NCBI GenBank assembly: GCA_001570385.1
Contig: BBYL01000022.1
Coordinates: forward strand, 1-64,000
Source: Microtetraspora glauca
GTDB taxonomy: Bacteria; Actinomycetota; Actinomycetes; Streptosporangiales; Streptosporangiaceae
Reading direction: 5' to 3'
Length of the DNA: 64,000 nucleotides
Under the pieces are notes generated by a model. The model ran no database searches. It saw only the letters and a program-made list of their open reading frames with translations, and was not told the origin of the DNA. Below are positions 1-64,000 of the stretch, in pieces. Made by a program: the position numbers and the translations under genes. The stretch's first letter is position 1. Every line of letters starts with the position of its first letter.

Positions 1-1082
1 GTGAACGGCGATAGGGGGTTGGTGGGGGTGGGGGTGAGGGGATCCGCGTGGCGAGGGCCGTGGCGAGGCCGTGGCGAGTGGCGAGGGCCGTGGCCAGTGG
101 CGAGGGCCGTGGCCAGTGGCGAGGGCCGATGCCCTGACTTGCTTGCGCCTGTGCCTCGGAAGCGGAGACGGGGAGCGCGGCTTTGGACGGGGCTGGGACG
201 AGAGCACGGACCGGAGTCAACCTCGGACCGGAGTCAACCTCCGGCCGATGCCGACCTCGGACCGTGTCAACCTCAGGCTGGCGGCCCCAACCTCGGGTCG
301 GCGGCGTCGACCTCGGACCGTGTCAACCTCGGACCGGCGGCGGGCTCGCGGTCCCCAGCCCGGACAGCGGCGAGGCAGAGGGCGGCAACCGCCCGACGGC
401 CAGATGAGGTGGAACTCCAGAGGCGTGAGAGCGGCAGGGCAAGAGGGGCTCCAGGACCGAAGCGCGGCGGGGTGAGGAGGATCTGCAGGGGTGCGGAGAG
501 CAGCCGGGCAAGGATCTGCAGGAATGCGAGAGGGCGAGATGAAGCCCCGGGAGCTGAGAGCGGCAAGGTGACGGGGAGCTCCAGGAGCGCGAGGCGGCGG
601 GAGCGGAGCGGAGTGCGGGTGGTTGTGGAGGCGCGCGTAAGACCGTGCCAGCAACCACCGCGCCCGCGAACGCCGCGCATGCGGCTCACCAGGCCGCGAC
701 TATCACGGCGCGCCGGAACAACTGCCCGCCGTAGCGGAGCGGCAGGCACGTGCGGCGGGTGTGTGCCCCAGCGGACGTCAGACGCGTACGGCGGGGTGGC
801 AGCGTCCAGCGGGACCTCACAGGTGCGTACGGCGCGGTGGGACTCCCCAGCGGGACGTCAGGTGCGTACGGCGGATCGGTCGGCTGGCCGGCCGCAGTCC
901 AGCGCCGCGTACGGCGAGGTGAGACTGCCCAGCGGGACGGGACGCGCGTGCGGCGTGTCGGTCGACTGCCCGGCAGCGCCACGACACAGCGACCGGTGCG
1001 TACAGCGGTGCGAGGCTGGGCCGCCCGCGATCTCGCTGTGCTGCCGCGATCTCGCTGTGCTGCCGCGATCTCACTGTGCTGA
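1..1082. repeat. Non-coding block of degenerate short-repeat families
   Basis: This stretch is a chain of different imperfect repeats, not one gene. At about 50-130 GTGGCGAGGGCCGTGGC-like units recur. At about 205-345 units ending in GTCAACCTC recur with spacing of 16-20 bases. At about 410-610 longer units containing CTCCAGG and GAGAGCGGCA recur. At about 770-960 units containing GTGCGTACGGCG and CCAGCGGGAC recur about every 50 bases. The spacing is not a multiple of three and drifts, so an open frame across it (open by high GC) shows no consistent repeated peptide. I see no recognisable protein in either strand. Confidence 0.6.
1026..1081. repeat. Three tandem 19-bp repeats
   Basis: Three head-to-tail copies of CGCGATCTCGCTGTGCTGC, the third with one base change (CTCACTG). 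This is the cleanest tandem array in the repeat block and closes it on the right side. A 19-bp period shifts frame each unit, so it is unlikely to be coding. Confidence 0.85.
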
Positions 1083-1221
1083 AAGGCCAGCCACCATCAG
1101 CCGCGTCACCAACCTGCTCGGACGCCGCGTCGCCCCGAAGTCCCATGGGCAGCACGCCTAGCAGCGCCTCGTCGGACAGCACTTGCCCTGCCGACCGCGG
1201 CCCGTTGCCGCTGATCGCCCG

Positions 1222-1590
1222 TCAGCCGTGACTGGTGTCGATGACACAGAAGCGGTTGCCATCGGGATCGGCGAGCACGACGAAGTCGGCATCGTCCGGA
1301 TAACGGTCCCAGTCGACGCGCTGGGCTCCCAGGGACACCAACCGCTCCACCTCGGCGACCTGCTCGGCCGCGTCCTCGACGTACAGGTCAAGATGGATCC
1401 GCGGATGCTCCTGGACCGGCGTCTCACTGAGGCCGAGCGAGAGCTGGACCCCGGTCCCAACCGTCGGCACCAGCACTACCCAGTCGTCTTCGATCTCCTC
1501 CCGTGGGGCGTATCCCAGAGCGTCCATCCAGAATGCGGCCGCGCGCCGCACATCCGAGACCCCCAGCACAACGGATCCGATACTCAGCAT
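1222..1590 (-). CDS. VOC (glyoxalase/bleomycin-resistance fold) family protein
   Basis: A 122-residue single-domain vicinal-oxygen-chelate protein. The start chosen is the ATG beginning MLSIGSVVLGV, because the family begins with this first beta strand; an upstream in-frame ATG would add 27 residues with no family resemblance. Visible family signs are the VSDVRRAAAFWMDALG paired-helix motif near residue 15, a central HLDLYVED metal-ligand-type strand, and the C-terminal LADPDGNRFCVID strand. Members include glyoxalases, dioxygenases and drug-binding proteins; the substrate cannot be assigned. It stands alone, with the repeat block downstream and an IS remnant upstream. Confidence 0.85.
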   Translation of the reverse strand: MLSIGSVVLGVSDVRRAAAFWMDALGYAPREEIEDDWVVLVPTVGTGVQLSLGLSETPVQEHPRIHLDLYVEDAAEQVAEVERLVSLGAQRVDWDRYPDDADFVVLADPDGNRFCVIDTSHG

Positions 1591-1678
1591 GTGCCGATTG
1601 TGGCGGATATCGGCGGACCCACGACGCCTACTATCCCCGAACGACGGGGCGAACGTTGCCTGATATAGCACTCGTACG

Positions 1679-1801
1679 TCATCTGGATCGACGGCGGACT
1701 ATCAGCCGCCTGCCGGATGACGTGGTGTCGTCGGCGTCGGCGATGTCGGCGGCTTTCGAAGACTCCAACAGGTCGAGCAGGGCAGACTGGTCCAGAGCCA
1801 T
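1679..1801 (-). pseudogene. Truncated IS256-family transposase N-terminus
   Basis: A 40-codon frame starting MALDQSALLDLLESSKAAD, which matches the conserved beginning of one group of actinomycete IS256/Mutator transposases as I know it, preceded by a strong GGAGG ribosome-binding site. Similarity ends after about 20 residues and the frame stops at 1679-1681. The DDE catalytic core is absent, so this is a dead fragment. It has no role in the neighbouring genes; it marks a past insertion and deletion. Confidence 0.5.
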
Positions 1802-1925
1802 CGTGTGGTTTCCTCCGCGAGAACCTTGCCGGGAACTCGCTGACCTATCGCGATGGCTCGCCCCATGTCCGGGCTTGCGTCATCAGCGTGGAGTTACACC
1901 ACCCGAGGGGACGTCACCCGTGACC
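1679..1925 (-). mobile_element. IS256-type insertion-sequence remnant (5' end only)
   Basis: On the minus strand, a segment resembling the leader of actinomycete IS256-type elements (about 1802-1925, containing GGTGACGTCCCCT and a GGAGGAAACCACACG ribosome site) runs into the first residues of a transposase. Only the left end is visible; no terminal inverted repeat pair or target duplication could be recognised. The assignment rests on my recollection of the family N-terminus and upstream region. The rest of the 1591-2087 gap shows nothing else I can support. Confidence 0.45.
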
Positions 1926-2087
1926 GACGACCACACCTGCACGCCTGCATCGAATCGCCGTCGAACTCTGGCATCTCCTGATCTGGCCGCCCACCATGAC
2001 ATTGACCGGCCCTCCCGCCAGGAATGCGCTTCGCAAGGCGGCCAGGCTGCATACTGACGGGCTGAGGGCGGCTGGCATGCTGGAAAG

Positions 2088-3215
2088 ATGACTGGACAGG
2101 AGTTGTCCGTCACTGTCGCGCCCGAATTGCGGCTGTTTCTCTCGGCTCGCCTGAGACGCGCCGAGCCAAGACAGGCTGTGCCGGAACGAGCCGAACCGGG
2201 ACATGCCGAACCGGGACATGCCGAACCGGGACATGCCGAGCCGGGACGGACCGACCTAGGTCCGGAGCCGAACCATGCCGAACAAGTGCCTACCCGTCTA
2301 CAGAACGCCGAGGACACACAGGCTGCGCCAGAAATGGCCGGACCAGTGCACATCTGGTCAGCAAACACCGAGACCGCCCAAGGCAGGCCGGAGGTCACTC
2401 AAGCCCCACGGGCCCGACCGGAAACCACCCAAGCCGCACAGACTGGGCTCGAACCTGCCGAGGCCGTACAGGCTCGACCGGAACCTGCCGCGCCCGTGTA
2501 CCGCGAGCCGGAACCCGCCCAGGGCGTACAGGCAGGGAGCAGGGACATCCGAGCGGGCGGCGGGGCGGCTGAGGGCATCGAGGTTCGGGTTCCGTATGAC
2601 GGGACGTCGTCGCTGGGGCATGTGGTCGAGTCGATCGGCGTGCCGTTGACGGAGGTCGGCTCGCTGGCGGTGAACGGCCGCCGGGTGCCCACGTCGTACC
2701 GGCCGACGCCGGGCGAGACGGTACGCGTGCGAGCGGTCGAGCGGCCGCAACCGATCCCGTCTCCCAGGTTCGTGCTCGACGTCCACCTGGGCACGCTGGC
2801 CCGGCGGTTGCGCGTCATCGGAGTCGACGCGGCGTACCGGAACGATCTGGACGATGACGCGCTGATCGAGCAGGCGAACGCGGAGCGGCGTGTCTTGCTG
2901 ACGCAGGATCGCGGCCTGCTGAGGCGAAAGGCGTTGTGGCTGGGGGGATATGTCCGGGGCGCCCATCCGGACGAGCAGTTGGCGGACGTGCTGGCCAGGT
3001 TCGCGCCGCCGCTCGATCCGTGGACGCGGTGTACGGCGTGCAACGGGCCGCTGGTTCCGGCGGGCAAGGCCGAGGTGGAGCGGATGCTGCCCGCGGGGAC
3101 CCGTCGCTCCTACGAGACGTTCGCCCGTTGCCGTGCCTGCCGGCGCGTCTACTGGCACGGCGCACACGGCGGCCGCCTGGAGGAGATCATCGCCATGGCA
3201 CGCCAAATCGTGTGA
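2088..3215 (+). CDS. Mut7-C RNase/ubiquitin-like protein with internal repeat insert
   Basis: A 375-residue protein. The usual actinomycete form is about 240-250 residues: a Mut7-C ubiquitin-like domain followed by a Mut7-C (PIN-like) RNase domain with a zinc ribbon. Here the first beta strand (SVTVAPELRLFL, residues 7-18) is separated from the second (IEVRVPYDGTSS, from residue 164) by about 140 residues of A/E/P/Q/R-rich repeats. The RNase domain (about 220-310) shows the start FVLDVHLGTLARRLR, with an acidic residue, and LLTQDRGLL. The C-terminal part has two CxxC pairs (CTAC, CRAC) that look like a zinc ribbon. RNA target unknown. Start is the ATG giving MTGQEL; no better start is visible. 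Confidence 0.85.
   Translation: MTGQELSVTVAPELRLFLSARLRRAEPRQAVPERAEPGHAEPGHAEPGHAEPGRTDLGPEPNHAEQVPTRLQNAEDTQAAPEMAGPVHIWSANTETAQGRPEVTQAPRARPETTQAAQTGLEPAEAVQARPEPAAPVYREPEPAQGVQAGSRDIRAGGGAAEGIEVRVPYDGTSSLGHVVESIGVPLTEVGSLAVNGRRVPTSYRPTPGETVRVRAVERPQPIPSPRFVLDVHLGTLARRLRVIGVDAAYRNDLDDDALIEQANAERRVLLTQDRGLLRRKALWLGGYVRGAHPDEQLADVLARFAPPLDPWTRCTACNGPLVPAGKAEVERMLPAGTRRSYETFARCRACRRVYWHGAHGGRLEEIIAMARQIV
2191..2250 (+). repeat. In-frame 15-bp tandem repeat in Mut7-C insert
   Basis: Three identical copies of CCGAACCGGGACATG followed by a fourth diverged copy. The period is five codons and yields AEPGH pentapeptides in the insert of the Mut7-C gene. Further, looser repeats of LEPAEAVQARPEP type follow to about 2535. 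Confidence 0.9.
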
Positions 3216-3305
3216 CATGTCCGGAATATGCAAACAGCGAGGTCCGAGAGAAGAAAGGTCCGAGAGAGGAAAGCCGGCCGGACAGCTGACGGGGTTCACT
3301 CCCGG

Positions 3306-4295
3306 TCAGCCGGAGTCGTACGGCAGCCGCCGCTGGACGGCGAGTAGCCACCCGATGGCCGGCAGGACCAGCAGCGCGCCCGCCCCGAGCACGATCAGCG
3401 TGACGACGAGCACCTCCGGCCCCGCCGCCGCCTGCCGGTAGGTGAACGCGGGCGGCAGCATCACGGGATACTGCGCCAGCGGCCAGCCCCACATGACCGC
3501 GGTCACCGCGAGGACCGCCGTGACCCTGACCAGCACGTACCCGCGCGCCCAGAGCAGGCCGAGGGACGCGAGACCCATGACGGCGCTGGCCACGACGGCG
3601 GGCAGCGCGCGGTGGGTGAGCCCGGCGAAGAGCGCGGGAGCGTCCCAGCGCAGTACGGCGATGCCGGCGAGCGCGACCACCCCCACCACGACGCCGGTGC
3701 CGATCGCCCTCCGGCGGAACCCCTCCGGGTCGAGCCCGGCCCGTACGGCGTCGTCGCACAGGTAGACGGCGGCCAGGTAGGCGCAGACGCCCACCGCGAG
3801 CACTCCGCCGAGCATCGAGGTGGGGTTCACCCAGCTCGCCACCAGGTCTCCCGCGGCCAGGCCGGGCGGGACGCGGCCCGACGCGATCGCGCCGGCGACG
3901 GTGCCGAGGAAGAACGGGGTCAGCAGGGAGGAGATCGCGAAGGCCGCGCCGAACAGGCGTCGCGACCACCATTCGGTGCTGGCCTTGCGGAAGACGAACG
4001 CCGAGCCCCGGAAGATGATCCCCAGAGCGGCCAGCGTCAGAGGGATGTAGAGCGTGGACATGACGGCCGCGAACACCGGCGGAAACCCGGTCCACAGGAC
4101 GACGAGCACGAAGATCAGCCATACGTGGTTGGCCTCCCAGACCGGCCCGATCGCGTGCTCGATGAGCTTCCTGTTCGTGTGCTCGCGTCCGGCGAGCAGG
4201 TCCCAGACGCCGCCTCCGAAGTCGGCACCGCCCAGTAGCGCGTAGAGGGTGATTCCCACCCACATCACGACCAGCAGGATCTGCGCGGCGTCCAT
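3306..4295 (-). CDS. cydB: Cytochrome bd ubiquinol/menaquinol oxidase subunit II
   Basis: A 329-residue polytopic membrane protein, the heme-free subunit of the bd-type terminal oxidase, which reduces oxygen to water with quinol electrons. It starts MDAAQILLVVMWVGITLYALLGGADFG, the conserved CydB N-terminus (the GGADFGGG turn), and carries ANHVWLIF and EWWSRRLFG family motifs, with about eight to nine hydrophobic segments. Its start codon overlaps the cydA stop by one base (TGATG), so the two are translationally coupled. The cydCD heme/thiol exporter genes needed for bd assembly are not in the window. Downstream it converges on the Mut7-C gene. Confidence 0.96.
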   Translation of the reverse strand: MDAAQILLVVMWVGITLYALLGGADFGGGVWDLLAGREHTNRKLIEHAIGPVWEANHVWLIFVLVVLWTGFPPVFAAVMSTLYIPLTLAALGIIFRGSAFVFRKASTEWWSRRLFGAAFAISSLLTPFFLGTVAGAIASGRVPPGLAAGDLVASWVNPTSMLGGVLAVGVCAYLAAVYLCDDAVRAGLDPEGFRRRAIGTGVVVGVVALAGIAVLRWDAPALFAGLTHRALPAVVASAVMGLASLGLLWARGYVLVRVTAVLAVTAVMWGWPLAQYPVMLPPAFTYRQAAAGPEVLVVTLIVLGAGALLVLPAIGWLLAVQRRLPYDSG

Positions 4296-5683
4296 CAGGC
4301 GCGTTCCTGAGGGGCGACCGCCGGGACCGGCGTGGTCCTCGTCATGTGCCGCAGCACGTAGACGGTCGCCACAGTGAGGACCACGTAGACGAGGACGACG
4401 ATGAGGAACCCGGCCCACAGGCCGGGGGCGGGGTTCACCGCCTCGACCGTGCGCATCCTGCCGTACGCGATCCAGGGCTGGCGGCCCACCTCGGTCACGA
4501 TCCAGCCCGCCTCGACCGCGACGACGGCGGCCACCCCCGCGACGGCGGCGAGCCGCAGGAACCACGGGGAGCGGGGCAGGTCCCGCCGCCGCCACCAGTT
4601 CAGCGCCAGCCAGGCGGACAGCAGAAGCAGGAAGAACCCGATCCCCACCATCGTGTCGAAGCCCAGGTGGACGGGGTTGACCGGCGGCCGGTCGCGCGAG
4701 GGGACCCGGTCCAGGCCCTGGACGACGGTCGCGGGGCTGAACCCGACGAGCATCGACAGACCGCTCGGGATCTCGACCGCGTAGTGCAGAGCGTCGTCGT
4801 ACACGATCCCGCCCAGGCTGAGCGGGGCGTGGGAGCGGGTGGCGAAGAGCCCCTCGGCCGCCGCGAGCTTGGTCGGCTGGTACTCCGCGAGGAACTTCGC
4901 CGCGTAGTCGCCGACCACGATCTGGATCGGCGAGAGCACCGCGCCGAGCGTGAACGGGATCAGGAACCCCAGCCGGTGGTAGCGGTCCCGGCGCCCGCGC
5001 AGCAGGGCCACCGCGTACACCCCGGCGGTGGCGAAGCCGGTCACCATGAACGCCGCCACGATCATGTGGATGGTCTGCGGCGGCGTCGCGGGGTTGAACA
5101 TGGCCGCCCACGGGTCGACCCGGGTCACCCGGCCGTTCTCCAGGTCGAACCCGCGCGGCTGGTTCATCCACGCGTTGGCCGCCACCACGAAGAACGCCGA
5201 CGACACGCCCGCGATCGCGATGGGCACCCCGCTCAGCAGGTGGGTACGCGGCGACAGCCGGTCCCAGGCGTACAGGTAGATGCCGAGGAAGATCGCCTCG
5301 ATGAAGAAGGCGACGCCTTCCATGGCGAACGGCACCCCGATCACCTGGCCGTACACGTCCATGAGGCCGGGCCACAGCAGGCCCATCTCGAAGCTGAGGA
5401 TCGTGCCGGACACGGCGCCCACCGCGAAGAGCACGCCGATCGCCTTGGCCCACCGCCGCGCCAGCAGCATGTGGTCGGCGTCGCCCGTGCGTACGGCCCG
5501 CCACTCCACGAAGAGGAGCAGGCCGGGCATGCCGACGCCGAGGCAGGCGAGGATGATGTGCCATCCGAGCGAGAGCCCCATCTGCATCCGTGCCGCGAGC
5601 ATGTCGGCCGGGCTGGCCGGGCCCGCCGCGAGGGCGAGCGTGCTCATCACGGCATCGGGTGACATGTCATGGCACGTCCCCAT
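4295..5683 (-). CDS. cydA: Cytochrome bd oxidase subunit I
   Basis: A 462-residue quinol-oxidising subunit. Heme-ligand motifs are visible: LGWHIILACLG near residue 42 (proximal b595 histidine), TIHMIVAAFMVTG near 205 (b558 histidine) and GRQPWIAYGRM near 405 (the GRQPW segment with the b558 methionine nearby). The quinol-binding Q loop is of the short type. The start is uncertain: ATG at 5683, 5665 (MSPDAV) or 5647 all fit, and the first residues are not membrane sequence. An 85-base gap separates it from the upstream epimerase gene, so cydAB may have its own promoter. Confidence 0.95.
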   Translation of the reverse strand: MGTCHDMSPDAVMSTLALAAGPASPADMLAARMQMGLSLGWHIILACLGVGMPGLLLFVEWRAVRTGDADHMLLARRWAKAIGVLFAVGAVSGTILSFEMGLLWPGLMDVYGQVIGVPFAMEGVAFFIEAIFLGIYLYAWDRLSPRTHLLSGVPIAIAGVSSAFFVVAANAWMNQPRGFDLENGRVTRVDPWAAMFNPATPPQTIHMIVAAFMVTGFATAGVYAVALLRGRRDRYHRLGFLIPFTLGAVLSPIQIVVGDYAAKFLAEYQPTKLAAAEGLFATRSHAPLSLGGIVYDDALHYAVEIPSGLSMLVGFSPATVVQGLDRVPSRDRPPVNPVHLGFDTMVGIGFFLLLLSAWLALNWWRRRDLPRSPWFLRLAAVAGVAAVVAVEAGWIVTEVGRQPWIAYGRMRTVEAVNPAPGLWAGFLIVVLVYVVLTVATVYVLRHMTRTTPVPAVAPQERA

Positions 5684-5767
5684 CGGACATCAGCACTAAA
5701 CGACGTTCCGTAGGCGCACCGATCCGATAAGTAACCGAGAGGGCGATGATCAGGAAGACCGCGAAGC

Positions 5768-6724
5768 TCAGGCGACGGTCGGGGACGGCTCGCGAGCCAG
5801 TTCCCGCTCGAACCACGCGATCGTACGGCGCAGCCCGGTGACGGGATCCACCCGCGGCCGCCACCCGAGCCGCTCGGCGGCGAGCGAGGCGTCGGGCCGG
5901 CGGACCGCCGGATCGTCGACCGGCCGGGGGACGAAACGGATCGGGGACGACGACCCGGCCAGGTCGCGGATCATCCCGGCCAGGTCGAGCATGCTCAGCT
6001 CGGCCGGGTTGCCGATGTTGACCGGCCCCTCGAAGTCGCTGCCGGCCAGCGCGATGATGCCCTCCACCGTGTCGTCCACGTAGCAGATGGACCGCGTCTG
6101 CTCCCCGTCCCCGGTCACGGTGATCGGCTCGTCCATGATGGCCTGCCTGATGAACGTCGGGATGGCCCGGCCGTCATGGGGGCGCATCCGGGGACCGTAC
6201 GTGTTGAAGATCCGTACGATCGCGGTGTCGGTGCCCCGCGAGTCGCGGTAGGCGGTGGTGAGCGACTCGGCGAACCTCTTGGCCTCGTCGTACACGCTGC
6301 GCGGTCCCACCGGGTTGACGTTGCCCCAGTAGGTCTCCTTCTGCGGGTGTTCGAGCGGATCGCCGTACACCTCGCTGGTCGAGGCGAGCACGAACCTGGC
6401 GTCCTTCTCCTTGGCCAGGCCGAGCGCGTGCAGCGTGCCGAGGCTGCCGACCTTGAGCGTCTCGATCGGGTGCCTCAGATAGTCGGCCGGGGACGCGGCG
6501 GAGGCGAAGTGCAGCACCAGGTCCACGTCTCCGGGTACATGGACGAACCCGGTCAGGTCGCACTCCAGCAGCCGGAACCCCGGCCGTCCCATCAGGTGCT
6601 CGACATTGCTCGGGGCGCCGGTGAGGAAGTTGTCCAGGCAGAGCACCTCGGCGCCCCGCCCCAGCAGACGCTCGCACAGGTACGACCCGAGGAAGCCCGC
6701 GCCTCCGGTCACGACGGCTCTCAT
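5768..6724 (-). CDS. NAD-dependent nucleotide-sugar epimerase/decarboxylase (UXS-like)
   Basis: An extended SDR of about 318 residues. It has the N-terminal Rossmann motif TGGAGFLGS, a catalytic YDEAK (Y-x3-K), and LASTSEVYGDP, NTYGPRM and GRAIPTFIRQA segments typical of UDP-glucuronate decarboxylases and related 4,6-dehydratase/epimerases. It probably makes a sugar nucleotide for the adjoining glycosyltransferases. The ATG at 6724 shares its A with the upstream gene's TGA; a GTG at 6727 is an alternative one codon earlier. It is the last gene of the long minus-strand glycan operon. Confidence 0.9.
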   Translation of the reverse strand: MRAVVTGGAGFLGSYLCERLLGRGAEVLCLDNFLTGAPSNVEHLMGRPGFRLLECDLTGFVHVPGDVDLVLHFASAASPADYLRHPIETLKVGSLGTLHALGLAKEKDARFVLASTSEVYGDPLEHPQKETYWGNVNPVGPRSVYDEAKRFAESLTTAYRDSRGTDTAIVRIFNTYGPRMRPHDGRAIPTFIRQAIMDEPITVTGDGEQTRSICYVDDTVEGIIALAGSDFEGPVNIGNPAELSMLDLAGMIRDLAGSSSPIRFVPRPVDDPAVRRPDASLAAERLGWRPRVDPVTGLRRTIAWFERELAREPSPTVA

Positions 6725-7671
6725 CACACACTCACCTCCAGCAGCCCGAGGGCCGCGTCGAGGACGTCCGGGACGCCGATCTCCAGCAGGCCGGGATCGG
6801 GCCGCGTCCCGTGCGGATCACCGCGCCGCCCCTTCCACAGGGCGACGTGGCGGCCTCCCGGAGGCGGCCCCCACAGAGCGGGCGACATGGGGCCGAACAG
6901 CACGACCGACGGCGTCCCGAGCGCGGTGGCCAGATGCGCCATGCCCGTGTCGCCGCAGATCACCAGCCGCGCTCCGGCGACCACCTCGGCCAGCTCCAGG
7001 AGCCCGGTGCGCAGGACCCGCTCCTCCGGCAGCCCGGCCAGCGCGGCGACGCGCAGTCCGAGCTCCCGCTCCACCCCGGTGATCACCACGCCGGGCAGCT
7101 CCGCGGCGACCCGGGCGAACCGTTCCGGCGGCCAGCGCCTGGCGAGCGAGGCCGCGCCCGGGTGCACGACCACCTCCGCCGGGCCCCTGGAACCACCGGG
7201 CGCCCGGATCGCCAGGTCCTCCGGGTCGGCGTGAATGCCGTACCACTCCAGGAAGGCGCACCATCGCCGCACCTCGTGCAGTTCCCGCCAGGGCGGGCCA
7301 CCCTCCTCGGGCGCGTGCGCGAGCAGCACCCCCGGCCGCGTACGGCGCAGCGCGGCGGTGCTCTGCGGCCCGCGCCCGTGCAGGTTGACGGCCACGTCCG
7401 GCACCCCGTACGGCGCGGGCAGCCCGACAGGACCGGGCCCGCACACGTCGAGCAGGTCGTCCACCCCGCCGATCAGCGGCAGCAGCTCGGCCAGGCGGGC
7501 GGGGGCGGCCAGCATGAGCCGGTGACCGGGGAAGGCGCGCCGCAGGGCCCGCAGCGCGGGCACGGCGGTGAGCAGGTCTCCCAGGCCGAGCCCGCGCAGC
7601 ACGAGCAACGCCGGGCGCGCCGGCGGCTCGGGCTCCCCGGGCGGCTCCGCCCGCTCCCGCTCTAGGGCCAC
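6724..7671 (-). CDS. GT9 family glycosyltransferase (ADP-heptose:heptosyltransferase type)
   Basis: A 315-residue GT-B enzyme of the GT9 family. The N-terminal domain begins LLVLRGLGLGDLLTAVPALRAL, the family's GDxL...PAL motif; the C-terminal domain has VVVHPGAASLARRWP, ITGVERE and CGDTGMAHLATALGTPSVVLFGP, the nucleotide-sugar site. Such enzymes move ADP-activated heptose onto the LPS core in Gram-negatives; in this Gram-positive host the acceptor must be different. A GTG start overlaps the upstream SDR gene by 10 bases. A second GT9 gene is four genes upstream. Confidence 0.92.
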   Translation of the reverse strand: MALERERAEPPGEPEPPARPALLVLRGLGLGDLLTAVPALRALRRAFPGHRLMLAAPARLAELLPLIGGVDDLLDVCGPGPVGLPAPYGVPDVAVNLHGRGPQSTAALRRTRPGVLLAHAPEEGGPPWRELHEVRRWCAFLEWYGIHADPEDLAIRAPGGSRGPAEVVVHPGAASLARRWPPERFARVAAELPGVVITGVERELGLRVAALAGLPEERVLRTGLLELAEVVAGARLVICGDTGMAHLATALGTPSVVLFGPMSPALWGPPPGGRHVALWKGRRGDPHGTRPDPGLLEIGVPDVLDAALGLLEVSV

Positions 7672-8333
7672 GACGTCTCCGTGGCCGGGCAGACGACCAG
7701 TTCCCTGATCTCGCAGCCGGGCGGCTGGCCGAGCGCGAAGACGATCGTCGCGGCCACGTCCTCCGGCTGGTTCAGCCGCGCGTCCGGCCCCGGTCTGTAC
7801 CGCTCGTCCCGCCCGTCGAAGAAGGCCGTACGCATGCCGCCGGGCACCAGCAGCGTCACCCCCACCCGACCGGCCAGTTCGGTCGCGAGAGCCCGGGTGA
7901 ATCCGACCACGCCGAACTTGGCGGCGCAGTAGGCGGTCGCGTCGCTCACCGCCCGGAGCCCGAGCGTTGAGGCGACGGTGACCACCCGCCCGTCCAGGTA
8001 CGGCAGGGCCGCGCGGACGACGGCGGCGGTGCCGAGAAGGTTGACCTTGATCACCCGATCCCAGTCCGCCGCGGGCACGTCCTCCAGCCGGCCGCAGGCG
8101 TCGATCCCGGCCGCGGTCACCACGCCGCCCAGCCCGCCCGCGCGCTCGACCAGCTCACGCACGGCCCGCTCCGCCTGCTCGCGGTCGGCGAGATCGGCCT
8201 GGACGAAGTCGACGTCCCCCTCAGGCCGCCGGACGTCGACGACCAAGGGGCGCCCTCCGGCCTTGGCGACCGCCTCGACCGTGGCCCGGCCGAGCCCGGA
8301 GGCGCCTCCGGTGATCAGGATGTTTCCCAGCAT
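7662..8333 (-). CDS. Short-chain dehydrogenase/reductase in glycan operon
   Basis: A 223-residue classical SDR. The cofactor motif TGGASGLG lies at the N-terminus, VTAAG replaces the usual NNAG, and the catalytic pair is YCAAK with an upstream serine in VASTLG. The start is the ATG giving MLGNILITGG; an in-frame upstream codon would add ten residues without homology. It probably oxidises or epimerises a sugar or sugar-phosphate intermediate of the operon, but the substrate is not visible. Confidence 0.88.
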   Translation of the reverse strand: MLGNILITGGASGLGRATVEAVAKAGGRPLVVDVRRPEGDVDFVQADLADREQAERAVRELVERAGGLGGVVTAAGIDACGRLEDVPAADWDRVIKVNLLGTAAVVRAALPYLDGRVVTVASTLGLRAVSDATAYCAAKFGVVGFTRALATELAGRVGVTLLVPGGMRTAFFDGRDERYRPGPDARLNQPEDVAATIVFALGQPPGCEIRELVVCPATETSWP

Positions 8334-8373
8334 GCCCTCACTCCTCGAACTCCTCGTCACCACGGACCTCCTG

Positions 8374-8925
8374 TCACTCCCGGAACTCCTCGATCACGTC
8401 GCACAACATGTGGATGACGGCGAGATGCACCTCCTGGACGGTCGCGCAGTCGCCGGCGGGGACCGCGAACGTCTCGTCGCACAACGCGGCCAGCGGGTTG
8501 GGGGCGCGGCCGGTGAGCGCCCAGGTCGTGAGACCGCGCTCGCGCCCGGCCACGGCCGCCGCCGCCACGTTCCCGCTCTCGCCGCTGGTGGACAGGCACA
8601 GCAGGACGTCGCCGGGCCGTCCGTGTGCCCGCACCTGGCGCGCGTACACCTCCTCGGCGCCGAAGTCGTTGCCGATCGCGGTGATCGTCGAGGTGTCGGC
8701 GTGCAGCGGGATCGCCGCGTACGGGCACCGGTCGGAGCGGAACCGCCCGACCAGCTCGGCGGTCAGGTGCTGGGCCTCGGCCGCGGAGCCGCCGTTGCCG
8801 CAGGCGAGCAGCCGTCCCCCGCCGATCAGTACGGCGGACAGTTTGAGACCCCAGGCGTGGATCGTCGGCAGTTCCGCGTCGACCGCCGACAGCGCCTCGG
8901 TCAGCCGGAGCAGATGAGGGTGCAC
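8374..8925 (-). CDS. gmhA: SIS-domain sedoheptulose-7-phosphate isomerase
   Basis: A 183-residue SIS-domain protein of GmhA type, converting D-sedoheptulose 7-phosphate to D-glycero-D-manno-heptose 7-phosphate, the first step to activated heptose. Diagnostic segments are LLACGNGGSAAEAQHLTAEL, LSTSGESGNV (phosphosugar loop) and the C-terminal QEVHLAVIHMLCD helix. The GTG start follows GAGGGAGG and lies 25 bases inside the upstream glycosyltransferase gene. The presence of gmhB in the divergent arm supports the heptose assignment over a general phosphosugar isomerase. Confidence 0.93.
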   Translation of the reverse strand: MHPHLLRLTEALSAVDAELPTIHAWGLKLSAVLIGGGRLLACGNGGSAAEAQHLTAELVGRFRSDRCPYAAIPLHADTSTITAIGNDFGAEEVYARQVRAHGRPGDVLLCLSTSGESGNVAAAAVAGRERGLTTWALTGRAPNPLAALCDETFAVPAGDCATVQEVHLAVIHMLCDVIEEFRE

Positions 8926-10079
8926 GGCTCGACCTCCCTCCGATAGACGGACTCGGTCCTGGCGGCCACCTCGGGCCAGCCGTACCTCGTGCGGGCCCGC
9001 CGCGCGCCCGCCTCTCCGAGCGCGGCGCGCAGGCCGGGGCGGGCGAGCAGGTCGCGGAGCGCGTCGGCGAGGGCGAGCGGCCGTCGCGGCGGCACCAGCA
9101 CGCCGCATCCCGCCACCGTGTCGAGGTGGCCGCCGACGGCCGAGGCGATCACCGGCACCCCGCAGGCGAGCGCCTCCAGCGGCACCATGCCGAACGGCTC
9201 GTACCAGGGGACGGTCACCAGCACGTCGGCGGACCTCATCAGGGCCGGCACGTCGCCGTGGGCGACCCCGCCGACCAGCCGTACCCGGTCCTCCAGCCGG
9301 CAGGCCGCGGCGACCTCGCGGAGCCGCTCGACCTCCGCCGGCTCGTCGCCGGCGATCACCAGCTCGGCGCCGGGCACGTCCCGCAGCGCCCGGATGACCG
9401 TGTCGTAGCCCTTGCGCGGCACCATCCGGCCGACGCAGAGGACGCGGGGGCGCCCGTCGCGCGCCGCGGCCGGGCCCTCCGGGGTGAACAGCTCCAGATC
9501 GACGCCGCACGGCACGACGGTGACCTGGTCCTCGGGGACGCCCATCGCGCGCAGCTCGCGCACCTCGTCGGTGCAGGTGGCGAGCACGGCGGCGGCCCGC
9601 AGTCCCACGTCACGCTCGACGGCGATCCGGTCCGGCGGGCTGGTGTCGGCCGCGCCCTGCCACCTCCGCTTCACCGTGCCGAGCGCGTGGAAGGTCTGCA
9701 CGACGGGGACGCCGAGCGGCTCGGCGGCGGCGAGCGCGGCCAGGCCGCTCATCCAGAAGTGGGCGTGCGCCACGTCGGGCGGCCGGGCCGACCACAGCCG
9801 CGCGAGGTGGTCCGCGAACGCCGGCATGTACGGCGGCAGCTCGTCCTTGGGGATCGGCGCCGGAGGTCCCGCGGGCACGTGGTCGACGGTCACGCCGCGG
9901 CCCATGTCCACGACCCGCGGCTGGTCGGGAGCGGTCCTCCTGGTGTGCACGGTGACCTCGTGCCCGCGTTCGGCCAGGGCCAGCGCCAGCGCCGCGACGT
10001 GGACGTTCTGCCCGCCGGAGTCGGCGCCGCCGATCGCCGCGAGAGGGTTGGCGTGTTCCGATACCAGGGCGATCCTCAT
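8901..10079 (-). CDS. GT4 family glycosyltransferase
   Basis: A 392-residue GT-B retaining glycosyltransferase. The N-terminal domain has the EHANPLAAIGGADSGGQNVHV motif shared with sucrose-phosphate-synthase-like and mycothiol MshA-like GT4 enzymes, and the C-terminal domain has VGRMVPRKGYD and the E-x7-E loop EPFGMVPLEALACG. It transfers a sugar from a nucleotide donor; the donor is not predictable. It overlaps the upstream GT9 gene by four bases and gmhA by 25, so the set is one operon. Confidence 0.92.
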   Translation of the reverse strand: MRIALVSEHANPLAAIGGADSGGQNVHVAALALALAERGHEVTVHTRRTAPDQPRVVDMGRGVTVDHVPAGPPAPIPKDELPPYMPAFADHLARLWSARPPDVAHAHFWMSGLAALAAAEPLGVPVVQTFHALGTVKRRWQGAADTSPPDRIAVERDVGLRAAAVLATCTDEVRELRAMGVPEDQVTVVPCGVDLELFTPEGPAAARDGRPRVLCVGRMVPRKGYDTVIRALRDVPGAELVIAGDEPAEVERLREVAAACRLEDRVRLVGGVAHGDVPALMRSADVLVTVPWYEPFGMVPLEALACGVPVIASAVGGHLDTVAGCGVLVPPRRPLALADALRDLLARPGLRAALGEAGARRARTRYGWPEVAARTESVYRREVEPCTLICSG

Positions 10080-11113
10080 CGCAGGCTCCTGACCGAGCGG
10101 ACCACCTGCTCGGCGGTCACCGACATGAGGCACGGATGGCCGGGCACCGGACAGGTCCGCGCCCTGCTGCCCCTGCACGGCGCGTCCTGGTCGCCGAGCA
10201 CCACCGAGGGCACGCCGTACGGCGCCCAGCGCGCGGCCGGGACGACGGGGGCGAAGAGGCTGACGACCGGGGTGCCGACGGCGGCGGCCAGGTGGGCGGG
10301 GCCGGTGTTGCCCGCGACGACGACGCACGCCCCCGCGAGCACCGCGGCGAGCTCGGCGAACGTCGTGGCCCCGCCGAGGTCGGCGGCCTGCGCGCCGGCC
10401 ACCTCCGCCGTCAGCTCCCGCTCGACGCCCGTGACGACCACCCGGAAGCCGCACGCGGCCAGCTCCTTCACCGTCCTGGCGTGCTCGTCGGGCGGCCAGG
10501 CGCGGGCCGGCGCCGTGGCGCCGGGATGCACCACCACGTATCCGGGTGGGCCGGTGAGACGCGTGACGTCCGGCAGCGGCCGCCGGACCGCGAGCCGCCC
10601 GTCGTCACCCGGCGGGAGGTCGAACCCGGCCACGCGGGCGAGACCGAGCATGCGCTCGGCCTCAGGCACGTCCACGGTCTCGTCGACGACGTGCCGCACG
10701 TCGAGCAGCGAGCCGGGGTAGTCCGTGCTGATCGCCGCGATCCGCGGCGTCCCCGCCAGCCGCAGCAGCAGCGCGAGCGGGAGCGGCGACTGGTGGAAGG
10801 ACGTGAGGATCAGCGCCGTGTCGGGAGCGGCCGCCCGGGCCGCGTCGATCAGCCGCGCCGCGTGGGCGCCGGTCATCGGCACGTGGCCGGGGTCGATCCA
10901 CGGGGTCCGCCACTCCAGCACCTCGTCCACGCCGGGCAGCAGTTCCGCCGCGGCCCTGCCGTACGGACCGGCGAGGACGATGACCCGCCGCGCGCCGGCG
11001 GCGACCGCGCGGATCGCCGGACCGGCCAGCAGGACGTCGCCCGCGTTGTCGGGGCGGGCCACCAGGACCACCGGCCGCCCCTGCCTGTCCTGGCGGAATC
11101 CGGGCCCCGTCAC
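10076..11113 (-). CDS. GT9 family glycosyltransferase (heptosyltransferase type), second copy
   Basis: A 345-residue GT9 enzyme. Motifs are VLVARPDNAGDVLLAGPAIRA at the N-terminus, VVVHPGATAPARAWP, and AGNTGPAHLAAAVGTPVVSLFAP in the donor domain. It ends with a Cys-bearing tail (CRGSRARTCPVPGHPCLM), a segment also seen in bacterial GT9 proteins. The GTG start overlaps the upstream GT2 gene by four bases. Its divergence from the other GT9 of the cluster suggests sequential addition of two heptose-like residues, which is inference. Confidence 0.92.
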   Translation of the reverse strand: MTGPGFRQDRQGRPVVLVARPDNAGDVLLAGPAIRAVAAGARRVIVLAGPYGRAAAELLPGVDEVLEWRTPWIDPGHVPMTGAHAARLIDAARAAAPDTALILTSFHQSPLPLALLLRLAGTPRIAAISTDYPGSLLDVRHVVDETVDVPEAERMLGLARVAGFDLPPGDDGRLAVRRPLPDVTRLTGPPGYVVVHPGATAPARAWPPDEHARTVKELAACGFRVVVTGVERELTAEVAGAQAADLGGATTFAELAAVLAGACVVVAGNTGPAHLAAAVGTPVVSLFAPVVPAARWAPYGVPSVVLGDQDAPCRGSRARTCPVPGHPCLMSVTAEQVVRSVRSLR

Positions 11114-12054
11114 CGGCGCCTCCGCGCCTCGCCCCGCAGCCGGTGGACGCAGGCCACGGGCGGGATGACCACGCTGGTGACGACCATCCGGAGCACCTCG
11201 TCCCGCGTACGCGGGCCGGGCGCGATCCGCGCCCAGGCGAACTCCGCGCTCAGCGCCGCCCAGCCGGCGGCGAGTGCCGCCCCGGTTCTCCGGTGGCCCG
11301 TCAGGAAGGCCGCGACCGCACCGGCGCCGAGCACGGTGACCAGCACGTGGCGGCGCAGGCGGCCGCGCGCGGCCCCGGCCGCGGCTCGCCAGCCGGGGCC
11401 GTGGAACCGCCGCATGAGGGCGTCGTCGGCGTTTCCCCGCTGCGCGCGCACGCTCGCCCAGAAGCCGTCGTCGCGTACGGGATGGCGGGTCCTCCGGTCG
11501 CCGCGCACGAGCGAGAACCCGGCGCCGAGCAGCCGCAGCGCGAGGTCGCTGTCCTCGCGGTAGGCGCGCGGGAACCGCTCGTCGAACCCGCCCGTCCGGT
11601 CCAGGACCGAGCGCCGGTACGCCATGTCGGCGGTGATCCAGACGGCGCCGGCGAGCCCGGCGGTGGTGCGCTCGGCGTCGGTCGGCCTGCGGCCCGGCGG
11701 CAGCGGGACCTCCAGCCGTCCCTGGCTGCCCGCGACGTGGTCGGGCAGGCCGGAGAGGTCGGCGCGGAGCGCCTCGGCCCACCCGGGCAGCGGGACGACG
11801 TCGTCGTCCAGGAAGGCCACCCACGGGGTGCGGGCGGCGCGCCACCCGGCGTTCCGCGCCGCGGCGGGTCCCCTGCCGCCCGAGCGGATCACCTTCACCT
11901 GGTCTCCCGGCACGTCCAGCGGTTCGCAAGAGCGGCCGTCCGGCCGGTCGTCGACCACGATCACGTCGAACCCCGGTCCGGTGCCCGGATCGAGCGCGGC
12001 GACGGTCGCCTTCAGCGTCGGGCGGCCGATCGTCGGGATGACCACGGTGATCAT
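11110..12054 (-). CDS. GT2 family glycosyltransferase
   Basis: A 314-residue inverting GT-A glycosyltransferase. It begins MITVVIPTIGRPTL, has VVDDRPDG as the first nucleotide-binding segment and VAFLDDDVVPLPGW as the DxD metal site, followed by GFDERFPRAYREDSDLALRL, the acceptor/base region. The C-terminal third contains weakly hydrophobic stretches near residues 240-275 that could contact the membrane. It is coupled by four-base overlaps to the carbamoyltransferase upstream and the GT9 downstream. Confidence 0.92.
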   Translation of the reverse strand: MITVVIPTIGRPTLKATVAALDPGTGPGFDVIVVDDRPDGRSCEPLDVPGDQVKVIRSGGRGPAAARNAGWRAARTPWVAFLDDDVVPLPGWAEALRADLSGLPDHVAGSQGRLEVPLPPGRRPTDAERTTAGLAGAVWITADMAYRRSVLDRTGGFDERFPRAYREDSDLALRLLGAGFSLVRGDRRTRHPVRDDGFWASVRAQRGNADDALMRRFHGPGWRAAAGAARGRLRRHVLVTVLGAGAVAAFLTGHRRTGAALAAGWAALSAEFAWARIAPGPRTRDEVLRMVVTSVVIPPVACVHRLRGEARRRR

Positions 12055-13697
12055 GCGCCGACCACCGCCCTCCTGCGGACCACGAACGGCCCGAGGACCA
12101 GCACGTCCACCGGCGCGGAGCCGAAGCACTCGAGCGCGTCCCTCGGATCGTCCACCATCGGCCGTCCCGCCGTGTTGAGGCTGGTGTTGACCACCACGGG
12201 GAGGCCCGTACGGACCTCGAACTCCTCCAGCGTCCGGGCGAGCAGCGGGTCGCGGGAACGCTCCACGGTCTGGATCCGGGCCGTCCCGTCCACGTGGACG
12301 ACGGCCGGGATCCGGTCGCGCCACTCGGGCCGCACGTCGTGGACGAACAGCATGTACGGGCTGGACGCGGGGCCCCGCGTGAAGATCTCCTGTGCCCGCT
12401 CCGCGAGCACCATGGGCGCGATGGGGCGGAACCGCTCGCGCCCCTTGACCGCGTTCAGCCGCTCGGTGTTGGCCGCGCGGCCGGGGTGGGCGAGCAGGGA
12501 GCGGCGGCCGAGCGCCCGGGGGCCGTACTCGCTCCTGCCCTGGAACCAGGCCACGATCCGGTCGGCGGCCAGCTCGGCGGCGACCGCCCCGGCGAGGTCC
12601 TCGGGACGGTCGTAGGCCACCCGCGCGACGTCCAGCCAGGCGGCCAGCTCCTCGTCCCGCCAGCCGCGCCCGAGGTCGGCGCCCGGCATCGGGGTGACGC
12701 TCTCGCCGTACGCGCGTGCGAGGTGCAGGGCGCCGCCGAGCGCGGTCCCCGAGTCGCCCGCGGCGGGCTGGACCCAGATGTCCTCGAACGGGCCCTCGGC
12801 CAGCAGGCGCGTGTTGGCGACGCAGTTCAGCGCCACTCCCCCGGCCATGGTCAGATAGCGGGCCGAGGTGCGATCGTGCAGCCATCGGGCGAGGTCGAGC
12901 AGCACCTCCTCCAGCCTGGCCTGCACGCTGGCGGCCAGGTCGGCGTGCTCGGCGGCCCACGCGCCGTCGTCCCCGCCCTCTCCGCGCTTGGCGTAGACGG
13001 CCCAGTCGATCGGCTCGACGCGGAACCCGCCGTCGCCGGTCGCGTAGATCAGCTCGCGCAGCTCGGGCAGGTGGCGCGGCTCGCCGTAGGCCGCGAGCGC
13101 CATGACCTTGTACTCGTCGCTTGAGCGGAGGAAGCCCAGGTGCTCGGTGACCTCCTCGTACATCAGGCCGAGGGAGTGCGGCAGCTCCTGACTGGCCAGC
13201 ACGGTGAGGTCGCCGTCGCGGTAGTGCCCGGCCAGGTGGGACACCGCCTCCCCGCGCCCGTCGCAGACCAGCACCGCCGCCTCCCTGTACGGCGCGGCCA
13301 GCCCGGCGGAGGCGGCGTGCGCGATGTGGTGCGGCACGTATCTGACCTGGTCCGGGTCCAGTCCCGGCACGGCGGTGGCGAGGAAGGCCGGGGCCCGCCG
13401 CGCGTAGGTGGTGCGCAGGTCCTCCCAGCGCTCGTCCAGTCCGGCGAGGCCCGGCCGGACCAGCCGGGGATCATAGGAGTACGCGACGGCGTCGAGGTCC
13501 TCGGGGCGCAGGCCGGCCTGCTCCAGGCACCAGGCGGCCGCCTGTTCCGGCAACTCCCAGGCGGAGAACGGCACCGGGCGCTTGCCGTGCTTCCGCCTGC
13601 TGAACCGCTCCTCCTCAGCCGCCGCCACGATCTCGCCGTCGACCACCAGGGCCGCGGCGGGATCATGGAAGATGGCATTTATCCCCAGGAACCGCAT
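12051..13697 (-). CDS. NodU/CmcH-family O-carbamoyltransferase
   Basis: A 548-residue carbamoyltransferase. The N-terminal ASKHA/Kae1-like domain starts MRFLGINAIFHDPAAAL and carries the metal-binding HHIAHAASA motif near residue 122 and LTMAGGVALNC. The C-terminal domain has QGRSEYGPRALGRRSLLAHP and NTSLNTAGRPMVDDP, typical of NodU, CmcH and NovN. It uses carbamoyl phosphate and ATP to carbamoylate a hydroxyl group, usually of a sugar. It is the first gene of the minus-strand glycan operon, so the final glycan is probably carbamoylated. Confidence 0.95.
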   Translation of the reverse strand: MRFLGINAIFHDPAAALVVDGEIVAAAEEERFSRRKHGKRPVPFSAWELPEQAAAWCLEQAGLRPEDLDAVAYSYDPRLVRPGLAGLDERWEDLRTTYARRAPAFLATAVPGLDPDQVRYVPHHIAHAASAGLAAPYREAAVLVCDGRGEAVSHLAGHYRDGDLTVLASQELPHSLGLMYEEVTEHLGFLRSSDEYKVMALAAYGEPRHLPELRELIYATGDGGFRVEPIDWAVYAKRGEGGDDGAWAAEHADLAASVQARLEEVLLDLARWLHDRTSARYLTMAGGVALNCVANTRLLAEGPFEDIWVQPAAGDSGTALGGALHLARAYGESVTPMPGADLGRGWRDEELAAWLDVARVAYDRPEDLAGAVAAELAADRIVAWFQGRSEYGPRALGRRSLLAHPGRAANTERLNAVKGRERFRPIAPMVLAERAQEIFTRGPASSPYMLFVHDVRPEWRDRIPAVVHVDGTARIQTVERSRDPLLARTLEEFEVRTGLPVVVNTSLNTAGRPMVDDPRDALECFGSAPVDVLVLGPFVVRRRAVVGA

Positions 13698-13841
13698 GCG
13701 CGCACCTCCGCTGGGAGTGTTTCGGTGCTGTTACCGAGCGAAGCGCTTCTCAAACGCGGCTTTGCGGGTAGGACGCGATACCTGGAAGCGGTTCTTGACG
13801 ATTGTCACGCTAAGTAGCGATTTCGGGGGTAAGTGCCCGGC
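13698..13841. promoter_or_regulatory. Divergent promoter region of the heptose/glycan locus
   Basis: The 144 bases between the carbamoyltransferase and gmhB must hold promoters for both arms. A perfect 10-bp palindrome GAAGCGCTTC lies at 13740-13749 and a TTGACG at 13795-13800 is a possible -35 element for the gmhB side, though no convincing -10 follows at normal spacing. The region is less GC-rich than the genes around it. Confidence 0.35.
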
Positions 13842-14375
13842 ATGGGTCCACTCGCCGCCGTGCTCTTCGATCGTGACGGGACCTTGATCCACGACGTCCC
13901 GTACAACGCGGATCCGGACCGGGTGTCACCCGTGGCGGGGGCCCGCGCGGCGCTGGACCGGCTCAGGCGCGCGGGCGTACCGGTCGGCGTGGTGAGCAAC
14001 CAGTCCGGCGTCGCCAGGGGCCTGATCACCCGCGCCGCGCTGGACGCGGTCAACGCACGGGTCGAGGACCTCCTCGGCCCGTTCCACGTGTGGGCGGTCT
14101 GCCCGCACGGCGAGGCGGACCGGTGCGGGTGCCGCAAGCCCGCGCCCGGCCTCGTGCTGCGGGCCGCCGCGCTCCTCGGGGTCAGCCCGCGCGACTGCGT
14201 GGTGGTCGGCGACATCGGAGGCGACGTCGAGGCGGCACTGGCGGCCGGGGCGCGCGGCATCCTCGTGCCCACTCCGCGGACGCTCCCCGGCGAGGTGGCG
14301 GCGGCCCGCGAGGTCGTGCCCGATCTCGCCGCGGCGGTGGAGCGAGCACTTCTGGGGGAAGGGACGATCGGTTGA
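13842..14375 (+). CDS. gmhB: HAD-IIIA phosphatase, D-glycero-D-manno-heptose bisphosphate phosphatase type
   Basis: A 177-residue HAD phosphatase of the GmhB/histidinol-phosphatase group. Motif I is FDRDGTLIHD near residue 10, motif II is VVSNQSGVARG, and the zinc loop CPHGEADRCGCRKP (C-x-H-x6-C-x-C) is the GmhB hallmark. It removes the C7 phosphate from heptose 1,7-bisphosphate. The ATG at 13842 is preferred because the GGGGG at 13825 is too close to the alternative GTG at 13833. The required heptose kinase and nucleotidyltransferase are not in this window. Confidence 0.88.
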   Translation: MGPLAAVLFDRDGTLIHDVPYNADPDRVSPVAGARAALDRLRRAGVPVGVVSNQSGVARGLITRAALDAVNARVEDLLGPFHVWAVCPHGEADRCGCRKPAPGLVLRAAALLGVSPRDCVVVGDIGGDVEAALAAGARGILVPTPRTLPGEVAAAREVVPDLAAAVERALLGEGTIG

Positions 14376-15313
14376 AGATCCTGCTCTGGCACGTGCACGG
14401 CTCGTGGACCACGTCGTTCGTGCAGGGCGCGCACGAGTATGTCGTGCCGCTCACGCCCGACCGCGGCCCGGACGGGCGCGGGCGGGCCCGGACCTACCCT
14501 TGGCCCGCGTCCGTACGGGAGGTCCCGTGGGACCGGCTGGCCGCCGAGGACGTGGACGTCGCCGTCCTCCAACGCCCGCACGAGATCGAGCTGGCCGGGA
14601 ACTGGCTGGGGCGCCACGTGCCCGCCGTCTACGTCGAGCACAACACCCCGGTGGGCGAGGTGCCGAAGACGCGGCATCCCCTCGCGGACCGGGACGACAT
14701 CCCGCTGATCCACGTCACGCATTTCAACGAGCTGTTCTGGGACTCCGGCCGCGCCCCGACCCGGGTGATCGAACACGGCGTGATCGACCCCGGCTACCGG
14801 TACACCGGCGAGCTGCCCCGCGCCGGGGTCGTGGTCAACGAGCCGGTACGGCGGACGCGGGTGGCGGGCACGGACCTGCTGCCCGCCTTCGACGTTCCCC
14901 TTGACGTGTTCGGCATGCGGGTCGACGGCCTGCCGTACGGCACGTTCGAGGACCTGCCGCAGGCCGTGATGCACGCCGAGCTGGCGCGACGGCGCGTCTA
15001 CCTGCACCCCTACCGGTGGACCTCGCTCGGCCTCGCCCTCATCGAGGCCATGCTGCTCGGCCTGCCCGTCGTCGCGCTGGCCACCACGGAGGCGGTGGAG
15101 GCGGTGCCGCCGGAGGCCGGGGTGATCTCCACCAGGCTGGCCACGCTGACCTCCGCCGTCTCCGCGTTCGTGGCCGATCCCGAGCTGGCCCGCCAGTACG
15201 GGAAGGCGGCCAGGGCCGCGGCCCTGGCACGCTACGGCCTCCCGCGGTTCCTCTGGGACTGGGACCGCGTTCTCGTCGATTGCCGGGCCGGACGGTTCAA
15301 CGCGCCACGCTGA
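14372..15313 (+). CDS. Glycosyltransferase (GT-B fold, GT1/GT4-like)
   Basis: A 313-residue protein starting at TTG (LKILLWHVHGSWTTSF), overlapping the gmhB stop by four bases with GGGGGAAGGG upstream. The C-terminal half has a GT4-like E-x7-E region: HPYRWTSLGLALIEAMLLGLPVVALA, followed by a typical terminal helix pair. The N-terminal half is shorter than in standard GT4 enzymes. It lies in the divergent arm of the heptose locus and is the fifth transferase of the set. It converges on egtD with a 17-base overlap. Confidence 0.85.
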   Translation: MKILLWHVHGSWTTSFVQGAHEYVVPLTPDRGPDGRGRARTYPWPASVREVPWDRLAAEDVDVAVLQRPHEIELAGNWLGRHVPAVYVEHNTPVGEVPKTRHPLADRDDIPLIHVTHFNELFWDSGRAPTRVIEHGVIDPGYRYTGELPRAGVVVNEPVRRTRVAGTDLLPAFDVPLDVFGMRVDGLPYGTFEDLPQAVMHAELARRRVYLHPYRWTSLGLALIEAMLLGLPVVALATTEAVEAVPPEAGVISTRLATLTSAVSAFVADPELARQYGKAARAAALARYGLPRFLWDWDRVLVDCRAGRFNAPR

Positions 15314-16226
15314 GCGCGAGGGCGAAGTCGCCGTCCGGATCGGTGTACCAGCGGTCCAGGTCGAAGCCCGCCCGCGCCAGCTCGGTCGCGAGGCCCTCAC
15401 GCCGGAACTTGGCGCTGATCTCGGTACGCATCTCCTCCCCGCGTATGAAGTAGACCGACAGGTCGAGATCGCGTACGTGCACCCGCATGGGACGGGAGGC
15501 GCGCAGCCGCATCTCGATCCACTCGTTCTCCTCGTCGTACCGGGCGACGTGCGTGAAGTCGTCAGGGACGAAGTCGGCGCCCAGCTCCCGGTTGATCACA
15601 TGCAGGACGTTGCGGTTGAACGCGGCCGTCACGCCCCGGCCGTCGTCGTACGCGGCGATCAGGCGGTCCCGGTCCTTCACCAGGTCCACGCCGAGCAGGA
15701 AGGCGTCCCCGGGTTTCCTGGTGGAGCGCAGCTCCTTGAGGAACACCTCTCTGGCCTCGGGGTCGAGGTTGCCGATCGTCCCGCCCAGGAAGGCCACCAT
15801 CCCCGGCGGCAGCAGGGACAGGTGATGTTCGAAGTCCGCGCACACCGGGCGTACGGAGAGGCCGGGGAAGCGCGTGGTCAGCCGCCGCGCGGTGGCCCTG
15901 AGGGTGACCGCGTCCACGTCCACCGGCATGTAGACGCGCATGCCCGCAAGCAGCAGGCCGGTCTTCTCGCTGGTGCCGGAACCCAGCTCGATCAGGGTGT
16001 CGGAGCCGCTCCGCCGCACGATGTCGGCGGCGTGGGACCGGAGGATGGCCAGCTCACGCCGGGTCGGGTAGTACTCGTCCAGCCGGGTGATCCGGGAGAA
16101 CAGCTCGCTGCCCGCCGCGTCGTAGAACCACTTGGGCGGCAGCCACTTCGGCTCCGCCGTGAGTCCGGTGCGGACGTCGCTTTCGAGTGCCTGGCGCAGA
16201 TAACCGCCGTCGAGATGGTTGATCAC
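15297..16226 (-). CDS. egtD: L-histidine N-alpha-methyltransferase
   Basis: A 309-residue SAM-dependent methyltransferase (DUF2260 family) that trimethylates histidine to hercynine, the first step of ergothioneine synthesis. Visible are LPPKWFYDAAGSELFSRIT with the conserved YD, the SAM motif LIELGSGTSEKT, a later FLGGTIGN motif and the DLVKD segment. The GTG start follows GAGGAGCGG. It is the last gene of the egtABCD set; 38 bases separate it from egtC. The 3' end overlaps the converging glycosyltransferase gene. Confidence 0.96.
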   Translation of the reverse strand: MINHLDGGYLRQALESDVRTGLTAEPKWLPPKWFYDAAGSELFSRITRLDEYYPTRRELAILRSHAADIVRRSGSDTLIELGSGTSEKTGLLLAGMRVYMPVDVDAVTLRATARRLTTRFPGLSVRPVCADFEHHLSLLPPGMVAFLGGTIGNLDPEAREVFLKELRSTRKPGDAFLLGVDLVKDRDRLIAAYDDGRGVTAAFNRNVLHVINRELGADFVPDDFTHVARYDEENEWIEMRLRASRPMRVHVRDLDLSVYFIRGEEMRTEISAKFRREGLATELARAGFDLDRWYTDPDGDFALALSVAR

Positions 16227-16264
16227 TTCCGCTCCTCGGATACGTGTCAGACGTGCCTGACGGG

Positions 16265-16990
16265 TCAGATACGTGTCACGCTCACGCCGTCGGGAGAGGC
16301 GAGAACCAGCGTCCGGTCATCGACGGCACGCCAGCCCGGCCTGCCGTCCAGGGGCTCGCTCGCCAGGAGCACGCCCTCGTGGACATGGGTGAAAAGGGTG
16401 TCGCCCCACGCGGTGGCGACGATCTCGGATCCCCCGCAGACGAGAAGGTTGAGCCGTGCCGCCGGGTCCGCCCGCGCCGTCTCGGTGACGACCTGCGCCA
16501 CCGCGTCGGCCACCGGCATGCCGGCGCGGAGCCGTGCGAACACGGCGGAGGCGAGCCACGCCGAGTCGCACGGGCTCTCGGGGTCCATGCCGTTCCCCGC
16601 GACCGCCACGCCGTTTCCCGCGACCGCGACGCGATCCACCCGGCCGTTGTGGCTGAGCAGCCACCGGCCGTCGGAGAAGGGCGCGGTCGCGCTCTCCTCG
16701 ATCGGCATGCCGATGGTCGCCGACCGGACGGCGGCCAGCAGGCAGCCCGACCGTGCCACGTCGGCGATCCCGGGCAGGTTGGCGTCCGCCCAGATGGGCA
16801 CCGAACGGCGGTAGCGGACCGGCTCCGCCCGCGCGGCGTCGTACCAGCCCACGCCGAACCCGTCGGCGTTGACGGTCCCGTACCGCTGCAGCCGGGGCGC
16901 GTACGCCTGCAGGAGCAGGCCGTGCTCCGGCTCCCCGATCAGCGACGACAGGGGCCGGGACGGCCCGAGCCAGGCCGCGTGCCTGCACAC
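16265..16990 (-). CDS. egtC: Gamma-glutamyl-hercynylcysteine sulfoxide amidohydrolase
   Basis: A 241-residue class II glutamine-amidotransferase-fold hydrolase. The GTG start gives MCRHAAWLG; Cys2 is the catalytic nucleophile exposed after Met removal. GFGVGWYD and LLSHNGRVD are family motifs. It removes the glutamyl group from the EgtB product. A short duplication (VAVAGNG repeated twice) sits near residue 125, encoded by an almost identical 21-base repeat at about 16603-16640. It begins seven bases after the egtB stop. Confidence 0.95.
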   Translation of the reverse strand: MCRHAAWLGPSRPLSSLIGEPEHGLLLQAYAPRLQRYGTVNADGFGVGWYDAARAEPVRYRRSVPIWADANLPGIADVARSGCLLAAVRSATIGMPIEESATAPFSDGRWLLSHNGRVDRVAVAGNGVAVAGNGMDPESPCDSAWLASAVFARLRAGMPVADAVAQVVTETARADPAARLNLLVCGGSEIVATAWGDTLFTHVHEGVLLASEPLDGRPGWRAVDDRTLVLASPDGVSVTRI

Positions 16991-16997
16991 GCGCCCC

Positions 16998-18323
16998 TCA
17001 CCCGGCCCCTCGGGCGCACCGGAACCCGGCGAAGATCTGCCGCCGGATCGGATAGTCCCAGTTCCGGAACGTCGTACGGGCGGCCGTGGGATGGGTGGCC
17101 CACGATCCGCCGCGCAGCACGCGGTAGGTCTCGCCGAAGAACACCTCGCTGTACTCGGCGTAGGGGAAGCTCCGGAAACCCGGATACGGCTGGAACCAGG
17201 AGGAGGTCCATTCCCACACGTCGCCGATCAGTTGCTCCGCGCCGTACGGCCCGGCCCCCGCGGGGTACGCGCCGACGGGTGCGGGTCTGGCCGCCCGGTG
17301 GCCGAGGCCCGCCTGGTCCGCCCGGGGTTCCGCGTCGCCCCACGGGAAGGTGCGGCCGCCGCACGCCTTCTCCCATTCCGCCTCGGTCGGCAGCCGCTTG
17401 CCCGCCCACCGGGCGTAGGCGTCGGCCTCGTACCAGGAGACGTGCTGCACCGGCTCGTCCGGCGGCACGGGCTCCATCCGGCCGAAGCGGTCGCGCCACC
17501 AGCCGTCACCGTTCCGGGTCCAGAACAACGGGGCATGGATCCCCTTCGCGCTGACCCACTCCCAGCCCTCCGGCCGCCACCAGCGCCGGTCGCCGTACCC
17601 GCCGTCCGCGACGAAGGCGGCGTAGTCGCCGTTGCTCACCGGCCAGCGGTCGAGCCAGTAACCCGGCAGGTTCACCAGATGCGCGGGGCGCTCGTTGTCG
17701 TACGCCCAGGGCAGCGTGTCCGTCCCCATCGTGAAAGGGCCGGGGGGCACGAAGACCTCGCGGGACGGCGCCCCTGCCCCCACCGCGGACGGGACGCGGC
17801 CGGGGGGCGACTCGCCGTCCCTGATCAGCCCGGGTTCCCTGGAGAGCTGCAACGTCGCGAGCATGGTCTCGTCGTGCTGGTGCTCGTGCTGGAGGACCAG
17901 GCCGAACACGAAACCTCCCGCGCGCAACGGGTCGGGGTCCTCCAGGTCGACGGCGTCGAGCACGTCGAGGACCCGGCCGCGGACCCCGGAGATGTACCGC
18001 CGCGCCTCGGCGGGCCCCAGGAGGGGCAGCGCGGGCCGGTTCTTGCGCGGATGCTTGAACGCGTCGTAGATGTCGTCGATCTCGGGGCGCAGCGGGGTGA
18101 TCCCCCCGGCCTCGCGCAGCACCCACAGCTCCTCGTAGTTGCCGACGTGGGCGAGGTCCCACACCAGCGGGGACATCAGCGGCGAGTGCTGGCGCACCAG
18201 CAGGTCGTCCTCCAGGTCCGTGTACGCCAGGGACCGGTCGCGGGCGGCGGCCAACTCGGCGGCGATCAGCTCCTTGGGCGCGTGTCGCGGGTCCGGTTCC
18301 CGCTGGGCAAGCCGTTCTCTCAT
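16998..18323 (-). CDS. egtB: Hercynine oxygenase (iron-dependent sulfoxide synthase)
   Basis: A 441-residue non-heme iron enzyme joining hercynine to gamma-glutamylcysteine with oxygen. The N-terminal DinB-like domain contains the iron ligands, seen as LVWDLAHVGNYEELW and the HEHQHDETM motif (H-x3-H type). The C-terminal formylglycine-generating-enzyme/C-lectin domain has FTMGTD, LPTEAEWEKA, VWEWTSSWF and VLRGGSWATHP. The start ATG at 18323 overlaps the egtA stop by four bases. Confidence 0.96.
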   Translation of the reverse strand: MRERLAQREPDPRHAPKELIAAELAAARDRSLAYTDLEDDLLVRQHSPLMSPLVWDLAHVGNYEELWVLREAGGITPLRPEIDDIYDAFKHPRKNRPALPLLGPAEARRYISGVRGRVLDVLDAVDLEDPDPLRAGGFVFGLVLQHEHQHDETMLATLQLSREPGLIRDGESPPGRVPSAVGAGAPSREVFVPPGPFTMGTDTLPWAYDNERPAHLVNLPGYWLDRWPVSNGDYAAFVADGGYGDRRWWRPEGWEWVSAKGIHAPLFWTRNGDGWWRDRFGRMEPVPPDEPVQHVSWYEADAYARWAGKRLPTEAEWEKACGGRTFPWGDAEPRADQAGLGHRAARPAPVGAYPAGAGPYGAEQLIGDVWEWTSSWFQPYPGFRSFPYAEYSEVFFGETYRVLRGGSWATHPTAARTTFRNWDYPIRRQIFAGFRCARGAG

Positions 18324-19453
18324 ACGCACATCTCCAGGTCGAGGGCCGGAGATCGGCCGGGTTCGATGTGCCGGGCGGCGAACCGGTCCACCCGGTCGAC
18401 CAGCCACGGCTCCGCTCCCAGGCGGGGCAGCGCCTCGACGGCGGCGCGGAAGCAGGCCTCGGCCGTCCGTCTCAGGTGGGGTTCCGCCAGGCCGAACCGG
18501 GCGGCGCGCACCCAGGCCCCGCGGACCGGCCACGCCGCGTCGAGAGCGACGTCCCCCGCCCGGTCGTCCGTGACGAGCGCGTGGACCACGGCCACGCAGA
18601 CCGGCCAGTCGTCCAGCGCCTGGGCGTCGAGGTAGCGCGTCTCCATCCAGCCGCGCGGCCGTACCGGCGGGAAGAGGGTGGTCGCGTGGTAGGCCAGGTC
18701 CTCGTCGGTCGGCGGCCTCCCGGCGACCCGGGCGAACTCCCGGTACGGCGAGCCGTCCAGGACCACCCGGCATCCGGCGGCGCCGTCGCCCGCGCTGTCC
18801 CGGACCAGCATGAGACGGGCGTCGAGGAGGTAGCCGGCCCACTCCTCCACCGGGTCGCCTCCCATGGCGACGGGAGCCGTCCTGGTCCGGTCCAGGTGGT
18901 GCCAGACGGCCTGGCGACCGGACATCCAGCCGTCCCTCGGCGAGTTGGCGAAGGCCGCGACCAGCACCGGGCCGAGCAGGTGCGCCCGGTCCCAGCGGAC
19001 ACGCGGGTTCGCCCCGAAGTCGAGGTTCACCTGGATGGAGGCCGTCGAGCACATCATCAGCCGCCCGTACGGCACGCCCAGGAACGCCGCCATGGCGTCG
19101 TACCGGGGAAGGCGGAGCTGGCGTCGGGGCGGCCGGAACGGGTCGAGCGCGAAACCGCCGAGCACCAGTCCCGCTCCGGAGAACGCGAGCCGTACGGCGT
19201 CCAGGTCGGAGACGAGGCCCGCGACGGCCTGCGACAGCGGGAGCGGAGGCGTGGCGAGTTCGAGCTGCCCGCCGGGCTCGAAGGTGACGCGGCTCCCACC
19301 GGGCAATGGCGGAAGCGCGTCGGCGACGCGGGCGATGGGCACCTGGCGTGACGGCGTCTCCGCGTCGAACACCAGGAACTCCAGCTCTACGCCCACCCGG
19401 TCCGTTTCGGTGCGCTGGAAGCACCCCCGCGCAAAAGCTTGAACATCCGTCAT
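18320..19453 (-). CDS. egtA: Glutamate-cysteine ligase of ergothioneine pathway
   Basis: A 377-residue GCS2-type glutamate-cysteine ligase supplying gamma-glutamylcysteine to EgtB. The N-terminus has VGVELEFLVFD, the ATP/Mg-binding strand, then FEPGGQLELATPP, and the middle has STASIQVNLDFG; all are conserved in EgtA. The ATG at 19453 is chosen over a start 15 codons upstream because GGAGGGG precedes it. First gene of egtABCD; the pyridoxal-dependent C-S lyase step (EgtE) has no gene in the window. Its promoter should lie in 19454-19543. Confidence 0.95.
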   Translation of the reverse strand: MTDVQAFARGCFQRTETDRVGVELEFLVFDAETPSRQVPIARVADALPPLPGGSRVTFEPGGQLELATPPLPLSQAVAGLVSDLDAVRLAFSGAGLVLGGFALDPFRPPRRQLRLPRYDAMAAFLGVPYGRLMMCSTASIQVNLDFGANPRVRWDRAHLLGPVLVAAFANSPRDGWMSGRQAVWHHLDRTRTAPVAMGGDPVEEWAGYLLDARLMLVRDSAGDGAAGCRVVLDGSPYREFARVAGRPPTDEDLAYHATTLFPPVRPRGWMETRYLDAQALDDWPVCVAVVHALVTDDRAGDVALDAAWPVRGAWVRAARFGLAEPHLRRTAEACFRAAVEALPRLGAEPWLVDRVDRFAARHIEPGRSPALDLEMCV

Positions 19454-19543
19454 CGCCCCTCCAGCTACGGGACCCAAGTCATCCCCGCTTTGACTCACAT
19501 GTAACGCATGTAGTTGAAAGTGGGCTTTGACCTGCTTTGGGAG

Positions 19544-20197
19544 TCAGGCGGCGGGTGACCATTCGTGGTTGTCCATGCGGATCAGCGAGACGCCGACGAT
19601 CCCGAACACCACGAGCAGGATGACCGGACCGGAGAGCCCGAGCCACAGGTTCCACGCGCTCGCGCCGAAGAGCCAGACGAGGATCCCGGCGAGCACGCCG
19701 GCGGGGAACCACCAGCCCACCCGCCCCGACCAGGCGTAGGCGACCGCCACGAGGACCAGCCCGAGGAACGAGCCGATCATGCCGGGCATCTGCCAGGCGA
19801 CGATCATCGCGGGCTGCGCGGCGTCCTGCATGATCTTCTCCGCCTGCGCGACGGGCAACTGCTGGAACACCGTGATGTCGAAGAAGTCCGAGATCATCAG
19901 CGACGAGAAGTTGATCAGACCGAGGACGGTCACCGCGCCCGCCAGGTTGGCGAGGACGACGCCCTTGCGGCGCACCAGGTGGACCAGCCCGATGACGCCG
20001 GGCACCCACAGGACCCAGGCGTAGTGGAGGAGGGTCGCGCTGACCCCCGTGGCCGCGGGATTGTTCGCGTAGGCGAGGACATCCTCGCTCCCGGACTCCG
20101 TCGGATCGACGGCCATGCCGAGGAGCAGGCAGAGCGGGGCGAGGATGAGGCTGAGGCCCGCCGCCGTGCGGCGGAACCTGTCCGCGTTGGTAATCAT
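19544..20197 (-). CDS. Six-segment integral membrane protein of unknown function
   Basis: A 217-residue membrane protein with about six hydrophobic segments (roughly residues 15-35, 58-80, 85-105, 135-160, 165-185, 190-208). It resembles actinomycete DUF4386-like membrane proteins in length and layout, but no residue pattern lets me assign activity. The ATG at 20197 is preferred to a GTG-like upstream start because the charged N-terminus MITNADRFRR precedes the first segment as expected. It is divergent from the sensor kinase gene and could be its target. Confidence 0.75.
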   Translation of the reverse strand: MITNADRFRRTAAGLSLILAPLCLLLGMAVDPTESGSEDVLAYANNPAATGVSATLLHYAWVLWVPGVIGLVHLVRRKGVVLANLAGAVTVLGLINFSSLMISDFFDITVFQQLPVAQAEKIMQDAAQPAMIVAWQMPGMIGSFLGLVLVAVAYAWSGRVGWWFPAGVLAGILVWLFGASAWNLWLGLSGPVILLVVFGIVGVSLIRMDNHEWSPAA

Positions 20198-20281
20198 GCG
20201 GCAGACGGTAGGAATCAGCACCCCTTCGGGTCGTCAAGGCGCCCTTTGAATCCACGATCCCCCGCAAGGATGATTTATCGG

Positions 20282-20287
20282 TATAAA
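20282..20287 (+). promoter_or_regulatory. TATAAA -10 element, probable leaderless transcript
   Basis: TATAAA ends seven bases before the ATG of the sensor kinase gene, so transcription would begin at or next to the start codon. There is no Shine-Dalgarno sequence between them. This fits the leaderless mRNAs that are common in actinobacteria. No clear -35 hexamer is seen at 16-18 bases upstream. Confidence 0.5.
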
Positions 20288-20294
20288 GGCCCCC

Positions 20295-21401
20295 ATGCGC
20301 TCACCGATCGACTGGCTCATCGCGGTCATCATCGGCCTGTTCGCGGTGGCCGAGGAGCTCAGCGGCAGAAACGCCATCCCCGGAGGCCGGCCGTCGGCGT
20401 GGTGGGTCGTGGCCGGTGTCGCGGCCGCCGTTCTCGTCCTCTATCGGCGGCGCGCCCCCTTCGCCGTCCTGTGCGTCTACTCGGCCGCCAACGTCCTCGG
20501 CTTCGTGCTGCTACGCGAGATGGCCGCGGCCTGGCAGTTCTACACCCAGCTCCTGCTGCTGTTCACGCTGCTCAGCGAGATACGGCCGACGAGCTGGAAG
20601 GCGGGGGTCGGCCTCGCCGCCACGGGCGCGTACCTGGTGTCGATGCTGACCTCGTCCCCGACCGTGGTCTGGGGCGACGTCGCGGTGGCGCTGGTCATGA
20701 CCGCGCTCGCCGGAGGGTCCGGGCTCGCCGTGCGCCGCCACCGGACGCTCGCCCTCCAGGCCCAGGAACGCGGCGAGCTGCTCGCCCAGGCCGCCGTCGC
20801 GGAGGAGCGCGCGCGGATCGCGCGCGAGCTGCACGACATCGTCGCGCACAGCGTCAGCGTCATGACCATGCAGGCCGGGGGCGTGCGGCTCATGCTCGGC
20901 CGGGACCAGGACCGGGAGCGCGAGATCCTGACCACGATCGAGGACACCGGCCGCGAGGCCGTCGACGAGCTGCGGCGCATGCTCGGCCTGCTGCGCGGCC
21001 CGGACGGCGACGGGCTGACCCCGCAGCCCACCCTCGACCGCCTCGACGACCTGATGGAGCAGTCGCGGGCGGCGGGCCTCGACGTGACGGTCGAGGTCAT
21101 CGGCGATCCGGTCCCCCTGCCCGCCGGTCTCGGCCTGTCCGCGTACCGCATCGTCCAGGAGGCGCTCACGAACACGCTCAAACACGCCGGACCGACCGCG
21201 GTCGCGGTGACCGTCGGCTACGCGCCCGGCGAGCTCCGCCTCGACATCGCCGACGAGGGACCGCGCGACGGCCGCACCACGCCGGGGCGGGGCGGCCACG
21301 GCCTGATCGGCATGCGGGAACGGGTCGCGCTGTTCCACGGCCGGCTCGCCACCGGCCCCGCCGGACGGGGCTACGCGGTGCGGGCGGTGATCCCGCTGTG
21401 A
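20295..21401 (+). CDS. NarL-type two-component sensor histidine kinase
   Basis: A 368-residue HisKA_3 kinase. Four to five membrane segments occupy residues 5-150, with no extracellular sensor domain. The dimerisation helix AEERARIARELHDIVAHSVSVM contains the phosphorylated histidine (about residue 186), and the HATPase_c domain has YRIVQEALTNTLKHA and GHGLIGMRERV. Autophosphorylation and transfer to the next gene's product are expected; the two genes overlap by four bases. The signal is unknown; the adjacent divergent membrane protein is a possible partner. Confidence 0.94.
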   Translation: MRSPIDWLIAVIIGLFAVAEELSGRNAIPGGRPSAWWVVAGVAAAVLVLYRRRAPFAVLCVYSAANVLGFVLLREMAAAWQFYTQLLLLFTLLSEIRPTSWKAGVGLAATGAYLVSMLTSSPTVVWGDVAVALVMTALAGGSGLAVRRHRTLALQAQERGELLAQAAVAEERARIARELHDIVAHSVSVMTMQAGGVRLMLGRDQDREREILTTIEDTGREAVDELRRMLGLLRGPDGDGLTPQPTLDRLDDLMEQSRAAGLDVTVEVIGDPVPLPAGLGLSAYRIVQEALTNTLKHAGPTAVAVTVGYAPGELRLDIADEGPRDGRTTPGRGGHGLIGMRERVALFHGRLATGPAGRGYAVRAVIPL

Positions 21402-22069
21402 CCGAGGCGATCGGCGTCCTGATCGCGGACGACCAGGCGATGATCCGCGCGGGCCTGCGGCTGGTGATCGGCACCCAGCCCGACCTCGTGGTGACGGGCG
21501 AGGCCGCCGACGGCCAGGCCGCCGTCGAGCTGGCCCGGCGGCTCCGCCCCGACGTGGTCCTGCTCGACATCGCGATGCCCAAGATGGACGGGCTGACCGC
21601 GGCCCGGCGGATCCTCGACGATCCCGACCCGCCCGGGGTGATCATGCTGACCACGTACGACACCGACGAGAATCTGGACCGGGCGCTGCGCGCCGGGGTG
21701 CGCGGGTTCCTGCTCAAGGTGTCGCCGCCCGAGCAGCTGTTCGCCGCGATCCGCACCGCCGCCAGGGGCGAGGCCCTGCTCGACCCCGCCGTGACACGGC
21801 GCGTCATCGAAGGGTACGGCCGGCTGCCCGAGGAGAGCGCGGCCCCGGAGCCGGATCTCACGCCGCGTGAACGCGACGTTCTCCTGCTCATCGCCCGCGG
21901 ACTGTCCAACGCGGAGATCGCCGCCACGCTGGTGATCTCCGACGCCACGGTCAGCAGCCACATCAACCGGCTCCTCGCCAAGCTCGGCCTGCGCGACCGC
22001 GCCCAGGCCGTCCGCTACGCGTACGAGTCGGGGGTCGTCCGTCCGGGCGATGCCGGTAGCGTTGGGTGA
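21398..22069 (+). CDS. NarL/FixJ-family response regulator
   Basis: A 223-residue regulator with an N-terminal receiver (acidic pair D11-D12, phosphorylation site D57 in [13 protein letters not shown], the T/Y switch in MLTTYDT and a lysine in [11 protein letters not shown]) and a C-terminal LuxR-type helix-turn-helix ([22 protein letters not shown]). The GTG start overlaps the kinase stop. It should control the local membrane gene or itself. dapD starts one base after its stop, so read-through into dapD is likely. Confidence 0.94.
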
Positions 22070-22070
22070 T

Positions 22071-23036
22071 ATGACAGCTATCGATCCCGGCACCATGGGT
22101 GCGCACGGCATTGGCGTGGCGACGATCGCCCCGGACGGCACCGTCCTCGACACCTGGTTCCCCGCTCCCGCCCTGGGCGACCCCACGTCCGTGGGATCAC
22201 GGCGGCTGGCCGGCTCCGAGGCGGGCGAGCTCGCCGCGCTCGTCGGCCCCGACCCGGCGCGCGGCGTCGAGGTGGTCGCGGTCCGCACCGGCATCGCCAA
22301 GCTGTCCGAGCCGCCGGTGGACGCGCACGACGCCTACCTGCGGCTGCACCTGCTGTCCGCCCGGCTGGTCCGCCCGCACGGGCTCAACCTGGACGGTCTC
22401 TTCGGCCTGCTCGCCAACGTCGTGTGGACCAACCACGGCCCGTGCCCCGTCGAGGACTTCGAGAGCGCGCGGCTCCGGCTGCGGGCGCGCGGCCCGGTGA
22501 CCGTCCACGGCGTGGACAAGTTCCCGCGGATGGTCGACTACGTCCTTCCCTCGGGTGTGCGCGTCGCCGACGCCGACCGGGTACGGCTCGGCGCCCACCT
22601 GGCGGCGGGCACCACGGTGATGCACGAGGGCTTCGTCAACTTCAACGCCGGCACCCTGGGCGCCTCCATGGTCGAGGGCCGCATCTCCGCCGGAGTCGTC
22701 GTCGGCGACGGGTCCGACGTCGGCGGCGGCGCGTCGATCATGGGCACCCTCTCGGGCGGCGGCAAGGAGGTCATCTCCGTCGGCGAGCGCTGCCTGCTCG
22801 GCGCCAACTCCGGCATCGGCATCTCCCTCGGCGACGACTGCGTGGTCGAGGCCGGCCTGTACGTCACCGCGGGGACCAAGGTCGCCCTTCCCGGCGGGGA
22901 GACGGTCAAGGCCAAGGAGCTGTCCGGCCGTTCCGGCATCCTGCTGCGCCGCAACTCCACCACCGGCGCCGTCGAGGCCGTCCCCCGCAAGGGCACCGGC
23001 ATCGAGCTCAACGCCGCCCTGCACGCGAACGACTGA
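22071..23036 (+). CDS. dapD: Tetrahydrodipicolinate N-succinyltransferase
   Basis: A 321-residue left-handed beta-helix succinyltransferase of the actinobacterial DapD type, catalysing the succinyl-CoA step in meso-diaminopimelate and lysine synthesis. The central region shows the hexapeptide repeats ([23 protein letters not shown] leading to [18 protein letters not shown] and [14 protein letters not shown]), the last carrying the conserved active-site loop. The ATG at 22071 is chosen because it gives the family N-terminus; seven extra upstream codons overlap the regulator gene. An essential cell-wall gene placed behind a two-component pair. Confidence 0.95.
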
Positions 23037-23119
23037 CCTTCGCATCCGCGGGCTTCGTGCCCCGGCGGCGTGCCGGGGCACGCCGCCGGATCGGGGATCC
23101 GTCGTCCAGGATGGTGACC

Positions 23120-23845
23120 ATGAGTTCCCGAAGGCTGCACCACGGGACCGGACCCGGGACGATCACCCCGGACGGCTGCGCCGTGGACTATTACGCGATG
23201 CTCACTCCGAACGGCGAACCCGAACTCGTCCACGCGGCGATCCCCGAGGGCGCCTCGATCCTCGAACTCGGCGCGGGCGCCGGCCGGGTCACCCACCGCC
23301 TCCTGGCCCTCGGACACGAGGTGGTCGCCGTGGACGAGTCCCCCGAGATGCTCGCCCACATCGAGGGGGCGAAGACCGTCCGCTCCTCCATCCAGTCGCT
23401 GTCGCTTCGGAGGAGGTTCGACGTCGTCCTGCTCATGTCCTTCGTGATCGAGACGCCCGACGACGAGCTGCGCCGGGCGTTTCTTCGTACGTGCCGGGAG
23501 CACGTCGCAGACGACGGATGCGTGATCCTGCAGCGCAAGCTACCCGAGTGGTACGACACCGTCGAGCCCTTCGAGCGGGTCGCCGCAGACGGCCACGTCG
23601 TGCGGATGACCGCGGTCGACCGGCCGGAACCCCACCTCATCGACGCGACCATGGAGTACACGGTCGGCGACCGGCGCTGGACCCACACCTTCCTGAGCAG
23701 GCGTCTCGACGACGACTTCCTCGCGGCCGAACTCGACGCGGCCGGCCTGGCGATGGCGGAGTTCCTGCGGGGAGACCGCGGCTGGGTCCGGGCGCTTCCT
23801 GCGCGTCTCGGGGCGTCCCTGAGACGGCCCCCGGCCATTCCCTGA
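23120..23845 (+). CDS. SAM-dependent methyltransferase (class I)
   Basis: A protein of about 241 residues with a class I Rossmann methyltransferase core: motif I is ILELGAGAGRVTHRLL near residue 50, followed by an acidic EVVAVDESPEML loop and FDVVLLMSFVIE. The last third lacks further recognisable signature. The substrate is not predictable. The ATG at 23120 follows AGGA at eight bases; an ATG at 23111 is possible. It lies between dapD and a small membrane protein, each apparently separate. Confidence 0.85.
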   Translation: MSSRRLHHGTGPGTITPDGCAVDYYAMLTPNGEPELVHAAIPEGASILELGAGAGRVTHRLLALGHEVVAVDESPEMLAHIEGAKTVRSSIQSLSLRRRFDVVLLMSFVIETPDDELRRAFLRTCREHVADDGCVILQRKLPEWYDTVEPFERVAADGHVVRMTAVDRPEPHLIDATMEYTVGDRRWTHTFLSRRLDDDFLAAELDAAGLAMAEFLRGDRGWVRALPARLGASLRRPPAIP

Positions 23846-23908
23846 CTTGTCCCTGAGGTTCCCTTCCGCCGGGCGAAATCCGAGCTGAGACGGCATAGCG
23901 TTCGACAC

Positions 23909-24073
23909 ATGGGACGCATTCTTCTGATCGCCGCGCTCGTCGTGGTCGGCCTCTTCCTCCTCGGCTCCGTCATCGGCCTGGTCTTCAGCGCGCTGAAGTG
24001 GGTCCTGATCATCGGTGCGATCGTGCTGGGCGTGATGCTCATCATGAAGAGCACCGGTTCGCGCCGCCACTGA
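23909..24073 (+). CDS. Small hydrophobic membrane peptide, 54 residues
   Basis: A 54-codon frame starting MGRILLIAALVVVGLFLLG and ending in a short basic tail (KSTGSRRH). Two hydrophobic stretches (residues 3-28 and 31-46) are separated by a lysine and tryptophan, so it may span the membrane twice. The codon pattern is strongly actinomycete (G/C third bases), which supports coding. It ends just before a strong double hairpin. No family name recognised. Confidence 0.65.
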   Translation: MGRILLIAALVVVGLFLLGSVIGLVFSALKWVLIIGAIVLGVMLIMKSTGSRRH

Positions 24074-24079
24074 CCGCTG

Positions 24080-24126
24080 CCGCCCCGGGAAAAGGGGCGG
24101 GCCCCGCCGGTACCGGCGGGGCCCGC
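24080..24126. terminator. Double hairpin, bidirectional terminator
   Basis: Two GC-rich stem-loops share bases: CCGCCCC...GGGGCGG at 24080-24100 and the 26-base perfect palindrome GGGCCCCGCCGGTACC...at 24099-24124, extendable by two pairs. They sit between the converging small membrane gene and the cellulase gene. No T tract follows, as is usual in high-GC actinomycetes. The two stems overlap by seven bases, so only one can form at a time. Confidence 0.7.
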
Positions 24127-24160
24127 GGAGGAGACGCGGTTCAGCCGAGGCTGATCCGGC

Positions 24161-26005
24161 TCACGAGAGGGGCGGGTAGGCGTTCTTCAGCAGCTCCTGG
24201 AACTGGGCCGAGAACCAGTGGCCCGAGACGGGAGCGTTCGCGAGAGCGCCGGTCAGGTTGTTGCCGTTGCGCTCGTTACCGGTGTAGGTCGGGTCGCACA
24301 TCCGGTCGAAGCCCTTGCCCTCGTTGTTCGGGATCGCCGTGCTGGAGCCGTCGGACTCACCCGGAGGCTTCACCCAGACGTAGGCGTCGAGACCCGGAGC
24401 GGGGTTCGCCCGCGGACGCTCGCCGAGGCCGGCGCCGCTCTGGTTGCACCAGTTGCCGGCGTGGATCCGGCGGTCGACGCGGGACTCGTTGACGAAGGTG
24501 TTGACGTCGGTGGAGGTGCTCGCCTTGGTCGGGCGGGCGGTGCCTCCCCAGCCGTTGCGCGAGGTGTCGATGAGCATGCCGAGCGTGGACGGGAAGCCCT
24601 TCGAGATCAGCAGGTTCCGGAACGCCTGGGCGTAGGACAGCTCGTCCACGTACTGGTTCCAGTCCACCCAGCGGGACTGGCGGACCGTGGTGCCGTTGAC
24701 CGTGGTGCCGATGGAGAAGTACGGCTCGGTCAGCGCGGAGTAGTTCGCCGTGTTGGTGATGAAGCCGTCCACGCTCGCGAAGCCTGCGGTGGTGCCGCTG
24801 ACGGTCTGGGCGAACAGGTCGGCGGACGGGCCGAGGTTCGTGTCCCAGCCCAGCCAGCCGTGGTGCCCGGCGTCGACGTAGTTGTAGACGTTCGGGATGG
24901 CGTGCAGCTTGTTCAGGGCGTACTGGACACCCTGGACGTACGCGCCGGTCGACTTGGCCTCAGAACACTTCGCCAGGTTGAGGTTGGTGATCAGGTTCGG
25001 CAGAGAGTCGATCTCGACGATCGCCACGATCCGCAGGTTCGAGTACTTCGGATCCGCCATGATGGCCGCGATCGGGTCGATGTACTCGGTCTTGTACCTG
25101 TTCAGCCCGTTCTCCGCGATCAGCAGCTCACCGTTGGAGGCGAGCGCCGAGCAGTCGCGGTTCGGCAGGTTGTAGATGACGACCTGGATCGTCAGCGGCG
25201 CGCTGCCGTTCGCGGCGTCCTGGCGTACCGCCTCGTCCAGGTGGTCGCGCAGGCCCATGTGGTTGTCACCCGCGGACCCCGAGGTGATCGCGGCGATCCG
25301 GTCGAGCCAGATGGCGGTCGAGACCTTGGAGACCTTGGAACCGCCCGTCTCGGAGGCGGCCTTCGCGGACCAGTCCGGGTTCACGTACCCGGTCGCGTCG
25401 GCGTACGGGTTGTCCACGTGGGTGCCGGGCGGGACGCTGGGCGACGCGCTCGGCGAGGGCGACGGAGACGCCGAGGGAGACGCGGACGGCGAGGCGGACG
25501 GCGAGGCCGAGGGAGACGCGGACGGCGAGGCGCTCGGGCTCGGCGACGAGGTGCCGTTACAGGTCACGCCGTTGAGCGAGAACGAGGTGGGCGTGGGATT
25601 GCTCCCCGACCATGTGCCGTTGAAGCCGATGCTGGTCGAGGCACCGCTCGCCAGGCTCTTGTTCCAGTCCAGGTTGGTGGCGGTGACGTTCGACCCGCTC
25701 TGCGCGAAGTTAGCGCTCCAGCCGGGCAGGGTGACCTTCTGGCCGGAGTTGGGGAACGTGAAGGCGAGGGTCCAGCCGTTGACCGCGTCGCCCACGTTCT
25801 TGACCGTGATGTTGGCCGTGAATCCGCCGTTGCCGGGGCTCGACGTCCATTCGTTGGTCGAGTACGTGACGCTGCACGCGACGGCGGCGCTCGCCGACGT
25901 GGCGGCGGCCACGGCCATCGTGGAGCCGAGCGCGAGCACGGACACGGCGACGAGGCCGCGCCGTACCAGGGAGCGCGCCGCTCCGGATCGGGGAGTGAAT
26001 CTCAT
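24161..26005 (-). CDS. Secreted GH6 cellobiohydrolase with N-terminal CBM2
   Basis: A 614-residue secreted cellulase. A signal peptide with twin arginines and an ASASAAVA cleavage region covers about residues 1-42. A CBM2 cellulose-binding domain follows (about 43-145, with WNKSLASGASTSIGFNGTW). A (SPSA)n linker of about 45 residues leads to the GH6 catalytic domain (about 195-614). Its YNLPNRDCSA segment holds the catalytic acid region and VWVKPPGESDG the C-terminal active-site loop. The catalytic domain is about 415 residues, the length of exo-acting Cel6B enzymes rather than shorter endoglucanases. Start ATG 26005 follows AGGAGGACC. Upstream is a CebR operator. Confidence 0.95.
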   Translation of the reverse strand: MRFTPRSGAARSLVRRGLVAVSVLALGSTMAVAAATSASAAVACSVTYSTNEWTSSPGNGGFTANITVKNVGDAVNGWTLAFTFPNSGQKVTLPGWSANFAQSGSNVTATNLDWNKSLASGASTSIGFNGTWSGSNPTPTSFSLNGVTCNGTSSPSPSASPSASPSASPSASPSASPSASPSPSPSASPSVPPGTHVDNPYADATGYVNPDWSAKAASETGGSKVSKVSTAIWLDRIAAITSGSAGDNHMGLRDHLDEAVRQDAANGSAPLTIQVVIYNLPNRDCSALASNGELLIAENGLNRYKTEYIDPIAAIMADPKYSNLRIVAIVEIDSLPNLITNLNLAKCSEAKSTGAYVQGVQYALNKLHAIPNVYNYVDAGHHGWLGWDTNLGPSADLFAQTVSGTTAGFASVDGFITNTANYSALTEPYFSIGTTVNGTTVRQSRWVDWNQYVDELSYAQAFRNLLISKGFPSTLGMLIDTSRNGWGGTARPTKASTSTDVNTFVNESRVDRRIHAGNWCNQSGAGLGERPRANPAPGLDAYVWVKPPGESDGSSTAIPNNEGKGFDRMCDPTYTGNERNGNNLTGALANAPVSGHWFSAQFQELLKNAYPPLS

Positions 26006-26041
26006 TGCGGGGGTCCTCCTGGCGACATGGTCACTGCGCTT

Positions 26042-26055
26042 TGGGAGCGCTCCCA
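26042..26055. promoter_or_regulatory. CebR/CelR-type cellulose operator
   Basis: The perfect 14-bp palindrome TGGGAGCGCTCCCA lies 37 bases upstream of the cellulase start. This is the operator bound by the LacI-family repressor CebR/CelR in Thermobifida and Streptomyces, released by cellobiose. The repressor gene is not in the window. The remainder of 26006-26251 shows no other feature. Confidence 0.9.
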
Positions 26056-26251
26056 CAGAACATAGGCATGCCCCTTCCGCCCGTACAGGGAGCCGTCCGC
26101 GGGGGCGCCCTCAGCCCGGGGTCCCCCACGCCGGCGGCATGCCTCCGAGCAGCGCATCCACCACCGGAACACGCCCGGAGACGGGCTCTTTGTTTCCTGA
26201 AAGTTTCAACCGAGCGCACGGCCAGTACCGGAACCCGCCACGAGGGTGGGA

Positions 26252-26887
26252 TCAGGAGGGGCGGATGAGGCCGCGACGCGTGGCGACCGCCACGGCCGCC
26301 GTACGGGAGTCGACGCCGAGCTTGGCGTAGATGTGCACGAGATGCGTCTTGACGGTCGTCTCGCTGAGGAACATCCGCTTGCTGATCTGCCGGTTGGACA
26401 ACCCCTCCGCCACGTGGCCGAGCACCTCCAGCTCTCTCGGGCTCAGCGTGCCCTCGGGAGCGCGTACGCGGCCGAGCAGCCGGGAGGCGACGCTCGGCGC
26501 GAGCGCGCTGGCCCCGGTCGCGGCGGACCTGATCGCCGCGTGCAGTTCCTCGGAAGGGGCGTCCTTGAGCAGGTAGCCGGTCGCGCCCGCCTCGATGGCC
26601 GCGAGGATGTCGGCGTCGGTGTCGAACGTGGTGAGCACCAGGACCCTGGGGGTGCCGTCGCCCGTGACGATCCGCCGGGTGGCCTCGCTGCCGTGGATGC
26701 CGGGGCCGAGCCGCAGGTCCATCAGCACGACGTCCGGCCGCAACCGCGCCGCCTCGGCGACGCCCTCCTCGCCGTCGGCGGCCTCCCCGACCAGCTCGAA
26801 GTCCGGCTGGCCGAGCAGCATGGCCCTGATGCCGGAACGGACCACGGGATGGTCGTCCACCAACAGGATTCTGATCGTCGTACTCAT
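26252..26887 (-). CDS. NarL/FixJ-family response regulator
   Basis: A 211-residue regulator: receiver domain with D11-D12, phosphorylation site D57 in VVLMDLRLG, and LTTFDTDADI; C-terminal LuxR helix-turn-helix LSPRELEVLGHVAEGLSNRQISKRMFLSETTV-type region. It is coupled by a four-base overlap to the sensor kinase gene. The divergently transcribed ABC exporter beside the pair is the likely regulated target, as with many drug- or peptide-responding systems. Confidence 0.94.
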   Translation of the reverse strand: MSTTIRILLVDDHPVVRSGIRAMLLGQPDFELVGEAADGEEGVAEAARLRPDVVLMDLRLGPGIHGSEATRRIVTGDGTPRVLVLTTFDTDADILAAIEAGATGYLLKDAPSEELHAAIRSAATGASALAPSVASRLLGRVRAPEGTLSPRELEVLGHVAEGLSNRQISKRMFLSETTVKTHLVHIYAKLGVDSRTAAVAVATRRGLIRPS

Positions 26888-28089
26888 CGGTGACCCCCCG
26901 GAAGCGGCAGCGGCAGCGTCATCGCCACCGCCGTGCCCTCGCCCGGCGTGGACTCCACGGTGAGGGTGCCGCCGAGCGCGGCGGCGCGGTCGCGCATGAC
27001 GCGCAGGCCGTACCCGGTGCCGGGGCCGTCCGCGGGCGTGCGCGTGGGGTCGAATCCCCGGCCGTCGTCGAAGACGTCCAGCACGACGACGTCGCCCAGA
27101 TAGCTGAGGGTCACCCCCGCGTTGTCCGCGCCCGAGTGGCGGCTGACGTTGCCGAGCGCTCCCTGGGCGACCCGCAGCAGGGTCAGGTCGTAGGCGGGAG
27201 GCAGCTCCACCGGGTCGCCGGACACCTCGAAGCGCACCCTCGTCGGCGTCCGCGCCGCGGCCGAGTCGCTGATCCTGCGCAGCGCGGCGGCCAGCGACGA
27301 GTGCTGCAGCGCGGGCGGCGCGAGGGCGCGGACGAAGTTGCGCGCCTCCTCCAGGTTCTCCGCCGCCGCGCGCTCGGCCTCGATCACCCGTTCCTCCGCG
27401 ATCTCCGGCCGGGTGCCGAGGTCACGGCGGGCGGCCCGGAGCAGCAGGACGATGCTCGACATGCCCTGGGCGAGGGTGTCGTGGATCTCGCCGGCCAGTC
27501 GCTCCCGCTCGGCCAGCCTGGCGGCGTCGCCTTCGGCGCGGACCAGCCTCTCGCGCGTACGGACCAGGTCGTCGATCAGGAGCCGCCGCTGCTCGCTCTC
27601 GTGATAGAGCGCCTTGTAGACGAGCGCCATGAGGGTCGCCACGGCCGCGCCGATCACCGGGCCGATGACCTGGGGCGGGGTCAGCCCGCCCGCGTGCCAG
27701 CTCGCCGCCGCGACGGCGGCCCCGGTCAGCACGACGACCCCGGGGATGGCCGCCGGCAGGCGCAGCAGGTGGAGGTAGGCGAAGAACAACGGGAAGGCCA
27801 GCCAGACGAAACTCGGCGCGGCCAGTGCGAGCGCCGCCCACGCGAGCGTCACCACCACCAGCCAGATCCGGCCGAGGATCAGGTGCGTACGCCCTCCGAA
27901 GTCGGGCAGCCGCGACTCGACGAAGATCGCCGTCCCGTAGAAGACGCCCAGCAGGACGCCTCCGGCCGCCACGGCCGTACGGCCCTCCTGCACGACGGCG
28001 AGGACGGCGAGCACGAGCAGCACCGCGAAGGTGCCGTGGATGGCCCACCTGAGCAGCCGCAACGCCGGAGGGAACGGAAAGTCAATCAT
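26884..28089 (-). CDS. Sensor histidine kinase partnered with ABC exporter
   Basis: A 401-residue HisKA_3 kinase. Residues 1-165 form about five to six membrane segments without a large outside domain (an intramembrane-sensing layout). The dimerisation helix ERERLAGEIHDTLAQGMSSIV carries the phospho-histidine, and the ATP-binding domain has LLRVAQGALGNVSRHS and GTGYGLRVMRDRAAAL. The first gene of the kinase-regulator operon; its promoter shares the 28090-28281 gap with the exporter genes. Confidence 0.94.
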   Translation of the reverse strand: MIDFPFPPALRLLRWAIHGTFAVLLVLAVLAVVQEGRTAVAAGGVLLGVFYGTAIFVESRLPDFGGRTHLILGRIWLVVVTLAWAALALAAPSFVWLAFPLFFAYLHLLRLPAAIPGVVVLTGAAVAAASWHAGGLTPPQVIGPVIGAAVATLMALVYKALYHESEQRRLLIDDLVRTRERLVRAEGDAARLAERERLAGEIHDTLAQGMSSIVLLLRAARRDLGTRPEIAEERVIEAERAAAENLEEARNFVRALAPPALQHSSLAAALRRISDSAAARTPTRVRFEVSGDPVELPPAYDLTLLRVAQGALGNVSRHSGADNAGVTLSYLGDVVVLDVFDDGRGFDPTRTPADGPGTGYGLRVMRDRAAALGGTLTVESTPGEGTAVAMTLPLPLPGGHR

Positions 28090-28281
28090 GTCTCACTCAG
28101 CGTAGGTCACGCCGGATCCGGTTCCGTATCTTCCGCATCGTCCGAAAGGTGTATTCCGGCGTGCCCCAAGGGACGACCCGCGGCCGCTCGTCCTCACGAT
28201 GTGCCGGACCCGCTCCCCGTCCCAGGCTGGACACCGACCGAGAGACCGAACCACCAAACCACCGCCGGGGAGACACACGCC

Positions 28282-29324
28282 GTGTTCGTGGCACTGAGAG
28301 ATCTACGCTTCGCCAAGGGACGATTCGCCCTGATGGGGGCCGTCGTCCTGCTCATCACCCTGCTCGTGACGATGTTGTCCGGCCTGACCGCCGGGCTCGC
28401 CCGGGAGAACATCTCCGCCATCACGGAGCTGCCCGCGGACCGCGTCGTCTTCGCCGCCTCCGGGGACTCCGCGCCCTCGTTCTCCGACAGCCGCGTCACC
28501 GACACGATGTGGCGGGAATGGCAGCGGGTCCCCGGCGTCTCCACCGCCGAGCGGCTGGGGATCACCATGGGCCGGGTCGCCTCCGGCGAGCGCGGCACGG
28601 GCGCCGCCGTCTTCGGCGTCGAGAACGTCCGGGACGGCGAGGTGGTCCTCTCCTCCGGCCTGGCCGAGGAACTGGGCGGGGAACCGGGTGGGAAGCACAC
28701 CACGGTGCGGATCTCCGGGCAGGACTTCACCGTCTCCGCTACCGCGGGGGCCGCCTCGTACAGCCATGCCCCCGTGGCCTGGATCAGCATCGGCGACTGG
28801 CAGCGGACCGCCGGGCAGGACGCCGTCGCCACCGTGATCACGCTGCGCACCTCGGGGGATCCCGATCTCGCCGCCGCCGACACGCGCCTGGGCACCGTGA
28901 CCGTGGACCGGGACGACGCGCCCGCCGCCATCGGCTCGTTCTCGTCGGAGAACGGCTCCCTGCAGCTCATGCGGGGGTTCCTGTTCGCGATCTCCGCGCT
29001 GGTCATCGGCGCGTTCTTCACCGTGTGGACGATCCAGCGCCGCGGCGACGTGGCCGTTCTGAAGGCGCTCGGCGCGAGCACGGGCTACCTGCTGCGGGAC
29101 GCGCTCGCCCAGGCCGTCGTCGTGCTGCTGCTGGGCGCGGGGATCGGCGGGGCGCTCGGCGCGGGAGCCGGCGCCCTGGCCGGGGACGCGGTCCCGTTCG
29201 TCCTGTCCGCCGCAACCACCGCCGTTCCGGTGGCCGTGATGATCCTGCTCGGCGCGGCCGGCGCCGCGCTGGCCATCCGCAAGATCACTTCAGTCGACCC
29301 TCTGACCGCGCTTGGAGCCTCCCG

Positions 29325-29328
<4 letters not shown>
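28282..29328 (+). CDS. ABC transporter permease, FtsX/MacB type
   Basis: A 348-residue permease. One transmembrane helix near residues 12-35, an extracytoplasmic domain (about 40-225), then three helices (about 235-255, 285-310, 315-340), the FtsX/MacB four-helix pattern. It contains GDVAVLKALGASTGYLLRDAL, the cytoplasmic coupling segment, and ends with the classical P-L-T-A-L sequence. The GTG at 28282 follows GGGGAG. Works with the downstream ATPase to export or dislodge a hydrophobic compound; the kinase-regulator pair beside it suggests induction by that compound. Confidence 0.92.
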
Positions 29329-31062
<1,734 letters not shown>

Positions 31063-31070
31063 GGGAATCG

Positions 31071-31106
31071 ACCCCCGCCGGCGTGTCACGACACATCGGC
31101 GGGGGT
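31071..31106 (+). terminator. Stem-loop terminator after mdh
   Basis: ACCCCCGCCG (31071-31080) pairs perfectly with CGGCGGGGGT (31097-31106); the intervening bases contain a second stem GTGTC/GACAC. It lies 9 bases after the mdh stop and is followed by a short CTTCCCG stretch, not a T tract. It also lies 3' of the converging nuclease gene and may serve both. Confidence 0.8.
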
Positions 31107-31146
31107 CTTCCCGTCTCGCGGTCCGCGCCTCAGGCGCGGGACGCGG

Positions 31147-33504
31147 TCAGTGCCTGATCCGTACGACCTGGGGGTCGTGGTCGCTGGCCTGGTCCGCGAA
31201 CTCCGCGTTGACGTGGACGATGTCGTAGTCCACGCGGGCGCTCAGCGACCGGGAGACCAGGATGTGGTCGATCGCCTGCGAGTTGCCCTGGTACACGTAG
31301 GTGTACCGCTCGGCGGGCGCGAGAGTGCGCGGCAGGTCGACGAGCCAGCCGTCCGCGCCCACGAGGATGTCCGTCGTGGTGGAGAACTCGAAGTCGTTCA
31401 GGTCTCCGAGCACGACCACTCCGGCGTCCCGGTCGATCTTCTTGATCTCGTCCACGAAGCCGCGGACGGCGGTCGCCTGGGCGTGCCGCTGGACCTCGCT
31501 CAGCCGGGCCGGTGGCTGGTAGCGGCCCATCAGCGGCTGGTCCTCGCCCTTGCTGGCGAAGTGGTTGGCGATCACGATGATCCGCTTGCCCCGGTAGGTG
31601 AACTCACCGGCGAGTGGCTTGCGCGAGCCCGCGAACGCCGCGTTGGACGGGTCGATCAGGCCCGGGGAGAGCGTGAGCTCGGCGCGGTTGCCGTGCCGCC
31701 TGACGCCGGTCGCCGTCGTGGCGTCGCCCGCTCCCCGGTCGTTGAACTTCAGCCCCTTGCCCTCGTTGAACAGGAAGCCGACCCGGATGTTGCCGCCCTT
31801 CTCGCCGCCGTTGGTGCCGTCGACGGGGTCGATCTGCCGGTAGTCGTACGTCGGACCGCCCGCGGCGGCGATGGCCGCGATCAGCTTGGCGTACGTCTGG
31901 TCGGCGGCGACCACGCCGTCGTTCGTGCCGCCGCTGTTGTCCTGGATCTCCTCGACGGCCACGATGTCCGGCGAGGACAGGTTCGTGACGATGCCCTTGG
32001 CCAGCCGGGCGAACTTCTCGTCCGGGTCCGACGGGTCGAGGTTCTCCACGTTGTACGTCGCGATCGACAGCTCGCCGTTGCGGTCGGCGCGGGTCACCTC
32101 GGGGGTGATGCCGCCGCTCGTCACGGCGGGGGTGCGCAGCGCCTGGATCCGGTAGTTGCCGAAGCCCGAGCTCATCACGCCGTCGACCGCGCCGGGGACG
32201 CGGTCGCCCACGTTGGCCACGGGCATCGGGGCCAGGTCGTCGTCGAGGATGATCCGCTTGCCGTTCTGGTCGGCGTAGCCGCCGTAGAGGACGCCCCCGC
32301 GCGGGCTGCGCAGCCCTCCCTGCCCGCCGGGCAGGACCGTGATCTCGTTGAAGGAGTTGGTCGGCCCGACGACCTCGGAGTCGGCGACCCGGACCAGCAT
32401 CCCCTCCAGCGCCTCGTAGAAATCGAGGGCGTTCGCCGTGGGGTCGAAGGCGCTCGCGGCCTCGACGTCGCCGGGCTCGTCGGTGCGGGCGAGGTCGGGG
32501 GCGACCTTGCCGCCGGGGCCGATCAGGACCGTGGACGGCAGCGGGTTGCCGTGCCCGACCACGGTCACCGTGGGAGCGTTCAGCTCGGTGAGCGAGAGCT
32601 GGGAGCCACTCGACCGGTATTCGGTGACCGTCCCCCCGACCCGTACGGCGTCCCCGACCGCGACGCCCGCGGGCTTGTCGTCGGTGAAGACGTAGACGCC
32701 CTCGCTGGTGGCCGGGTCGGCGTCGGCCTCGTCGTCGGGCTCCTGGAAGTAGAAGCCCTTCGGCCCGACCGCGGTGACGATGCCGGTGATGTCCTTGACG
32801 GTCCGGCCCTCGTGCAGCGAGACGTGGCCGGCGCCCTGGATCTCGTGGATCGTGGTCGGCGGGGGTCCCGCCTTTCCTGAACCGCGCGGGTTGGGGGCGG
32901 CCACGGTGAAGTCGGCCGAGTTGTCGTCCGTGTCGGCGCCGCCGCGCACGGCGGCCGTGGTGTTCGACAGGGCGGGCGTCGCCTTCGTCTCGAAGTCGTT
33001 CGCGTTGCCGTACCCGACGAAGTCGACGACGCCGGGGGCCTTGTCGCAGTCGGCGCCGCAGGTCAGCTCGGCGGTGCCGGAGACGAGGGCGACCTTGCCG
33101 TTGGCTCCGGCCATGGGGATGGTGCCGAAGACGTTCACGTCGGGCAGGTCGACGGTTCCGCCGGTGCCGGCCGCCTCCTGCACCAGGTAGTGCCTGCCGG
33201 GGCCGATCACGCCCTTGAGCCGCGTGACCTGCCACGAGGTGCCCATCGCGGACGCGTACTGGACGCTCCAGCCGTCGACGTCCACGGGGTCGGCACTCGC
33301 GTTGTAGAGCTCGATGAAGTCGTTCCTGTAGGTCGCGCCGACGTTCCCTCCGCCGCCGTAGACCTGACTGATGACGACGGCGGCCGACGCCGCGGCGGCG
33401 GGGACGGCCGTGAGGACCGCGACGGAGGCGGGCACGGAGACGAGCGCCGCCGCGAGCAGGGCCGCGGAGGCGCGCTTGACACTGGGCACGAAGGATCTCC
33501 TCAT
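31147..33504 (-). CDS. Secreted nuclease: lamin-tail domain plus EEP nuclease (ExeM/NucH-like)
   Basis: A 785-residue exported protein. The signal peptide (about 1-42, ending AAAASA) is followed by a lamin-tail/LTD domain (VVISQVYGGGGN, FIELYNAS, about 43-195), an OB-fold-like middle (about 215-455, with ITGIVTAVGPKGFYFQEP), and the endonuclease/exonuclease/phosphatase domain (about 470-785). The latter shows IATYNVENL, VAVEEIQDN, ANHFASKG, LGDLNDFEF and the terminal SDHDPQVVR, the full catalytic set. Probable role: degrading extracellular DNA for nutrients. Stands alone. Confidence 0.93.
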   Translation of the reverse strand: MRRSFVPSVKRASAALLAAALVSVPASVAVLTAVPAAAASAAVVISQVYGGGGNVGATYRNDFIELYNASADPVDVDGWSVQYASAMGTSWQVTRLKGVIGPGRHYLVQEAAGTGGTVDLPDVNVFGTIPMAGANGKVALVSGTAELTCGADCDKAPGVVDFVGYGNANDFETKATPALSNTTAAVRGGADTDDNSADFTVAAPNPRGSGKAGPPPTTIHEIQGAGHVSLHEGRTVKDITGIVTAVGPKGFYFQEPDDEADADPATSEGVYVFTDDKPAGVAVGDAVRVGGTVTEYRSSGSQLSLTELNAPTVTVVGHGNPLPSTVLIGPGGKVAPDLARTDEPGDVEAASAFDPTANALDFYEALEGMLVRVADSEVVGPTNSFNEITVLPGGQGGLRSPRGGVLYGGYADQNGKRIILDDDLAPMPVANVGDRVPGAVDGVMSSGFGNYRIQALRTPAVTSGGITPEVTRADRNGELSIATYNVENLDPSDPDEKFARLAKGIVTNLSSPDIVAVEEIQDNSGGTNDGVVAADQTYAKLIAAIAAAGGPTYDYRQIDPVDGTNGGEKGGNIRVGFLFNEGKGLKFNDRGAGDATTATGVRRHGNRAELTLSPGLIDPSNAAFAGSRKPLAGEFTYRGKRIIVIANHFASKGEDQPLMGRYQPPARLSEVQRHAQATAVRGFVDEIKKIDRDAGVVVLGDLNDFEFSTTTDILVGADGWLVDLPRTLAPAERYTYVYQGNSQAIDHILVSRSLSARVDYDIVHVNAEFADQASDHDPQVVRIRH

Positions 33505-33657
33505 GACGGGGACAGATCATTCGTAGCGCCTCGCGGCGATTCACGTCATTGACACCATTTGCCATGTATGTGAGAAGGAGTTGAACGTTGATGCGGAGTT
33601 GTGATCAACCGAACGGGCGAGCCGCCGATCTAATCCATGGGGAGAGAGGGGAAGCTC

Positions 33658-34683
33658 ATGAACACGATGACCCGGCCGGCCGCACGGGTGCCGGCCCGCC
33701 TCGCGATCGCCGCGCTGGCCCTGGGAACGCTGGGGGCCGTGGGAGCGCCGGCCACGGCGGCCCAGGCACAGACGCAGGCGCAGGCGCAGGCGCAGGCGCG
33801 GGCGCGGGCAGGCGCGCACGACATGATCAGGTACGCCTCCGTCAAGGGATGTCCCGACAAGGAGTACGGCAACACGCCCTGTGGCTCGTGGCGGCTCAGC
33901 ATGCACAGCGGGAAGGTCATGCCGCTGTCCGACGCGCTCGTCTGGCCGCGTGACGCCAAGGGCAAGAGCGTCGAGTACATGGCGGCGCCCATCGCGGTCA
34001 GCGGCGACGGCCGCTCCGTGGCGTACTTCCGCAAGAGCGACCGCCGGCTCGTCGTGCGCGAGGTGGGCGGCGCGGTCCACGTGATGCCCAGGATCAAGGG
34101 CCTGAGCATGGTGTCGGCCGGGATCAGCCTGTCGCAGGACGGCGGGCACCTGCTGCTCGACTACTACGACGCCAAGGACGACCGGCAGCCGAGCCGCGTG
34201 TACGACGTGTCAGACCCGGGCCAGGGCACGGCCCTGCCCGCGGCCGCCGTCAACGCGAGCTTCAGCGGTGACGGCGAGAGCGTCCTCGCCGAGCTCGGCA
34301 CCGAGGACAACACCACCGCGCTGGTCGCCTACGACAGCTCGGGGACCGAGCTGGCCCGGATCGAGCCGCCGCAGGTCGTCGTGAACAACTCGCCGCGCGC
34401 GCTGTCGTCCGACGGCCGTACCGTCGCCGTCTTCGCCGGATCGAGTCTCAAGCTGTACGACATGGCCACCGACCAGCTCGTCCGGAGCCTCCGCGTCAAG
34501 CTGCCCGGCAAGACCGCGCCCTACATGGTCGACTGGACCGGCGAGCACGAGGTCACCGTGCACATCGACCGGGGGAAGAGCATGTGGATCGGGGAGTTCG
34601 ACACCGAGACCGGGGCCGGCAAGGTCAGGGACACCTACTCGCTGCCGAAGGACGCGTACACCTTCGCGGCCTGCGGCGGTTGA
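33658..34683 (+). CDS. Secreted beta-propeller-like protein of unknown function
   Basis: A 341-residue exported protein. After a signal peptide (about 1-37) comes an AQAQTQAQAQAQARARA low-complexity stretch encoded by tandem CAGGCG-type hexamers, then repeated strand patterns with ALSSDGRTVAVF and AVSGDGRSVAYF motifs and YD(M/S)-type blade ends, typical of WD40/PD40-like propellers. Two cysteines (GCPDKEYGNTPC) near residue 65 could form a disulphide. No catalytic motif is visible. The ATG at 33658 follows GAGAGGGGAAG. It converges with, and is overlapped on the other strand by, the DUF998-like frame. Confidence 0.75.
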   Translation: MNTMTRPAARVPARLAIAALALGTLGAVGAPATAAQAQTQAQAQAQARARAGAHDMIRYASVKGCPDKEYGNTPCGSWRLSMHSGKVMPLSDALVWPRDAKGKSVEYMAAPIAVSGDGRSVAYFRKSDRRLVVREVGGAVHVMPRIKGLSMVSAGISLSQDGGHLLLDYYDAKDDRQPSRVYDVSDPGQGTALPAAAVNASFSGDGESVLAELGTEDNTTALVAYDSSGTELARIEPPQVVVNNSPRALSSDGRTVAVFAGSSLKLYDMATDQLVRSLRVKLPGKTAPYMVDWTGEHEVTVHIDRGKSMWIGEFDTETGAGKVRDTYSLPKDAYTFAACGG

Positions 34684-35244
34684 CGACGCCCCCGCGAGCA
34701 GCGCCATCGCGAACAGCGCGACCACCTCGGATACGACCGTCAGACGCTGGGTGAGACCCGCGGGCACCGCTCCCGGGTCGAGCCCCACCGCCCGCACCGC
34801 GTACGGCACCGTCACGAGGACGAGCGACCCGATCCCGATCAGGCTGAGGGCGTGGACGAGGCGCGATCCGGTCCGCCTGGCCACGAGCAGGCCCGCCAGC
34901 GGCATGCAGACGAACGCCACGAACGCGGCGCAGCGATGGATCTCGCCGGACATCGAGAGGGACTCACCCGGCCGGTCGGTGGGGAAGCCCGCGACCAGCA
35001 GCATGCAGCCGGCCCATCCGCCGACCAGCAGCGCCGCCCTGTGCTCCAGGCGCGCGAGCCGTACGGCGTGGGCGGCGGCTCCCAGCGCGAGCAGCGACAG
35101 CGACGCGGGCAGCAGCCAGCCGTGCGGCGTGAACACGTAGTCACTGATCATGTCCTGGAGGGGGTTGAGTCCGGAGAGGAGGTGCAGAAGCACCATCCCC
35201 GCCGCACCAGTGATAATCGCCGCATATCCCAACACGATGCCCAT
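34210..35244 (-). CDS. DUF998-like membrane protein with antisense read-through tail
   Basis: The N-terminal 187 residues have the DUF998 layout: six hydrophobic segments beginning GYAAIITGAAGMVLLHLL, with the conserved MISDYVFTPHGWLLP after the first and FPTDRPGESLSMSGEIHRCAAF in the middle. DUF998 proteins end at about 190-200 residues, but here the frame stays open to 34210, running 474 bases antisense through the converging secreted-protein gene. The extra 155 residues are hydrophilic and look like a shadow translation. Function unknown. Either the native stop was lost or the tail is not part of a stable protein. Confidence 0.7.
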   Translation of the reverse strand: MGIVLGYAAIITGAAGMVLLHLLSGLNPLQDMISDYVFTPHGWLLPASLSLLALGAAAHAVRLARLEHRAALLVGGWAGCMLLVAGFPTDRPGESLSMSGEIHRCAAFVAFVCMPLAGLLVARRTGSRLVHALSLIGIGSLVLVTVPYAVRAVGLDPGAVPAGLTQRLTVVSEVVALFAMALLAGASSTAAGREGVRVLRQRVGVPDLAGPGLGVELPDPHALPPVDVHGDLVLAGPVDHVGRGLAGQLDAEAPDELVGGHVVQLETRSGEDGDGTAVGRQRARRVVHDDLRRLDPGQLGPRAVVGDQRGGVVLGAELGEDALAVTAEARVDGGRGQGRALARV

Positions 35245-35356
35245 GACTCATCACTGTGGCCAGGAGATCGTCTTCCTCCCATCGGAGATCGGCCGGACGC
35301 GTCCCCGACTCTCCCCCTAGGGATGTCCGGGTCGGCCCTCCGGGTTCAGGCCGCGC

Positions 35357-36316
35357 CTAGCTCGTGGCGGCCATGTACCACCGGGCGTGACCGTCCCCCC
35401 GCGTCAGCGAGTCGAGCCGTCTGGGCAGCTCCTGCCTGGAGAAGGGATCGCCGGAGGCGTTGCGGATGTGGATGCCGACGGCGTACATGTCCCTGACCTC
35501 CATCAGGGTGCTGTATCCGGGCCAGTGCCGCAGATCCGAGCCGTACGCGTGGGCGAACGCGTCCACCTCGGCCGCGGTCAGGCCGAACCGGCGCTGCCCG
35601 TGATAGGTGTGCACGAGGTCCCATTCGCGGGGCCCCACGGCGACGCCGTCCCAGTCGCACAGCACGACGTGGCCGTCCTGGCAGCGCAGCAGGTTGTCGA
35701 TCCACGCGTCGCCGTGCAGCAGCACGGGCGGCCCGGTCTCCAGTGCCTGCCAGCCCCAGGTGAGGTGCTCGATCCGGTCGCTCAGCCAGGCCCGCTGACC
35801 CGGCGTCAGCACCTCGGCGCGATGCTCGACCGCGTGCCGCACCTCGGCCAGCGGGTCGGTGAGACGGCGCAGCGCCATCGGCGGCACCGGCTCCTTGTGC
35901 AGGTTGCGCAGCACCCGGCCGAGCTCGCGCGTGGTCGGGCGGCCCCGCGACCGGACGTACCGCCAGAAGGTGACCGCACGCCCCGCGTGGACGATCGGCT
36001 GGCCCGGGATCTCGTCCACCGGCCGGACGGTCGGGAAACCGCGGTCGGCGAGCCAGCGGGCGACGGCCAGGACCACGGGCAGCCGGGTCAGCGCGTCCGG
36101 GGCCGTGGCGATTCGCACGACCATGTCGCCGCGCAGCTTGAACACGGCGTTGCTGCGCAGCCGCATGAGCTGCGCTCCCCCGGCGTCCACCCCGATCTGG
36201 CGGCACACGTCCCGCAGCACGGTGTACGCCTCGTCGGACAGTGACGACTCGCTCGACGACGTGTTCGACGACGTGTTCGACGACATGCCGGGTGACAGGT
36301 TCGCGGAAAGGTTCAT
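35357..36316 (-). CDS. APH/choline-kinase-fold phosphotransferase
   Basis: A 319-residue kinase of the aminoglycoside-phosphotransferase fold. HGDAWIDNLL (the HGDxxxxN catalytic loop, about residue 208) and CDWDGVAVGPREWDL (metal-binding D) are intact; VVRIAT suggests the N-lobe. The first 27 residues are a serine/asparagine-rich tail with a SSNT repeat, encoded by a short tandem repeat at about 36250-36285. Its start overlaps the stop of the XRE/TPR regulator gene by four bases, so the two form an operon. The substrate is not predictable; drug resistance is not implied. Confidence 0.85.
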   Translation of the reverse strand: MNLSANLSPGMSSNTSSNTSSSESSLSDEAYTVLRDVCRQIGVDAGGAQLMRLRSNAVFKLRGDMVVRIATAPDALTRLPVVLAVARWLADRGFPTVRPVDEIPGQPIVHAGRAVTFWRYVRSRGRPTTRELGRVLRNLHKEPVPPMALRRLTDPLAEVRHAVEHRAEVLTPGQRAWLSDRIEHLTWGWQALETGPPVLLHGDAWIDNLLRCQDGHVVLCDWDGVAVGPREWDLVHTYHGQRRFGLTAAEVDAFAHAYGSDLRHWPGYSTLMEVRDMYAVGIHIRNASGDPFSRQELPRRLDSLTRGDGHARWYMAATS

Positions 36317-37743
36317 AGGGCGAGCCGCGCCGACGACTCGGCGAGCACCCGGTTCAGATGCCGTACGGCGGGCGTCCGTGGATCCACGTCGGTCAGCAGC
36401 GCCTTGGCCCGGGTCACCACGATCGAGGTGCGGTGCTCGGCGGGGACCTGGGTCAGCGCCTCGGCGGCGATCCGGCACGCCTCCTCCTGGTCGCCGTGCC
36501 TGGCCAGATGGGACGCCTGGTCCAGCAGGATCAGCGCGGGATCGATCGTCTGGAAACCGGGCGGGAAGGCGTCGATCGCCTGCATCGGCTGCGCGTCGCC
36601 CAGCTCGATCAGCGTCCCGGTCCGGTAGAACAGCATCCGCTTCTCGGTGAAGACGAACGCCAGGTCGTCCTGGCTCAGGCCCCGCATCCTGGCGAAGATC
36701 TGCTCGGCCTCGGCGAGGGCCACCCTGGCGGCCTTGCCGTTCCCCATCCGGGCCAGGGCGCGGGCCTCGGCCGCCGCCGCGAGGGCCGCCGGCGAGCTCG
36801 GCGCCGACCCGGCCAGCATCCGCGCCTCGCGCGCCAGCCGTACGGTCTCGTTGAGGTCGCCGTAGTAGTAGAGCAGCATCGTCTGCTGCGCCCGGACCAG
36901 AGCACGCAGCCGCAGGTCCCCGACGTCGTCGGACGCCGCCCTGGCCGTGCCGTACCAGGCGTGGGCCTGCCGCGTGTCGCCGAGCTTCATCAGCGCGTCC
37001 GCGGACAGGAGGGCGAGCATCGTGGTCGCGGTGAGCAGGCGGCGCTGCGCGGAGGACGGCTGCCGCATCACGGTCAGCTTGCGCACGTCGGCGATCTCCA
37101 GCATCACCCGGCAGAGCATGGGCATCGGCGGAGTCGTCATGTACTCCCTGCGGTAGCGCAGCACCTGCTCGTCCAGCCGGTCGAGCTGGTCCTCGGTGAC
37201 GGTGCCGGTGGCGAGCGCCCGGTCGAGGTCGTGCCTCGTCCCCTCGACCTCCGCGAAGAACCGGCCGTTCGGCGTGCCCATGAGCGCGGCGTGGTGGAAG
37301 TGCGCCCGCCGCTCGGTGTCGTCCCCCGCGTCGTCGACGCGCACCGGCTCGTCGGGCTGACCCGCCGCGACCACGACGACCTTCTGCCCGCCCGTGTCCT
37401 CGCAGTAGTCCGCCGCCATGCCGAGCCGTACGGCGTTGGCCTTGTAGAGCCGGGCCAGCAGGTCGATGGTCTGGGGGCGCGGCCTGGCCCGGTTGTTCTC
37501 CCAGGCGTTCAGCAGGTCGATGCTGGCCCTCGGCAGTCCCAGCGCGTGCTGCTCGCAGAGGTATTCGAGCTCCTCGATCGCCTGCCGGGCCGACCACCCC
37601 CGCGCGAGCCGATGCGCCTTCAGCATGCTCACGCCGCAACATCCGTGGATGGCCTGCACCGTCTGCCACGGTGTCCACTGCCGAACCTCGGCCTGCTCGC
37701 GCCAGCGACGAGCGCACGCGGGGGAATGCTCTCCTCGGGCCAT
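36313..37743 (-). CDS. XRE-family regulator with C-terminal TPR-like domain
   Basis: A 476-residue regulator. The first 85 residues form a helix-turn-helix with LLNAWENNRARPRPQTIDLLARLY. The remaining 350 residues form helical hairpins of TPR type (LLSADALMKLGDTRQAHAWYGTA, ALARMGNGKAARVALAEAE). This is the architecture of peptide- or small-molecule-sensing actinomycete regulators. The ATG at 37743 follows GGGCAGGA. It is divergent from the 94-residue protein gene across 242 bases and coupled to the kinase gene downstream. Confidence 0.88.
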   Translation of the reverse strand: MARGEHSPACARRWREQAEVRQWTPWQTVQAIHGCCGVSMLKAHRLARGWSARQAIEELEYLCEQHALGLPRASIDLLNAWENNRARPRPQTIDLLARLYKANAVRLGMAADYCEDTGGQKVVVVAAGQPDEPVRVDDAGDDTERRAHFHHAALMGTPNGRFFAEVEGTRHDLDRALATGTVTEDQLDRLDEQVLRYRREYMTTPPMPMLCRVMLEIADVRKLTVMRQPSSAQRRLLTATTMLALLSADALMKLGDTRQAHAWYGTARAASDDVGDLRLRALVRAQQTMLLYYYGDLNETVRLAREARMLAGSAPSSPAALAAAAEARALARMGNGKAARVALAEAEQIFARMRGLSQDDLAFVFTEKRMLFYRTGTLIELGDAQPMQAIDAFPPGFQTIDPALILLDQASHLARHGDQEEACRIAAEALTQVPAEHRTSIVVTRAKALLTDVDPRTPAVRHLNRVLAESSARLAL

Positions 37744-37985
37744 GGTCCTGCCCTTCGCTGCTGGAGTGTGTCGCCTGGTTACGGATATTTCCCACAGGTT
37801 AACCGGCACGCACGCAACCCCCCGTACCGTTATGGGTTCGTGGCCCGGGATCCGAGGGTGTTCCACGGAATGCCGGTGAGTTCCCTGGTTATTGCACGGT
37901 TTCGCGGATTGGGGTGGATTGCCGGTAGGTCCGCGGGAGTTCACGCTTTTCGGAGAAAGGTCCCGACGTCCCCGGAGAGACCCCC
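37744..37985. promoter_or_regulatory. Divergent intergenic region of XRE regulator and 94-residue protein
   Basis: The 242 bases are visibly richer in A/T than their surroundings, as expected for a divergent promoter. GGATTGGGGTGGATTG at about 37908 is a close direct repeat (GGATTG...GGATTG) and a candidate regulator site. No unambiguous -35/-10 pair was recognised on either strand. Confidence 0.35.
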
Positions 37986-38270
37986 ATGAAGGCAGATCGC
38001 AGCGAGGCGATGGACCACCTTGAGCGGCTGGCCGCCCAGCTCGAAGCCCACTCCTTCCAGGTCCGCCTGACCGCGCCGGCCGGGCTCTATCCACGCCTGC
38101 GCGTGGTCAACCCCATGGAGCCGACCATGGCCGAAGACGTGCTGGCGTCGGACACCAACGACGGCGAGTGGTGGTACTGGCTGTCGTGGGCCGGTCGGAT
38201 CGGGCACGCCTCCGACGTCGTCACCGCCGCCGAGCGCATCGCCAGCGTACTGCACGTGATCCGCCGATAG
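37986..38270 (+). CDS. Small conserved actinomycete protein, 94 residues
   Basis: A 94-residue soluble protein: an N-terminal helix (EAMDHLERLAAQLEAHSF), a central LRVVNP strand, an acidic loop and a WWYWLSWAGRIG aromatic motif, then a final helix. The pattern matches a small protein type often encoded beside XRE-type regulators in actinomycetes, as I recall; its function is unknown. GGAGAG sits just upstream of the ATG. It may be the first gene of the plus-strand unit leading to the CysRS paralogue. Confidence 0.75.
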   Translation: MKADRSEAMDHLERLAAQLEAHSFQVRLTAPAGLYPRLRVVNPMEPTMAEDVLASDTNDGEWWYWLSWAGRIGHASDVVTAAERIASVLHVIRR

Positions 38271-38345
38271 CACGGTCGCGGCACCCGCTATTCCCCCTTC
38301 GCCCGGCCTCACAATCCGCATTTCAGGATGTGCGGACCGGAGACT

Positions 38346-38375
38346 ATGGCATGCTGTCGACAGCGAGCGGATTAG
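38346..38375 (+). CDS. Candidate Cys-Cys leader peptide upstream of CysRS paralogue
   Basis: A nine-codon frame, MACCRQRAD, ends 18 bases before the CysRS-like start. It has two adjacent cysteine codons (TGC TGT), rare by chance in so short a frame. GGAG lies close upstream (spacing only 3). The end overlaps a small stem AGCGA/TCGCT (38362-38380). Tandem-cysteine leader peptides act as attenuators in mycobacteria, which is the analogy used here. The main gene itself has no clear ribosome site. It remains a hypothesis. Confidence 0.35.
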   Translation: MACCRQRAD

Positions 38376-38393
38376 TCGCTTACCCTGGGCTAG

Positions 38394-39731
38394 GTGGGTC
38401 TTCGCCTTTACGATACGCACCGCCGCACGGTCCGCGATTTCATCCCGAGAATTCCGGGAATGGCATCGATTTATCTTTGTGGCCCCACCGTGGTCGTGCC
38501 GCCGCATATCGGTCAGATCAGATCTCAGGTGAATTTCGACATCCTGCACCGCTGGCTGCGCCACAGCGGGTACCGGGTGCTTTTCTGCCGGAACGTCACC
38601 GACATCGAGGACAAGATAATCGGCAGGTCCCTTTCCGAGGGCATCCAGTGGTGGCGGATAACCGATCCCGTCTACCGGTCCTTCGACCGGGCCTACACCA
38701 CGCTCGGGTGCCTTCCGCCCAGCGTGGAGCCCCGGGCCACCGGCCACATCCCCGAGATGATCGAGCTCGTGGAGCAGCTTCTCGCGGCGGGTCACGCCTA
38801 CGAGTCCGAGGGGAACGTCTATTTCGAGGTCGACTCGTTCCCGGACTACGGATCACTTTCCCGGCAACGGCCGGAGAAAATCCGGATAACCGAGGAGAAC
38901 GAGCACGGAAAGCGCGATCCGCGCGATTTCGCATTGTGGAAGCGGGCGAAGCCGGGCGAGCCGATCTGGCACGCCCCATGGGGCGACGGCCGCCCCGGAT
39001 GGCATCTGGAATGTTCGGCGATGGCCCGGAAGTATCTCGGTCGCGAATTCGACATCCACGGCGGCGGCGCGAACCTGATATTTCCGCACCATGAGAACGA
39101 ACTCGCCCAGTCCCGGGCGGCCGGGGATTCTTTCGCGCGGTTCTGGGTGCACAACGGGCCGGTCACCCACCGGGGCGAGAAGATAAGAAAGCACGCGCTC
39201 AATCCACTCGCCGTGCACACCCTGCTCGACCGCGTACGCCCGATGGAACTCCGCTATTACCTCGCGGCCGCCCACTACCGGTCGCCGATGGAATTCTCCG
39301 TGGCGGCGGTCGAGGAGGCGGCCACCGCCTACCGGCGGATGGAGCGGTTCGTGCTCCGCGTCGGCGCCGCCGCGGGCTCCGACCTTCCCGCCCAGTTCAG
39401 CGACGCCATGGACGGCGATCTCAACGTGCCGCGGGCGCTGTCGGTCGCGCACGCGACGGTCGCCGAGGGCCATGCGGCGCTCAATTCCGGCGACCAGGAA
39501 AGCGCCGCGGTGAAATGCCGGTCGGTGCGCGCGATGCTGAATGTCCTCGGACTCGACCCGCTCGCCGACGACCGGCCGAGGGAAACGCGCCTCCACGACG
39601 TCGCGAGAGCCGTACTCCGCGTCGCGCGGAATCTCGCCGCGACCGAAGGCGATCACGAAAGATCAATGATCATGGAACGGCAGATCGACCGTGCACTCCA
39701 AAATCGCCGCGAATCAGCACTTATCCCGTAG
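38394..39731 (+). CDS. Cysteinyl-tRNA synthetase paralogue with altered active-site motifs
   Basis: A 445-residue protein related along its whole length to actinobacterial cysteinyl-tRNA synthetase (usually about 465). Zinc ligands are kept: Cys29 in YLCGPTV, Cys in HLECSAM, and HHENE. The HIGH motif is HIGQ (38-41), and the KMSKSLGN loop is KIRKHALN (263-270). NVTDIEDKII and YEPRATGHIPEM-type segments are conserved. With both catalytic signatures changed, normal tRNA charging is doubtful. Codon use includes ATA and AAA/GAA codons and is less GC-rich than neighbours, suggesting acquisition from elsewhere. The GTG at 38394 matches the family N-terminus. It could be a resistance copy, a tRNA-binding regulator or a biosynthetic ligase. 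Confidence 0.85.
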   Translation: MGLRLYDTHRRTVRDFIPRIPGMASIYLCGPTVVVPPHIGQIRSQVNFDILHRWLRHSGYRVLFCRNVTDIEDKIIGRSLSEGIQWWRITDPVYRSFDRAYTTLGCLPPSVEPRATGHIPEMIELVEQLLAAGHAYESEGNVYFEVDSFPDYGSLSRQRPEKIRITEENEHGKRDPRDFALWKRAKPGEPIWHAPWGDGRPGWHLECSAMARKYLGREFDIHGGGANLIFPHHENELAQSRAAGDSFARFWVHNGPVTHRGEKIRKHALNPLAVHTLLDRVRPMELRYYLAAAHYRSPMEFSVAAVEEAATAYRRMERFVLRVGAAAGSDLPAQFSDAMDGDLNVPRALSVAHATVAEGHAALNSGDQESAAVKCRSVRAMLNVLGLDPLADDRPRETRLHDVARAVLRVARNLAATEGDHERSMIMERQIDRALQNRRESALIP

Positions 39732-39910
39732 CCAATCCTCCAGCCCCGCGGGGGTCTGCCGGCACACCATCGGGAGGGGCACCGGATAGGCACTGGATAG
39801 GCACGGAACCGCGTCATATGTTCGGGGCACACGTGCTCTTCCGCTGCCGCACGACAGCGCTCCGTCGGTCCCGTCCCCCCGCGAGGAGAGAGCCATGTCC
39901 CGCCCCCGTC

Positions 39911-40396
39911 ATGCGTACGGCCGCCGCCGCGCTGGCCGGCCTGTCCGCCCTGATCCTGGTACCCCCGCGAACCGCCGAGGCGGCGTCCGACCATGTCGTC
40001 CGGGTCAACGCCGCCTGGGGCTGGCAGAACACCGGCGTCTACATCCGCAAGGGCCAGACGTACCGCGTCACCTACCTGAGCGGATCGTGGACCGTCGACC
40101 AGGCCAGGTACGGCAGGGTCGGCCCGACCGGCTATCCGAACCGGGTCGACGCCGCCATCGTTCACGGCTGCAAGATCGTGACGACCGCGCCGTACGGCAC
40201 GCTCATCGCCCACCGGGGTGGCACGCCCTTCGCGGTCGACACGTCCGCCAGATACGCGGCGTCCTACTCCGGATGGTTGTCGCTGCGGATCAACGACGGC
40301 GACTTCTGCCTGAGCGACAACGCGGGGAGGATAAGCGTCTCCATCGACATCCTCAACGTGAAGCAGGGTGGCAACGGCGGGAACATGGGGGGCTGA
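39911..40396 (+). CDS. Secreted protein of unknown function, 161 residues
   Basis: The frame starts with a complete-looking signal peptide (MRTAAAALAGLSALILV..., cleavage near EAAS) and continues as a beta-rich mature domain of about 135 residues with two cysteines (HGCKIV, DFCLSD). The sequence VYIRKGQTYRVTYLSGSW resembles a sugar- or PA-IL-like lectin strand, seen in proteins with carbohydrate-binding folds, but this is weak. A strong GAGGAGAGA ribosome site lies 22 bases upstream and points to an ATG in another frame (39895), so the start is in doubt. It stands between the CysRS paralogue and a converging lipoprotein. Confidence 0.65.
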   Translation: MRTAAAALAGLSALILVPPRTAEAASDHVVRVNAAWGWQNTGVYIRKGQTYRVTYLSGSWTVDQARYGRVGPTGYPNRVDAAIVHGCKIVTTAPYGTLIAHRGGTPFAVDTSARYAASYSGWLSLRINDGDFCLSDNAGRISVSIDILNVKQGGNGGNMGG

Positions 40397-40402
40397 GCCC
40401 CT
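40387..40402 (+). terminator. Hairpin at the end of the secreted-protein gene
   Basis: GGGGCT...AGCCCC forms a short perfect stem overlapping the stop codon (40389-40401), followed by CCTCCCGCCCCC. It lies between converging genes. The loop is very short, so strength is uncertain. Confidence 0.35.
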
Positions 40403-40416
40403 CCCGCCCCCGGCCC

Positions 40417-40998
40417 CTATTCCGGCGTGAGCACCAGGACCGCGCGCGAGGAGTCCGCTTTCACCAGGCGTAGCCGGATGTCGTTGATGCGACCCGGCCT
40501 GCTCGTGGTCAACGACATCTGTCCCTGATCGTGACAGCGTCCGTTGGTGCAGCTCCCCGTGACGCTGACGTTGTCGCCGTCGACGTTCAGCCCGCCCGAC
40601 GAGCCGGTGATTCCCAGCCGCACCTCGCCGGCGCTCACGGATTCGACGGTGATCGCGTCGAGGCCGAACCGGCTGTCGATCTTCAGCCGGTCACCCGGCC
40701 GGACCTGTACTTCGCAGTCCGCGTCCCGGCACGCAGCGGGGCCGGTCGCGTGGGACGCACCCCGCGGACTCCCGGTGGCGCGGTAGGAGCCGGGCGCCGA
40801 CGGCTGGACACTCGACACGGGACTCGGTACGGGGCTCGGCACGGGATTCGTCGCGGTTGCCGACACGGGACTCGCCGCGGCGCCGGTCTGCCGCCCCTGC
40901 GCTCCTCCGGAGCCGCAACCGGCGAGGAGCATGGTCACGCCGAGAGCGACGAAGCCGGCTCGGCCGACAGGGGCGGACACGGCACGAGTGATCCCCAT
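40417..40998 (-). CDS. Lipoprotein of unknown function
   Basis: A 193-residue lipoprotein: basic N-terminus, hydrophobic core and lipobox LLAGC with the modified Cys28. A Pro/Ser/Val-rich spacer (about 40-75) leads to a small C-terminal domain with CRDADC and CTNGRC, two close Cys pairs likely bonded outside. The C-terminal part (QVRPGDRLKI, SVSAGEVRLGI) appears as a beta sandwich. No function recognised. ATG at 40998 follows AAAGGA. The 40999-41289 gap upstream shows nothing else supportable besides the small frame described next. Confidence 0.75.
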   Translation of the reverse strand: MGITRAVSAPVGRAGFVALGVTMLLAGCGSGGAQGRQTGAAASPVSATATNPVPSPVPSPVSSVQPSAPGSYRATGSPRGASHATGPAACRDADCEVQVRPGDRLKIDSRFGLDAITVESVSAGEVRLGITGSSGGLNVDGDNVSVTGSCTNGRCHDQGQMSLTTSRPGRINDIRLRLVKADSSRAVLVLTPE

Positions 40999-41289
40999 GG
41001 CGATCCTTTCGGAGTCTCGGAGTTCGCAGGAAGAGATCCGCTCGCGCAAGAATCGACGACCGCGCGACGGCGGGTCCATCCGCCACGCCAACCGGGGGCG
41101 TCGCCTGGGCGAATCTCGACGCGGGCCGCACCCTTTCTCGCCCCGCGGTCGTCCTCCGAGGCCGTCTCCCGCCCTCCCGGGAGCCGTCAGCCCCTGACGC
41201 TTCCGTACGGAATGCGATACCTACTAGTGACCAGGAGCGGGTGATCCTGACGCGTAGTTGGGAATCATGAAACCAAAAGGAGGGCCGGA

Positions 41290-41385
41290 ATGAAGAGAGT
41301 CCAGATCACCTCGCGGCCTCGGCCGCCGAGGCGACCCCAGCCCATCGACCTGCGCACCCCTTCCGGGCGCGTCCTTCCCTTCTGA
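41290..41385 (+). CDS. Candidate 31-residue basic peptide
   Basis: A 31-codon frame (MKRVQITSRPRPPRRPQPID...) behind an excellent ribosome site, AAAAGGAGG, six bases before the ATG. It is very rich in Arg and Pro and ends GRVLPF. An eight-codon frame (41267-41293, MKPKGGPE) precedes it and its stop overlaps the ATG. No homologue is known to me. It could be a small RNA- or membrane-binding protein or a peptide precursor; no modification enzyme is beside it. Confidence 0.45.
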   Translation: MKRVQITSRPRPPRRPQPIDLRTPSGRVLPF

Positions 41386-41437
41386 CCCCACTGTGCTCGC
41401 TGCTTGATTTCGTCATGGTCCGATCCGGTGTGCCGAC

Positions 41438-42556
41438 TCACGGGTGCGTGCCGCGGACCAGGTCGTAACAGCGCTCGAAACCGTCGAGCACGGCCGGCCA
41501 GGAACAGGCGACCGGCTCCACCTCGCGGTTGTGCGCGGCGATCGAGGTCCGCAGCCGCTCGTCGCGCACCAGACGCGCGACCGACGCGGCGAGCTCGTCG
41601 AAGGTGCGGCCGAGCAGGCCCTCCTTGCCCGGCCGGACGAAGTCGGCGACCCCGCTCTGGGAACGCGCGACCACGGGTACCCCGGCCGCCCTGGCCTCCA
41701 GCGCCGCCAGCCCGAAGGACTCGCGCGGCGCGGGGGCGACGAACACGTCGGCCGAGCCGAGCAGTTCCTTGATCTGGTCCCGGCTGAAGCGGCCCGGCAG
41801 CGACACCCAGCCCATCCCCTGGGACCGCAGGTAACGCTCCATCGAGGCGCGGGCCGGCCCCTCGCCCACGATCGTCGCGCGCATCGCGATCGAGGCGGGC
41901 ACCTTCGCGCGGGCCGCCTTGAGCAGTTTGAGCAGGCGCACCGGCTGCTTGCGCGGCGCGAGCCGCCCCACCGCCACCACGTGCACGCCGTCCGCGCCCG
42001 GCTCCCCGCCCCCGCGCACGGCACCGCCGGTCGCGGGTCGCCAGGCGGAGACGTCCAGGCCGTTGGAGACGACGTGCACCGGGACGCCGGCGCCGGCCAC
42101 GGCGCGGATGGGCTGGGCCGCCGCCTCGCTCACCGCCGTGACGGCGATGCCCCAGCGCCGCCATTCGAAGGCGGCCTGCAGGCCGAGGTAGACGCCGGAG
42201 GTGACGGGATCCCACATGCTGTGCACGGTCACCACGACCGGCACCCCGGCCCGTACGGCGGCGCGCACGCCCTGCCAGGCGAACGGCGAGACGGCGCCCG
42301 CGTGGACGTGCACGACGTCGGGCCGCCAGCCGGTCATCAACCGGATCAGGTGCACGGTGCCGCGGGGGTGCACGGGGAGGTCGAACGGGAGCCCGGCCGC
42401 GAGGCGGCGCACTCCCGGAAGAGGCTCCCCGGGGGTCGCGGTGGCCACCTCGACGGTGTGACCCGCCTCTCGCTGCATCCCGACGAGGTCGGCGACCTGC
42501 ACCTCGATGCCCCCGAGTCGCGGGAGGTAACAGTCACTGATGTGAAGGATCCTCAC
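41438..42556 (-). CDS. GT4 family glycosyltransferase
   Basis: A 372-residue GT-B enzyme. It begins VRILHISDCYLPRLGGIEVQV (the GG-x-E loop of GT4) and has VVAVGRLAPRKQPVRLLK and PRESFGLAALEARAAGVPVV (E-x7-E). The GTG at 42556 is preferred over a TTG one codon earlier. It is divergent from the PIG-L deacetylase and UPF0104 membrane protein. This trio suggests formation of a glycolipid or phosphoglycan: transfer of an N-acetyl sugar, its deacetylation and membrane handling. That link is inference. Confidence 0.92.
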   Translation of the reverse strand: MRILHISDCYLPRLGGIEVQVADLVGMQREAGHTVEVATATPGEPLPGVRRLAAGLPFDLPVHPRGTVHLIRLMTGWRPDVVHVHAGAVSPFAWQGVRAAVRAGVPVVVTVHSMWDPVTSGVYLGLQAAFEWRRWGIAVTAVSEAAAQPIRAVAGAGVPVHVVSNGLDVSAWRPATGGAVRGGGEPGADGVHVVAVGRLAPRKQPVRLLKLLKAARAKVPASIAMRATIVGEGPARASMERYLRSQGMGWVSLPGRFSRDQIKELLGSADVFVAPAPRESFGLAALEARAAGVPVVARSQSGVADFVRPGKEGLLGRTFDELAASVARLVRDERLRTSIAAHNREVEPVACSWPAVLDGFERCYDLVRGTHP

Positions 42557-42624
42557 CAAACCAGACTGGCAGAGGCCGGGACCACCATCAAACCGTCGGT
42601 CCCGCGGCGTGGAATCATTGCGCT

Positions 42625-43419
42625 GTGTCGAGAACCGCGGTCTTCTTTCACGCTCATCCTGACGACGAGGCGCTGCTGACTGCCGGGACGATGGCGATGC
42701 TGGCCGCGGAGGGCCATCGGGTGGTGCTGGTGGTCGCGACCGCCGGGGAGCGGGGCCTCGCCGATCTGCCCCACGGCGAGGAGCTCGCCAGGGCCCGCAT
42801 GGACGAGTTGCACACGTCGGCGGCGGCGCTCGGCTGCGCCCGGGTCGTCCTGCTCGGATACGGCGACTCCGGGCTGGCCATCGACGGCGGCGTGGCGGAG
42901 GACCGCCCGGACGACGCGTTCATCGACGCGGACACGGAGGAGGCGGCGCAGCGGCTCGCGGCGGTGCTCAAGGAGGAGACCGCCGATCTGCTGACCATCT
43001 ACGACCCGGCCGGGGGGTACGGCCACCCCGACCACGTCCAGGTGTACCGCGTCGGCACCCGTGCGGCCGAGATCGCCGGGACTCCCATCGTGCTCGAGGC
43101 CACGGTCAACCGCGACCCGCTCCTCAAGGGTGTACGGCTGGCGGCCCGCCTCTATCCCAAGATCGATGTGAGAAGTTTCGAGAGTGCCTACTCGCCGAGC
43201 CACGTGATCACCCACCGGGTGAACGTCCGCAGGTACGCTCGGGCGAAACGGGCCTCGATGGCCGCCCACGCCAGCCAGACGACCGGCGGGGACGGCGACC
43301 GCACCCTCGGCGTCCTGCTGAAGATCCCGTTCTGGGCGTACCGGCTGATCTTCGGCACGGAGTGGTACGTCCGGCGGGACGTCCCGCAGGGGACCCGGCT
43401 GCGGCACCCCTTCCACTGA
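42625..43419 (+). CDS. PIG-L/LmbE-type N-acetyl sugar deacetylase
   Basis: A 264-residue zinc deacetylase. FFHAHPDDEALLTAG contains the HPDDE metal and base motif, and GGYGHPDHVQVYR contains the second metal histidine. Relatives include MshB and Mca of mycothiol metabolism and LnmX-like enzymes; this one is not close enough for a name. The GTG start is 68 bases from the divergent GT4 start, and a shared promoter region is implied. The hairpin after it separates it from the UPF0104 gene. Confidence 0.92.
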   Translation: MSRTAVFFHAHPDDEALLTAGTMAMLAAEGHRVVLVVATAGERGLADLPHGEELARARMDELHTSAAALGCARVVLLGYGDSGLAIDGGVAEDRPDDAFIDADTEEAAQRLAAVLKEETADLLTIYDPAGGYGHPDHVQVYRVGTRAAEIAGTPIVLEATVNRDPLLKGVRLAARLYPKIDVRSFESAYSPSHVITHRVNVRRYARAKRASMAAHASQTTGGDGDRTLGVLLKIPFWAYRLIFGTEWYVRRDVPQGTRLRHPFH

Positions 43420-43432
43420 TCCACCCCTTAGG

Positions 43433-43460
43433 GGGACGCTCCTCCCAAAGAAGGAGTCCC
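43433..43460 (+). terminator. Stem-loop after the deacetylase gene
   Basis: GGGA-CG-CTCCT pairs with AGGAG-TCCC around an A-rich loop, 14 bases after the deacetylase stop and 60 before the next gene. It may end the deacetylase transcript or act as an attenuator for the downstream membrane gene. Confidence 0.4.
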
Positions 43461-43519
43461 ACCACTCGGCATTGCCACCAGACTGGTACGCGGTCGCCGA
43501 CGTGTTGGGGAGTTGAAGG

Positions 43520-44566
43520 ATGAGCAAGTGGTTGCGGGTCGCGATGTCGATCGCCTCGCTCGGACTCGCGGCGACTCTGATCGTCTTCCTCCCGCAGATC
43601 GTCGGCACGATGACCGGGGCGAAGGTGTCCTGGTCCGAGATCGGCCGCCTGTTCGGCACGCTGAGCTGGCAGATGATCGCCCTGATGACGGCCGTCTGGC
43701 TGGCCAGCCTGCTGGCGTACACGTTCGTGCTCACCGGCTCGCTGCCCGGCCTGACGCACGCCCAGGCGCTCACGTTGAACGCGGCGGGCAGCGCCGTCAG
43801 CAACCTGCTGCCGTTCGGCGGCGCGGCGGGTGTGGCGCTGACCTTCGGCATGACACGCGGCTGGGGGTTCGCCACCCGCTCGATCGTGGTGCTGACCCTG
43901 GTCAGCGGCATCTGGAACACGCTGTTCCGGTTCATCCTGCCCGCGGCCGGCATCCTCGCGCTGCTGCTGTCCGGGCGGGCGCTGAGCCCGGCGGTCGCCA
44001 ACGCCGGCTGGGCGGGGGCGATCTCGATCCTCGTGCTGGTCGCCGTGGTCGCGTCGGCGCTGTACTGGGAGCGCGCGGCCCAGTTGCTCGGCCGCGCCCT
44101 GGACGGCCTCGTCCGGCTCGCGCCGCGGCGAGTCCGCCCCGCGGAGCACTGGGCCTCGGACGCGCTCATCCGGCTGCGCAAGGACACGACCGACGTGGTG
44201 CACAGCCGCTGGGCGACGCTCTCCCTCGGGATGATCGCCTTCCTGATCCTCCAGTGGCTGATCCTGGTGCTCTGCCTGCACGGCACCGGCTCCTATCCGG
44301 GCCTGGCCGAGTCGATCGCCGTCTTCGCGCTGTCGCGGGTGCTGACCAGCGCCCTGGCGACGCCGAGCGGGGCCGGTTTCATGGAGGCCGGTACGGCTCT
44401 CGCCCTGGTGGCGTTCGGCGCGCCGGAGGCGGGCGCGACCGCCGCCGCCATCCTGTTCGGTTTCTGGACGTACACGATCGAGATCCCCTGGGGCGGTCTC
44501 GCCCTCGGTGGGTGGGCGCTCTTCCGCCGCCGCGCCGCCGACCGGAACCCGGTCAAGGTGGACTGA
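43520..44566 (+). CDS. UPF0104/lysylphosphatidylglycerol-synthase-like membrane protein
   Basis: A 348-residue membrane protein with about eight segments, of the flippase-like LPG_synthase_TM (AglD/MprF N-domain) family. Family segments include NLLPFGGAAGVALTFGM, a conserved glycine-rich loop, and the final SRVLTSALATPSGAGFMEAG. Family members flip or handle polyprenyl- or amino-acyl lipids. GAAGGATG provides the start. Grouped with GT4 and PIG-L genes it suggests a glycolipid role. Confidence 0.88.
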   Translation: MSKWLRVAMSIASLGLAATLIVFLPQIVGTMTGAKVSWSEIGRLFGTLSWQMIALMTAVWLASLLAYTFVLTGSLPGLTHAQALTLNAAGSAVSNLLPFGGAAGVALTFGMTRGWGFATRSIVVLTLVSGIWNTLFRFILPAAGILALLLSGRALSPAVANAGWAGAISILVLVAVVASALYWERAAQLLGRALDGLVRLAPRRVRPAEHWASDALIRLRKDTTDVVHSRWATLSLGMIAFLILQWLILVLCLHGTGSYPGLAESIAVFALSRVLTSALATPSGAGFMEAGTALALVAFGAPEAGATAAAILFGFWTYTIEIPWGGLALGGWALFRRRAADRNPVKVD

Positions 44567-44758
44567 CCTGAAAGGCCGGTGGCAACGTGCCCTCCGCGCG
44601 AACGCGATACTTTGTCCGCGGAGGAGCCGGGCTCGGCGACGCCTTGTGCGTGTTCTCTCCCCCGCATAACGTGGCGCCCAGAAGCGGCATCGCGTGCGGG
44701 AGTGAGGGGGCGCGACACGAGGCCGTTGCCAGCGAGCGACCCCCCGGCGCAGGCGACC

Positions 44759-47700
44759 ATGACCACAGTGGCATTCCGGGTTCTTGGACCGGTCGAAGCG
44801 TACGACGACGGTCGGGAACTCGATCTCGGCGGGCTGCGCCAACGCGCGGTCCTCGCCCGCCTGCTGGTCGCCCGAGGCCAGGTCGTCCCGGTCGACACAC
44901 TGCTCTTCGACCTGTGGGACGACGCGCGTGGCGCGCAGTCGGGCCTCCAGGTCTACATCTCCCGCCTGCGCCGTGTCATCGAGCCCAACCGGCCGCGCGG
45001 CGGCCCGACCCGGCTGCTCGTGACGGTCGCGTCCGGGTACGCCCTGCGCGCCGCGCCCGAGCAGGTGGACGCGCTCCGCTTCGAGGCGACCGTACGGGCG
45101 GCGGGAGAGCGGCTGGACGAGAGCCCGCAGTCCGCCAGGGCCAGGCTGGAGTCCGCGCTCGGCCTGTGGCAGGGCACGCCGTACTCCGACTTCGCCGAGC
45201 AGCCATGGGCGGAGGCCGAGGTCGCGCGGCTCAGCGAGCTGCGGCTGGTGGCCCGCGAGCGGTACGCCGACTCGGGGCTGCGGATGGGCCTGCACGCCGA
45301 GACGGTCCCCGATCTGGAGGGTCTGACCGCGGAGAACCCGCTCCGCGAGGAGGGCTGGCGGCTGCTCGCCCTGGCCCTGTACCGCTGCGGCAGGCAGGGG
45401 GACGCGCTGGCCGCGCTCCGCCGGGCCCGGGCGGTGCTCTCCGACGAGCTGGGCATCGACCCCGGTCCCGCGCTGCGGAAGATGGAGGCCGACATCCTCG
45501 CGCAGGATCCCGGCCTCGACCTGGCGCCGCAGGCCCAGCGCCGGGTGCAGGAGGTGACCTCGTCGTGGCCGCCGAGGCCGGTCGAGGCGGGGACCCTGCC
45601 CCCGCTCGAACCCGAGCCGTTCGTGGGGCGCGACGGCGAACTGGCCACGCTCGCCGCGGCCGCGCCCCGGGCGCAGGCGGGCAGGTTCACGGTCGCGCTC
45701 ATCGGCGGCGACGCGGGCGCGGGCAAGACCACGCTGGTCCGCCAGCTCGCCGGCCGGCTCGACGGATGGGTCAGCGCCGGCGGCGGCTGCCCCGACAGCA
45801 GCGCGACCCCGCCGGGGTGGGCCTGGGTCGAGGTGCTCCGCGCGCTGATCGCGAGGAGGGGCGCGGGCGAGTACGCCGCGCTCCTGGCGCCGCTGCTCGA
45901 CGACGCCGCGCCGGACACCGCCGACGACGAGGCGTCCGGCGGGTTCCGGCTGCACCGCGCGGTCGGCGGCTATCTCTCCGCGGTCGCCCGCGAGGCTCCG
46001 CTGCTGATCACCCTTGAGGACCTGCACTGGGCCGACGAGCAGACGCTCGCGCTGCTGCGCGCCCTGCCCAGCCTGCTCGCCGCCAGCAGGGTCCTGCTCG
46101 TGGTCACCTGCCGCGAGGGGGAGCTGAACGACCGGCAGCAGGACGTGCTGGCCGCCCTCGCCCGGCTGGCCCCCGTACGCGTCGGGCTGGACGGGCTGGA
46201 CGACGCGTCGGTCGCCGAGCTGGTCCGGGCGACGTGCGTGCGCGACGTGGACGAGGAGGTCGTCACCGCGATCGTCGAGCGCACCGGCGGCAACCCGTTC
46301 TTCGTCAAGGAGACGGTGCGCCTGTTCGAGGCGGAGGCGGATCTGTCCCAGGTGCCCTCCGGAGTGCGCGACGTGCTCAGGCGGCGGATCGCCCGGCTGC
46401 CCGAGCGGGCGCAGCAGGTCCTGCTGCAGGCCGCGGTGATCGGCCGGGACGTGGACGTGGACGTGCTGGTGGACGTGTCCGGGGACGAGGACGCGGTGGT
46501 GGACGCGGTCGAGGCCGGCCTGCTGGCGGGCCTGGTGACCGAGCCGGGTCCCGGGCTGCTCAGGTTCGACCACGATCTGGTGCGGGACACCATCTACTCC
46601 GACGCCTCCCGGCTGCGCAGGTCGCGCCTGCACGCCGCGGTCGCCTCGGTGATCGAGCGGCGCGCGCCCGCCGACGTCGCCGCGCTCGCCCACCACTACG
46701 ACGCGGCGGGCACCGTGGAGACGGCGGCGAAGGCGGAGCGCTACGCCGGCCTGGCGGCGGAGCAGGCCGAGCGCCGGTTCGCGCACCGCGAGGCGGCGTC
46801 GCTGTGGCAGCGGGCCATCACGGCGTTCGACCGGGCACGCTCCGGCGGCCCCCGGGAACGTCTGGAACTCCAGCTCAGGATGATCAGGGCGCTGGCGCTG
46901 AGCGGCGACATGACCGCCGCGCGGGCGCACCGGCGGGAGGCGATGGACGTCGCCCTGCCGCTCGGCGACCTGGAGCTGACCGCGCGGGTCGCGGCGGCGC
47001 TGGCCGTTCCGCACAAGGGCATCGCGCGCGACTTCACCCGCACCGCCTGGGAGATCGTCGACGTCACCGAGAAGGCCCTGGTCGAGCTCCCGGCGGGCGA
47101 GCAGTCCCTGCGGGCGAGCCTGCTGGCCACGCTGGCGCTCGAACTCGAGGGGTCGGCGACGCAGCGCGGCTACCAGGCGTCGCTGGAGGCCGAGGAGCTG
47201 GCGCGGTCCAGCGGGGATCCCTCGCTGCTCGCGACGGCGCTCAGCGGCAGGCTCCGCCAGTCCTACACCATGACGCAGGTGGACGAGCGGGAGACCATCG
47301 GCCGCGAACTGCTGCAGGTGGGGGCCGAGTCGGGGCAGATCTCGGTGCGCACGCTGGCGCACCTGGTCCTGCTGGAGTGCGCGGCGGCCCGCGGCGACTT
47401 CGCCGAGGCGGACTCCCATCTCGCGCAGGCCGAGCGGCTGGGACGGCAGTACGACCTGCCCGCTCCGGCCGCCGTCGGCGCCTGGTACGCGGGACAGCGG
47501 CTGATGATCACGGGTGACTACGCGGGCGCGGAGCGCGCCTACCGGAACGCGGCCAGGCTGACCGCGCGGGCGGGGATGCTGGAGGGCCGCCAGGATCTCC
47601 CGCTGATCGCCACGTTCTGCCTGCACCTCGTCGAGGGACGCGCGGACGAGATGGTCGACCCGCTCGGCGAGGCGCATCTCCGCGGCGCCAAGTGGACCCT

Positions 47701-48067
47701 CGACGCGTACGCCCTGGCCCTCGCCTCGGCCGGCCACCTGAAGGACGCGCGGGCGATAGCGACGTCCCGGGAGCCGGTCAGGACCGACTTCCTCTACGAG
47801 CTGGCCCTGATCTGGCGGGCCCTCGCGGGCATGCTCCTGTCCGACACCGCCCGGATGCGGGAGGCATACGAGCGGCTCGTGCCCTTCCGGGACAGGATCG
47901 CCGGAGCCGGAACGGGCGTCGTGGCGCTCTGGCCGGTGGCCAGGACGCTGGGCGATCTCGCCGTACGGCTCGGCCTGCCCGCGCGCGAACACTACGAGAA
48001 CGCGCTGGCTGTCGCGGAGCGGGTGGGCGTGGAACGCTGGGTGTCGGAGGCGCGAGCGGCCCTGTAA
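44759..48067 (+). CDS. AfsR/SARP-type transcriptional regulator (HTH-BTAD-ATPase-TPR)
   Basis: A 1102-residue regulator. Residues 1-95 are an OmpR-like winged helix (FRVLGPVEAYDDGRELDLGG), about 100-245 the bacterial activation (BTAD) helices with the GIDPGPALRKME end, about 285-620 an AAA/STAND ATPase with Walker A GGDAGAGKTTL near 316 and LITLEDLHWADEQTL near 420, and about 660-1102 TPR-like repeats. Such proteins activate secondary-metabolite or stress genes and integrate small-molecule signals. The target is not evident; the downstream DedA-like gene starts 41 bases after it. The upstream 44567-44758 gap has no recognised element. In-frame starts up to 60 codons upstream look unlikely. 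Confidence 0.9.
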   Translation: MTTVAFRVLGPVEAYDDGRELDLGGLRQRAVLARLLVARGQVVPVDTLLFDLWDDARGAQSGLQVYISRLRRVIEPNRPRGGPTRLLVTVASGYALRAAPEQVDALRFEATVRAAGERLDESPQSARARLESALGLWQGTPYSDFAEQPWAEAEVARLSELRLVARERYADSGLRMGLHAETVPDLEGLTAENPLREEGWRLLALALYRCGRQGDALAALRRARAVLSDELGIDPGPALRKMEADILAQDPGLDLAPQAQRRVQEVTSSWPPRPVEAGTLPPLEPEPFVGRDGELATLAAAAPRAQAGRFTVALIGGDAGAGKTTLVRQLAGRLDGWVSAGGGCPDSSATPPGWAWVEVLRALIARRGAGEYAALLAPLLDDAAPDTADDEASGGFRLHRAVGGYLSAVAREAPLLITLEDLHWADEQTLALLRALPSLLAASRVLLVVTCREGELNDRQQDVLAALARLAPVRVGLDGLDDASVAELVRATCVRDVDEEVVTAIVERTGGNPFFVKETVRLFEAEADLSQVPSGVRDVLRRRIARLPERAQQVLLQAAVIGRDVDVDVLVDVSGDEDAVVDAVEAGLLAGLVTEPGPGLLRFDHDLVRDTIYSDASRLRRSRLHAAVASVIERRAPADVAALAHHYDAAGTVETAAKAERYAGLAAEQAERRFAHREAASLWQRAITAFDRARSGGPRERLELQLRMIRALALSGDMTAARAHRREAMDVALPLGDLELTARVAAALAVPHKGIARDFTRTAWEIVDVTEKALVELPAGEQSLRASLLATLALELEGSATQRGYQASLEAEELARSSGDPSLLATALSGRLRQSYTMTQVDERETIGRELLQVGAESGQISVRTLAHLVLLECAAARGDFAEADSHLAQAERLGRQYDLPAPAAVGAWYAGQRLMITGDYAGAERAYRNAARLTARAGMLEGRQDLPLIATFCLHLVEGRADEMVDPLGEAHLRGAKWTLDAYALALASAGHLKDARAIATSREPVRTDFLYELALIWRALAGMLLSDTARMREAYERLVPFRDRIAGAGTGVVALWPVARTLGDLAVRLGLPAREHYENALAVAERVGVERWVSEARAAL

Positions 48068-48108
48068 GGTAAGCCTGTCCTAAGCGAGATGTCCTGGGTG
48101 AGGTGGAA

Positions 48109-48603
48109 ATGTCTGACCCTATGTCCGCCTCGTTCCTGGGCCTGCCCCTCTGGCTCGTCGTCGCGATCGGGGCCGTGGCGCTGTTCGGAGTGTTCCAGGC
48201 CTATTACTGGATCGGCCGCTTCCTCGGCACCAAGCTGTACGAGTCGCGCGTCGGCAGGAAGATCGGCCAGAAGCGCATCCTCGCGGTCGAGAACGTCGTG
48301 CGGCGCTGGGGCGCGCTCGCCGTCTACGGCTGCTTCTGGGTGCCCGGTCTACGGCACTCCCTCCCCTGGGTCGCCGGGGTGCTCAGGATCGACTACCGGT
48401 GGTATGCCGTCGCCAGCGCAATGGGGTGTCTGACCTGGGCGCCGATCACGGCATTCGGACTCTACGCCGTCCTCTGGGGCTGGCTCAGGATCGCGGCCGA
48501 CTCCCCCGTGATCGCGATCGGCGTCGCCGCCGTGGTGATCGCCGCGCTCGCCGCCCTCGTCATGTGGCGTCGTCGGCGGCATCGCCGGGAGTCGGACGCG
48601 TGA
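48109..48603 (+). CDS. Short DedA/VTT-domain membrane protein
   Basis: A 164-residue membrane protein with about four segments. YGCFWVPGLRHSLPWVAG matches the DedA-type F-x3-PG-x-R re-entrant motif; DedA proteins act in lipid (undecaprenyl or aminophospholipid) translocation. It is shorter than the usual 200 residues, lacking the first amphipathic part. GAGG lies five bases before the ATG. It ends with a basic RRRRHRR tail. Confidence 0.8.
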   Translation: MSDPMSASFLGLPLWLVVAIGAVALFGVFQAYYWIGRFLGTKLYESRVGRKIGQKRILAVENVVRRWGALAVYGCFWVPGLRHSLPWVAGVLRIDYRWYAVASAMGCLTWAPITAFGLYAVLWGWLRIAADSPVIAIGVAAVVIAALAALVMWRRRRHRRESDA

Positions 48604-48621
48604 TCGTGCCATCATGTCGGG

Positions 48622-49461
48622 ATGCGTATCGGGCTGATCAGCGCGCTCGTGGCCGCCTTCATGGCGTCCGGACTGGTGGGGACGGCCACCGCCGCGACCG
48701 CGCGGGACACGCCGGCGGTGACCGCCCGCTCGGCCTACCTGGTCGACACGACGGCGGGAACGGTCCCGTTCGCCAAGCGCGACACACGCCGCGTCCCGGT
48801 GGCCAGCCTCACCAAGGTCATGACGGCCTACGTCGTACGACAGGAGGCGTCGCTCGACGACGTCATCACGATCAAGGCGGCCGACGTCCGGCACGCCACC
48901 GCCAACGGGGCGACCAGCGGGAACCTGCGGGCCGGTGAGCGGCTGACCGTTCGCGACCTGCTCTACGCGCTCATGCTGCCCTCCGGCGCGGACGCCTCGC
49001 ACGCGCTCGCCGAGCGGTACGGCCCCGGCACCGGCCGCTTCGTCGCCAAGATGAACGCCGCCGCCAAGCGGCTCGGCCTGGGGAACACGCGCTACGCCAA
49101 CCCTGACGGCCTGCCGGCGAAGGGCGGCTACTCCACGGCCAGGGATCAGGTGGCCCTCGCGAAGATCGCGCTGGACGATCCGGTGATCGCCGTGATCGCG
49201 AAGGCGCGCAAGCACGCGGTGACCGCCTCGAAGGTCCACCGCGCGCACGTCTGGCGCAACACCAACACCCTCCTCGGGTACGGCGCGATCGGGCTCAAGA
49301 CGGGATACACCCAGGCCGCCGGTTTCTGCCTCACCTTCGCCGCGGTGCGCAACGACCACACGTTCGTCGGCGTGATCCTGGGCGAGACGAGCGAGGCCGG
49401 CCGCCTCGCCACCGCGCGCAAGCTCCTCGACTGGGCGGGCGAGGAGGTCTCCGCCGGCTAG
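48622..49461 (+). CDS. D-alanyl-D-alanine carboxypeptidase (PBP5/6-like)
   Basis: A 279-residue exported penicillin-binding protein. After the signal peptide (about 1-26) come SLTK (S-x2-K nucleophile, near 62), PSGADAS in place of the SxN motif (asparagine not conserved), and GLKTGYT (KTG). It trims D-Ala from peptidoglycan stem peptides. The lack of the SxN asparagine is common among actinomycete SGxD variants but should be checked. Its TAG stop overlaps the converging methyltransferase stop. Confidence 0.88.
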   Translation: MRIGLISALVAAFMASGLVGTATAATARDTPAVTARSAYLVDTTAGTVPFAKRDTRRVPVASLTKVMTAYVVRQEASLDDVITIKAADVRHATANGATSGNLRAGERLTVRDLLYALMLPSGADASHALAERYGPGTGRFVAKMNAAAKRLGLGNTRYANPDGLPAKGGYSTARDQVALAKIALDDPVIAVIAKARKHAVTASKVHRAHVWRNTNTLLGYGAIGLKTGYTQAAGFCLTFAAVRNDHTFVGVILGETSEAGRLATARKLLDWAGEEVSAG

Positions 49462-50264
49462 TGACCGGGGGCCGTGAGGAGGTAGCAGGCGATCGCGGCC
49501 GCGGCGGCGACGTTGAGCGAGTCGATCTCCCTGCTCATCGGGATCCGCACGGCCTGGTCGGCCTCGGCCAGCCAGCGTGACGACAACCCGTCGCCCTCCG
49601 AGCCGAGCAGCAGCGCGTTCCGCCCGCCGGTGAACGCGCCCTCGATGGGGACGGCGTTCTCGGCCGGGGTGAGCGCGAGCAACCGGAAGCCGTGGTCGCG
49701 GAGCTCCTCCAGGCCGTCGTGCCAGTCCGTCAACCGCGCGTACGGCACGGAGAAGACGGCGCCCATCGACACCTTGACCGAGCGCCGGTAGAGCGGGTCG
49801 GCGCAGCGCGGCGACAGGACGATGGCGTCCACTCCGAGCGCGGCGGCGCAGCGGAAAATCGCCCCGACATTGGTGTGATCCACCAAATCCTCCAGCACGA
49901 CGACGTGCCGGGCGCCGCGCAGCACCTCGGCGACCGAGGGCAGCTCCCGCCGCTCCATCGAGGCCAGCGCGCCGCGGTGCACCTGGAAGCCGGTGATCCC
50001 CTCCATGACCTCGTCGGAGACGAGGTAGACGGTGACGCCGCCCGTGTCGCCGCCGGTGAGGTCGGAGAGCCCGTCCAGCCACTTCGCCGTCATCAGCATG
50101 GAGCGGACCTGATGACCGGCCGCTATCGCGCGGCGGATGACCTTCTCTCCTTCGGCGAGGAACAGTCCCCGCCCGCCTTCGAGGCTCTTGCGCAGATCGA
50201 CATCGCGCAGCCGTACGTAGTCGGCGATGCGGGGATCCGCGATGTCTTCGACGGGAATGACCAC
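49458..50264 (-). CDS. SpoU/TrmH-family RNA 2'-O-methyltransferase
   Basis: A protein of about 268 residues. The N-terminal substrate-binding domain has LFLAEGEKVIRRA; the SPOUT domain has LEDLVDHTNVGAIFRCAAALG (motif 1), LLLGSEGDGLS (motif 2) and IPMSREIDSLNVAAAAAIACY (motif 3), forming the trefoil knot that binds SAM. It methylates a ribose in rRNA or tRNA. The GTG at 50264 is chosen from the family N-terminus; a methionine further upstream (50294 or 50312) would add 10-16 unconserved residues. Confidence 0.9.
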   Translation of the reverse strand: MVIPVEDIADPRIADYVRLRDVDLRKSLEGGRGLFLAEGEKVIRRAIAAGHQVRSMLMTAKWLDGLSDLTGGDTGGVTVYLVSDEVMEGITGFQVHRGALASMERRELPSVAEVLRGARHVVVLEDLVDHTNVGAIFRCAAALGVDAIVLSPRCADPLYRRSVKVSMGAVFSVPYARLTDWHDGLEELRDHGFRLLALTPAENAVPIEGAFTGGRNALLLGSEGDGLSSRWLAEADQAVRIPMSREIDSLNVAAAAAIACYLLTAPGH

Positions 50265-50412
50265 CCGCCAAGGGTACGGCGCGCGCCACGCCATCCGGCC
50301 ATTGTCGATCACCTACGGTGATCGACGCAGCAAAATGAGTGTTTTGCCCCCTTAATACTTCCCAGTAGTGTTCCGTAAGCATTCCCAGGATCTCCCCTGA
50401 AAAGAGGACACC

Positions 50413-52188
50413 GTGGGCGGACGCCACCGCACAGACGAAACCGACGGCGGGCACGACCCGTACAAGGAGTCGCGCCGCCGCCGCGCGAGCCGCGGCATGG
50501 TGTTCGCGCCCCTGGCGGGAGCGGTCGCGCTCGCCGTGCTGTGCGGCGTGGCCGCGTACGTCGTGGTGAACAAGGACCAGGACTGCACCGGGGACAAGAT
50601 CGGGCTGTCCGTGGTGGCCTCGCCCGACATCGAACCGGCGGTCACCAAGGTGGCCGAGAAGTTCGGCCAGGCGGGCCGGGCGGTCGGCGGCAGATGCGTC
50701 ACCGTCTCGGTGAAGGCGGCGCAGTCGGCCGGGGTCGCGGGCACGCTGTCCGGCGGCGGCGCCACCTCCGGGAAGATCGACCCGGATGTCTGGGTTCCCG
50801 ACTCCAGCCTGTGGTTGTCCGGCGCGGAGCTGAAGGCGTCGGGCAGCGCGGCGCACTCCCCCGTGGTGCTCACCACGTCCAAGACGGGCGCGGAGAAGCT
50901 CCAGGCGGCGTTCAGCCCGGCGAGCTGGACCGGCCTGATGAGCGCGGCGAACGCCGCCAACCCCGACGGGCTGGCGAAGAAGGTCCGGGTACTCGCGCTC
51001 GACCCGGCGCAGAACGCCGCCGGGCTCGGCGCGCTGCTCGCGGGCTCCTCCGTGCTGAAGTCGGGGGGCGGCAACGAGGAGTTGCTCGTGGGAGTGCTGC
51101 GCCAGCTCTCCGAGTCCACGGTCTCCTCGCCGGACAGCCTGTTCGCCACGCTGACCAAGGCCGCCGCGCGCATCCCGGTCGGCGTCGCCTCCGAGCAGTC
51201 GGTGTGGGCGTTCAACACGACGTCCCACCCGTCGAACCCGGCCGTCGCGCTCTATCCGGCGGAGGGTACGGTCAGCCTCGACTACCCGATCGTGATCACG
51301 TCCAAGGACGCCGCGGTGCGTGAGGCGGCCAAGGCGTTCAGCGCCGAGCTGACCTCGGCGGCGGGCCGCAGGATCGTCCAGGACCACGGCTTCCGTACGC
51401 CGCAGGGCAAGGGCGGCGACGCGCTCGCACCGGAGAACGGCGTCAACGCCAAGAGCCCGGCCGAACTGCCGCTCCCGGACCGCGCGACGGTCACCAAGCT
51501 GAGCCAGGCGTGGCACCAGATCAAGCTCGGCACCAAGCTGCTCGCCCTGGTCGACGTCTCGGGCACCATGGCCCTGCCCGCCGACAGCACGGGCGTCAGC
51601 CGGATGCGGGCCATCGGCAACGTCGCCATCGAGGGGCTGAAGCTGTTCCCGGACAAGGCCGAGGTGGGCACCTGGGCCTTCTCCGAGAACATGCGCGGCC
51701 AGGGAGTGGACTGGAAGGAGGTCGTGCCGATCGGGCCGCTGGCGCAGCAGATCGACGGTGTCACCCGGCGGGAGCTCATCGCCCAGGCGATGCGGAACGT
51801 CCAGGCCATCCCGACGGCCAACACCGGGCTGAACGACACCCTGTGGGCCGCCTACCAGAAGATGACCAAGGACTACGAGGCGGACAAGGTCAACACGATC
51901 ATCCTCTTCACCGACGGCGTCGGGAACGACGACCCCAACGGCGGGATCTCCAACGCCGGGATCCTGAAGCGGCTGAAGGACGCCTACGACCCCAAGCAGC
52001 CGGTCAACATCCTGATCATCTCGTTCAACACCAACACGGACGAGGACCGGGCGCAGATGACCGCGATCGCCAAGGCCACGGGAGGCGCGGCGTACTTCCC
52101 GCAGACCGTCCTGGAGATCCGCAACATCTTCCTCAAGGGGATCGCCCGGCGGCTCTGCGCGCCCAACTGCGGCACCACCCAGCGCTGA
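50413..52188 (+). CDS. Membrane-anchored substrate-binding and VWA domain protein
   Basis: A 591-residue surface protein. A cytoplasmic basic N-terminus (SRRRRASRG) is followed by one transmembrane helix (about 30-52). The middle (about 60-345) is a periplasmic-binding-protein fold of the sulfate/molybdate type, with LSVVASPDIEPAVTKVAEKF at its start and a WVPDSSLWL segment. The C-terminal third (about 370-585) is a von Willebrand A domain with the metal-ion site as DVSGT, then a later TGLNDTLW and TDGVGND. The asparagine-rich strand between suggests adhesion or peptide display. GAGGACACC precedes the GTG start. Known as a fused class in actinomycetes; the function is not established to me. 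Confidence 0.85.
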   Translation: MGGRHRTDETDGGHDPYKESRRRRASRGMVFAPLAGAVALAVLCGVAAYVVVNKDQDCTGDKIGLSVVASPDIEPAVTKVAEKFGQAGRAVGGRCVTVSVKAAQSAGVAGTLSGGGATSGKIDPDVWVPDSSLWLSGAELKASGSAAHSPVVLTTSKTGAEKLQAAFSPASWTGLMSAANAANPDGLAKKVRVLALDPAQNAAGLGALLAGSSVLKSGGGNEELLVGVLRQLSESTVSSPDSLFATLTKAAARIPVGVASEQSVWAFNTTSHPSNPAVALYPAEGTVSLDYPIVITSKDAAVREAAKAFSAELTSAAGRRIVQDHGFRTPQGKGGDALAPENGVNAKSPAELPLPDRATVTKLSQAWHQIKLGTKLLALVDVSGTMALPADSTGVSRMRAIGNVAIEGLKLFPDKAEVGTWAFSENMRGQGVDWKEVVPIGPLAQQIDGVTRRELIAQAMRNVQAIPTANTGLNDTLWAAYQKMTKDYEADKVNTIILFTDGVGNDDPNGGISNAGILKRLKDAYDPKQPVNILIISFNTNTDEDRAQMTAIAKATGGAAYFPQTVLEIRNIFLKGIARRLCAPNCGTTQR

Positions 52189-52225
52189 ACAGCACTCGGG
52201 GCGCTGGGCGGAACCCGGCGAACGG

Positions 52226-52990
52226 CTAAACGGGGAGACGACGCCGGTGGGCGCGCTGGCGGCAGGTCGGACCGCAGTAGCGGGGTGGCCGTCCGGTGGC
52301 ACGGACACGCAGCCGCGCGCCGCATTCCACGCAGTATCTCAGGGCGGTGGTTTCGTGACGCGGAAGGGAGTCCGAGTCACGGAATGTTTCAGCTTTCGTG
52401 ACGGCTCGGGTACGCAATCCGTCCAGCAGTAGCCGCACCAGTCGTGTGCCGCGTGCCCGGTCCCGGTGTGCCGAACGCAGTGCGACAGCGCCGACGGCCA
52501 GCGCGGACAGATCGTCGGCCCGTACGTCGGCGCGTATCGCGTCAGCCTGTCGCGCGTCGCGCAGCAGGCGCTCCAACGCCTCGTGGAACCGCTGCACGGC
52601 GGCGGCCAGCACGGCACGCGGCCAGCTCTGGTCAGCGGTGAGCACATCACAGAAGTGCCGGCGGTCCGCCGACGTCTCGATCGCTTCGAGCAGGAACCCG
52701 AACAGCGCGTCACCGGGCGCCGCGCGGGCGGCCCATCGATCGGCGGCGGCCACCAAACCCTCGACGTGTTCGGCGAGCACCGCCTCGACCAGGATCTCTT
52801 TGCTCGGGAAGTGCCGGTAGACGGTCCCCGCGCCGACCCCGGCGCGCTGCGCGATCCGGCCGAGTGACACCTCCAACCCTTCCTCGGCGAACACGCGCGT
52901 CGCCGTGCGTAGCACGATCTCTCGGTTGCGGCGGGCGTCGGCGCGCCCGGCGGGCGCCGCACCCGATGCCGGCGCCGGTGCTGCTCTCAT
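52226..52990 (-). CDS. TetR-family regulator with C-terminal zinc-finger-like tail
   Basis: A 254-residue regulator. The HTH is at about 22-68 (RREIVLRTATRVFAEEGLEVS..., AGVGAGTVYRHFPSKE). The ligand domain is about 75-205. The last 35 residues carry CVECG and CGPTCRQRAHRRR, i.e. four Cys followed by a basic cluster, resembling small zinc-ribbon DNA-binding motifs. This is unusual for TetR proteins. ATG at 52990 follows no strong ribosome site. It is divergent from the NmrA-like gene, its probable target across the 86-base gap. Confidence 0.88.
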   Translation of the reverse strand: MRAAPAPASGAAPAGRADARRNREIVLRTATRVFAEEGLEVSLGRIAQRAGVGAGTVYRHFPSKEILVEAVLAEHVEGLVAAADRWAARAAPGDALFGFLLEAIETSADRRHFCDVLTADQSWPRAVLAAAVQRFHEALERLLRDARQADAIRADVRADDLSALAVGAVALRSAHRDRARGTRLVRLLLDGLRTRAVTKAETFRDSDSLPRHETTALRYCVECGARLRVRATGRPPRYCGPTCRQRAHRRRLPV

Positions 52991-53076
52991 GTCACGAAAT
53001 CCTTGTCTGCGGTGTCGAAGCGGGTGGAGCATTCCGGATTACGTCAGTATCCTCCAGCAGTTCCGGAAAGGACACC

Positions 53077-53991
53077 ATGACCACCGCCACACCGGCCGAC
53101 CCCGGCTCCCCGATCCTCGTCACCGGCGCCACCGGCAAGCAGGGCGGCGTCACCGCCCGGCGGTTGCTTGCCGGAGGCTGGCAGGTGCGAGCCCTGGTGC
53201 GCGACCTGACCGCACCCGCCGCTGCCGCGCTGGCCGCCGCGGGGGCCCGACTCGTGCGCGGCGACCTCGACGATCCGGCGAGCCTGCCGCCCGCGTTTGA
53301 CGGCGCCGCCGCGGTGTTCGGCATACCGCCCGTGGCCTTCGGACCGGCCGGACTCGAAACAGATCGCGAAGCGGCCCGCGGCCGAGCGCTGATCGACGCC
53401 GCCGCCGCGGCGGGGATCGAGCAGGTCGTGTTCAGCACCATCGCCTCTACATCGGCCGCGTCACGGGGTTCGGAGGGGAAGGCGCTGATCGAGGAGTACC
53501 TGCGCGACCACATCGCACTGCCCACCGTGCTGCGCCCGGTCAGGTTCATGACCAACTATCTCGGCCTCGGGGGGATCGGCATCGACGGCATTTCCCACGG
53601 CGTACACCGGCACCTCTTCCCTCCGCACGAGCCCATGCAGATCATCGCTCTGGAGGACATCGCCGAGTTCGCCGCGCTCGCGTTCGCGGACCCGGCCCGG
53701 TTCGCCGGACGAACCCTGGAACTGGCCGGCGACGAACCGACCCCTGTCGAGGCCGCCGCCGCGATCACTGAGGCCACCGGCATTCCGACCCGATACGAGC
53801 AGATCACCGACGCCGAGGCCGCCGCGCTCGGCCATGAAATCGCCGACACCAAGAAGCGCTGGGAGGCCGGTCACCGCTGGCACGCCGACATCGAGGCGCT
53901 GCGCGTCATCCACCCCGGACTGCGCACCCTCGCCGACTGGCTCACTGAATCCGGCGCCGCCGCCATCCGCGCCTGTCTCGCCACGACCTAG
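53077..53991 (+). CDS. NmrA-like NAD(P)-binding protein
   Basis: A 304-residue atypical SDR. ILVTGATGKQGGVTARRL is the dinucleotide-binding motif of NmrA/HSCARG/quinone oxidoreductase-type proteins; no catalytic Y-x3-K motif is visible, and LRPVRFMTNYLG is the family's specific segment. Such proteins sense NADP(H) or reduce quinones. GGAAAGG lies before the ATG. Its divergence from the TetR gene suggests repression by it. Its stop overlaps that of the converging GH95 gene. Confidence 0.88.
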   Translation: MTTATPADPGSPILVTGATGKQGGVTARRLLAGGWQVRALVRDLTAPAAAALAAAGARLVRGDLDDPASLPPAFDGAAAVFGIPPVAFGPAGLETDREAARGRALIDAAAAAGIEQVVFSTIASTSAASRGSEGKALIEEYLRDHIALPTVLRPVRFMTNYLGLGGIGIDGISHGVHRHLFPPHEPMQIIALEDIAEFAALAFADPARFAGRTLELAGDEPTPVEAAAAITEATGIPTRYEQITDAEAAALGHEIADTKKRWEAGHRWHADIEALRVIHPGLRTLADWLTESGAAAIRACLATT

Positions 53992-56288
53992 GGCATCCTT
54001 CCACCGGTCACCGTGTAGGCGCCGCCCGCCGCCGCGGTGAAGGTGACCGCCGCGCCGTCACGGGTGTGCCGCACAGAGCGTCCCTGGGCGTCCAGCAGGT
54101 GATAGGGACCGCTGAAGATCGCGTTGCGCACGGTCAGCGGTCCCGCCGCACCCGTGCGCAGGACGATCTCCGTGACGGCGCCGTCCTTCCACGAGGCGTC
54201 GACGGTCACGTCTCCGCGTGCCCGCAGCCCGGAGTACGAGCCGGTCGGCCAGGCGGCGGGCAGCGCGGGCAGCACGTCGACGGAGGAGTGCCGGCTCTGC
54301 AGCAGCATCTCCGCGATGCCCGCGGTGGCGCCGAAGTTGCCGTCGATCTGGAACGGCGGATGGGTGTCCCACAGGTTCTCCAGCGTGGAGGTCCTGAGCT
54401 GCTCGCCCAGCATCGTGTGGGCGTGGTCGCCGTCGAGCAGCCGCGCCCAGAAGTTGATCTTCCATGCCTTGGACCAGCCGGTGCCGCCGTCGCCGCGCGC
54501 GGTCAGCGAGACCTCGGCCGCCTCGGCCGGCGGGGTGCCCGCGGTGATCTGCCGGCCCGGGTGCAGCGCGAACAGGTGCGAGACGTGCCGATGGTCGTCG
54601 GTCCTGCCGTCCCAGTCGCTCTTCCACTCCTGGAGCTGGCCCCACGAGCCGACGCGCAGGCCGGGATCGAGCGTGGCCAGCGCCCGCCGTACCTCGGGCT
54701 CGTCGGTGCCGAGCGCCTCGGCCGCCTCCAGCACGTTCGTGAACAGGTCGTGGACGATCTGCTGGGACATCGACGCGCCAGCGGAGAAGTCGCCGTGCTC
54801 GGGCGAGTAGCTCGGCGAGACGACGAGCATCCCGTCGCGCGGGTCGGTGTGCAGGTTGTCCACCCAGAACTCCGCGGCGGCCTTCATCACGGGATAGGCG
54901 GTCTCACGCAGGTAGGTCAGGTCGCGGCTGAAGCGGTAGTGGTCGTACATCTGCTGGGTGACCCAGGCGGCGGCCTCGGGGAACCAGAACGCGGTGGCCC
55001 AGTCGTGGACGCCGGTGAACCCGAACGGGTTGGTCTCGTTGTGCACGACCCAGCCGCGCGAGCCGAACATCTCCCTGGCGGTCTTCGTGCCGGGCGCGAC
55101 CATGGCCGTGACGTAGTCGTCGTACGGCCTGGTCGTCTCGGCGAGGTTGGTCTGCTCGGCGAGCCAGTAGTTCATCTGCAGGTTGATGTTGACGTGGTAG
55201 TCGGCCGACCAGGGCGGGTTGGTCGAGGTGTTCCAGACGCCCTGCAGGTTGGCCGGGAGCGACCCTTCGCGCGATGACGCGATCAGCAGATAGCGGCCGT
55301 AGGCGAAGAACAGCGCCTCCAGCGCCCGGTCGGCGGCCGAGGCCCCGCCCGTGTACGCCTTGAGCAGCCGATCGGTGGGGACGGTGGGCGTCTCCTGCCC
55401 GATGTCAAGCCGCACCCGGTCGAACAGCGCGCGGTGGTCGGCGAGGTGGGCCCGCTTCAGCGTGTCGAAGTCCTGCCCCGCGGCCTTGTCCACGGCCTCG
55501 GTCACCTTGGCGTGCGGGTCCGCTCCCCGGTAGGCCGGATAGCTGTCGGCGTAGTCGGTGCCCGCCGAGAGCACGAACACGGCGCTGTCGGCGCCGGTGA
55601 CCGTGATCCGGTCGCTCCCGTCGGTACGGCTGCCGCCGTGCGCGACCACCTGGATCTGGCCCTCGAACACCATGCCGTTGTCGGCCAGCGCTCCCCTGAT
55701 CGTCAGCCTGCCGTCCCTGACGCTCACCTGCCGGTCGTCCCTGGGTGAGGAGGTGCGCAGGGTGAACGACACCTTTCCCGGCCGGTCGGCGGAGATGCGT
55801 CCGACGATGACGCCGCCCGGGTGGCTGGCGAAGTACTCGCGCGTGTAGGTGACGCCGCCGGCGGTGTAGCCGACCCGGGCGACGGCGTCCCGCAGGCGCA
55901 GTTCCCTGCGGTACCCGGTGGTCTCGGGCTGGGCGCCGAGGTCCGGCGTCAGGTCCAGCCAGAGGTCGCCGAAGGTCTGGTAGGCGCCGAACCCGCGCCT
56001 GGGCCGGCCGAGCTTCGCCGCGACCGCGCCGGGCGACATCCTCCCGTCGCGGTCGATCCGCGCCCGTACCTCGGCGATGGCGCCGGGGCGCGGGCTGGTC
56101 CAGTCACCGAAGTCGTAGCCGCTTCTGGAGCCGGGGCCTCCGGTCCACAGCGACTTCTCGTTGAACTGGAGTCGCTCGGTCGCGACGCCGCCGAACACCA
56201 TCGCGCCGAGCGCGCCGTTGCCGATCGGCAGTGCCTGGGTCTCCCAGTCGATGGCGGGCTTGACGTACCACAGGGTCGGCTCGCACAT
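53988..56288 (-). CDS. GH95 alpha-L-fucosidase
   Basis: A 766-residue glycoside hydrolase of family 95, hydrolysing terminal alpha-L-fucose by inversion. Domains: N-terminal beta domain (ALPIGNGALGAMVFGG, FNEKSLWTGGPG), helical (alpha/alpha)6 barrel in the middle with SREGSLPANLQGVWNTSTNPPWSADYHVNINLQMNYW, and a C-terminal beta domain. PSYSPEHG and DGNFGATAGIAEML hold the expected acid/base region. No signal peptide is present: the start MCEPTLWYVKPA is cytosolic-type, and extending upstream gives no hydrophobic leader. It is divergent from the fucose-catabolic operon, so it releases L-fucose inside the cell. Confidence 0.94.
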   Translation of the reverse strand: MCEPTLWYVKPAIDWETQALPIGNGALGAMVFGGVATERLQFNEKSLWTGGPGSRSGYDFGDWTSPRPGAIAEVRARIDRDGRMSPGAVAAKLGRPRRGFGAYQTFGDLWLDLTPDLGAQPETTGYRRELRLRDAVARVGYTAGGVTYTREYFASHPGGVIVGRISADRPGKVSFTLRTSSPRDDRQVSVRDGRLTIRGALADNGMVFEGQIQVVAHGGSRTDGSDRITVTGADSAVFVLSAGTDYADSYPAYRGADPHAKVTEAVDKAAGQDFDTLKRAHLADHRALFDRVRLDIGQETPTVPTDRLLKAYTGGASAADRALEALFFAYGRYLLIASSREGSLPANLQGVWNTSTNPPWSADYHVNINLQMNYWLAEQTNLAETTRPYDDYVTAMVAPGTKTAREMFGSRGWVVHNETNPFGFTGVHDWATAFWFPEAAAWVTQQMYDHYRFSRDLTYLRETAYPVMKAAAEFWVDNLHTDPRDGMLVVSPSYSPEHGDFSAGASMSQQIVHDLFTNVLEAAEALGTDEPEVRRALATLDPGLRVGSWGQLQEWKSDWDGRTDDHRHVSHLFALHPGRQITAGTPPAEAAEVSLTARGDGGTGWSKAWKINFWARLLDGDHAHTMLGEQLRTSTLENLWDTHPPFQIDGNFGATAGIAEMLLQSRHSSVDVLPALPAAWPTGSYSGLRARGDVTVDASWKDGAVTEIVLRTGAAGPLTVRNAIFSGPYHLLDAQGRSVRHTRDGAAVTFTAAAGGAYTVTGGRMP

Positions 56289-56566
56289 ACGCGGAAACCT
56301 CCGGCGATCGGTCGATCTCGCCCCCGTTCCTACACCGGAAACGTGGCCGTAACAAGATTTGCCATCCGACGTTTTCCAGGTCGTGACCGTACGGCCGGAG
56401 GGGCAGATATCGGATGTACGAGCGACCAGACCGGGGAGTACATAGGACATTTCGCCATATATCCAGGTCACAGATCGGACTACCTGCCCGCGAAATCTTG
56501 ACATGAACCTGCGGTGCGCTCCAGCATCTCGATCGAGACATCCGATGTATGACCGAAGGATGCGGT
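56289..56566. promoter_or_regulatory. Divergent control region of the fucose locus with palindromes
   Basis: The 278 bases hold promoters for GH95 and the fucose operon. At 56527-56538 lies the perfect palindrome TCTCGATCGAGA, directly followed by ACATCCGATGT (56538-56548), an imperfect palindrome close to the operon start. A related GGATGTAC at about 56413 recurs near the GH95 side. A TTGACA at 56498-56503 could be a -35 element, but its -10 is weak. A repressor, perhaps of the GntR or LacI type, is expected outside the window. Confidence 0.5.
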
Positions 56567-57412
56567 GTGAAGCTGCTGCGAGTAGGACCTGTCGGGCAGG
56601 AGAAGCCGGTGGTGATGGACACCGCCGGTAACCTGCGCGACATCGGAGAGCCCGAGATCGACGGGGCTTTCCTCGCTTCCGGGGGAGTGGCGCGCGTCCG
56701 CGACGCGCTGGAGCGCGGCGACCTGCCCATCGTGGACGCCGAGGGACTGCGGATCGGCCCGCCCGTCGCCCGCCCCGGCAAGATCGTGTGCATCGGCCTG
56801 AACTACAGTGACCACGCCGCGGAGACGGGCGCCGATCTGCCGGCCGAGCCGGTGGTCTTCATGAAGGCGCCGAACACCGTGGTCGGCCCCTACGACGAGG
56901 TGCTCGTCCCGCGAGGGAGCGTGAAGACCGACTGGGAGGTCGAGCTGGCGGTCGTGATCGGCCAGACCTGCCGCTACCTGGAGTCCCGCGAGGAGGCGCT
57001 GAGCAAGATCGCGGGGTACGCGGTGGCCAACGACGTCTCGGAGCGCGAGTTCCAGATCGAGCGCGGCGGCCAGTGGGACAAGGGCAAGTCCTGCGAGACG
57101 TTCAACCCCCTCGGCCCCTGGCTGGTGACCGCCGACGAGGTCGGCGACCCCCAGGGGCTCGGCATGCGGCTGTGGGTGAACGGCGAACTCCGGCAGAGCG
57201 GCCACAGCGAGAACATGGTCTTCGACGTCGCCGAGATCGTCCGCTACCTCAGCCGGTTCATGGTGCTGGAGCCGGGTGACGTCATCAACACCGGCACGCC
57301 CGCGGGCGTCGCCATGGGCCTGCCCGGCCAGCCGTACCTCCGGGCCGGCGACGTGATGGAGCTGGAGATCGACGGTCTCGGACGGCAGCGGCAGACGGTG
57401 GGCCAGGCGTGA
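56567..57412 (+). CDS. FAH-family hydrolase, 2,4-diketo-3-deoxy-L-fuconate hydrolase type
   Basis: A 281-residue fumarylacetoacetate-hydrolase-fold enzyme: [14 protein letters not shown], the metal-binding [11 protein letters not shown] and [12 protein letters not shown] are the family hallmarks. Next to fuconate dehydratase it fits the final hydrolysis of 2,4-diketo-3-deoxyfuconate to pyruvate and lactate. The GTG at 56567 is chosen because the AAGGA upstream and the family start [10 protein letters not shown] agree; six more codons to an ATG at 56549 are unlikely. It overlaps the next gene by four bases. Confidence 0.9.
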
Positions 57413-58695
57413 GCCCGCGCATCGTGGCGCTTTCGACCCACGACATCCGCTTCCCCACCTCGCGTGAACTCGACGGCTCCGACGCGATGAACCCCGACCC
57501 CGACTACTCCGCCGCGTACGTGGTGCTGCGAACCGCGGACGGCGTCGAGGGACACGGGTTCGCGTTCACGATCGGACGCGGCAACGACGTGCAGACCGCC
57601 GCGATCAGGGCGCTCGAGCAGTACGTGGTCGGGCGGGACGTCGACGACATCGGCGCGCTGTACAAGGACATGGTCTACGACTCCCAGCTGCGCTGGCTCG
57701 GCCCGGAGAAGGGCGTCATGCACATGGCGATCTCCGCCGTGGTCAACGCGCTCTGGGACCTGAAGGCCCGGATCGAAGGCAAGCCGCTGTGGCTGCTGCT
57801 CGGCGAACTGCCGCCGGAGCGGATCGTGGACCTCGTCGACTTCCGCTATCTGAGCGACGCCCTCACCCCCGCGGAGGCCCTGGAGATCCTGCGCCGGGCC
57901 GAACCGGGAAGGCGTGAGCGGATCGCCCACCTGCGGGAGCACGGCTACCCGGCCTACACCACCTCCCCCGGCTGGCTCGGCTACGACGACGACAAGCTCA
58001 GGCGGCTGTGCCAGGAGGCGCTCGGCCAGGGCTTCAAGCAGATCAAGCTCAAGGTCGGCGCCAGCCTCGACGACGACGTCCGCAGGTTCCGGGTCGCCCG
58101 CGAGGTGTGCGGCGACGGCTTCCCGATCGCGATCGACGCCAACCAGCGCTGGGACGTCGACTCCGCGGTCACCTGGATCAACGCGCTCAAGGAGTTCCAC
58201 CCGCACTGGGTCGAGGAGCCGACCAGCCCCGACGACGTGCTCGGCCACGCCGCCATCGCGCGCGGCATCGCCCCCATTCCGGTCGCGACCGGCGAGCACG
58301 TGCAGAACCGGATCGTGTTCAAGCAGTTGCTCCAGGCCGGGGCCATCTCCTACCTGCAGCTCGACTCGGCCAGGGTCGGCGGCGTCAACGAGAACATCGC
58401 GATCCTGCTGCTCGCCGCCAAGTTCGGCGTGCCGGTCTGCCCGCACGCCGGCGGCGTCGGGCTGTGCGAGCTGGTCCAGCATCTGTCGATGTTCGACTAC
58501 GTCGCGGTGAGCGGCTCGATGGAGAACCGCGTCATCGAGTACGTCGACCACCTGCACGAGCACTTCACCGATCCGGTCGTGATCGAGAACGGCTGCTACA
58601 CCGCCCCCACCGCGCCCGGGTTCAGCGCCCGGATGCGTCCGGAGTCGATCAGCGCGCACAGCTTCCCCGGCGGCGCGGTCTGGAGGGAGTCATGA
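57409..58695 (+). CDS. fucD: L-fuconate dehydratase
   Basis: A 428-residue mandelate-racemase/enolase-superfamily dehydratase. The pattern IKLKVGA (with the K-x-K base), the three metal ligands in [18 protein letters not shown] and [12 protein letters not shown] (acid/base His region), and [14 protein letters not shown] are those of fuconate dehydratases. It removes water from L-fuconate to 2-keto-3-deoxy-L-fuconate. GTG start. The sequence [15 protein letters not shown] before the barrel is also typical of FucD. The gene is named from the known family; the enzyme was not assayed here. Confidence 0.93.
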
Positions 58696-59426
58696 CGCTC
58701 AGGGCACTCGTCACCGGCGGAGGTTCCGGCATCGGACTGGCCACCGCCCGCGCGTTCGCCGACCGCGGCTGGAGAGTCGCCTGCCTGGACATCGCCCCGC
58801 CCGGCGATCCGTTCATCGGCGTCACCGCCGACGTCACCGACGACGCCGGGGTCCGTACGGCCGTCGCCGAGGCGGCGGAACGGCTCGGCGGCCTGGACAT
58901 CCTGGTCAACAACGCGGGCATCGGCGCCCAGGGAACGGTCGAGGACAACCCGGACACCGAATGGGCCCGGGTCCTCGACGTCAACGTGGTCGGCATGGTC
59001 CGGGCGTCCCGGGCGGCCCTGCCGTACCTGCGGAGGTCGGAGCACGCCGCGATCGTCAACACCTGCTCGATCGCGGCCACCGCGGGCCTGCCGGACCGCG
59101 CCCTCTACAGCGCGAGCAAGGGCGCGGTGTTGTCCCTCACGCTCGCCATGGCCGCCGACCACGTGCGCGAGGGCATCCGCGTCAACTGCGTCACCCCCGG
59201 CACCGCCGACACGCCGTGGATCGGCAGGCTGCTCGCGTCGGCGGCCGACCCCGAGGCGGAGCGCCGGGCCCTTTCCGCTCGCCAGCCGATGGGCCGCCTG
59301 GTCACCGCCGAGGAGGTGGCGGCGGCGATCGCCTACCTGGCCGGGCCCGACGCCCGCTCCACCACCGGCACGGTCCTCGCGGTCGACGGCGGCATGCACG
59401 GCCTCCGGCTCAGACCGGCCAACTGA
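58692..59426 (+). CDS. SDR, probable 2-keto-3-deoxy-L-fuconate dehydrogenase
   Basis: A 244-residue classical [15 protein letters not shown] and the catalytic YSASK with NTCSIA serine are intact; [13 protein letters not shown] forms the substrate/cofactor loop. With fucD and the FAH gene in one overlapping operon, it fits the oxidation of 2-keto-3-deoxy-L-fuconate to the 2,4-diketo acid. The start overlaps fucD by four bases and follows GGAGGGAGTC. Confidence 0.88.
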
Positions 59427-59463
59427 CACACCCCCCACCCCCCGAGGAAGCAGAGGCGAAACG

Positions 59464-60507
59464 ATGAGGTTCGGCCCCGTGGTCGCAGGAGCGGCCCTCT
59501 TGACGGTCATCACCGCGTGCGGATCCACCACCGAGGACGGCGCCGCGACCGGCGGCACCGGCGGCACGGCGTCGGGAGGGAAGGTCGGCATCGACTTCCC
59601 CCGCGCGGACTCCGACTTCTGGAACTCCTACAGCAAGTACGTCCCGCAGATGGCGACCGAGCTCTCGGTCGACCTGATGAACCCGACCAACTCCCAGAAC
59701 GACGTGGCCAAGCTGGTCGCCAACACCCAGGCGCTGGTCAGCCAGGGCGCCAAGGTGATCGTCATGGCGCCGCAGGACACCGGGGCCATCGCCTCCACAC
59801 TCCAGCAACTGGAGAACAAGAAGATCCCGGTCGTCTCCGTCGACACCCGCCCCGACAAGGGCAAGGTCTACATGGTCGTACGCGCGGACAACAAGGCGTA
59901 CGGCACGAAGGCGTGCGAGTTCCTCGGCGAGAAGCTCGGCGGCAAGGGCAAGGTCGTCCAGCTCATGGGCGCGCTCAGCTCGATCAACGGCCGGGACCGG
60001 GCCGAGGCGTTCCGCGACTGCATGAAGACGAAGTTCCCCGGGATCACCGTCTTCGACGAGCCGACCGAATGGGAGGGGAGCAAGGCGGCGTCCATGCTGC
60101 AGACCCGCCTGGAGCAGAACCCCGACATCAAGGGCGTCTACCTGCACGCGGGCGGCGTGCACCTGGCCCCGACGCTGCAGGTCCTGAAGGCCAAGGGCCT
60201 GCTGGTCCAGCCGGACGACCCGAAGCACGTGTTCGTCGTGTCCAACGACGGCATCCCGCAGGAGTTCGAGGCGATCCGCAAGGGCGAGATCGACGCCACG
60301 GTCTCCCAGCCCGCCGACCTCTACGCGAAGTACGCGCTCTTCTACGCCAAGGCGGCGGCCGAGGGCACGACGTTCCAGCCCGGCGCCACCGACCACGACA
60401 GCACGATCATCTCGTTGCCGAACGGCCTTGAGGACCAGCTTCCCGCTCCGCTGGTCACCAAGGAGAACGTGGACGACAAGAACCTCTGGGGCAACCAGGT
60501 CAAATGA
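59464..60507 (+). CDS. Sugar ABC transporter substrate-binding lipoprotein (ribose type)
   Basis: A 347-residue periplasmic-binding protein of the RbsB/peripla_BP_4 family. The lipobox ITAC has Cys19. GIDFPRADSDFWNSYSKYV is the first strand, then DVAKLVANTQALVSQGAKVIV and SVDTRP, typical hinge and sugar-pocket elements. It delivers the sugar, probably fucose or a fucoside, to the importer encoded next. AGGAAGCAGAGG precedes the ATG. The spacing to the SDR gene is 37 bases. Confidence 0.93.
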   Translation: MRFGPVVAGAALLTVITACGSTTEDGAATGGTGGTASGGKVGIDFPRADSDFWNSYSKYVPQMATELSVDLMNPTNSQNDVAKLVANTQALVSQGAKVIVMAPQDTGAIASTLQQLENKKIPVVSVDTRPDKGKVYMVVRADNKAYGTKACEFLGEKLGGKGKVVQLMGALSSINGRDRAEAFRDCMKTKFPGITVFDEPTEWEGSKAASMLQTRLEQNPDIKGVYLHAGGVHLAPTLQVLKAKGLLVQPDDPKHVFVVSNDGIPQEFEAIRKGEIDATVSQPADLYAKYALFYAKAAAEGTTFQPGATDHDSTIISLPNGLEDQLPAPLVTKENVDDKNLWGNQVK

Positions 60508-61985
60508 GCGTTCACGTCGAAGCCAGGAACGTCACCAAGCGGTTCGGACCCACCGTCGCGCTGAACGGCGCGGGCATCGCCATCGCCGAGGGCGAGACGC
60601 ACGCGCTCCTCGGCAGGAACGGCGCGGGCAAGTCCACCCTGGTGTCGATCCTGACCGGGCTCCAGGCGCCGGACGAGGGTGAGGTGCTGTTCTCGGGAGA
60701 GGCCGCGCCCGCCCTCGCCGACCGGGACGCGTGGCGGCGGCGGGTCGCCTGCGTCTACCAGAAGTCGACGATCATCCCCACGCTGACCGTCGCAGAGAAC
60801 CTCTACCTCAACCGGCACCAGACCTCCGGCCGGCTCATCCGGTGGGGCGCGCTGCGGCGCAGCGCCCGCGAACTCCTCGACCGCTACAGCGTGGACGTCG
60901 ACGCGAGCGCGCTCGCCGGTGACCTCGGCGTCGAACAGCGGCAGCTCGTCGAGATCGCCCGCGCGCTGTCGTTCGGCGCGCGGTTCATCATCCTGGACGA
61001 GCCGACCGCCCAGCTCGACGGCCCCGCCATCGAGCGGCTCTTCGAGCGGATGCGGGCGCTGCGCGAGCAGGGCGTGACCATGATGTACATCTCCCACCAC
61101 CTGGACGAGGTGTACGAGATCTGCCAGAGCGTCACGGTCTTCCGCGACGCCCGGCACGTCGTCACCCGGCCGGTGTCCGAGCTGCCGCACGACGAGCTGG
61201 TCGCCGCGATGACCGGCGAGGCCGCCACGGCCTACCAGGCCAGGTCGCGTACGCCCGGCACCTCGGTCGCGATCTCCGCGACCGGCCTGTCCCTGCGGGA
61301 TCGCTACCAGGACGTCGCGCTGGAGGTGCGCGCGGGAGAGCTGGTCGGGCTGGCGGGATCCGGCAGCAGCGGCAAGGTCGGCCTGGCCGAGACGCTGGTC
61401 GGGCTCCGCAGGGCCGACACGGGCACGATCGTGATCAACGGGACCGCCGTCAAGCCGGGCGACGTTCCGTCCGCGCTCGGGGCGGGGCTCGGGTTCGTCC
61501 CCCAGGACCGGCACCACGAGGGGTTCGTCCCGCTGCTGTCGATCGCCGAGAACGCCACCATGCCGATCGCGCACAAGCTCGGCCGGTTCGGCACGGTGTT
61601 CCCGTCCAGGCGGCGGGCGCGAGCCGTACAGATGATCGAGGACCTGGACATCAAGACCGAGGGGCCGGACCAGCCCGTCGGGGACCTGTCCGGCGGCAAC
61701 GCGCAGAAGGTCGTGCTCGCCAGGGCGCTGTCCGACTCGCCCGCCGCGCTGGTCGTGATCAACCCCACCGCCGGGGTGGACGTCAAGGCGAAGCAGTCGT
61801 TGCTCGGCGCGGTCGAGGACGCGGTCGAGCGGGGCGCCGGTGCCGTACTGGTCTCCGACGAGCTCGACGACCTGCGGATCTGCGACCGGGTGCTGGTGAT
61901 GTTCCACGGCAGGGTGGTCAAGGACGTGCCGCGCGGCTGGTCCGATCCCGAGCTCGTGGCCGTGATGGAAGGCATGGAAGAGTGA
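60504..61985 (+). CDS. Sugar ABC transporter ATPase (RbsA-like, two domains)
   Basis: A 493-residue duplicated ATPase. The N-terminal half has Walker A GRNGAGKST, signature LGVEQRQLVEI and Walker B FIILDEPTAQLD; the C-terminal half has a degenerate Walker A (GSGSSGKVG) and signature LSGGNAQKVVLA, the usual RbsA/XylG pattern. Overlaps the binding-protein gene by four bases and the permease gene by four. It energises sugar import in the fucose locus. Confidence 0.94.
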   Translation: MSVHVEARNVTKRFGPTVALNGAGIAIAEGETHALLGRNGAGKSTLVSILTGLQAPDEGEVLFSGEAAPALADRDAWRRRVACVYQKSTIIPTLTVAENLYLNRHQTSGRLIRWGALRRSARELLDRYSVDVDASALAGDLGVEQRQLVEIARALSFGARFIILDEPTAQLDGPAIERLFERMRALREQGVTMMYISHHLDEVYEICQSVTVFRDARHVVTRPVSELPHDELVAAMTGEAATAYQARSRTPGTSVAISATGLSLRDRYQDVALEVRAGELVGLAGSGSSGKVGLAETLVGLRRADTGTIVINGTAVKPGDVPSALGAGLGFVPQDRHHEGFVPLLSIAENATMPIAHKLGRFGTVFPSRRRARAVQMIEDLDIKTEGPDQPVGDLSGGNAQKVVLARALSDSPAALVVINPTAGVDVKAKQSLLGAVEDAVERGAGAVLVSDELDDLRICDRVLVMFHGRVVKDVPRGWSDPELVAVMEGMEE

Positions 61986-63019
61986 GCGCAGCGACCCCCT
62001 CGACGACACCCCCGACGACACCCGCGGCGGCGACCTCCACGGGACGTCCCCGTACGGGCGGAGGACTGCGGCTCGGCCGCTTCAGGGACCTGACGCTGGT
62101 GCCGGTCATCGTCGTCCTGCTCGTCGTGGGCGCGTTCGTGGACCCGGTGTTCCTCACCGTGGGCAACCTCACGAACGTGCTCCAGCAGCAGTCCGCGCTG
62201 GCGCTGGTCGTGCTGGCCGAGGCGATGATCCTCATCGCGGGCAAGTTCGACCTGTCGCTGGAGTCGACCGTCGGCATGGCCCCCGCCATCACCGTGCTGG
62301 TGATCCCGGCCACCACCGGGCAAGGGGCGGGGAGCGCGGGCCTGCTCGCGATCCCGCTCTGCCTGCTGATCGGGGCGGCCATCGGCGCGTTCAACGGCTT
62401 CCTGATCCTCAAGTTCCAGCTCTCGGCCTTCGTCGTCACGCTGGCCATGCTGATCGTCGTCCACGGCCTGCATCTCGGGCTGACCGGCGGCAAGAGCCTG
62501 TTCGAGCTGCCGGAGTCGATCATCTATCTGGGCGGCGCCACCTGGCTCGGCGTCCCCGCGTCGATCTGGATCGCGGGGGTGCTGTTCGCGGCGGGCATCG
62601 TCGGCCTCGGCTACTTCAAGGCCGGGCGCGCCCTGTACGCCATCGGCGGCAACGCCGACGCCGCGCGGGCCGCGGGCGTCCGGGTGGACCGGGTGCTGTG
62701 GACGGTGTTCATCATCGGCGGCGCGCTCGCCGCGCTCGCGGGCGTCCTCGAGACCGGCCGCCTCGGCGGCATCAGCGCCAACCAGGGCGTCGGCTGGATC
62801 TTCATGGTGTTCGCCGCCGCCGTCATCGGCGGTGTCAGCATGGACGGCGGCAAGGGCACCATCCTCGGGGCGCTCACCGGCGTGCTGGTCATCGGCCTGG
62901 TGGAGAACGTCCTCACGCTGAAGGGCGTGCCCGGCGAGTGGAAGCAGCTCGTCTACGGCGGGATCATCCTCGTCGCCCTCATGATCAGCCGGATCGCGGG
63001 CGGGAAGGCGCAGGACTGA
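61982..63019 (+). CDS. Sugar ABC transporter permease (RbsC-like)
   Basis: A 345-residue permease. About 35 disordered T/P/A-rich residues precede eight to ten hydrophobic segments. LAEAMILIAGKFDLSLESTVGM is the RbsC-type core motif and GNADAARAAGVRVDRV the ATPase-coupling loop. The GTG start is in the ATPase gene overlap. It forms the membrane channel of the importer, with two copies likely. Confidence 0.94.
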   Translation: MSAATPSTTPPTTPAAATSTGRPRTGGGLRLGRFRDLTLVPVIVVLLVVGAFVDPVFLTVGNLTNVLQQQSALALVVLAEAMILIAGKFDLSLESTVGMAPAITVLVIPATTGQGAGSAGLLAIPLCLLIGAAIGAFNGFLILKFQLSAFVVTLAMLIVVHGLHLGLTGGKSLFELPESIIYLGGATWLGVPASIWIAGVLFAAGIVGLGYFKAGRALYAIGGNADAARAAGVRVDRVLWTVFIIGGALAALAGVLETGRLGGISANQGVGWIFMVFAAAVIGGVSMDGGKGTILGALTGVLVIGLVENVLTLKGVPGEWKQLVYGGIILVALMISRIAGGKAQD

Positions 63020-63975
63020 TGGCGATCCCGGGCGTCGGCGGCGTCGAGCTGCCCCGGCTCGGCTTCGGCGGGGCCCCGATCGGCAACCTGTTCACCGCCG
63101 TCACCGACGATGAGGCACGGGCCGCGGTCGAGGCCGCCTGGGAGGCCGGTGTCCGCCTGTACGACACCGCTCCCCACTACGGCCTCGGCCTGTCCGAGCG
63201 CCGTCTGGGGGCGGCGCTCGCCGGGCGCTCCGGACACGTCCTGTCGACCAAGGTCGGCCGCCTGCTCGTGCCGTCAGGAACGGCGGGAGAGGCGGCCGGG
63301 CGCGACGACGAGGGCTTCGACGTGCCCGCCGACCGTCGCCGCGTGTGGGACTTCTCCCGCGACGGCGTGCTCAGGTCCCTGGAGGAGTCGCTGGAACGGC
63401 TCGGCGTCCCGTCCGTGGACATCGCGCTCATCCACGACCCGGACGGGCATCCGCGCGAGGCGCTGGAGGAGGCTTACCCGGCGCTGGCCTCCCTGCGCGA
63501 CCAGGGCGTGATCCGGGCCGTCGGGGTCGGGATGAACCAGTGGGAACTTCCCGCCCGGTTCGTCCGCGAGACCGACATCGACGTGATCATGCTGGCCGGG
63601 CGCTACACCATGCTCGACCAGTCCGGCCTCCCTCTGCTGGACGAGTGCGCGGAACGCGGGGTGCGGGTGCTGGCCGCCGGCGTCTTCAACAGCGGCCTGC
63701 TCGCCACCGACCGGCCGTCCGGCACGTTCGACTACCAGCCCGCTTCGGCGGAGCTGGTGGCCCGCGCCAGGGACATCGCGGCGGTGTGCGAACGGCACGG
63801 CGTCACCCTGCCCCAAGCCGCGGCCGCCTTCCCGCTGCGCCACCCCGCGGTCGCCACCGTCGTGCTCGGCGCACGGTCGGCCGCCGAGGTACGGCGCAAC
63901 GCGTCGCTCCTGGACCGGCCCGTCACCGGCGAGCTGTGGGACGACCTGATCGCCGAGGGACTGCTGGCGACCTGA
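63019..63975 (+). CDS. Aldo/keto reductase, probable L-fucose dehydrogenase
   Basis: A 318-residue AKR TIM barrel. LGFGGAPIGNLF, the catalytic D-Y-K-H set (RLYDTAPHYGLGLSERRLG, STKVGRLL, ALIHDPDG) and a C-terminal cofactor loop (VVLGARSAAEVRRNASLL) are present. It resembles D-threo-aldose/L-fucose 1-dehydrogenases, which oxidise fucose to the lactone, the first step of the pathway whose later steps lie upstream in the operon. It overlaps the permease stop by one base (TGATG). The 3' 25 bases to the window end are non-coding; the lactonase would be beyond the edge. Confidence 0.88.
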   Translation: MAIPGVGGVELPRLGFGGAPIGNLFTAVTDDEARAAVEAAWEAGVRLYDTAPHYGLGLSERRLGAALAGRSGHVLSTKVGRLLVPSGTAGEAAGRDDEGFDVPADRRRVWDFSRDGVLRSLEESLERLGVPSVDIALIHDPDGHPREALEEAYPALASLRDQGVIRAVGVGMNQWELPARFVRETDIDVIMLAGRYTMLDQSGLPLLDECAERGVRVLAAGVFNSGLLATDRPSGTFDYQPASAELVARARDIAAVCERHGVTLPQAAAAFPLRHPAVATVVLGARSAAEVRRNASLLDRPVTGELWDDLIAEGLLAT

Positions 63976-64000
63976 CCCGGATGCCGGCGGACACCGTTGG

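Follow-up and report, generated by a model that had tools for sequence, protein, structure and literature searches.

A cysteinyl-tRNA synthetase-like paralogue with altered nucleotide-site motifs in Streptosporangiaceae

Among the paralogues of cysteinyl-tRNA synthetase (CysRS), the available part of one source names CysRS* and MshC (PMC9437257), and MshC is treated alongside MetRS paralogues in the accessible text of another (PMC2922099). Excerpts on the MshC structure describe a KMSKS loop and a histidine of the HIGH motif that touch an adenylate mimic (PMC9736012); further excerpts report that the HIGH histidines and the Asp or Gln in contact with the ribose are important for the activity of TyrRS (PMC5919687), and that the effects of HIGH and KMSKS in LeuRS depend on context (PMC10450160). 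Here, we describe CysL, a CysRS-like paralogue encoded in the window (the whole stretch of 64,000 nucleotides of Microtetraspora glauca DNA that was analysed; Table 1). The literature searched gave no description of a CysL-type clade among the matches listed, and none that paired cysteinyl-tRNA synthetase with Streptosporangiaceae, the family of the host. We propose, with a probability of roughly 0.4, that CysL is a neofunctionalised CysRS paralogue that may activate cysteine and ligate it to an acceptor other than tRNA. It offers a natural experiment, an aminoacyl-tRNA synthetase (aaRS) paralogue with a sharp residue signature in which the amino-acid pocket appears to be kept and nucleotide and tRNA recognition to be rebuilt.

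Table 1. Features of the CysL locus, in window coordinates. Locus counts for the GT4, PIG-L and LPG-type genes refer to the stretch read per locus.
Feature	Position	Strand	Remarks
APH-type kinase, backbone neighbour	35357..36316	-	PF01636, 72.4 bits; 21/21 loci
NsdA-family TPR-like regulator, backbone neighbour	36313..37626	-	NF053720, 101.7 bits (cut-off 75); 21/21 loci
Small 86-aa protein, upstream, backbone neighbour	38010..38270	+	20/21 loci; also in loci without CysL
-35-like hexamer TCGACA	38357..38362	+	T[C/T]GACA in 42/42 upstream regions parsed
-10-like TACCCT	38381..38386	+	Ends exactly 7 nt upstream of the start codon, as TANNNT does in 42/42 parsed
CysL, CysRS-like paralogue	38394..39731	+	One open frame, GTG start, 445 aa
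C29, presumed Zn/cysteine ligand	38478..38480	+	36/36 CysL, 155/155 canonical
HIGQ, residues 38-41 (canonical HIGH/HIGN)	38505..38516	+	Fourth residue Q in 36/36 CysL; canonical H 139, N 16 of 155
C207, H232 and E236, presumed Zn/cysteine ligands	39012-39014, 39087-39089, 39099-39101	+	36/36 CysL, 155/155 canonical
N227, replacing the invariant Asp of GGGxDL	39072..39074	+	CysL N 35, P 1 of 36; canonical D 155/155
KIRKH, residues 263-267, replacing KMSKS	39180..39194	+	K263 and K266 36/36; R265 35/36
Helical tail at the C-terminus, residues 400-445, in the position of the anticodon-binding domain of CysRS	39591..39728	+	6/6 canonical-conserved positions replaced
GT4 glycosyltransferase, distant MshA/BshA-like, backbone neighbour	41438..42556	-	Profile matches; 17/21 loci
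PIG-L deacetylase, MshB/Mca-like below their cut-offs, backbone neighbour	42625..43419	+	PF02585, 69 bits; 16/21 loci
Membrane protein, LPG_synthase_TM/flippase-like, backbone neighbour	43520..44566	+	15/21 loci

A conserved paralogue beside canonical cysS

In an NCBIfam profile search, CysL scores 365.4 bits with the cysS model TIGR00435 (cut-off 340) and 246.5 bits with TIGR03447, the model of MshC (cysteine:GlcN-Ins ligase; cut-off 485.1). Passing the curated cysS cut-off, such genes would therefore be named cysteine--tRNA ligase, a name that would apply though two defining features of the family (HIGH/HIGN with KMSKS, and the PF23493 domain) fail. Pfam recognises the CysRS catalytic domain and, weakly, DALR_2, which is present in all 13 CysL proteins searched. 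A first reading of the locus from its sequence alone (hereafter the sequence-only reading) had described full-length similarity to CysRS; the likeness stands but weakens beyond about residue 390-410, and PF23493 goes unrecognised. The host genome (9.27 Mb in 62 contigs) encodes a canonical cysS with HIGH and KMSKS (C7:337665, 467 bits), so the suggested search for a second cysS leaves CysL as not the only one in the genome; MshC lies separately (C12:140353, 635 bits), and MshA (631 bits) and MshB (393 bits) are both located away from the CysL locus.

In the host's family, CysL is carried by at least 43 of the 341 genomes searched, from 11 genera (G000-G003, G041-045, G074-080, G091, G096-112, G222-226, G230, G338, G345-346 in our numbering), including all four genomes available for the host's genus, where the copies are 88-100% identical. 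A class-wide sample of 394 genomes from the larger class contains at least 7 with CysL, all in the host's family, with CysL at 872 bits and above and the next of the matches listed at 654 bits and below, the level of ordinary cysS. The family search scored five candidates per genome and the class search four, and a very divergent CysL could escape both. Each of the 43 CysL genomes also has a canonical cysS scoring >460 bits with the cysS model (CysL: 355-387 bits) and one MshC gene over the cut-off of its own model (609-644 bits). A check proposed at the outset was whether HIGQ and KIRKH are conserved across a clade with the same neighbours: HxGQ occurs in 43/43 genomes, K[IV]RK in 40 of 42 parsed proteins (KIHK in the other 2), and the APH-type and NsdA-family neighbours in all 21 loci. 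In the GGGxxL motif of the same 42 proteins, the residue before Leu is Asn in 40 and Pro in 2; the protein outside the parsed set, from G097, was read separately and has HLGQ and KIRK.

In a quick tree of 87 rows, the 21 CysL rows form one side of a branch (SH-aLRT 100*), with G345 and G338 as the deepest members; 15 CysL rows, mostly close to those retained, were omitted. The sister of CysL within actinobacterial CysRS is an open fork in this tree, with long-branch warnings. Over the columns used for the tree, the canonical CysRS of G001, a member of the host's genus, is identical to that of M. niveoalba (L016). As judged from coding-sequence comparisons, CysL is under long-term selection beside cysS: its dN/dS is 0.13-0.17 in three within-genus comparisons, set against 0.05-0.09 for canonical cysS and 0.07-0.31 for neighbour genes. 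No PADLOC defence family was matched by CysL or its three upstream neighbours, and when the same four genes were compared with phage families a single PHROG (30090, function unassigned) matched CysL. Relatives in plasmid collections (624 records) are all under 60% identical to CysL, and those in viral collections (13 loci) just 34-44%.

Another CysRS-like type (367-373 aa, HLGH/KMAKS) was seen in L322 (4653-7485), L323 (4577-7415) and L324 (4669-7519), where 10 bp separate the start of its gene from a preceding PolX/PHP-type DNA polymerase gene and a metallo-beta-lactamase-rhodanese gene lies alongside; it has a catalytic domain and no anticodon domain (by Pfam for L322, by likeness for L323 and L324). 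A third, full-length CysRS (HVGN, KMAKS/KMSKS) is found at about position 5900-7500 in L326-L329, adjoining genes for a UvrD-like helicase and a Sigma70_r4/HARE-HTH protein (by Pfam, L326 only) and sharing its stretch with an HPDDES-type gene that appears Mca-like by eye; shorter, degenerate-looking copies are present in L330 and L331.

Residues kept and replaced in CysL

CysL was aligned as 36 distinct sequences (from 42 loci) with the host MshC and 155 distinct canonical CysRSs (from 164), a set that leans to close relatives because the best 80 matches were taken. Of 109 positions conserved in at least 90% of canonical CysRSs, 95 are also retained by at least 90% of the CysL rows, one is mixed among them and 13 are replaced, namely 72 (D to E), 227 (D to N or P), 264, 265, 267, 269, 341, 415, 425, 428, 431, 435 and 439. 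By region, the replaced positions make up 4/7 in the KMSKS loop, 6/6 in residues 400-445 and 3/96 elsewhere (Fisher p = 1.8e-9, for regions drawn post hoc). The motifs quoted in the sequence-only reading (HIGQ at 38-41, KIRKHALN at 263-270 and GGGANL) are all exact in the 445-aa frame, and the retention of C29 and FPHHENE was borne out as well. On its own, HIGQ departs less from the canonical motif than it seems to, since Asn already stands at the fourth position of some canonical CysRSs.

C29, C207, H232 and E236, which we take to be the Zn/cysteine ligands of CysRS, are accompanied by W203, H38, K263 and K266, also invariant in 36/36 CysL rows. At the KIIK site, K74 is retained in 35/36 rows, and the fourth position is G, S, H, N or R in 35/36; Lys stands there in only 18/155 canonical CysRSs. 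The mean charge of the KMSKS loop is +2.8 in CysL versus +1.3 in canonical CysRS. By class I precedent, D227 would be the Asp through which CysRS touches the ribose. In G345, the deepest member, further invariant residues are lost (K74 to M, E206 to Q, D to P). Residues C43, C231 and H256 of MshC, as given in the available part of its structure report (PMC9736012), correspond to three of the four Zn/cysteine ligands of CysL. Since the host MshC keeps D227, M264, S265, S267 and G269 (with Gly where E236 stands), a new acceptor alone fails to explain the nucleotide-site changes of CysL; lost or changed use of ATP would account for them.

At the C-terminus, PF23493 was found at E <= 0.01 in 0/13 CysL, 9/9 canonical CysRSs (7/9 over the Pfam cut-off) and 0/1 MshC. 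An AF2 model of CysL from a 61-row alignment (pLDDT 90.6; used instead of one from 13 rows, pLDDT 58) has a CysRS fold, with residues 400-439 predicted as two helices of low confidence (tail block pLDDT about 36-71). The closest solved fold is CysRS 1u0b_B (Z 52.3, rmsd 6.0, 429 aligned), followed by CysRS 1li5_A (Z 50.3, rmsd 1.9, 374 aligned); MshC 3c8z_B is also matched (Z 46.0, rmsd 2.1, 368 aligned). The alignment with 1u0b_B, at that rmsd of 6.0, reaches chain residue 446, and the tail of the model therefore still sits at the place of the anticodon domain; it may be a degenerate remnant of that domain without recognition residues, rather than a clean deletion.

Gene neighbourhood, promoter and tRNA genes

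Relatives of the NsdA-family regulator occur in 93/341 family genomes at E <= 1e-60, including 43/43 with CysL and 50 without, and relatives of the PIG-L deacetylase in 174/341 at the same threshold, again including 43/43 with CysL. CysL and PIG-L share a contig in 41 of the 43 genomes, 1.6-13.8 kb apart (median 5.2 kb), and lie on different contigs in 2. The gene order APH-NsdA-...-GT4-PIGL-LPGtm-BTAD is the same in 12 fetched loci that are free of CysL (G007, G015, G018, G218, G235, G310, G324, G326, G329, G332, G333 and G339), a non-random set picked for NsdA and PIG-L matches within 20 kb on one contig, and G229 has APH, NsdA, GT4 and PIG-L together but, over the 17 kb read, lacks both CysL and the gene of the 86-aa protein. 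Because the neighbour genes also occur without CysL, the neighbourhood gives no specific functional link. The idea of a mycothiol-like operon, in which GT4, PIG-L and the CysRS-like gene would parallel MshA, MshB and MshC, was accordingly set aside as main evidence: the block stands without CysL in those 12 loci, relatives of PIG-L and NsdA extend beyond the CysL genomes, and the neighbour GT4 ranks just 12th among the MshA-like genes of the host.

Elsewhere in the window, about 19 kb from CysL, lies an ergothioneine cluster, egtD-egtC-egtB-egtA (15297-19396, minus strand), in which EgtD, EgtC and EgtB score over their NCBIfam cut-offs and EgtA just under (347.5 versus 370.8). A sugar cluster (5768-15313) contains a GmhA-like isomerase, a GmhB-like HAD phosphatase, a NodU-like carbamoyltransferase (195 bits, far under its cut-off), a GT4 that scores 222 bits as MshA (under the cut-off) and, by eye, GT9- and epimerase-looking genes. 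RNA families at the gathering threshold were absent from the window.

The -35- and -10-like elements upstream of CysL are separated by 18 bases in 41/42 regions and by 17 in one, and the start codon is GTG in 40/42 and ATG in 2/42; this geometry would suit a leaderless transcript from an ordinary promoter. Within the window, the promoter motif and a conserved TCACAAT element each occur only once. Between the 86-aa gene and the promoter there is an element, TCACAATC-GCATTTC (38309-38324), present as a single copy in the window and recognisable by eye upstream of many clade genes. The third-position GC content (GC3) of CysL is 0.83, versus a mean of 0.94 for the other called genes of the window, and the gene is enriched in AAT, ATA, AAA and AGA; across loci, GC3 is about 0.79-0.87 in the window gene and 18/20 orthologous loci, all in high-GC genomes, and CysL ranks first or second for low GC3 in 19/21 (rank 4 in G338 and G345), with synteny and GC3 based on gene calls from our own caller, which truncated the CysL start in many loci. 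Eleven of the 23 AT3 codons conserved in place fall within the first 38 codons, a clustering at the 5' end that matches a leaderless start only in part. The AT-rich codons had earlier been taken to suggest acquisition, and the lower GC3 is real, but recent acquisition is unsupported, because CysL has one syntenic place in 21 loci, its GC3 is low in 19 and its four-fold third positions turn over at about the rate of its neighbours; taken with the tree, these observations leave a recent arrival unsupported by the low GC.

Genes for tRNA are absent from the window and from all 20 orthologous loci scanned, each 17.7-20 kb long. The host genome has 60 tRNA-model matches with ordinary anticodons, among them three tRNA-Cys, all GCA, and no tRNA-Sec, though odd tRNAs under the RF00005 threshold could escape; a special tRNA partner for CysL was looked for and not found in the window, the 20 loci and the tRNA set of the host. 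The three tRNA-Cys(GCA) genes lie within about 49 kb of each other (G000:C15, at about 90108, 115407 and 138977), in arrays that include tRNA-Gly and, in two cases, also tRNA-Val.

Candidate functions and comparison with known systems

We infer that CysL does not charge tRNA-Cys for translation. The sequence-only reading had held it to be no normal tRNA-charging enzyme, for which the support is indirect: the motif changes are fixed in a clade of 43 genomes, cysS coexists in all of them, and residues of the anticodon domain are replaced. As a cysteine-activating ligase, CysL would use Zn to select L-cysteine, as in CysRS and MshC, a nucleotide in the rebuilt pocket would activate the cysteine carboxylate, and the cysteinyl group would then pass to an acceptor picked without regard to any anticodon; an amine of a small molecule or of a protein is the likeliest. 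H38, K263 and K266 probably take part in nucleotide-phosphate chemistry, and that they are so strictly kept favours an activation step that still operates over the mere binding of a ligand. Against this reading, CysL passes the TIGR00435 cut-off, G345 has lost further invariant residues, the tail may be left over from the anticodon domain, and two of the nine canonical PF23493 matches are also under the Pfam cut-off; the neighbours, moreover, tie CysL to no particular acceptor pathway.

A possible alternative, to which we give clearly less weight, is a pseudo-synthetase that serves as a cysteine sensor or regulatory subunit, in which Zn-bound cysteine or cysteinyl-AMP alters the interaction with a partner; CysL would then be a cysteine-sensing aaRS relative. 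An intact cysteine pocket next to an altered nucleotide loop and anticodon domain is what this would predict, and the earliest-branching CysL sequences have lost more of the residues that are invariant elsewhere. All 43 CysL genomes contain an NsdA-family regulator, which stands beside CysL in 21/21 loci, but the 50 genomes that have such a relative and no CysL make this link non-specific, and the residues thought to serve nucleotide chemistry are kept in 36/36 rows. HisZ is a class II protein. It provides a precedent, described in the available part of PMC9437257 as a HisRS paralogue without adenylation activity.

It is unlikely that CysL is linked to tRNA, either charging an unusual tRNA or minihelix without reading an anticodon or moving cysteine from Cys-tRNA to another acceptor. 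Catalytic and DALR domains kept beside an unrecognised anticodon domain would suit such a role, for which CysRS* of Desulfobacterales and SbzA are precedents in the excerpts of PMC9437257, but the window and the 20 orthologous loci are free of tRNA genes and the tRNAs of the host are ordinary. Improbable, too, is a narrower proposal of a mycothiol-like pathway not yet described, in which GT4 and PIG-L would make an amino-sugar acceptor and CysL, with its rebuilt nucleotide site, would join cysteine to it; the product would be another cysteinyl glycoside, either a new small thiol or a glycolipid that carries cysteine, alongside mycothiol and ergothioneine. The co-occurrence of PIG-L in all CysL genomes, on the same contig in 41, speaks for it, and the pairing of GT4 with PIG-L in the 12 fetched CysL-free loci and in G229 against it.

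We consider it quite improbable that CysL is an active, divergent second CysRS, stress-conditional or inhibitor-resistant, that still charges tRNA-Cys. The TIGR00435 score, the retained catalytic lysines, first His and Zn ligands, and a tail that could be a divergent anticodon domain are compatible with it, but CysL has lost the invariant Asp and each of the six conserved residues at the C-terminus, and it is one clade alongside canonical cysS in 43/43 genomes. The resistance variant put forward earlier was likewise judged unlikely, since such a variant must still charge tRNA-Cys. A dedicated cysteine persulfide synthase, derived from the PLP-dependent side activity of CysRS (CPERS), is very improbable: the KMSK lysines (36/36) and K74 of KIIK (35/36) are kept and Escherichia coli mutants separate CPERS from tRNA charging, but the fourth KIIK residue is not Lys in 35/36 CysL (though variable in canonical CysRS too), and the Zn ligands, invariant in CysL, are dispensable for CPERS according to the accessible portion of PMC5660078.

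A cysteine-activating ligase remains our preferred reading, and it can be set beside the described systems. HisZ-type paralogues resemble CysL as paralogues that stand beside a working synthetase with a changed nucleotide site, but HisZ has a known partner in the available text of PMC9437257, whereas a partner of CysL is only hypothetical. The CysRS* of Desulfobacterales is, in the same excerpts, a CysRS paralogue without an anticodon domain that accompanies SelC*/SelB* (PMC9437257); in contrast, tRNA genes are missing from the surroundings of CysL, and the host genome yielded neither an odd tRNA-Cys nor a tRNA-Sec. With canonical CysS (TIGR00435), CysL shares the class I catalytic domain, DALR, the four Zn/cysteine ligands, H38 and both KMSKS lysines, at about 50-62% local identity to actinobacterial CysRS, and it differs in HIGQ, KIRKH, D227N and D72E, in the unrecognised PF23493 and in its coexistence with canonical cysS. 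MshC is likewise derived from CysRS, lacks PF23493, binds cysteine through Zn and occurs in Actinomycetota. However, it is only about 34-39% identical to CysL, which scores under the MshC cut-off and has a longer C-terminal tail; the host MshC has canonical HIGH, KMSKS and D227 but Gly at the place of E236; and a separate MshC accompanies CysL in 43/43 genomes. If CysL is a ligase, it would add to MshC another cysteine chemistry that arose from CysRS in these thiol-rich actinobacteria.
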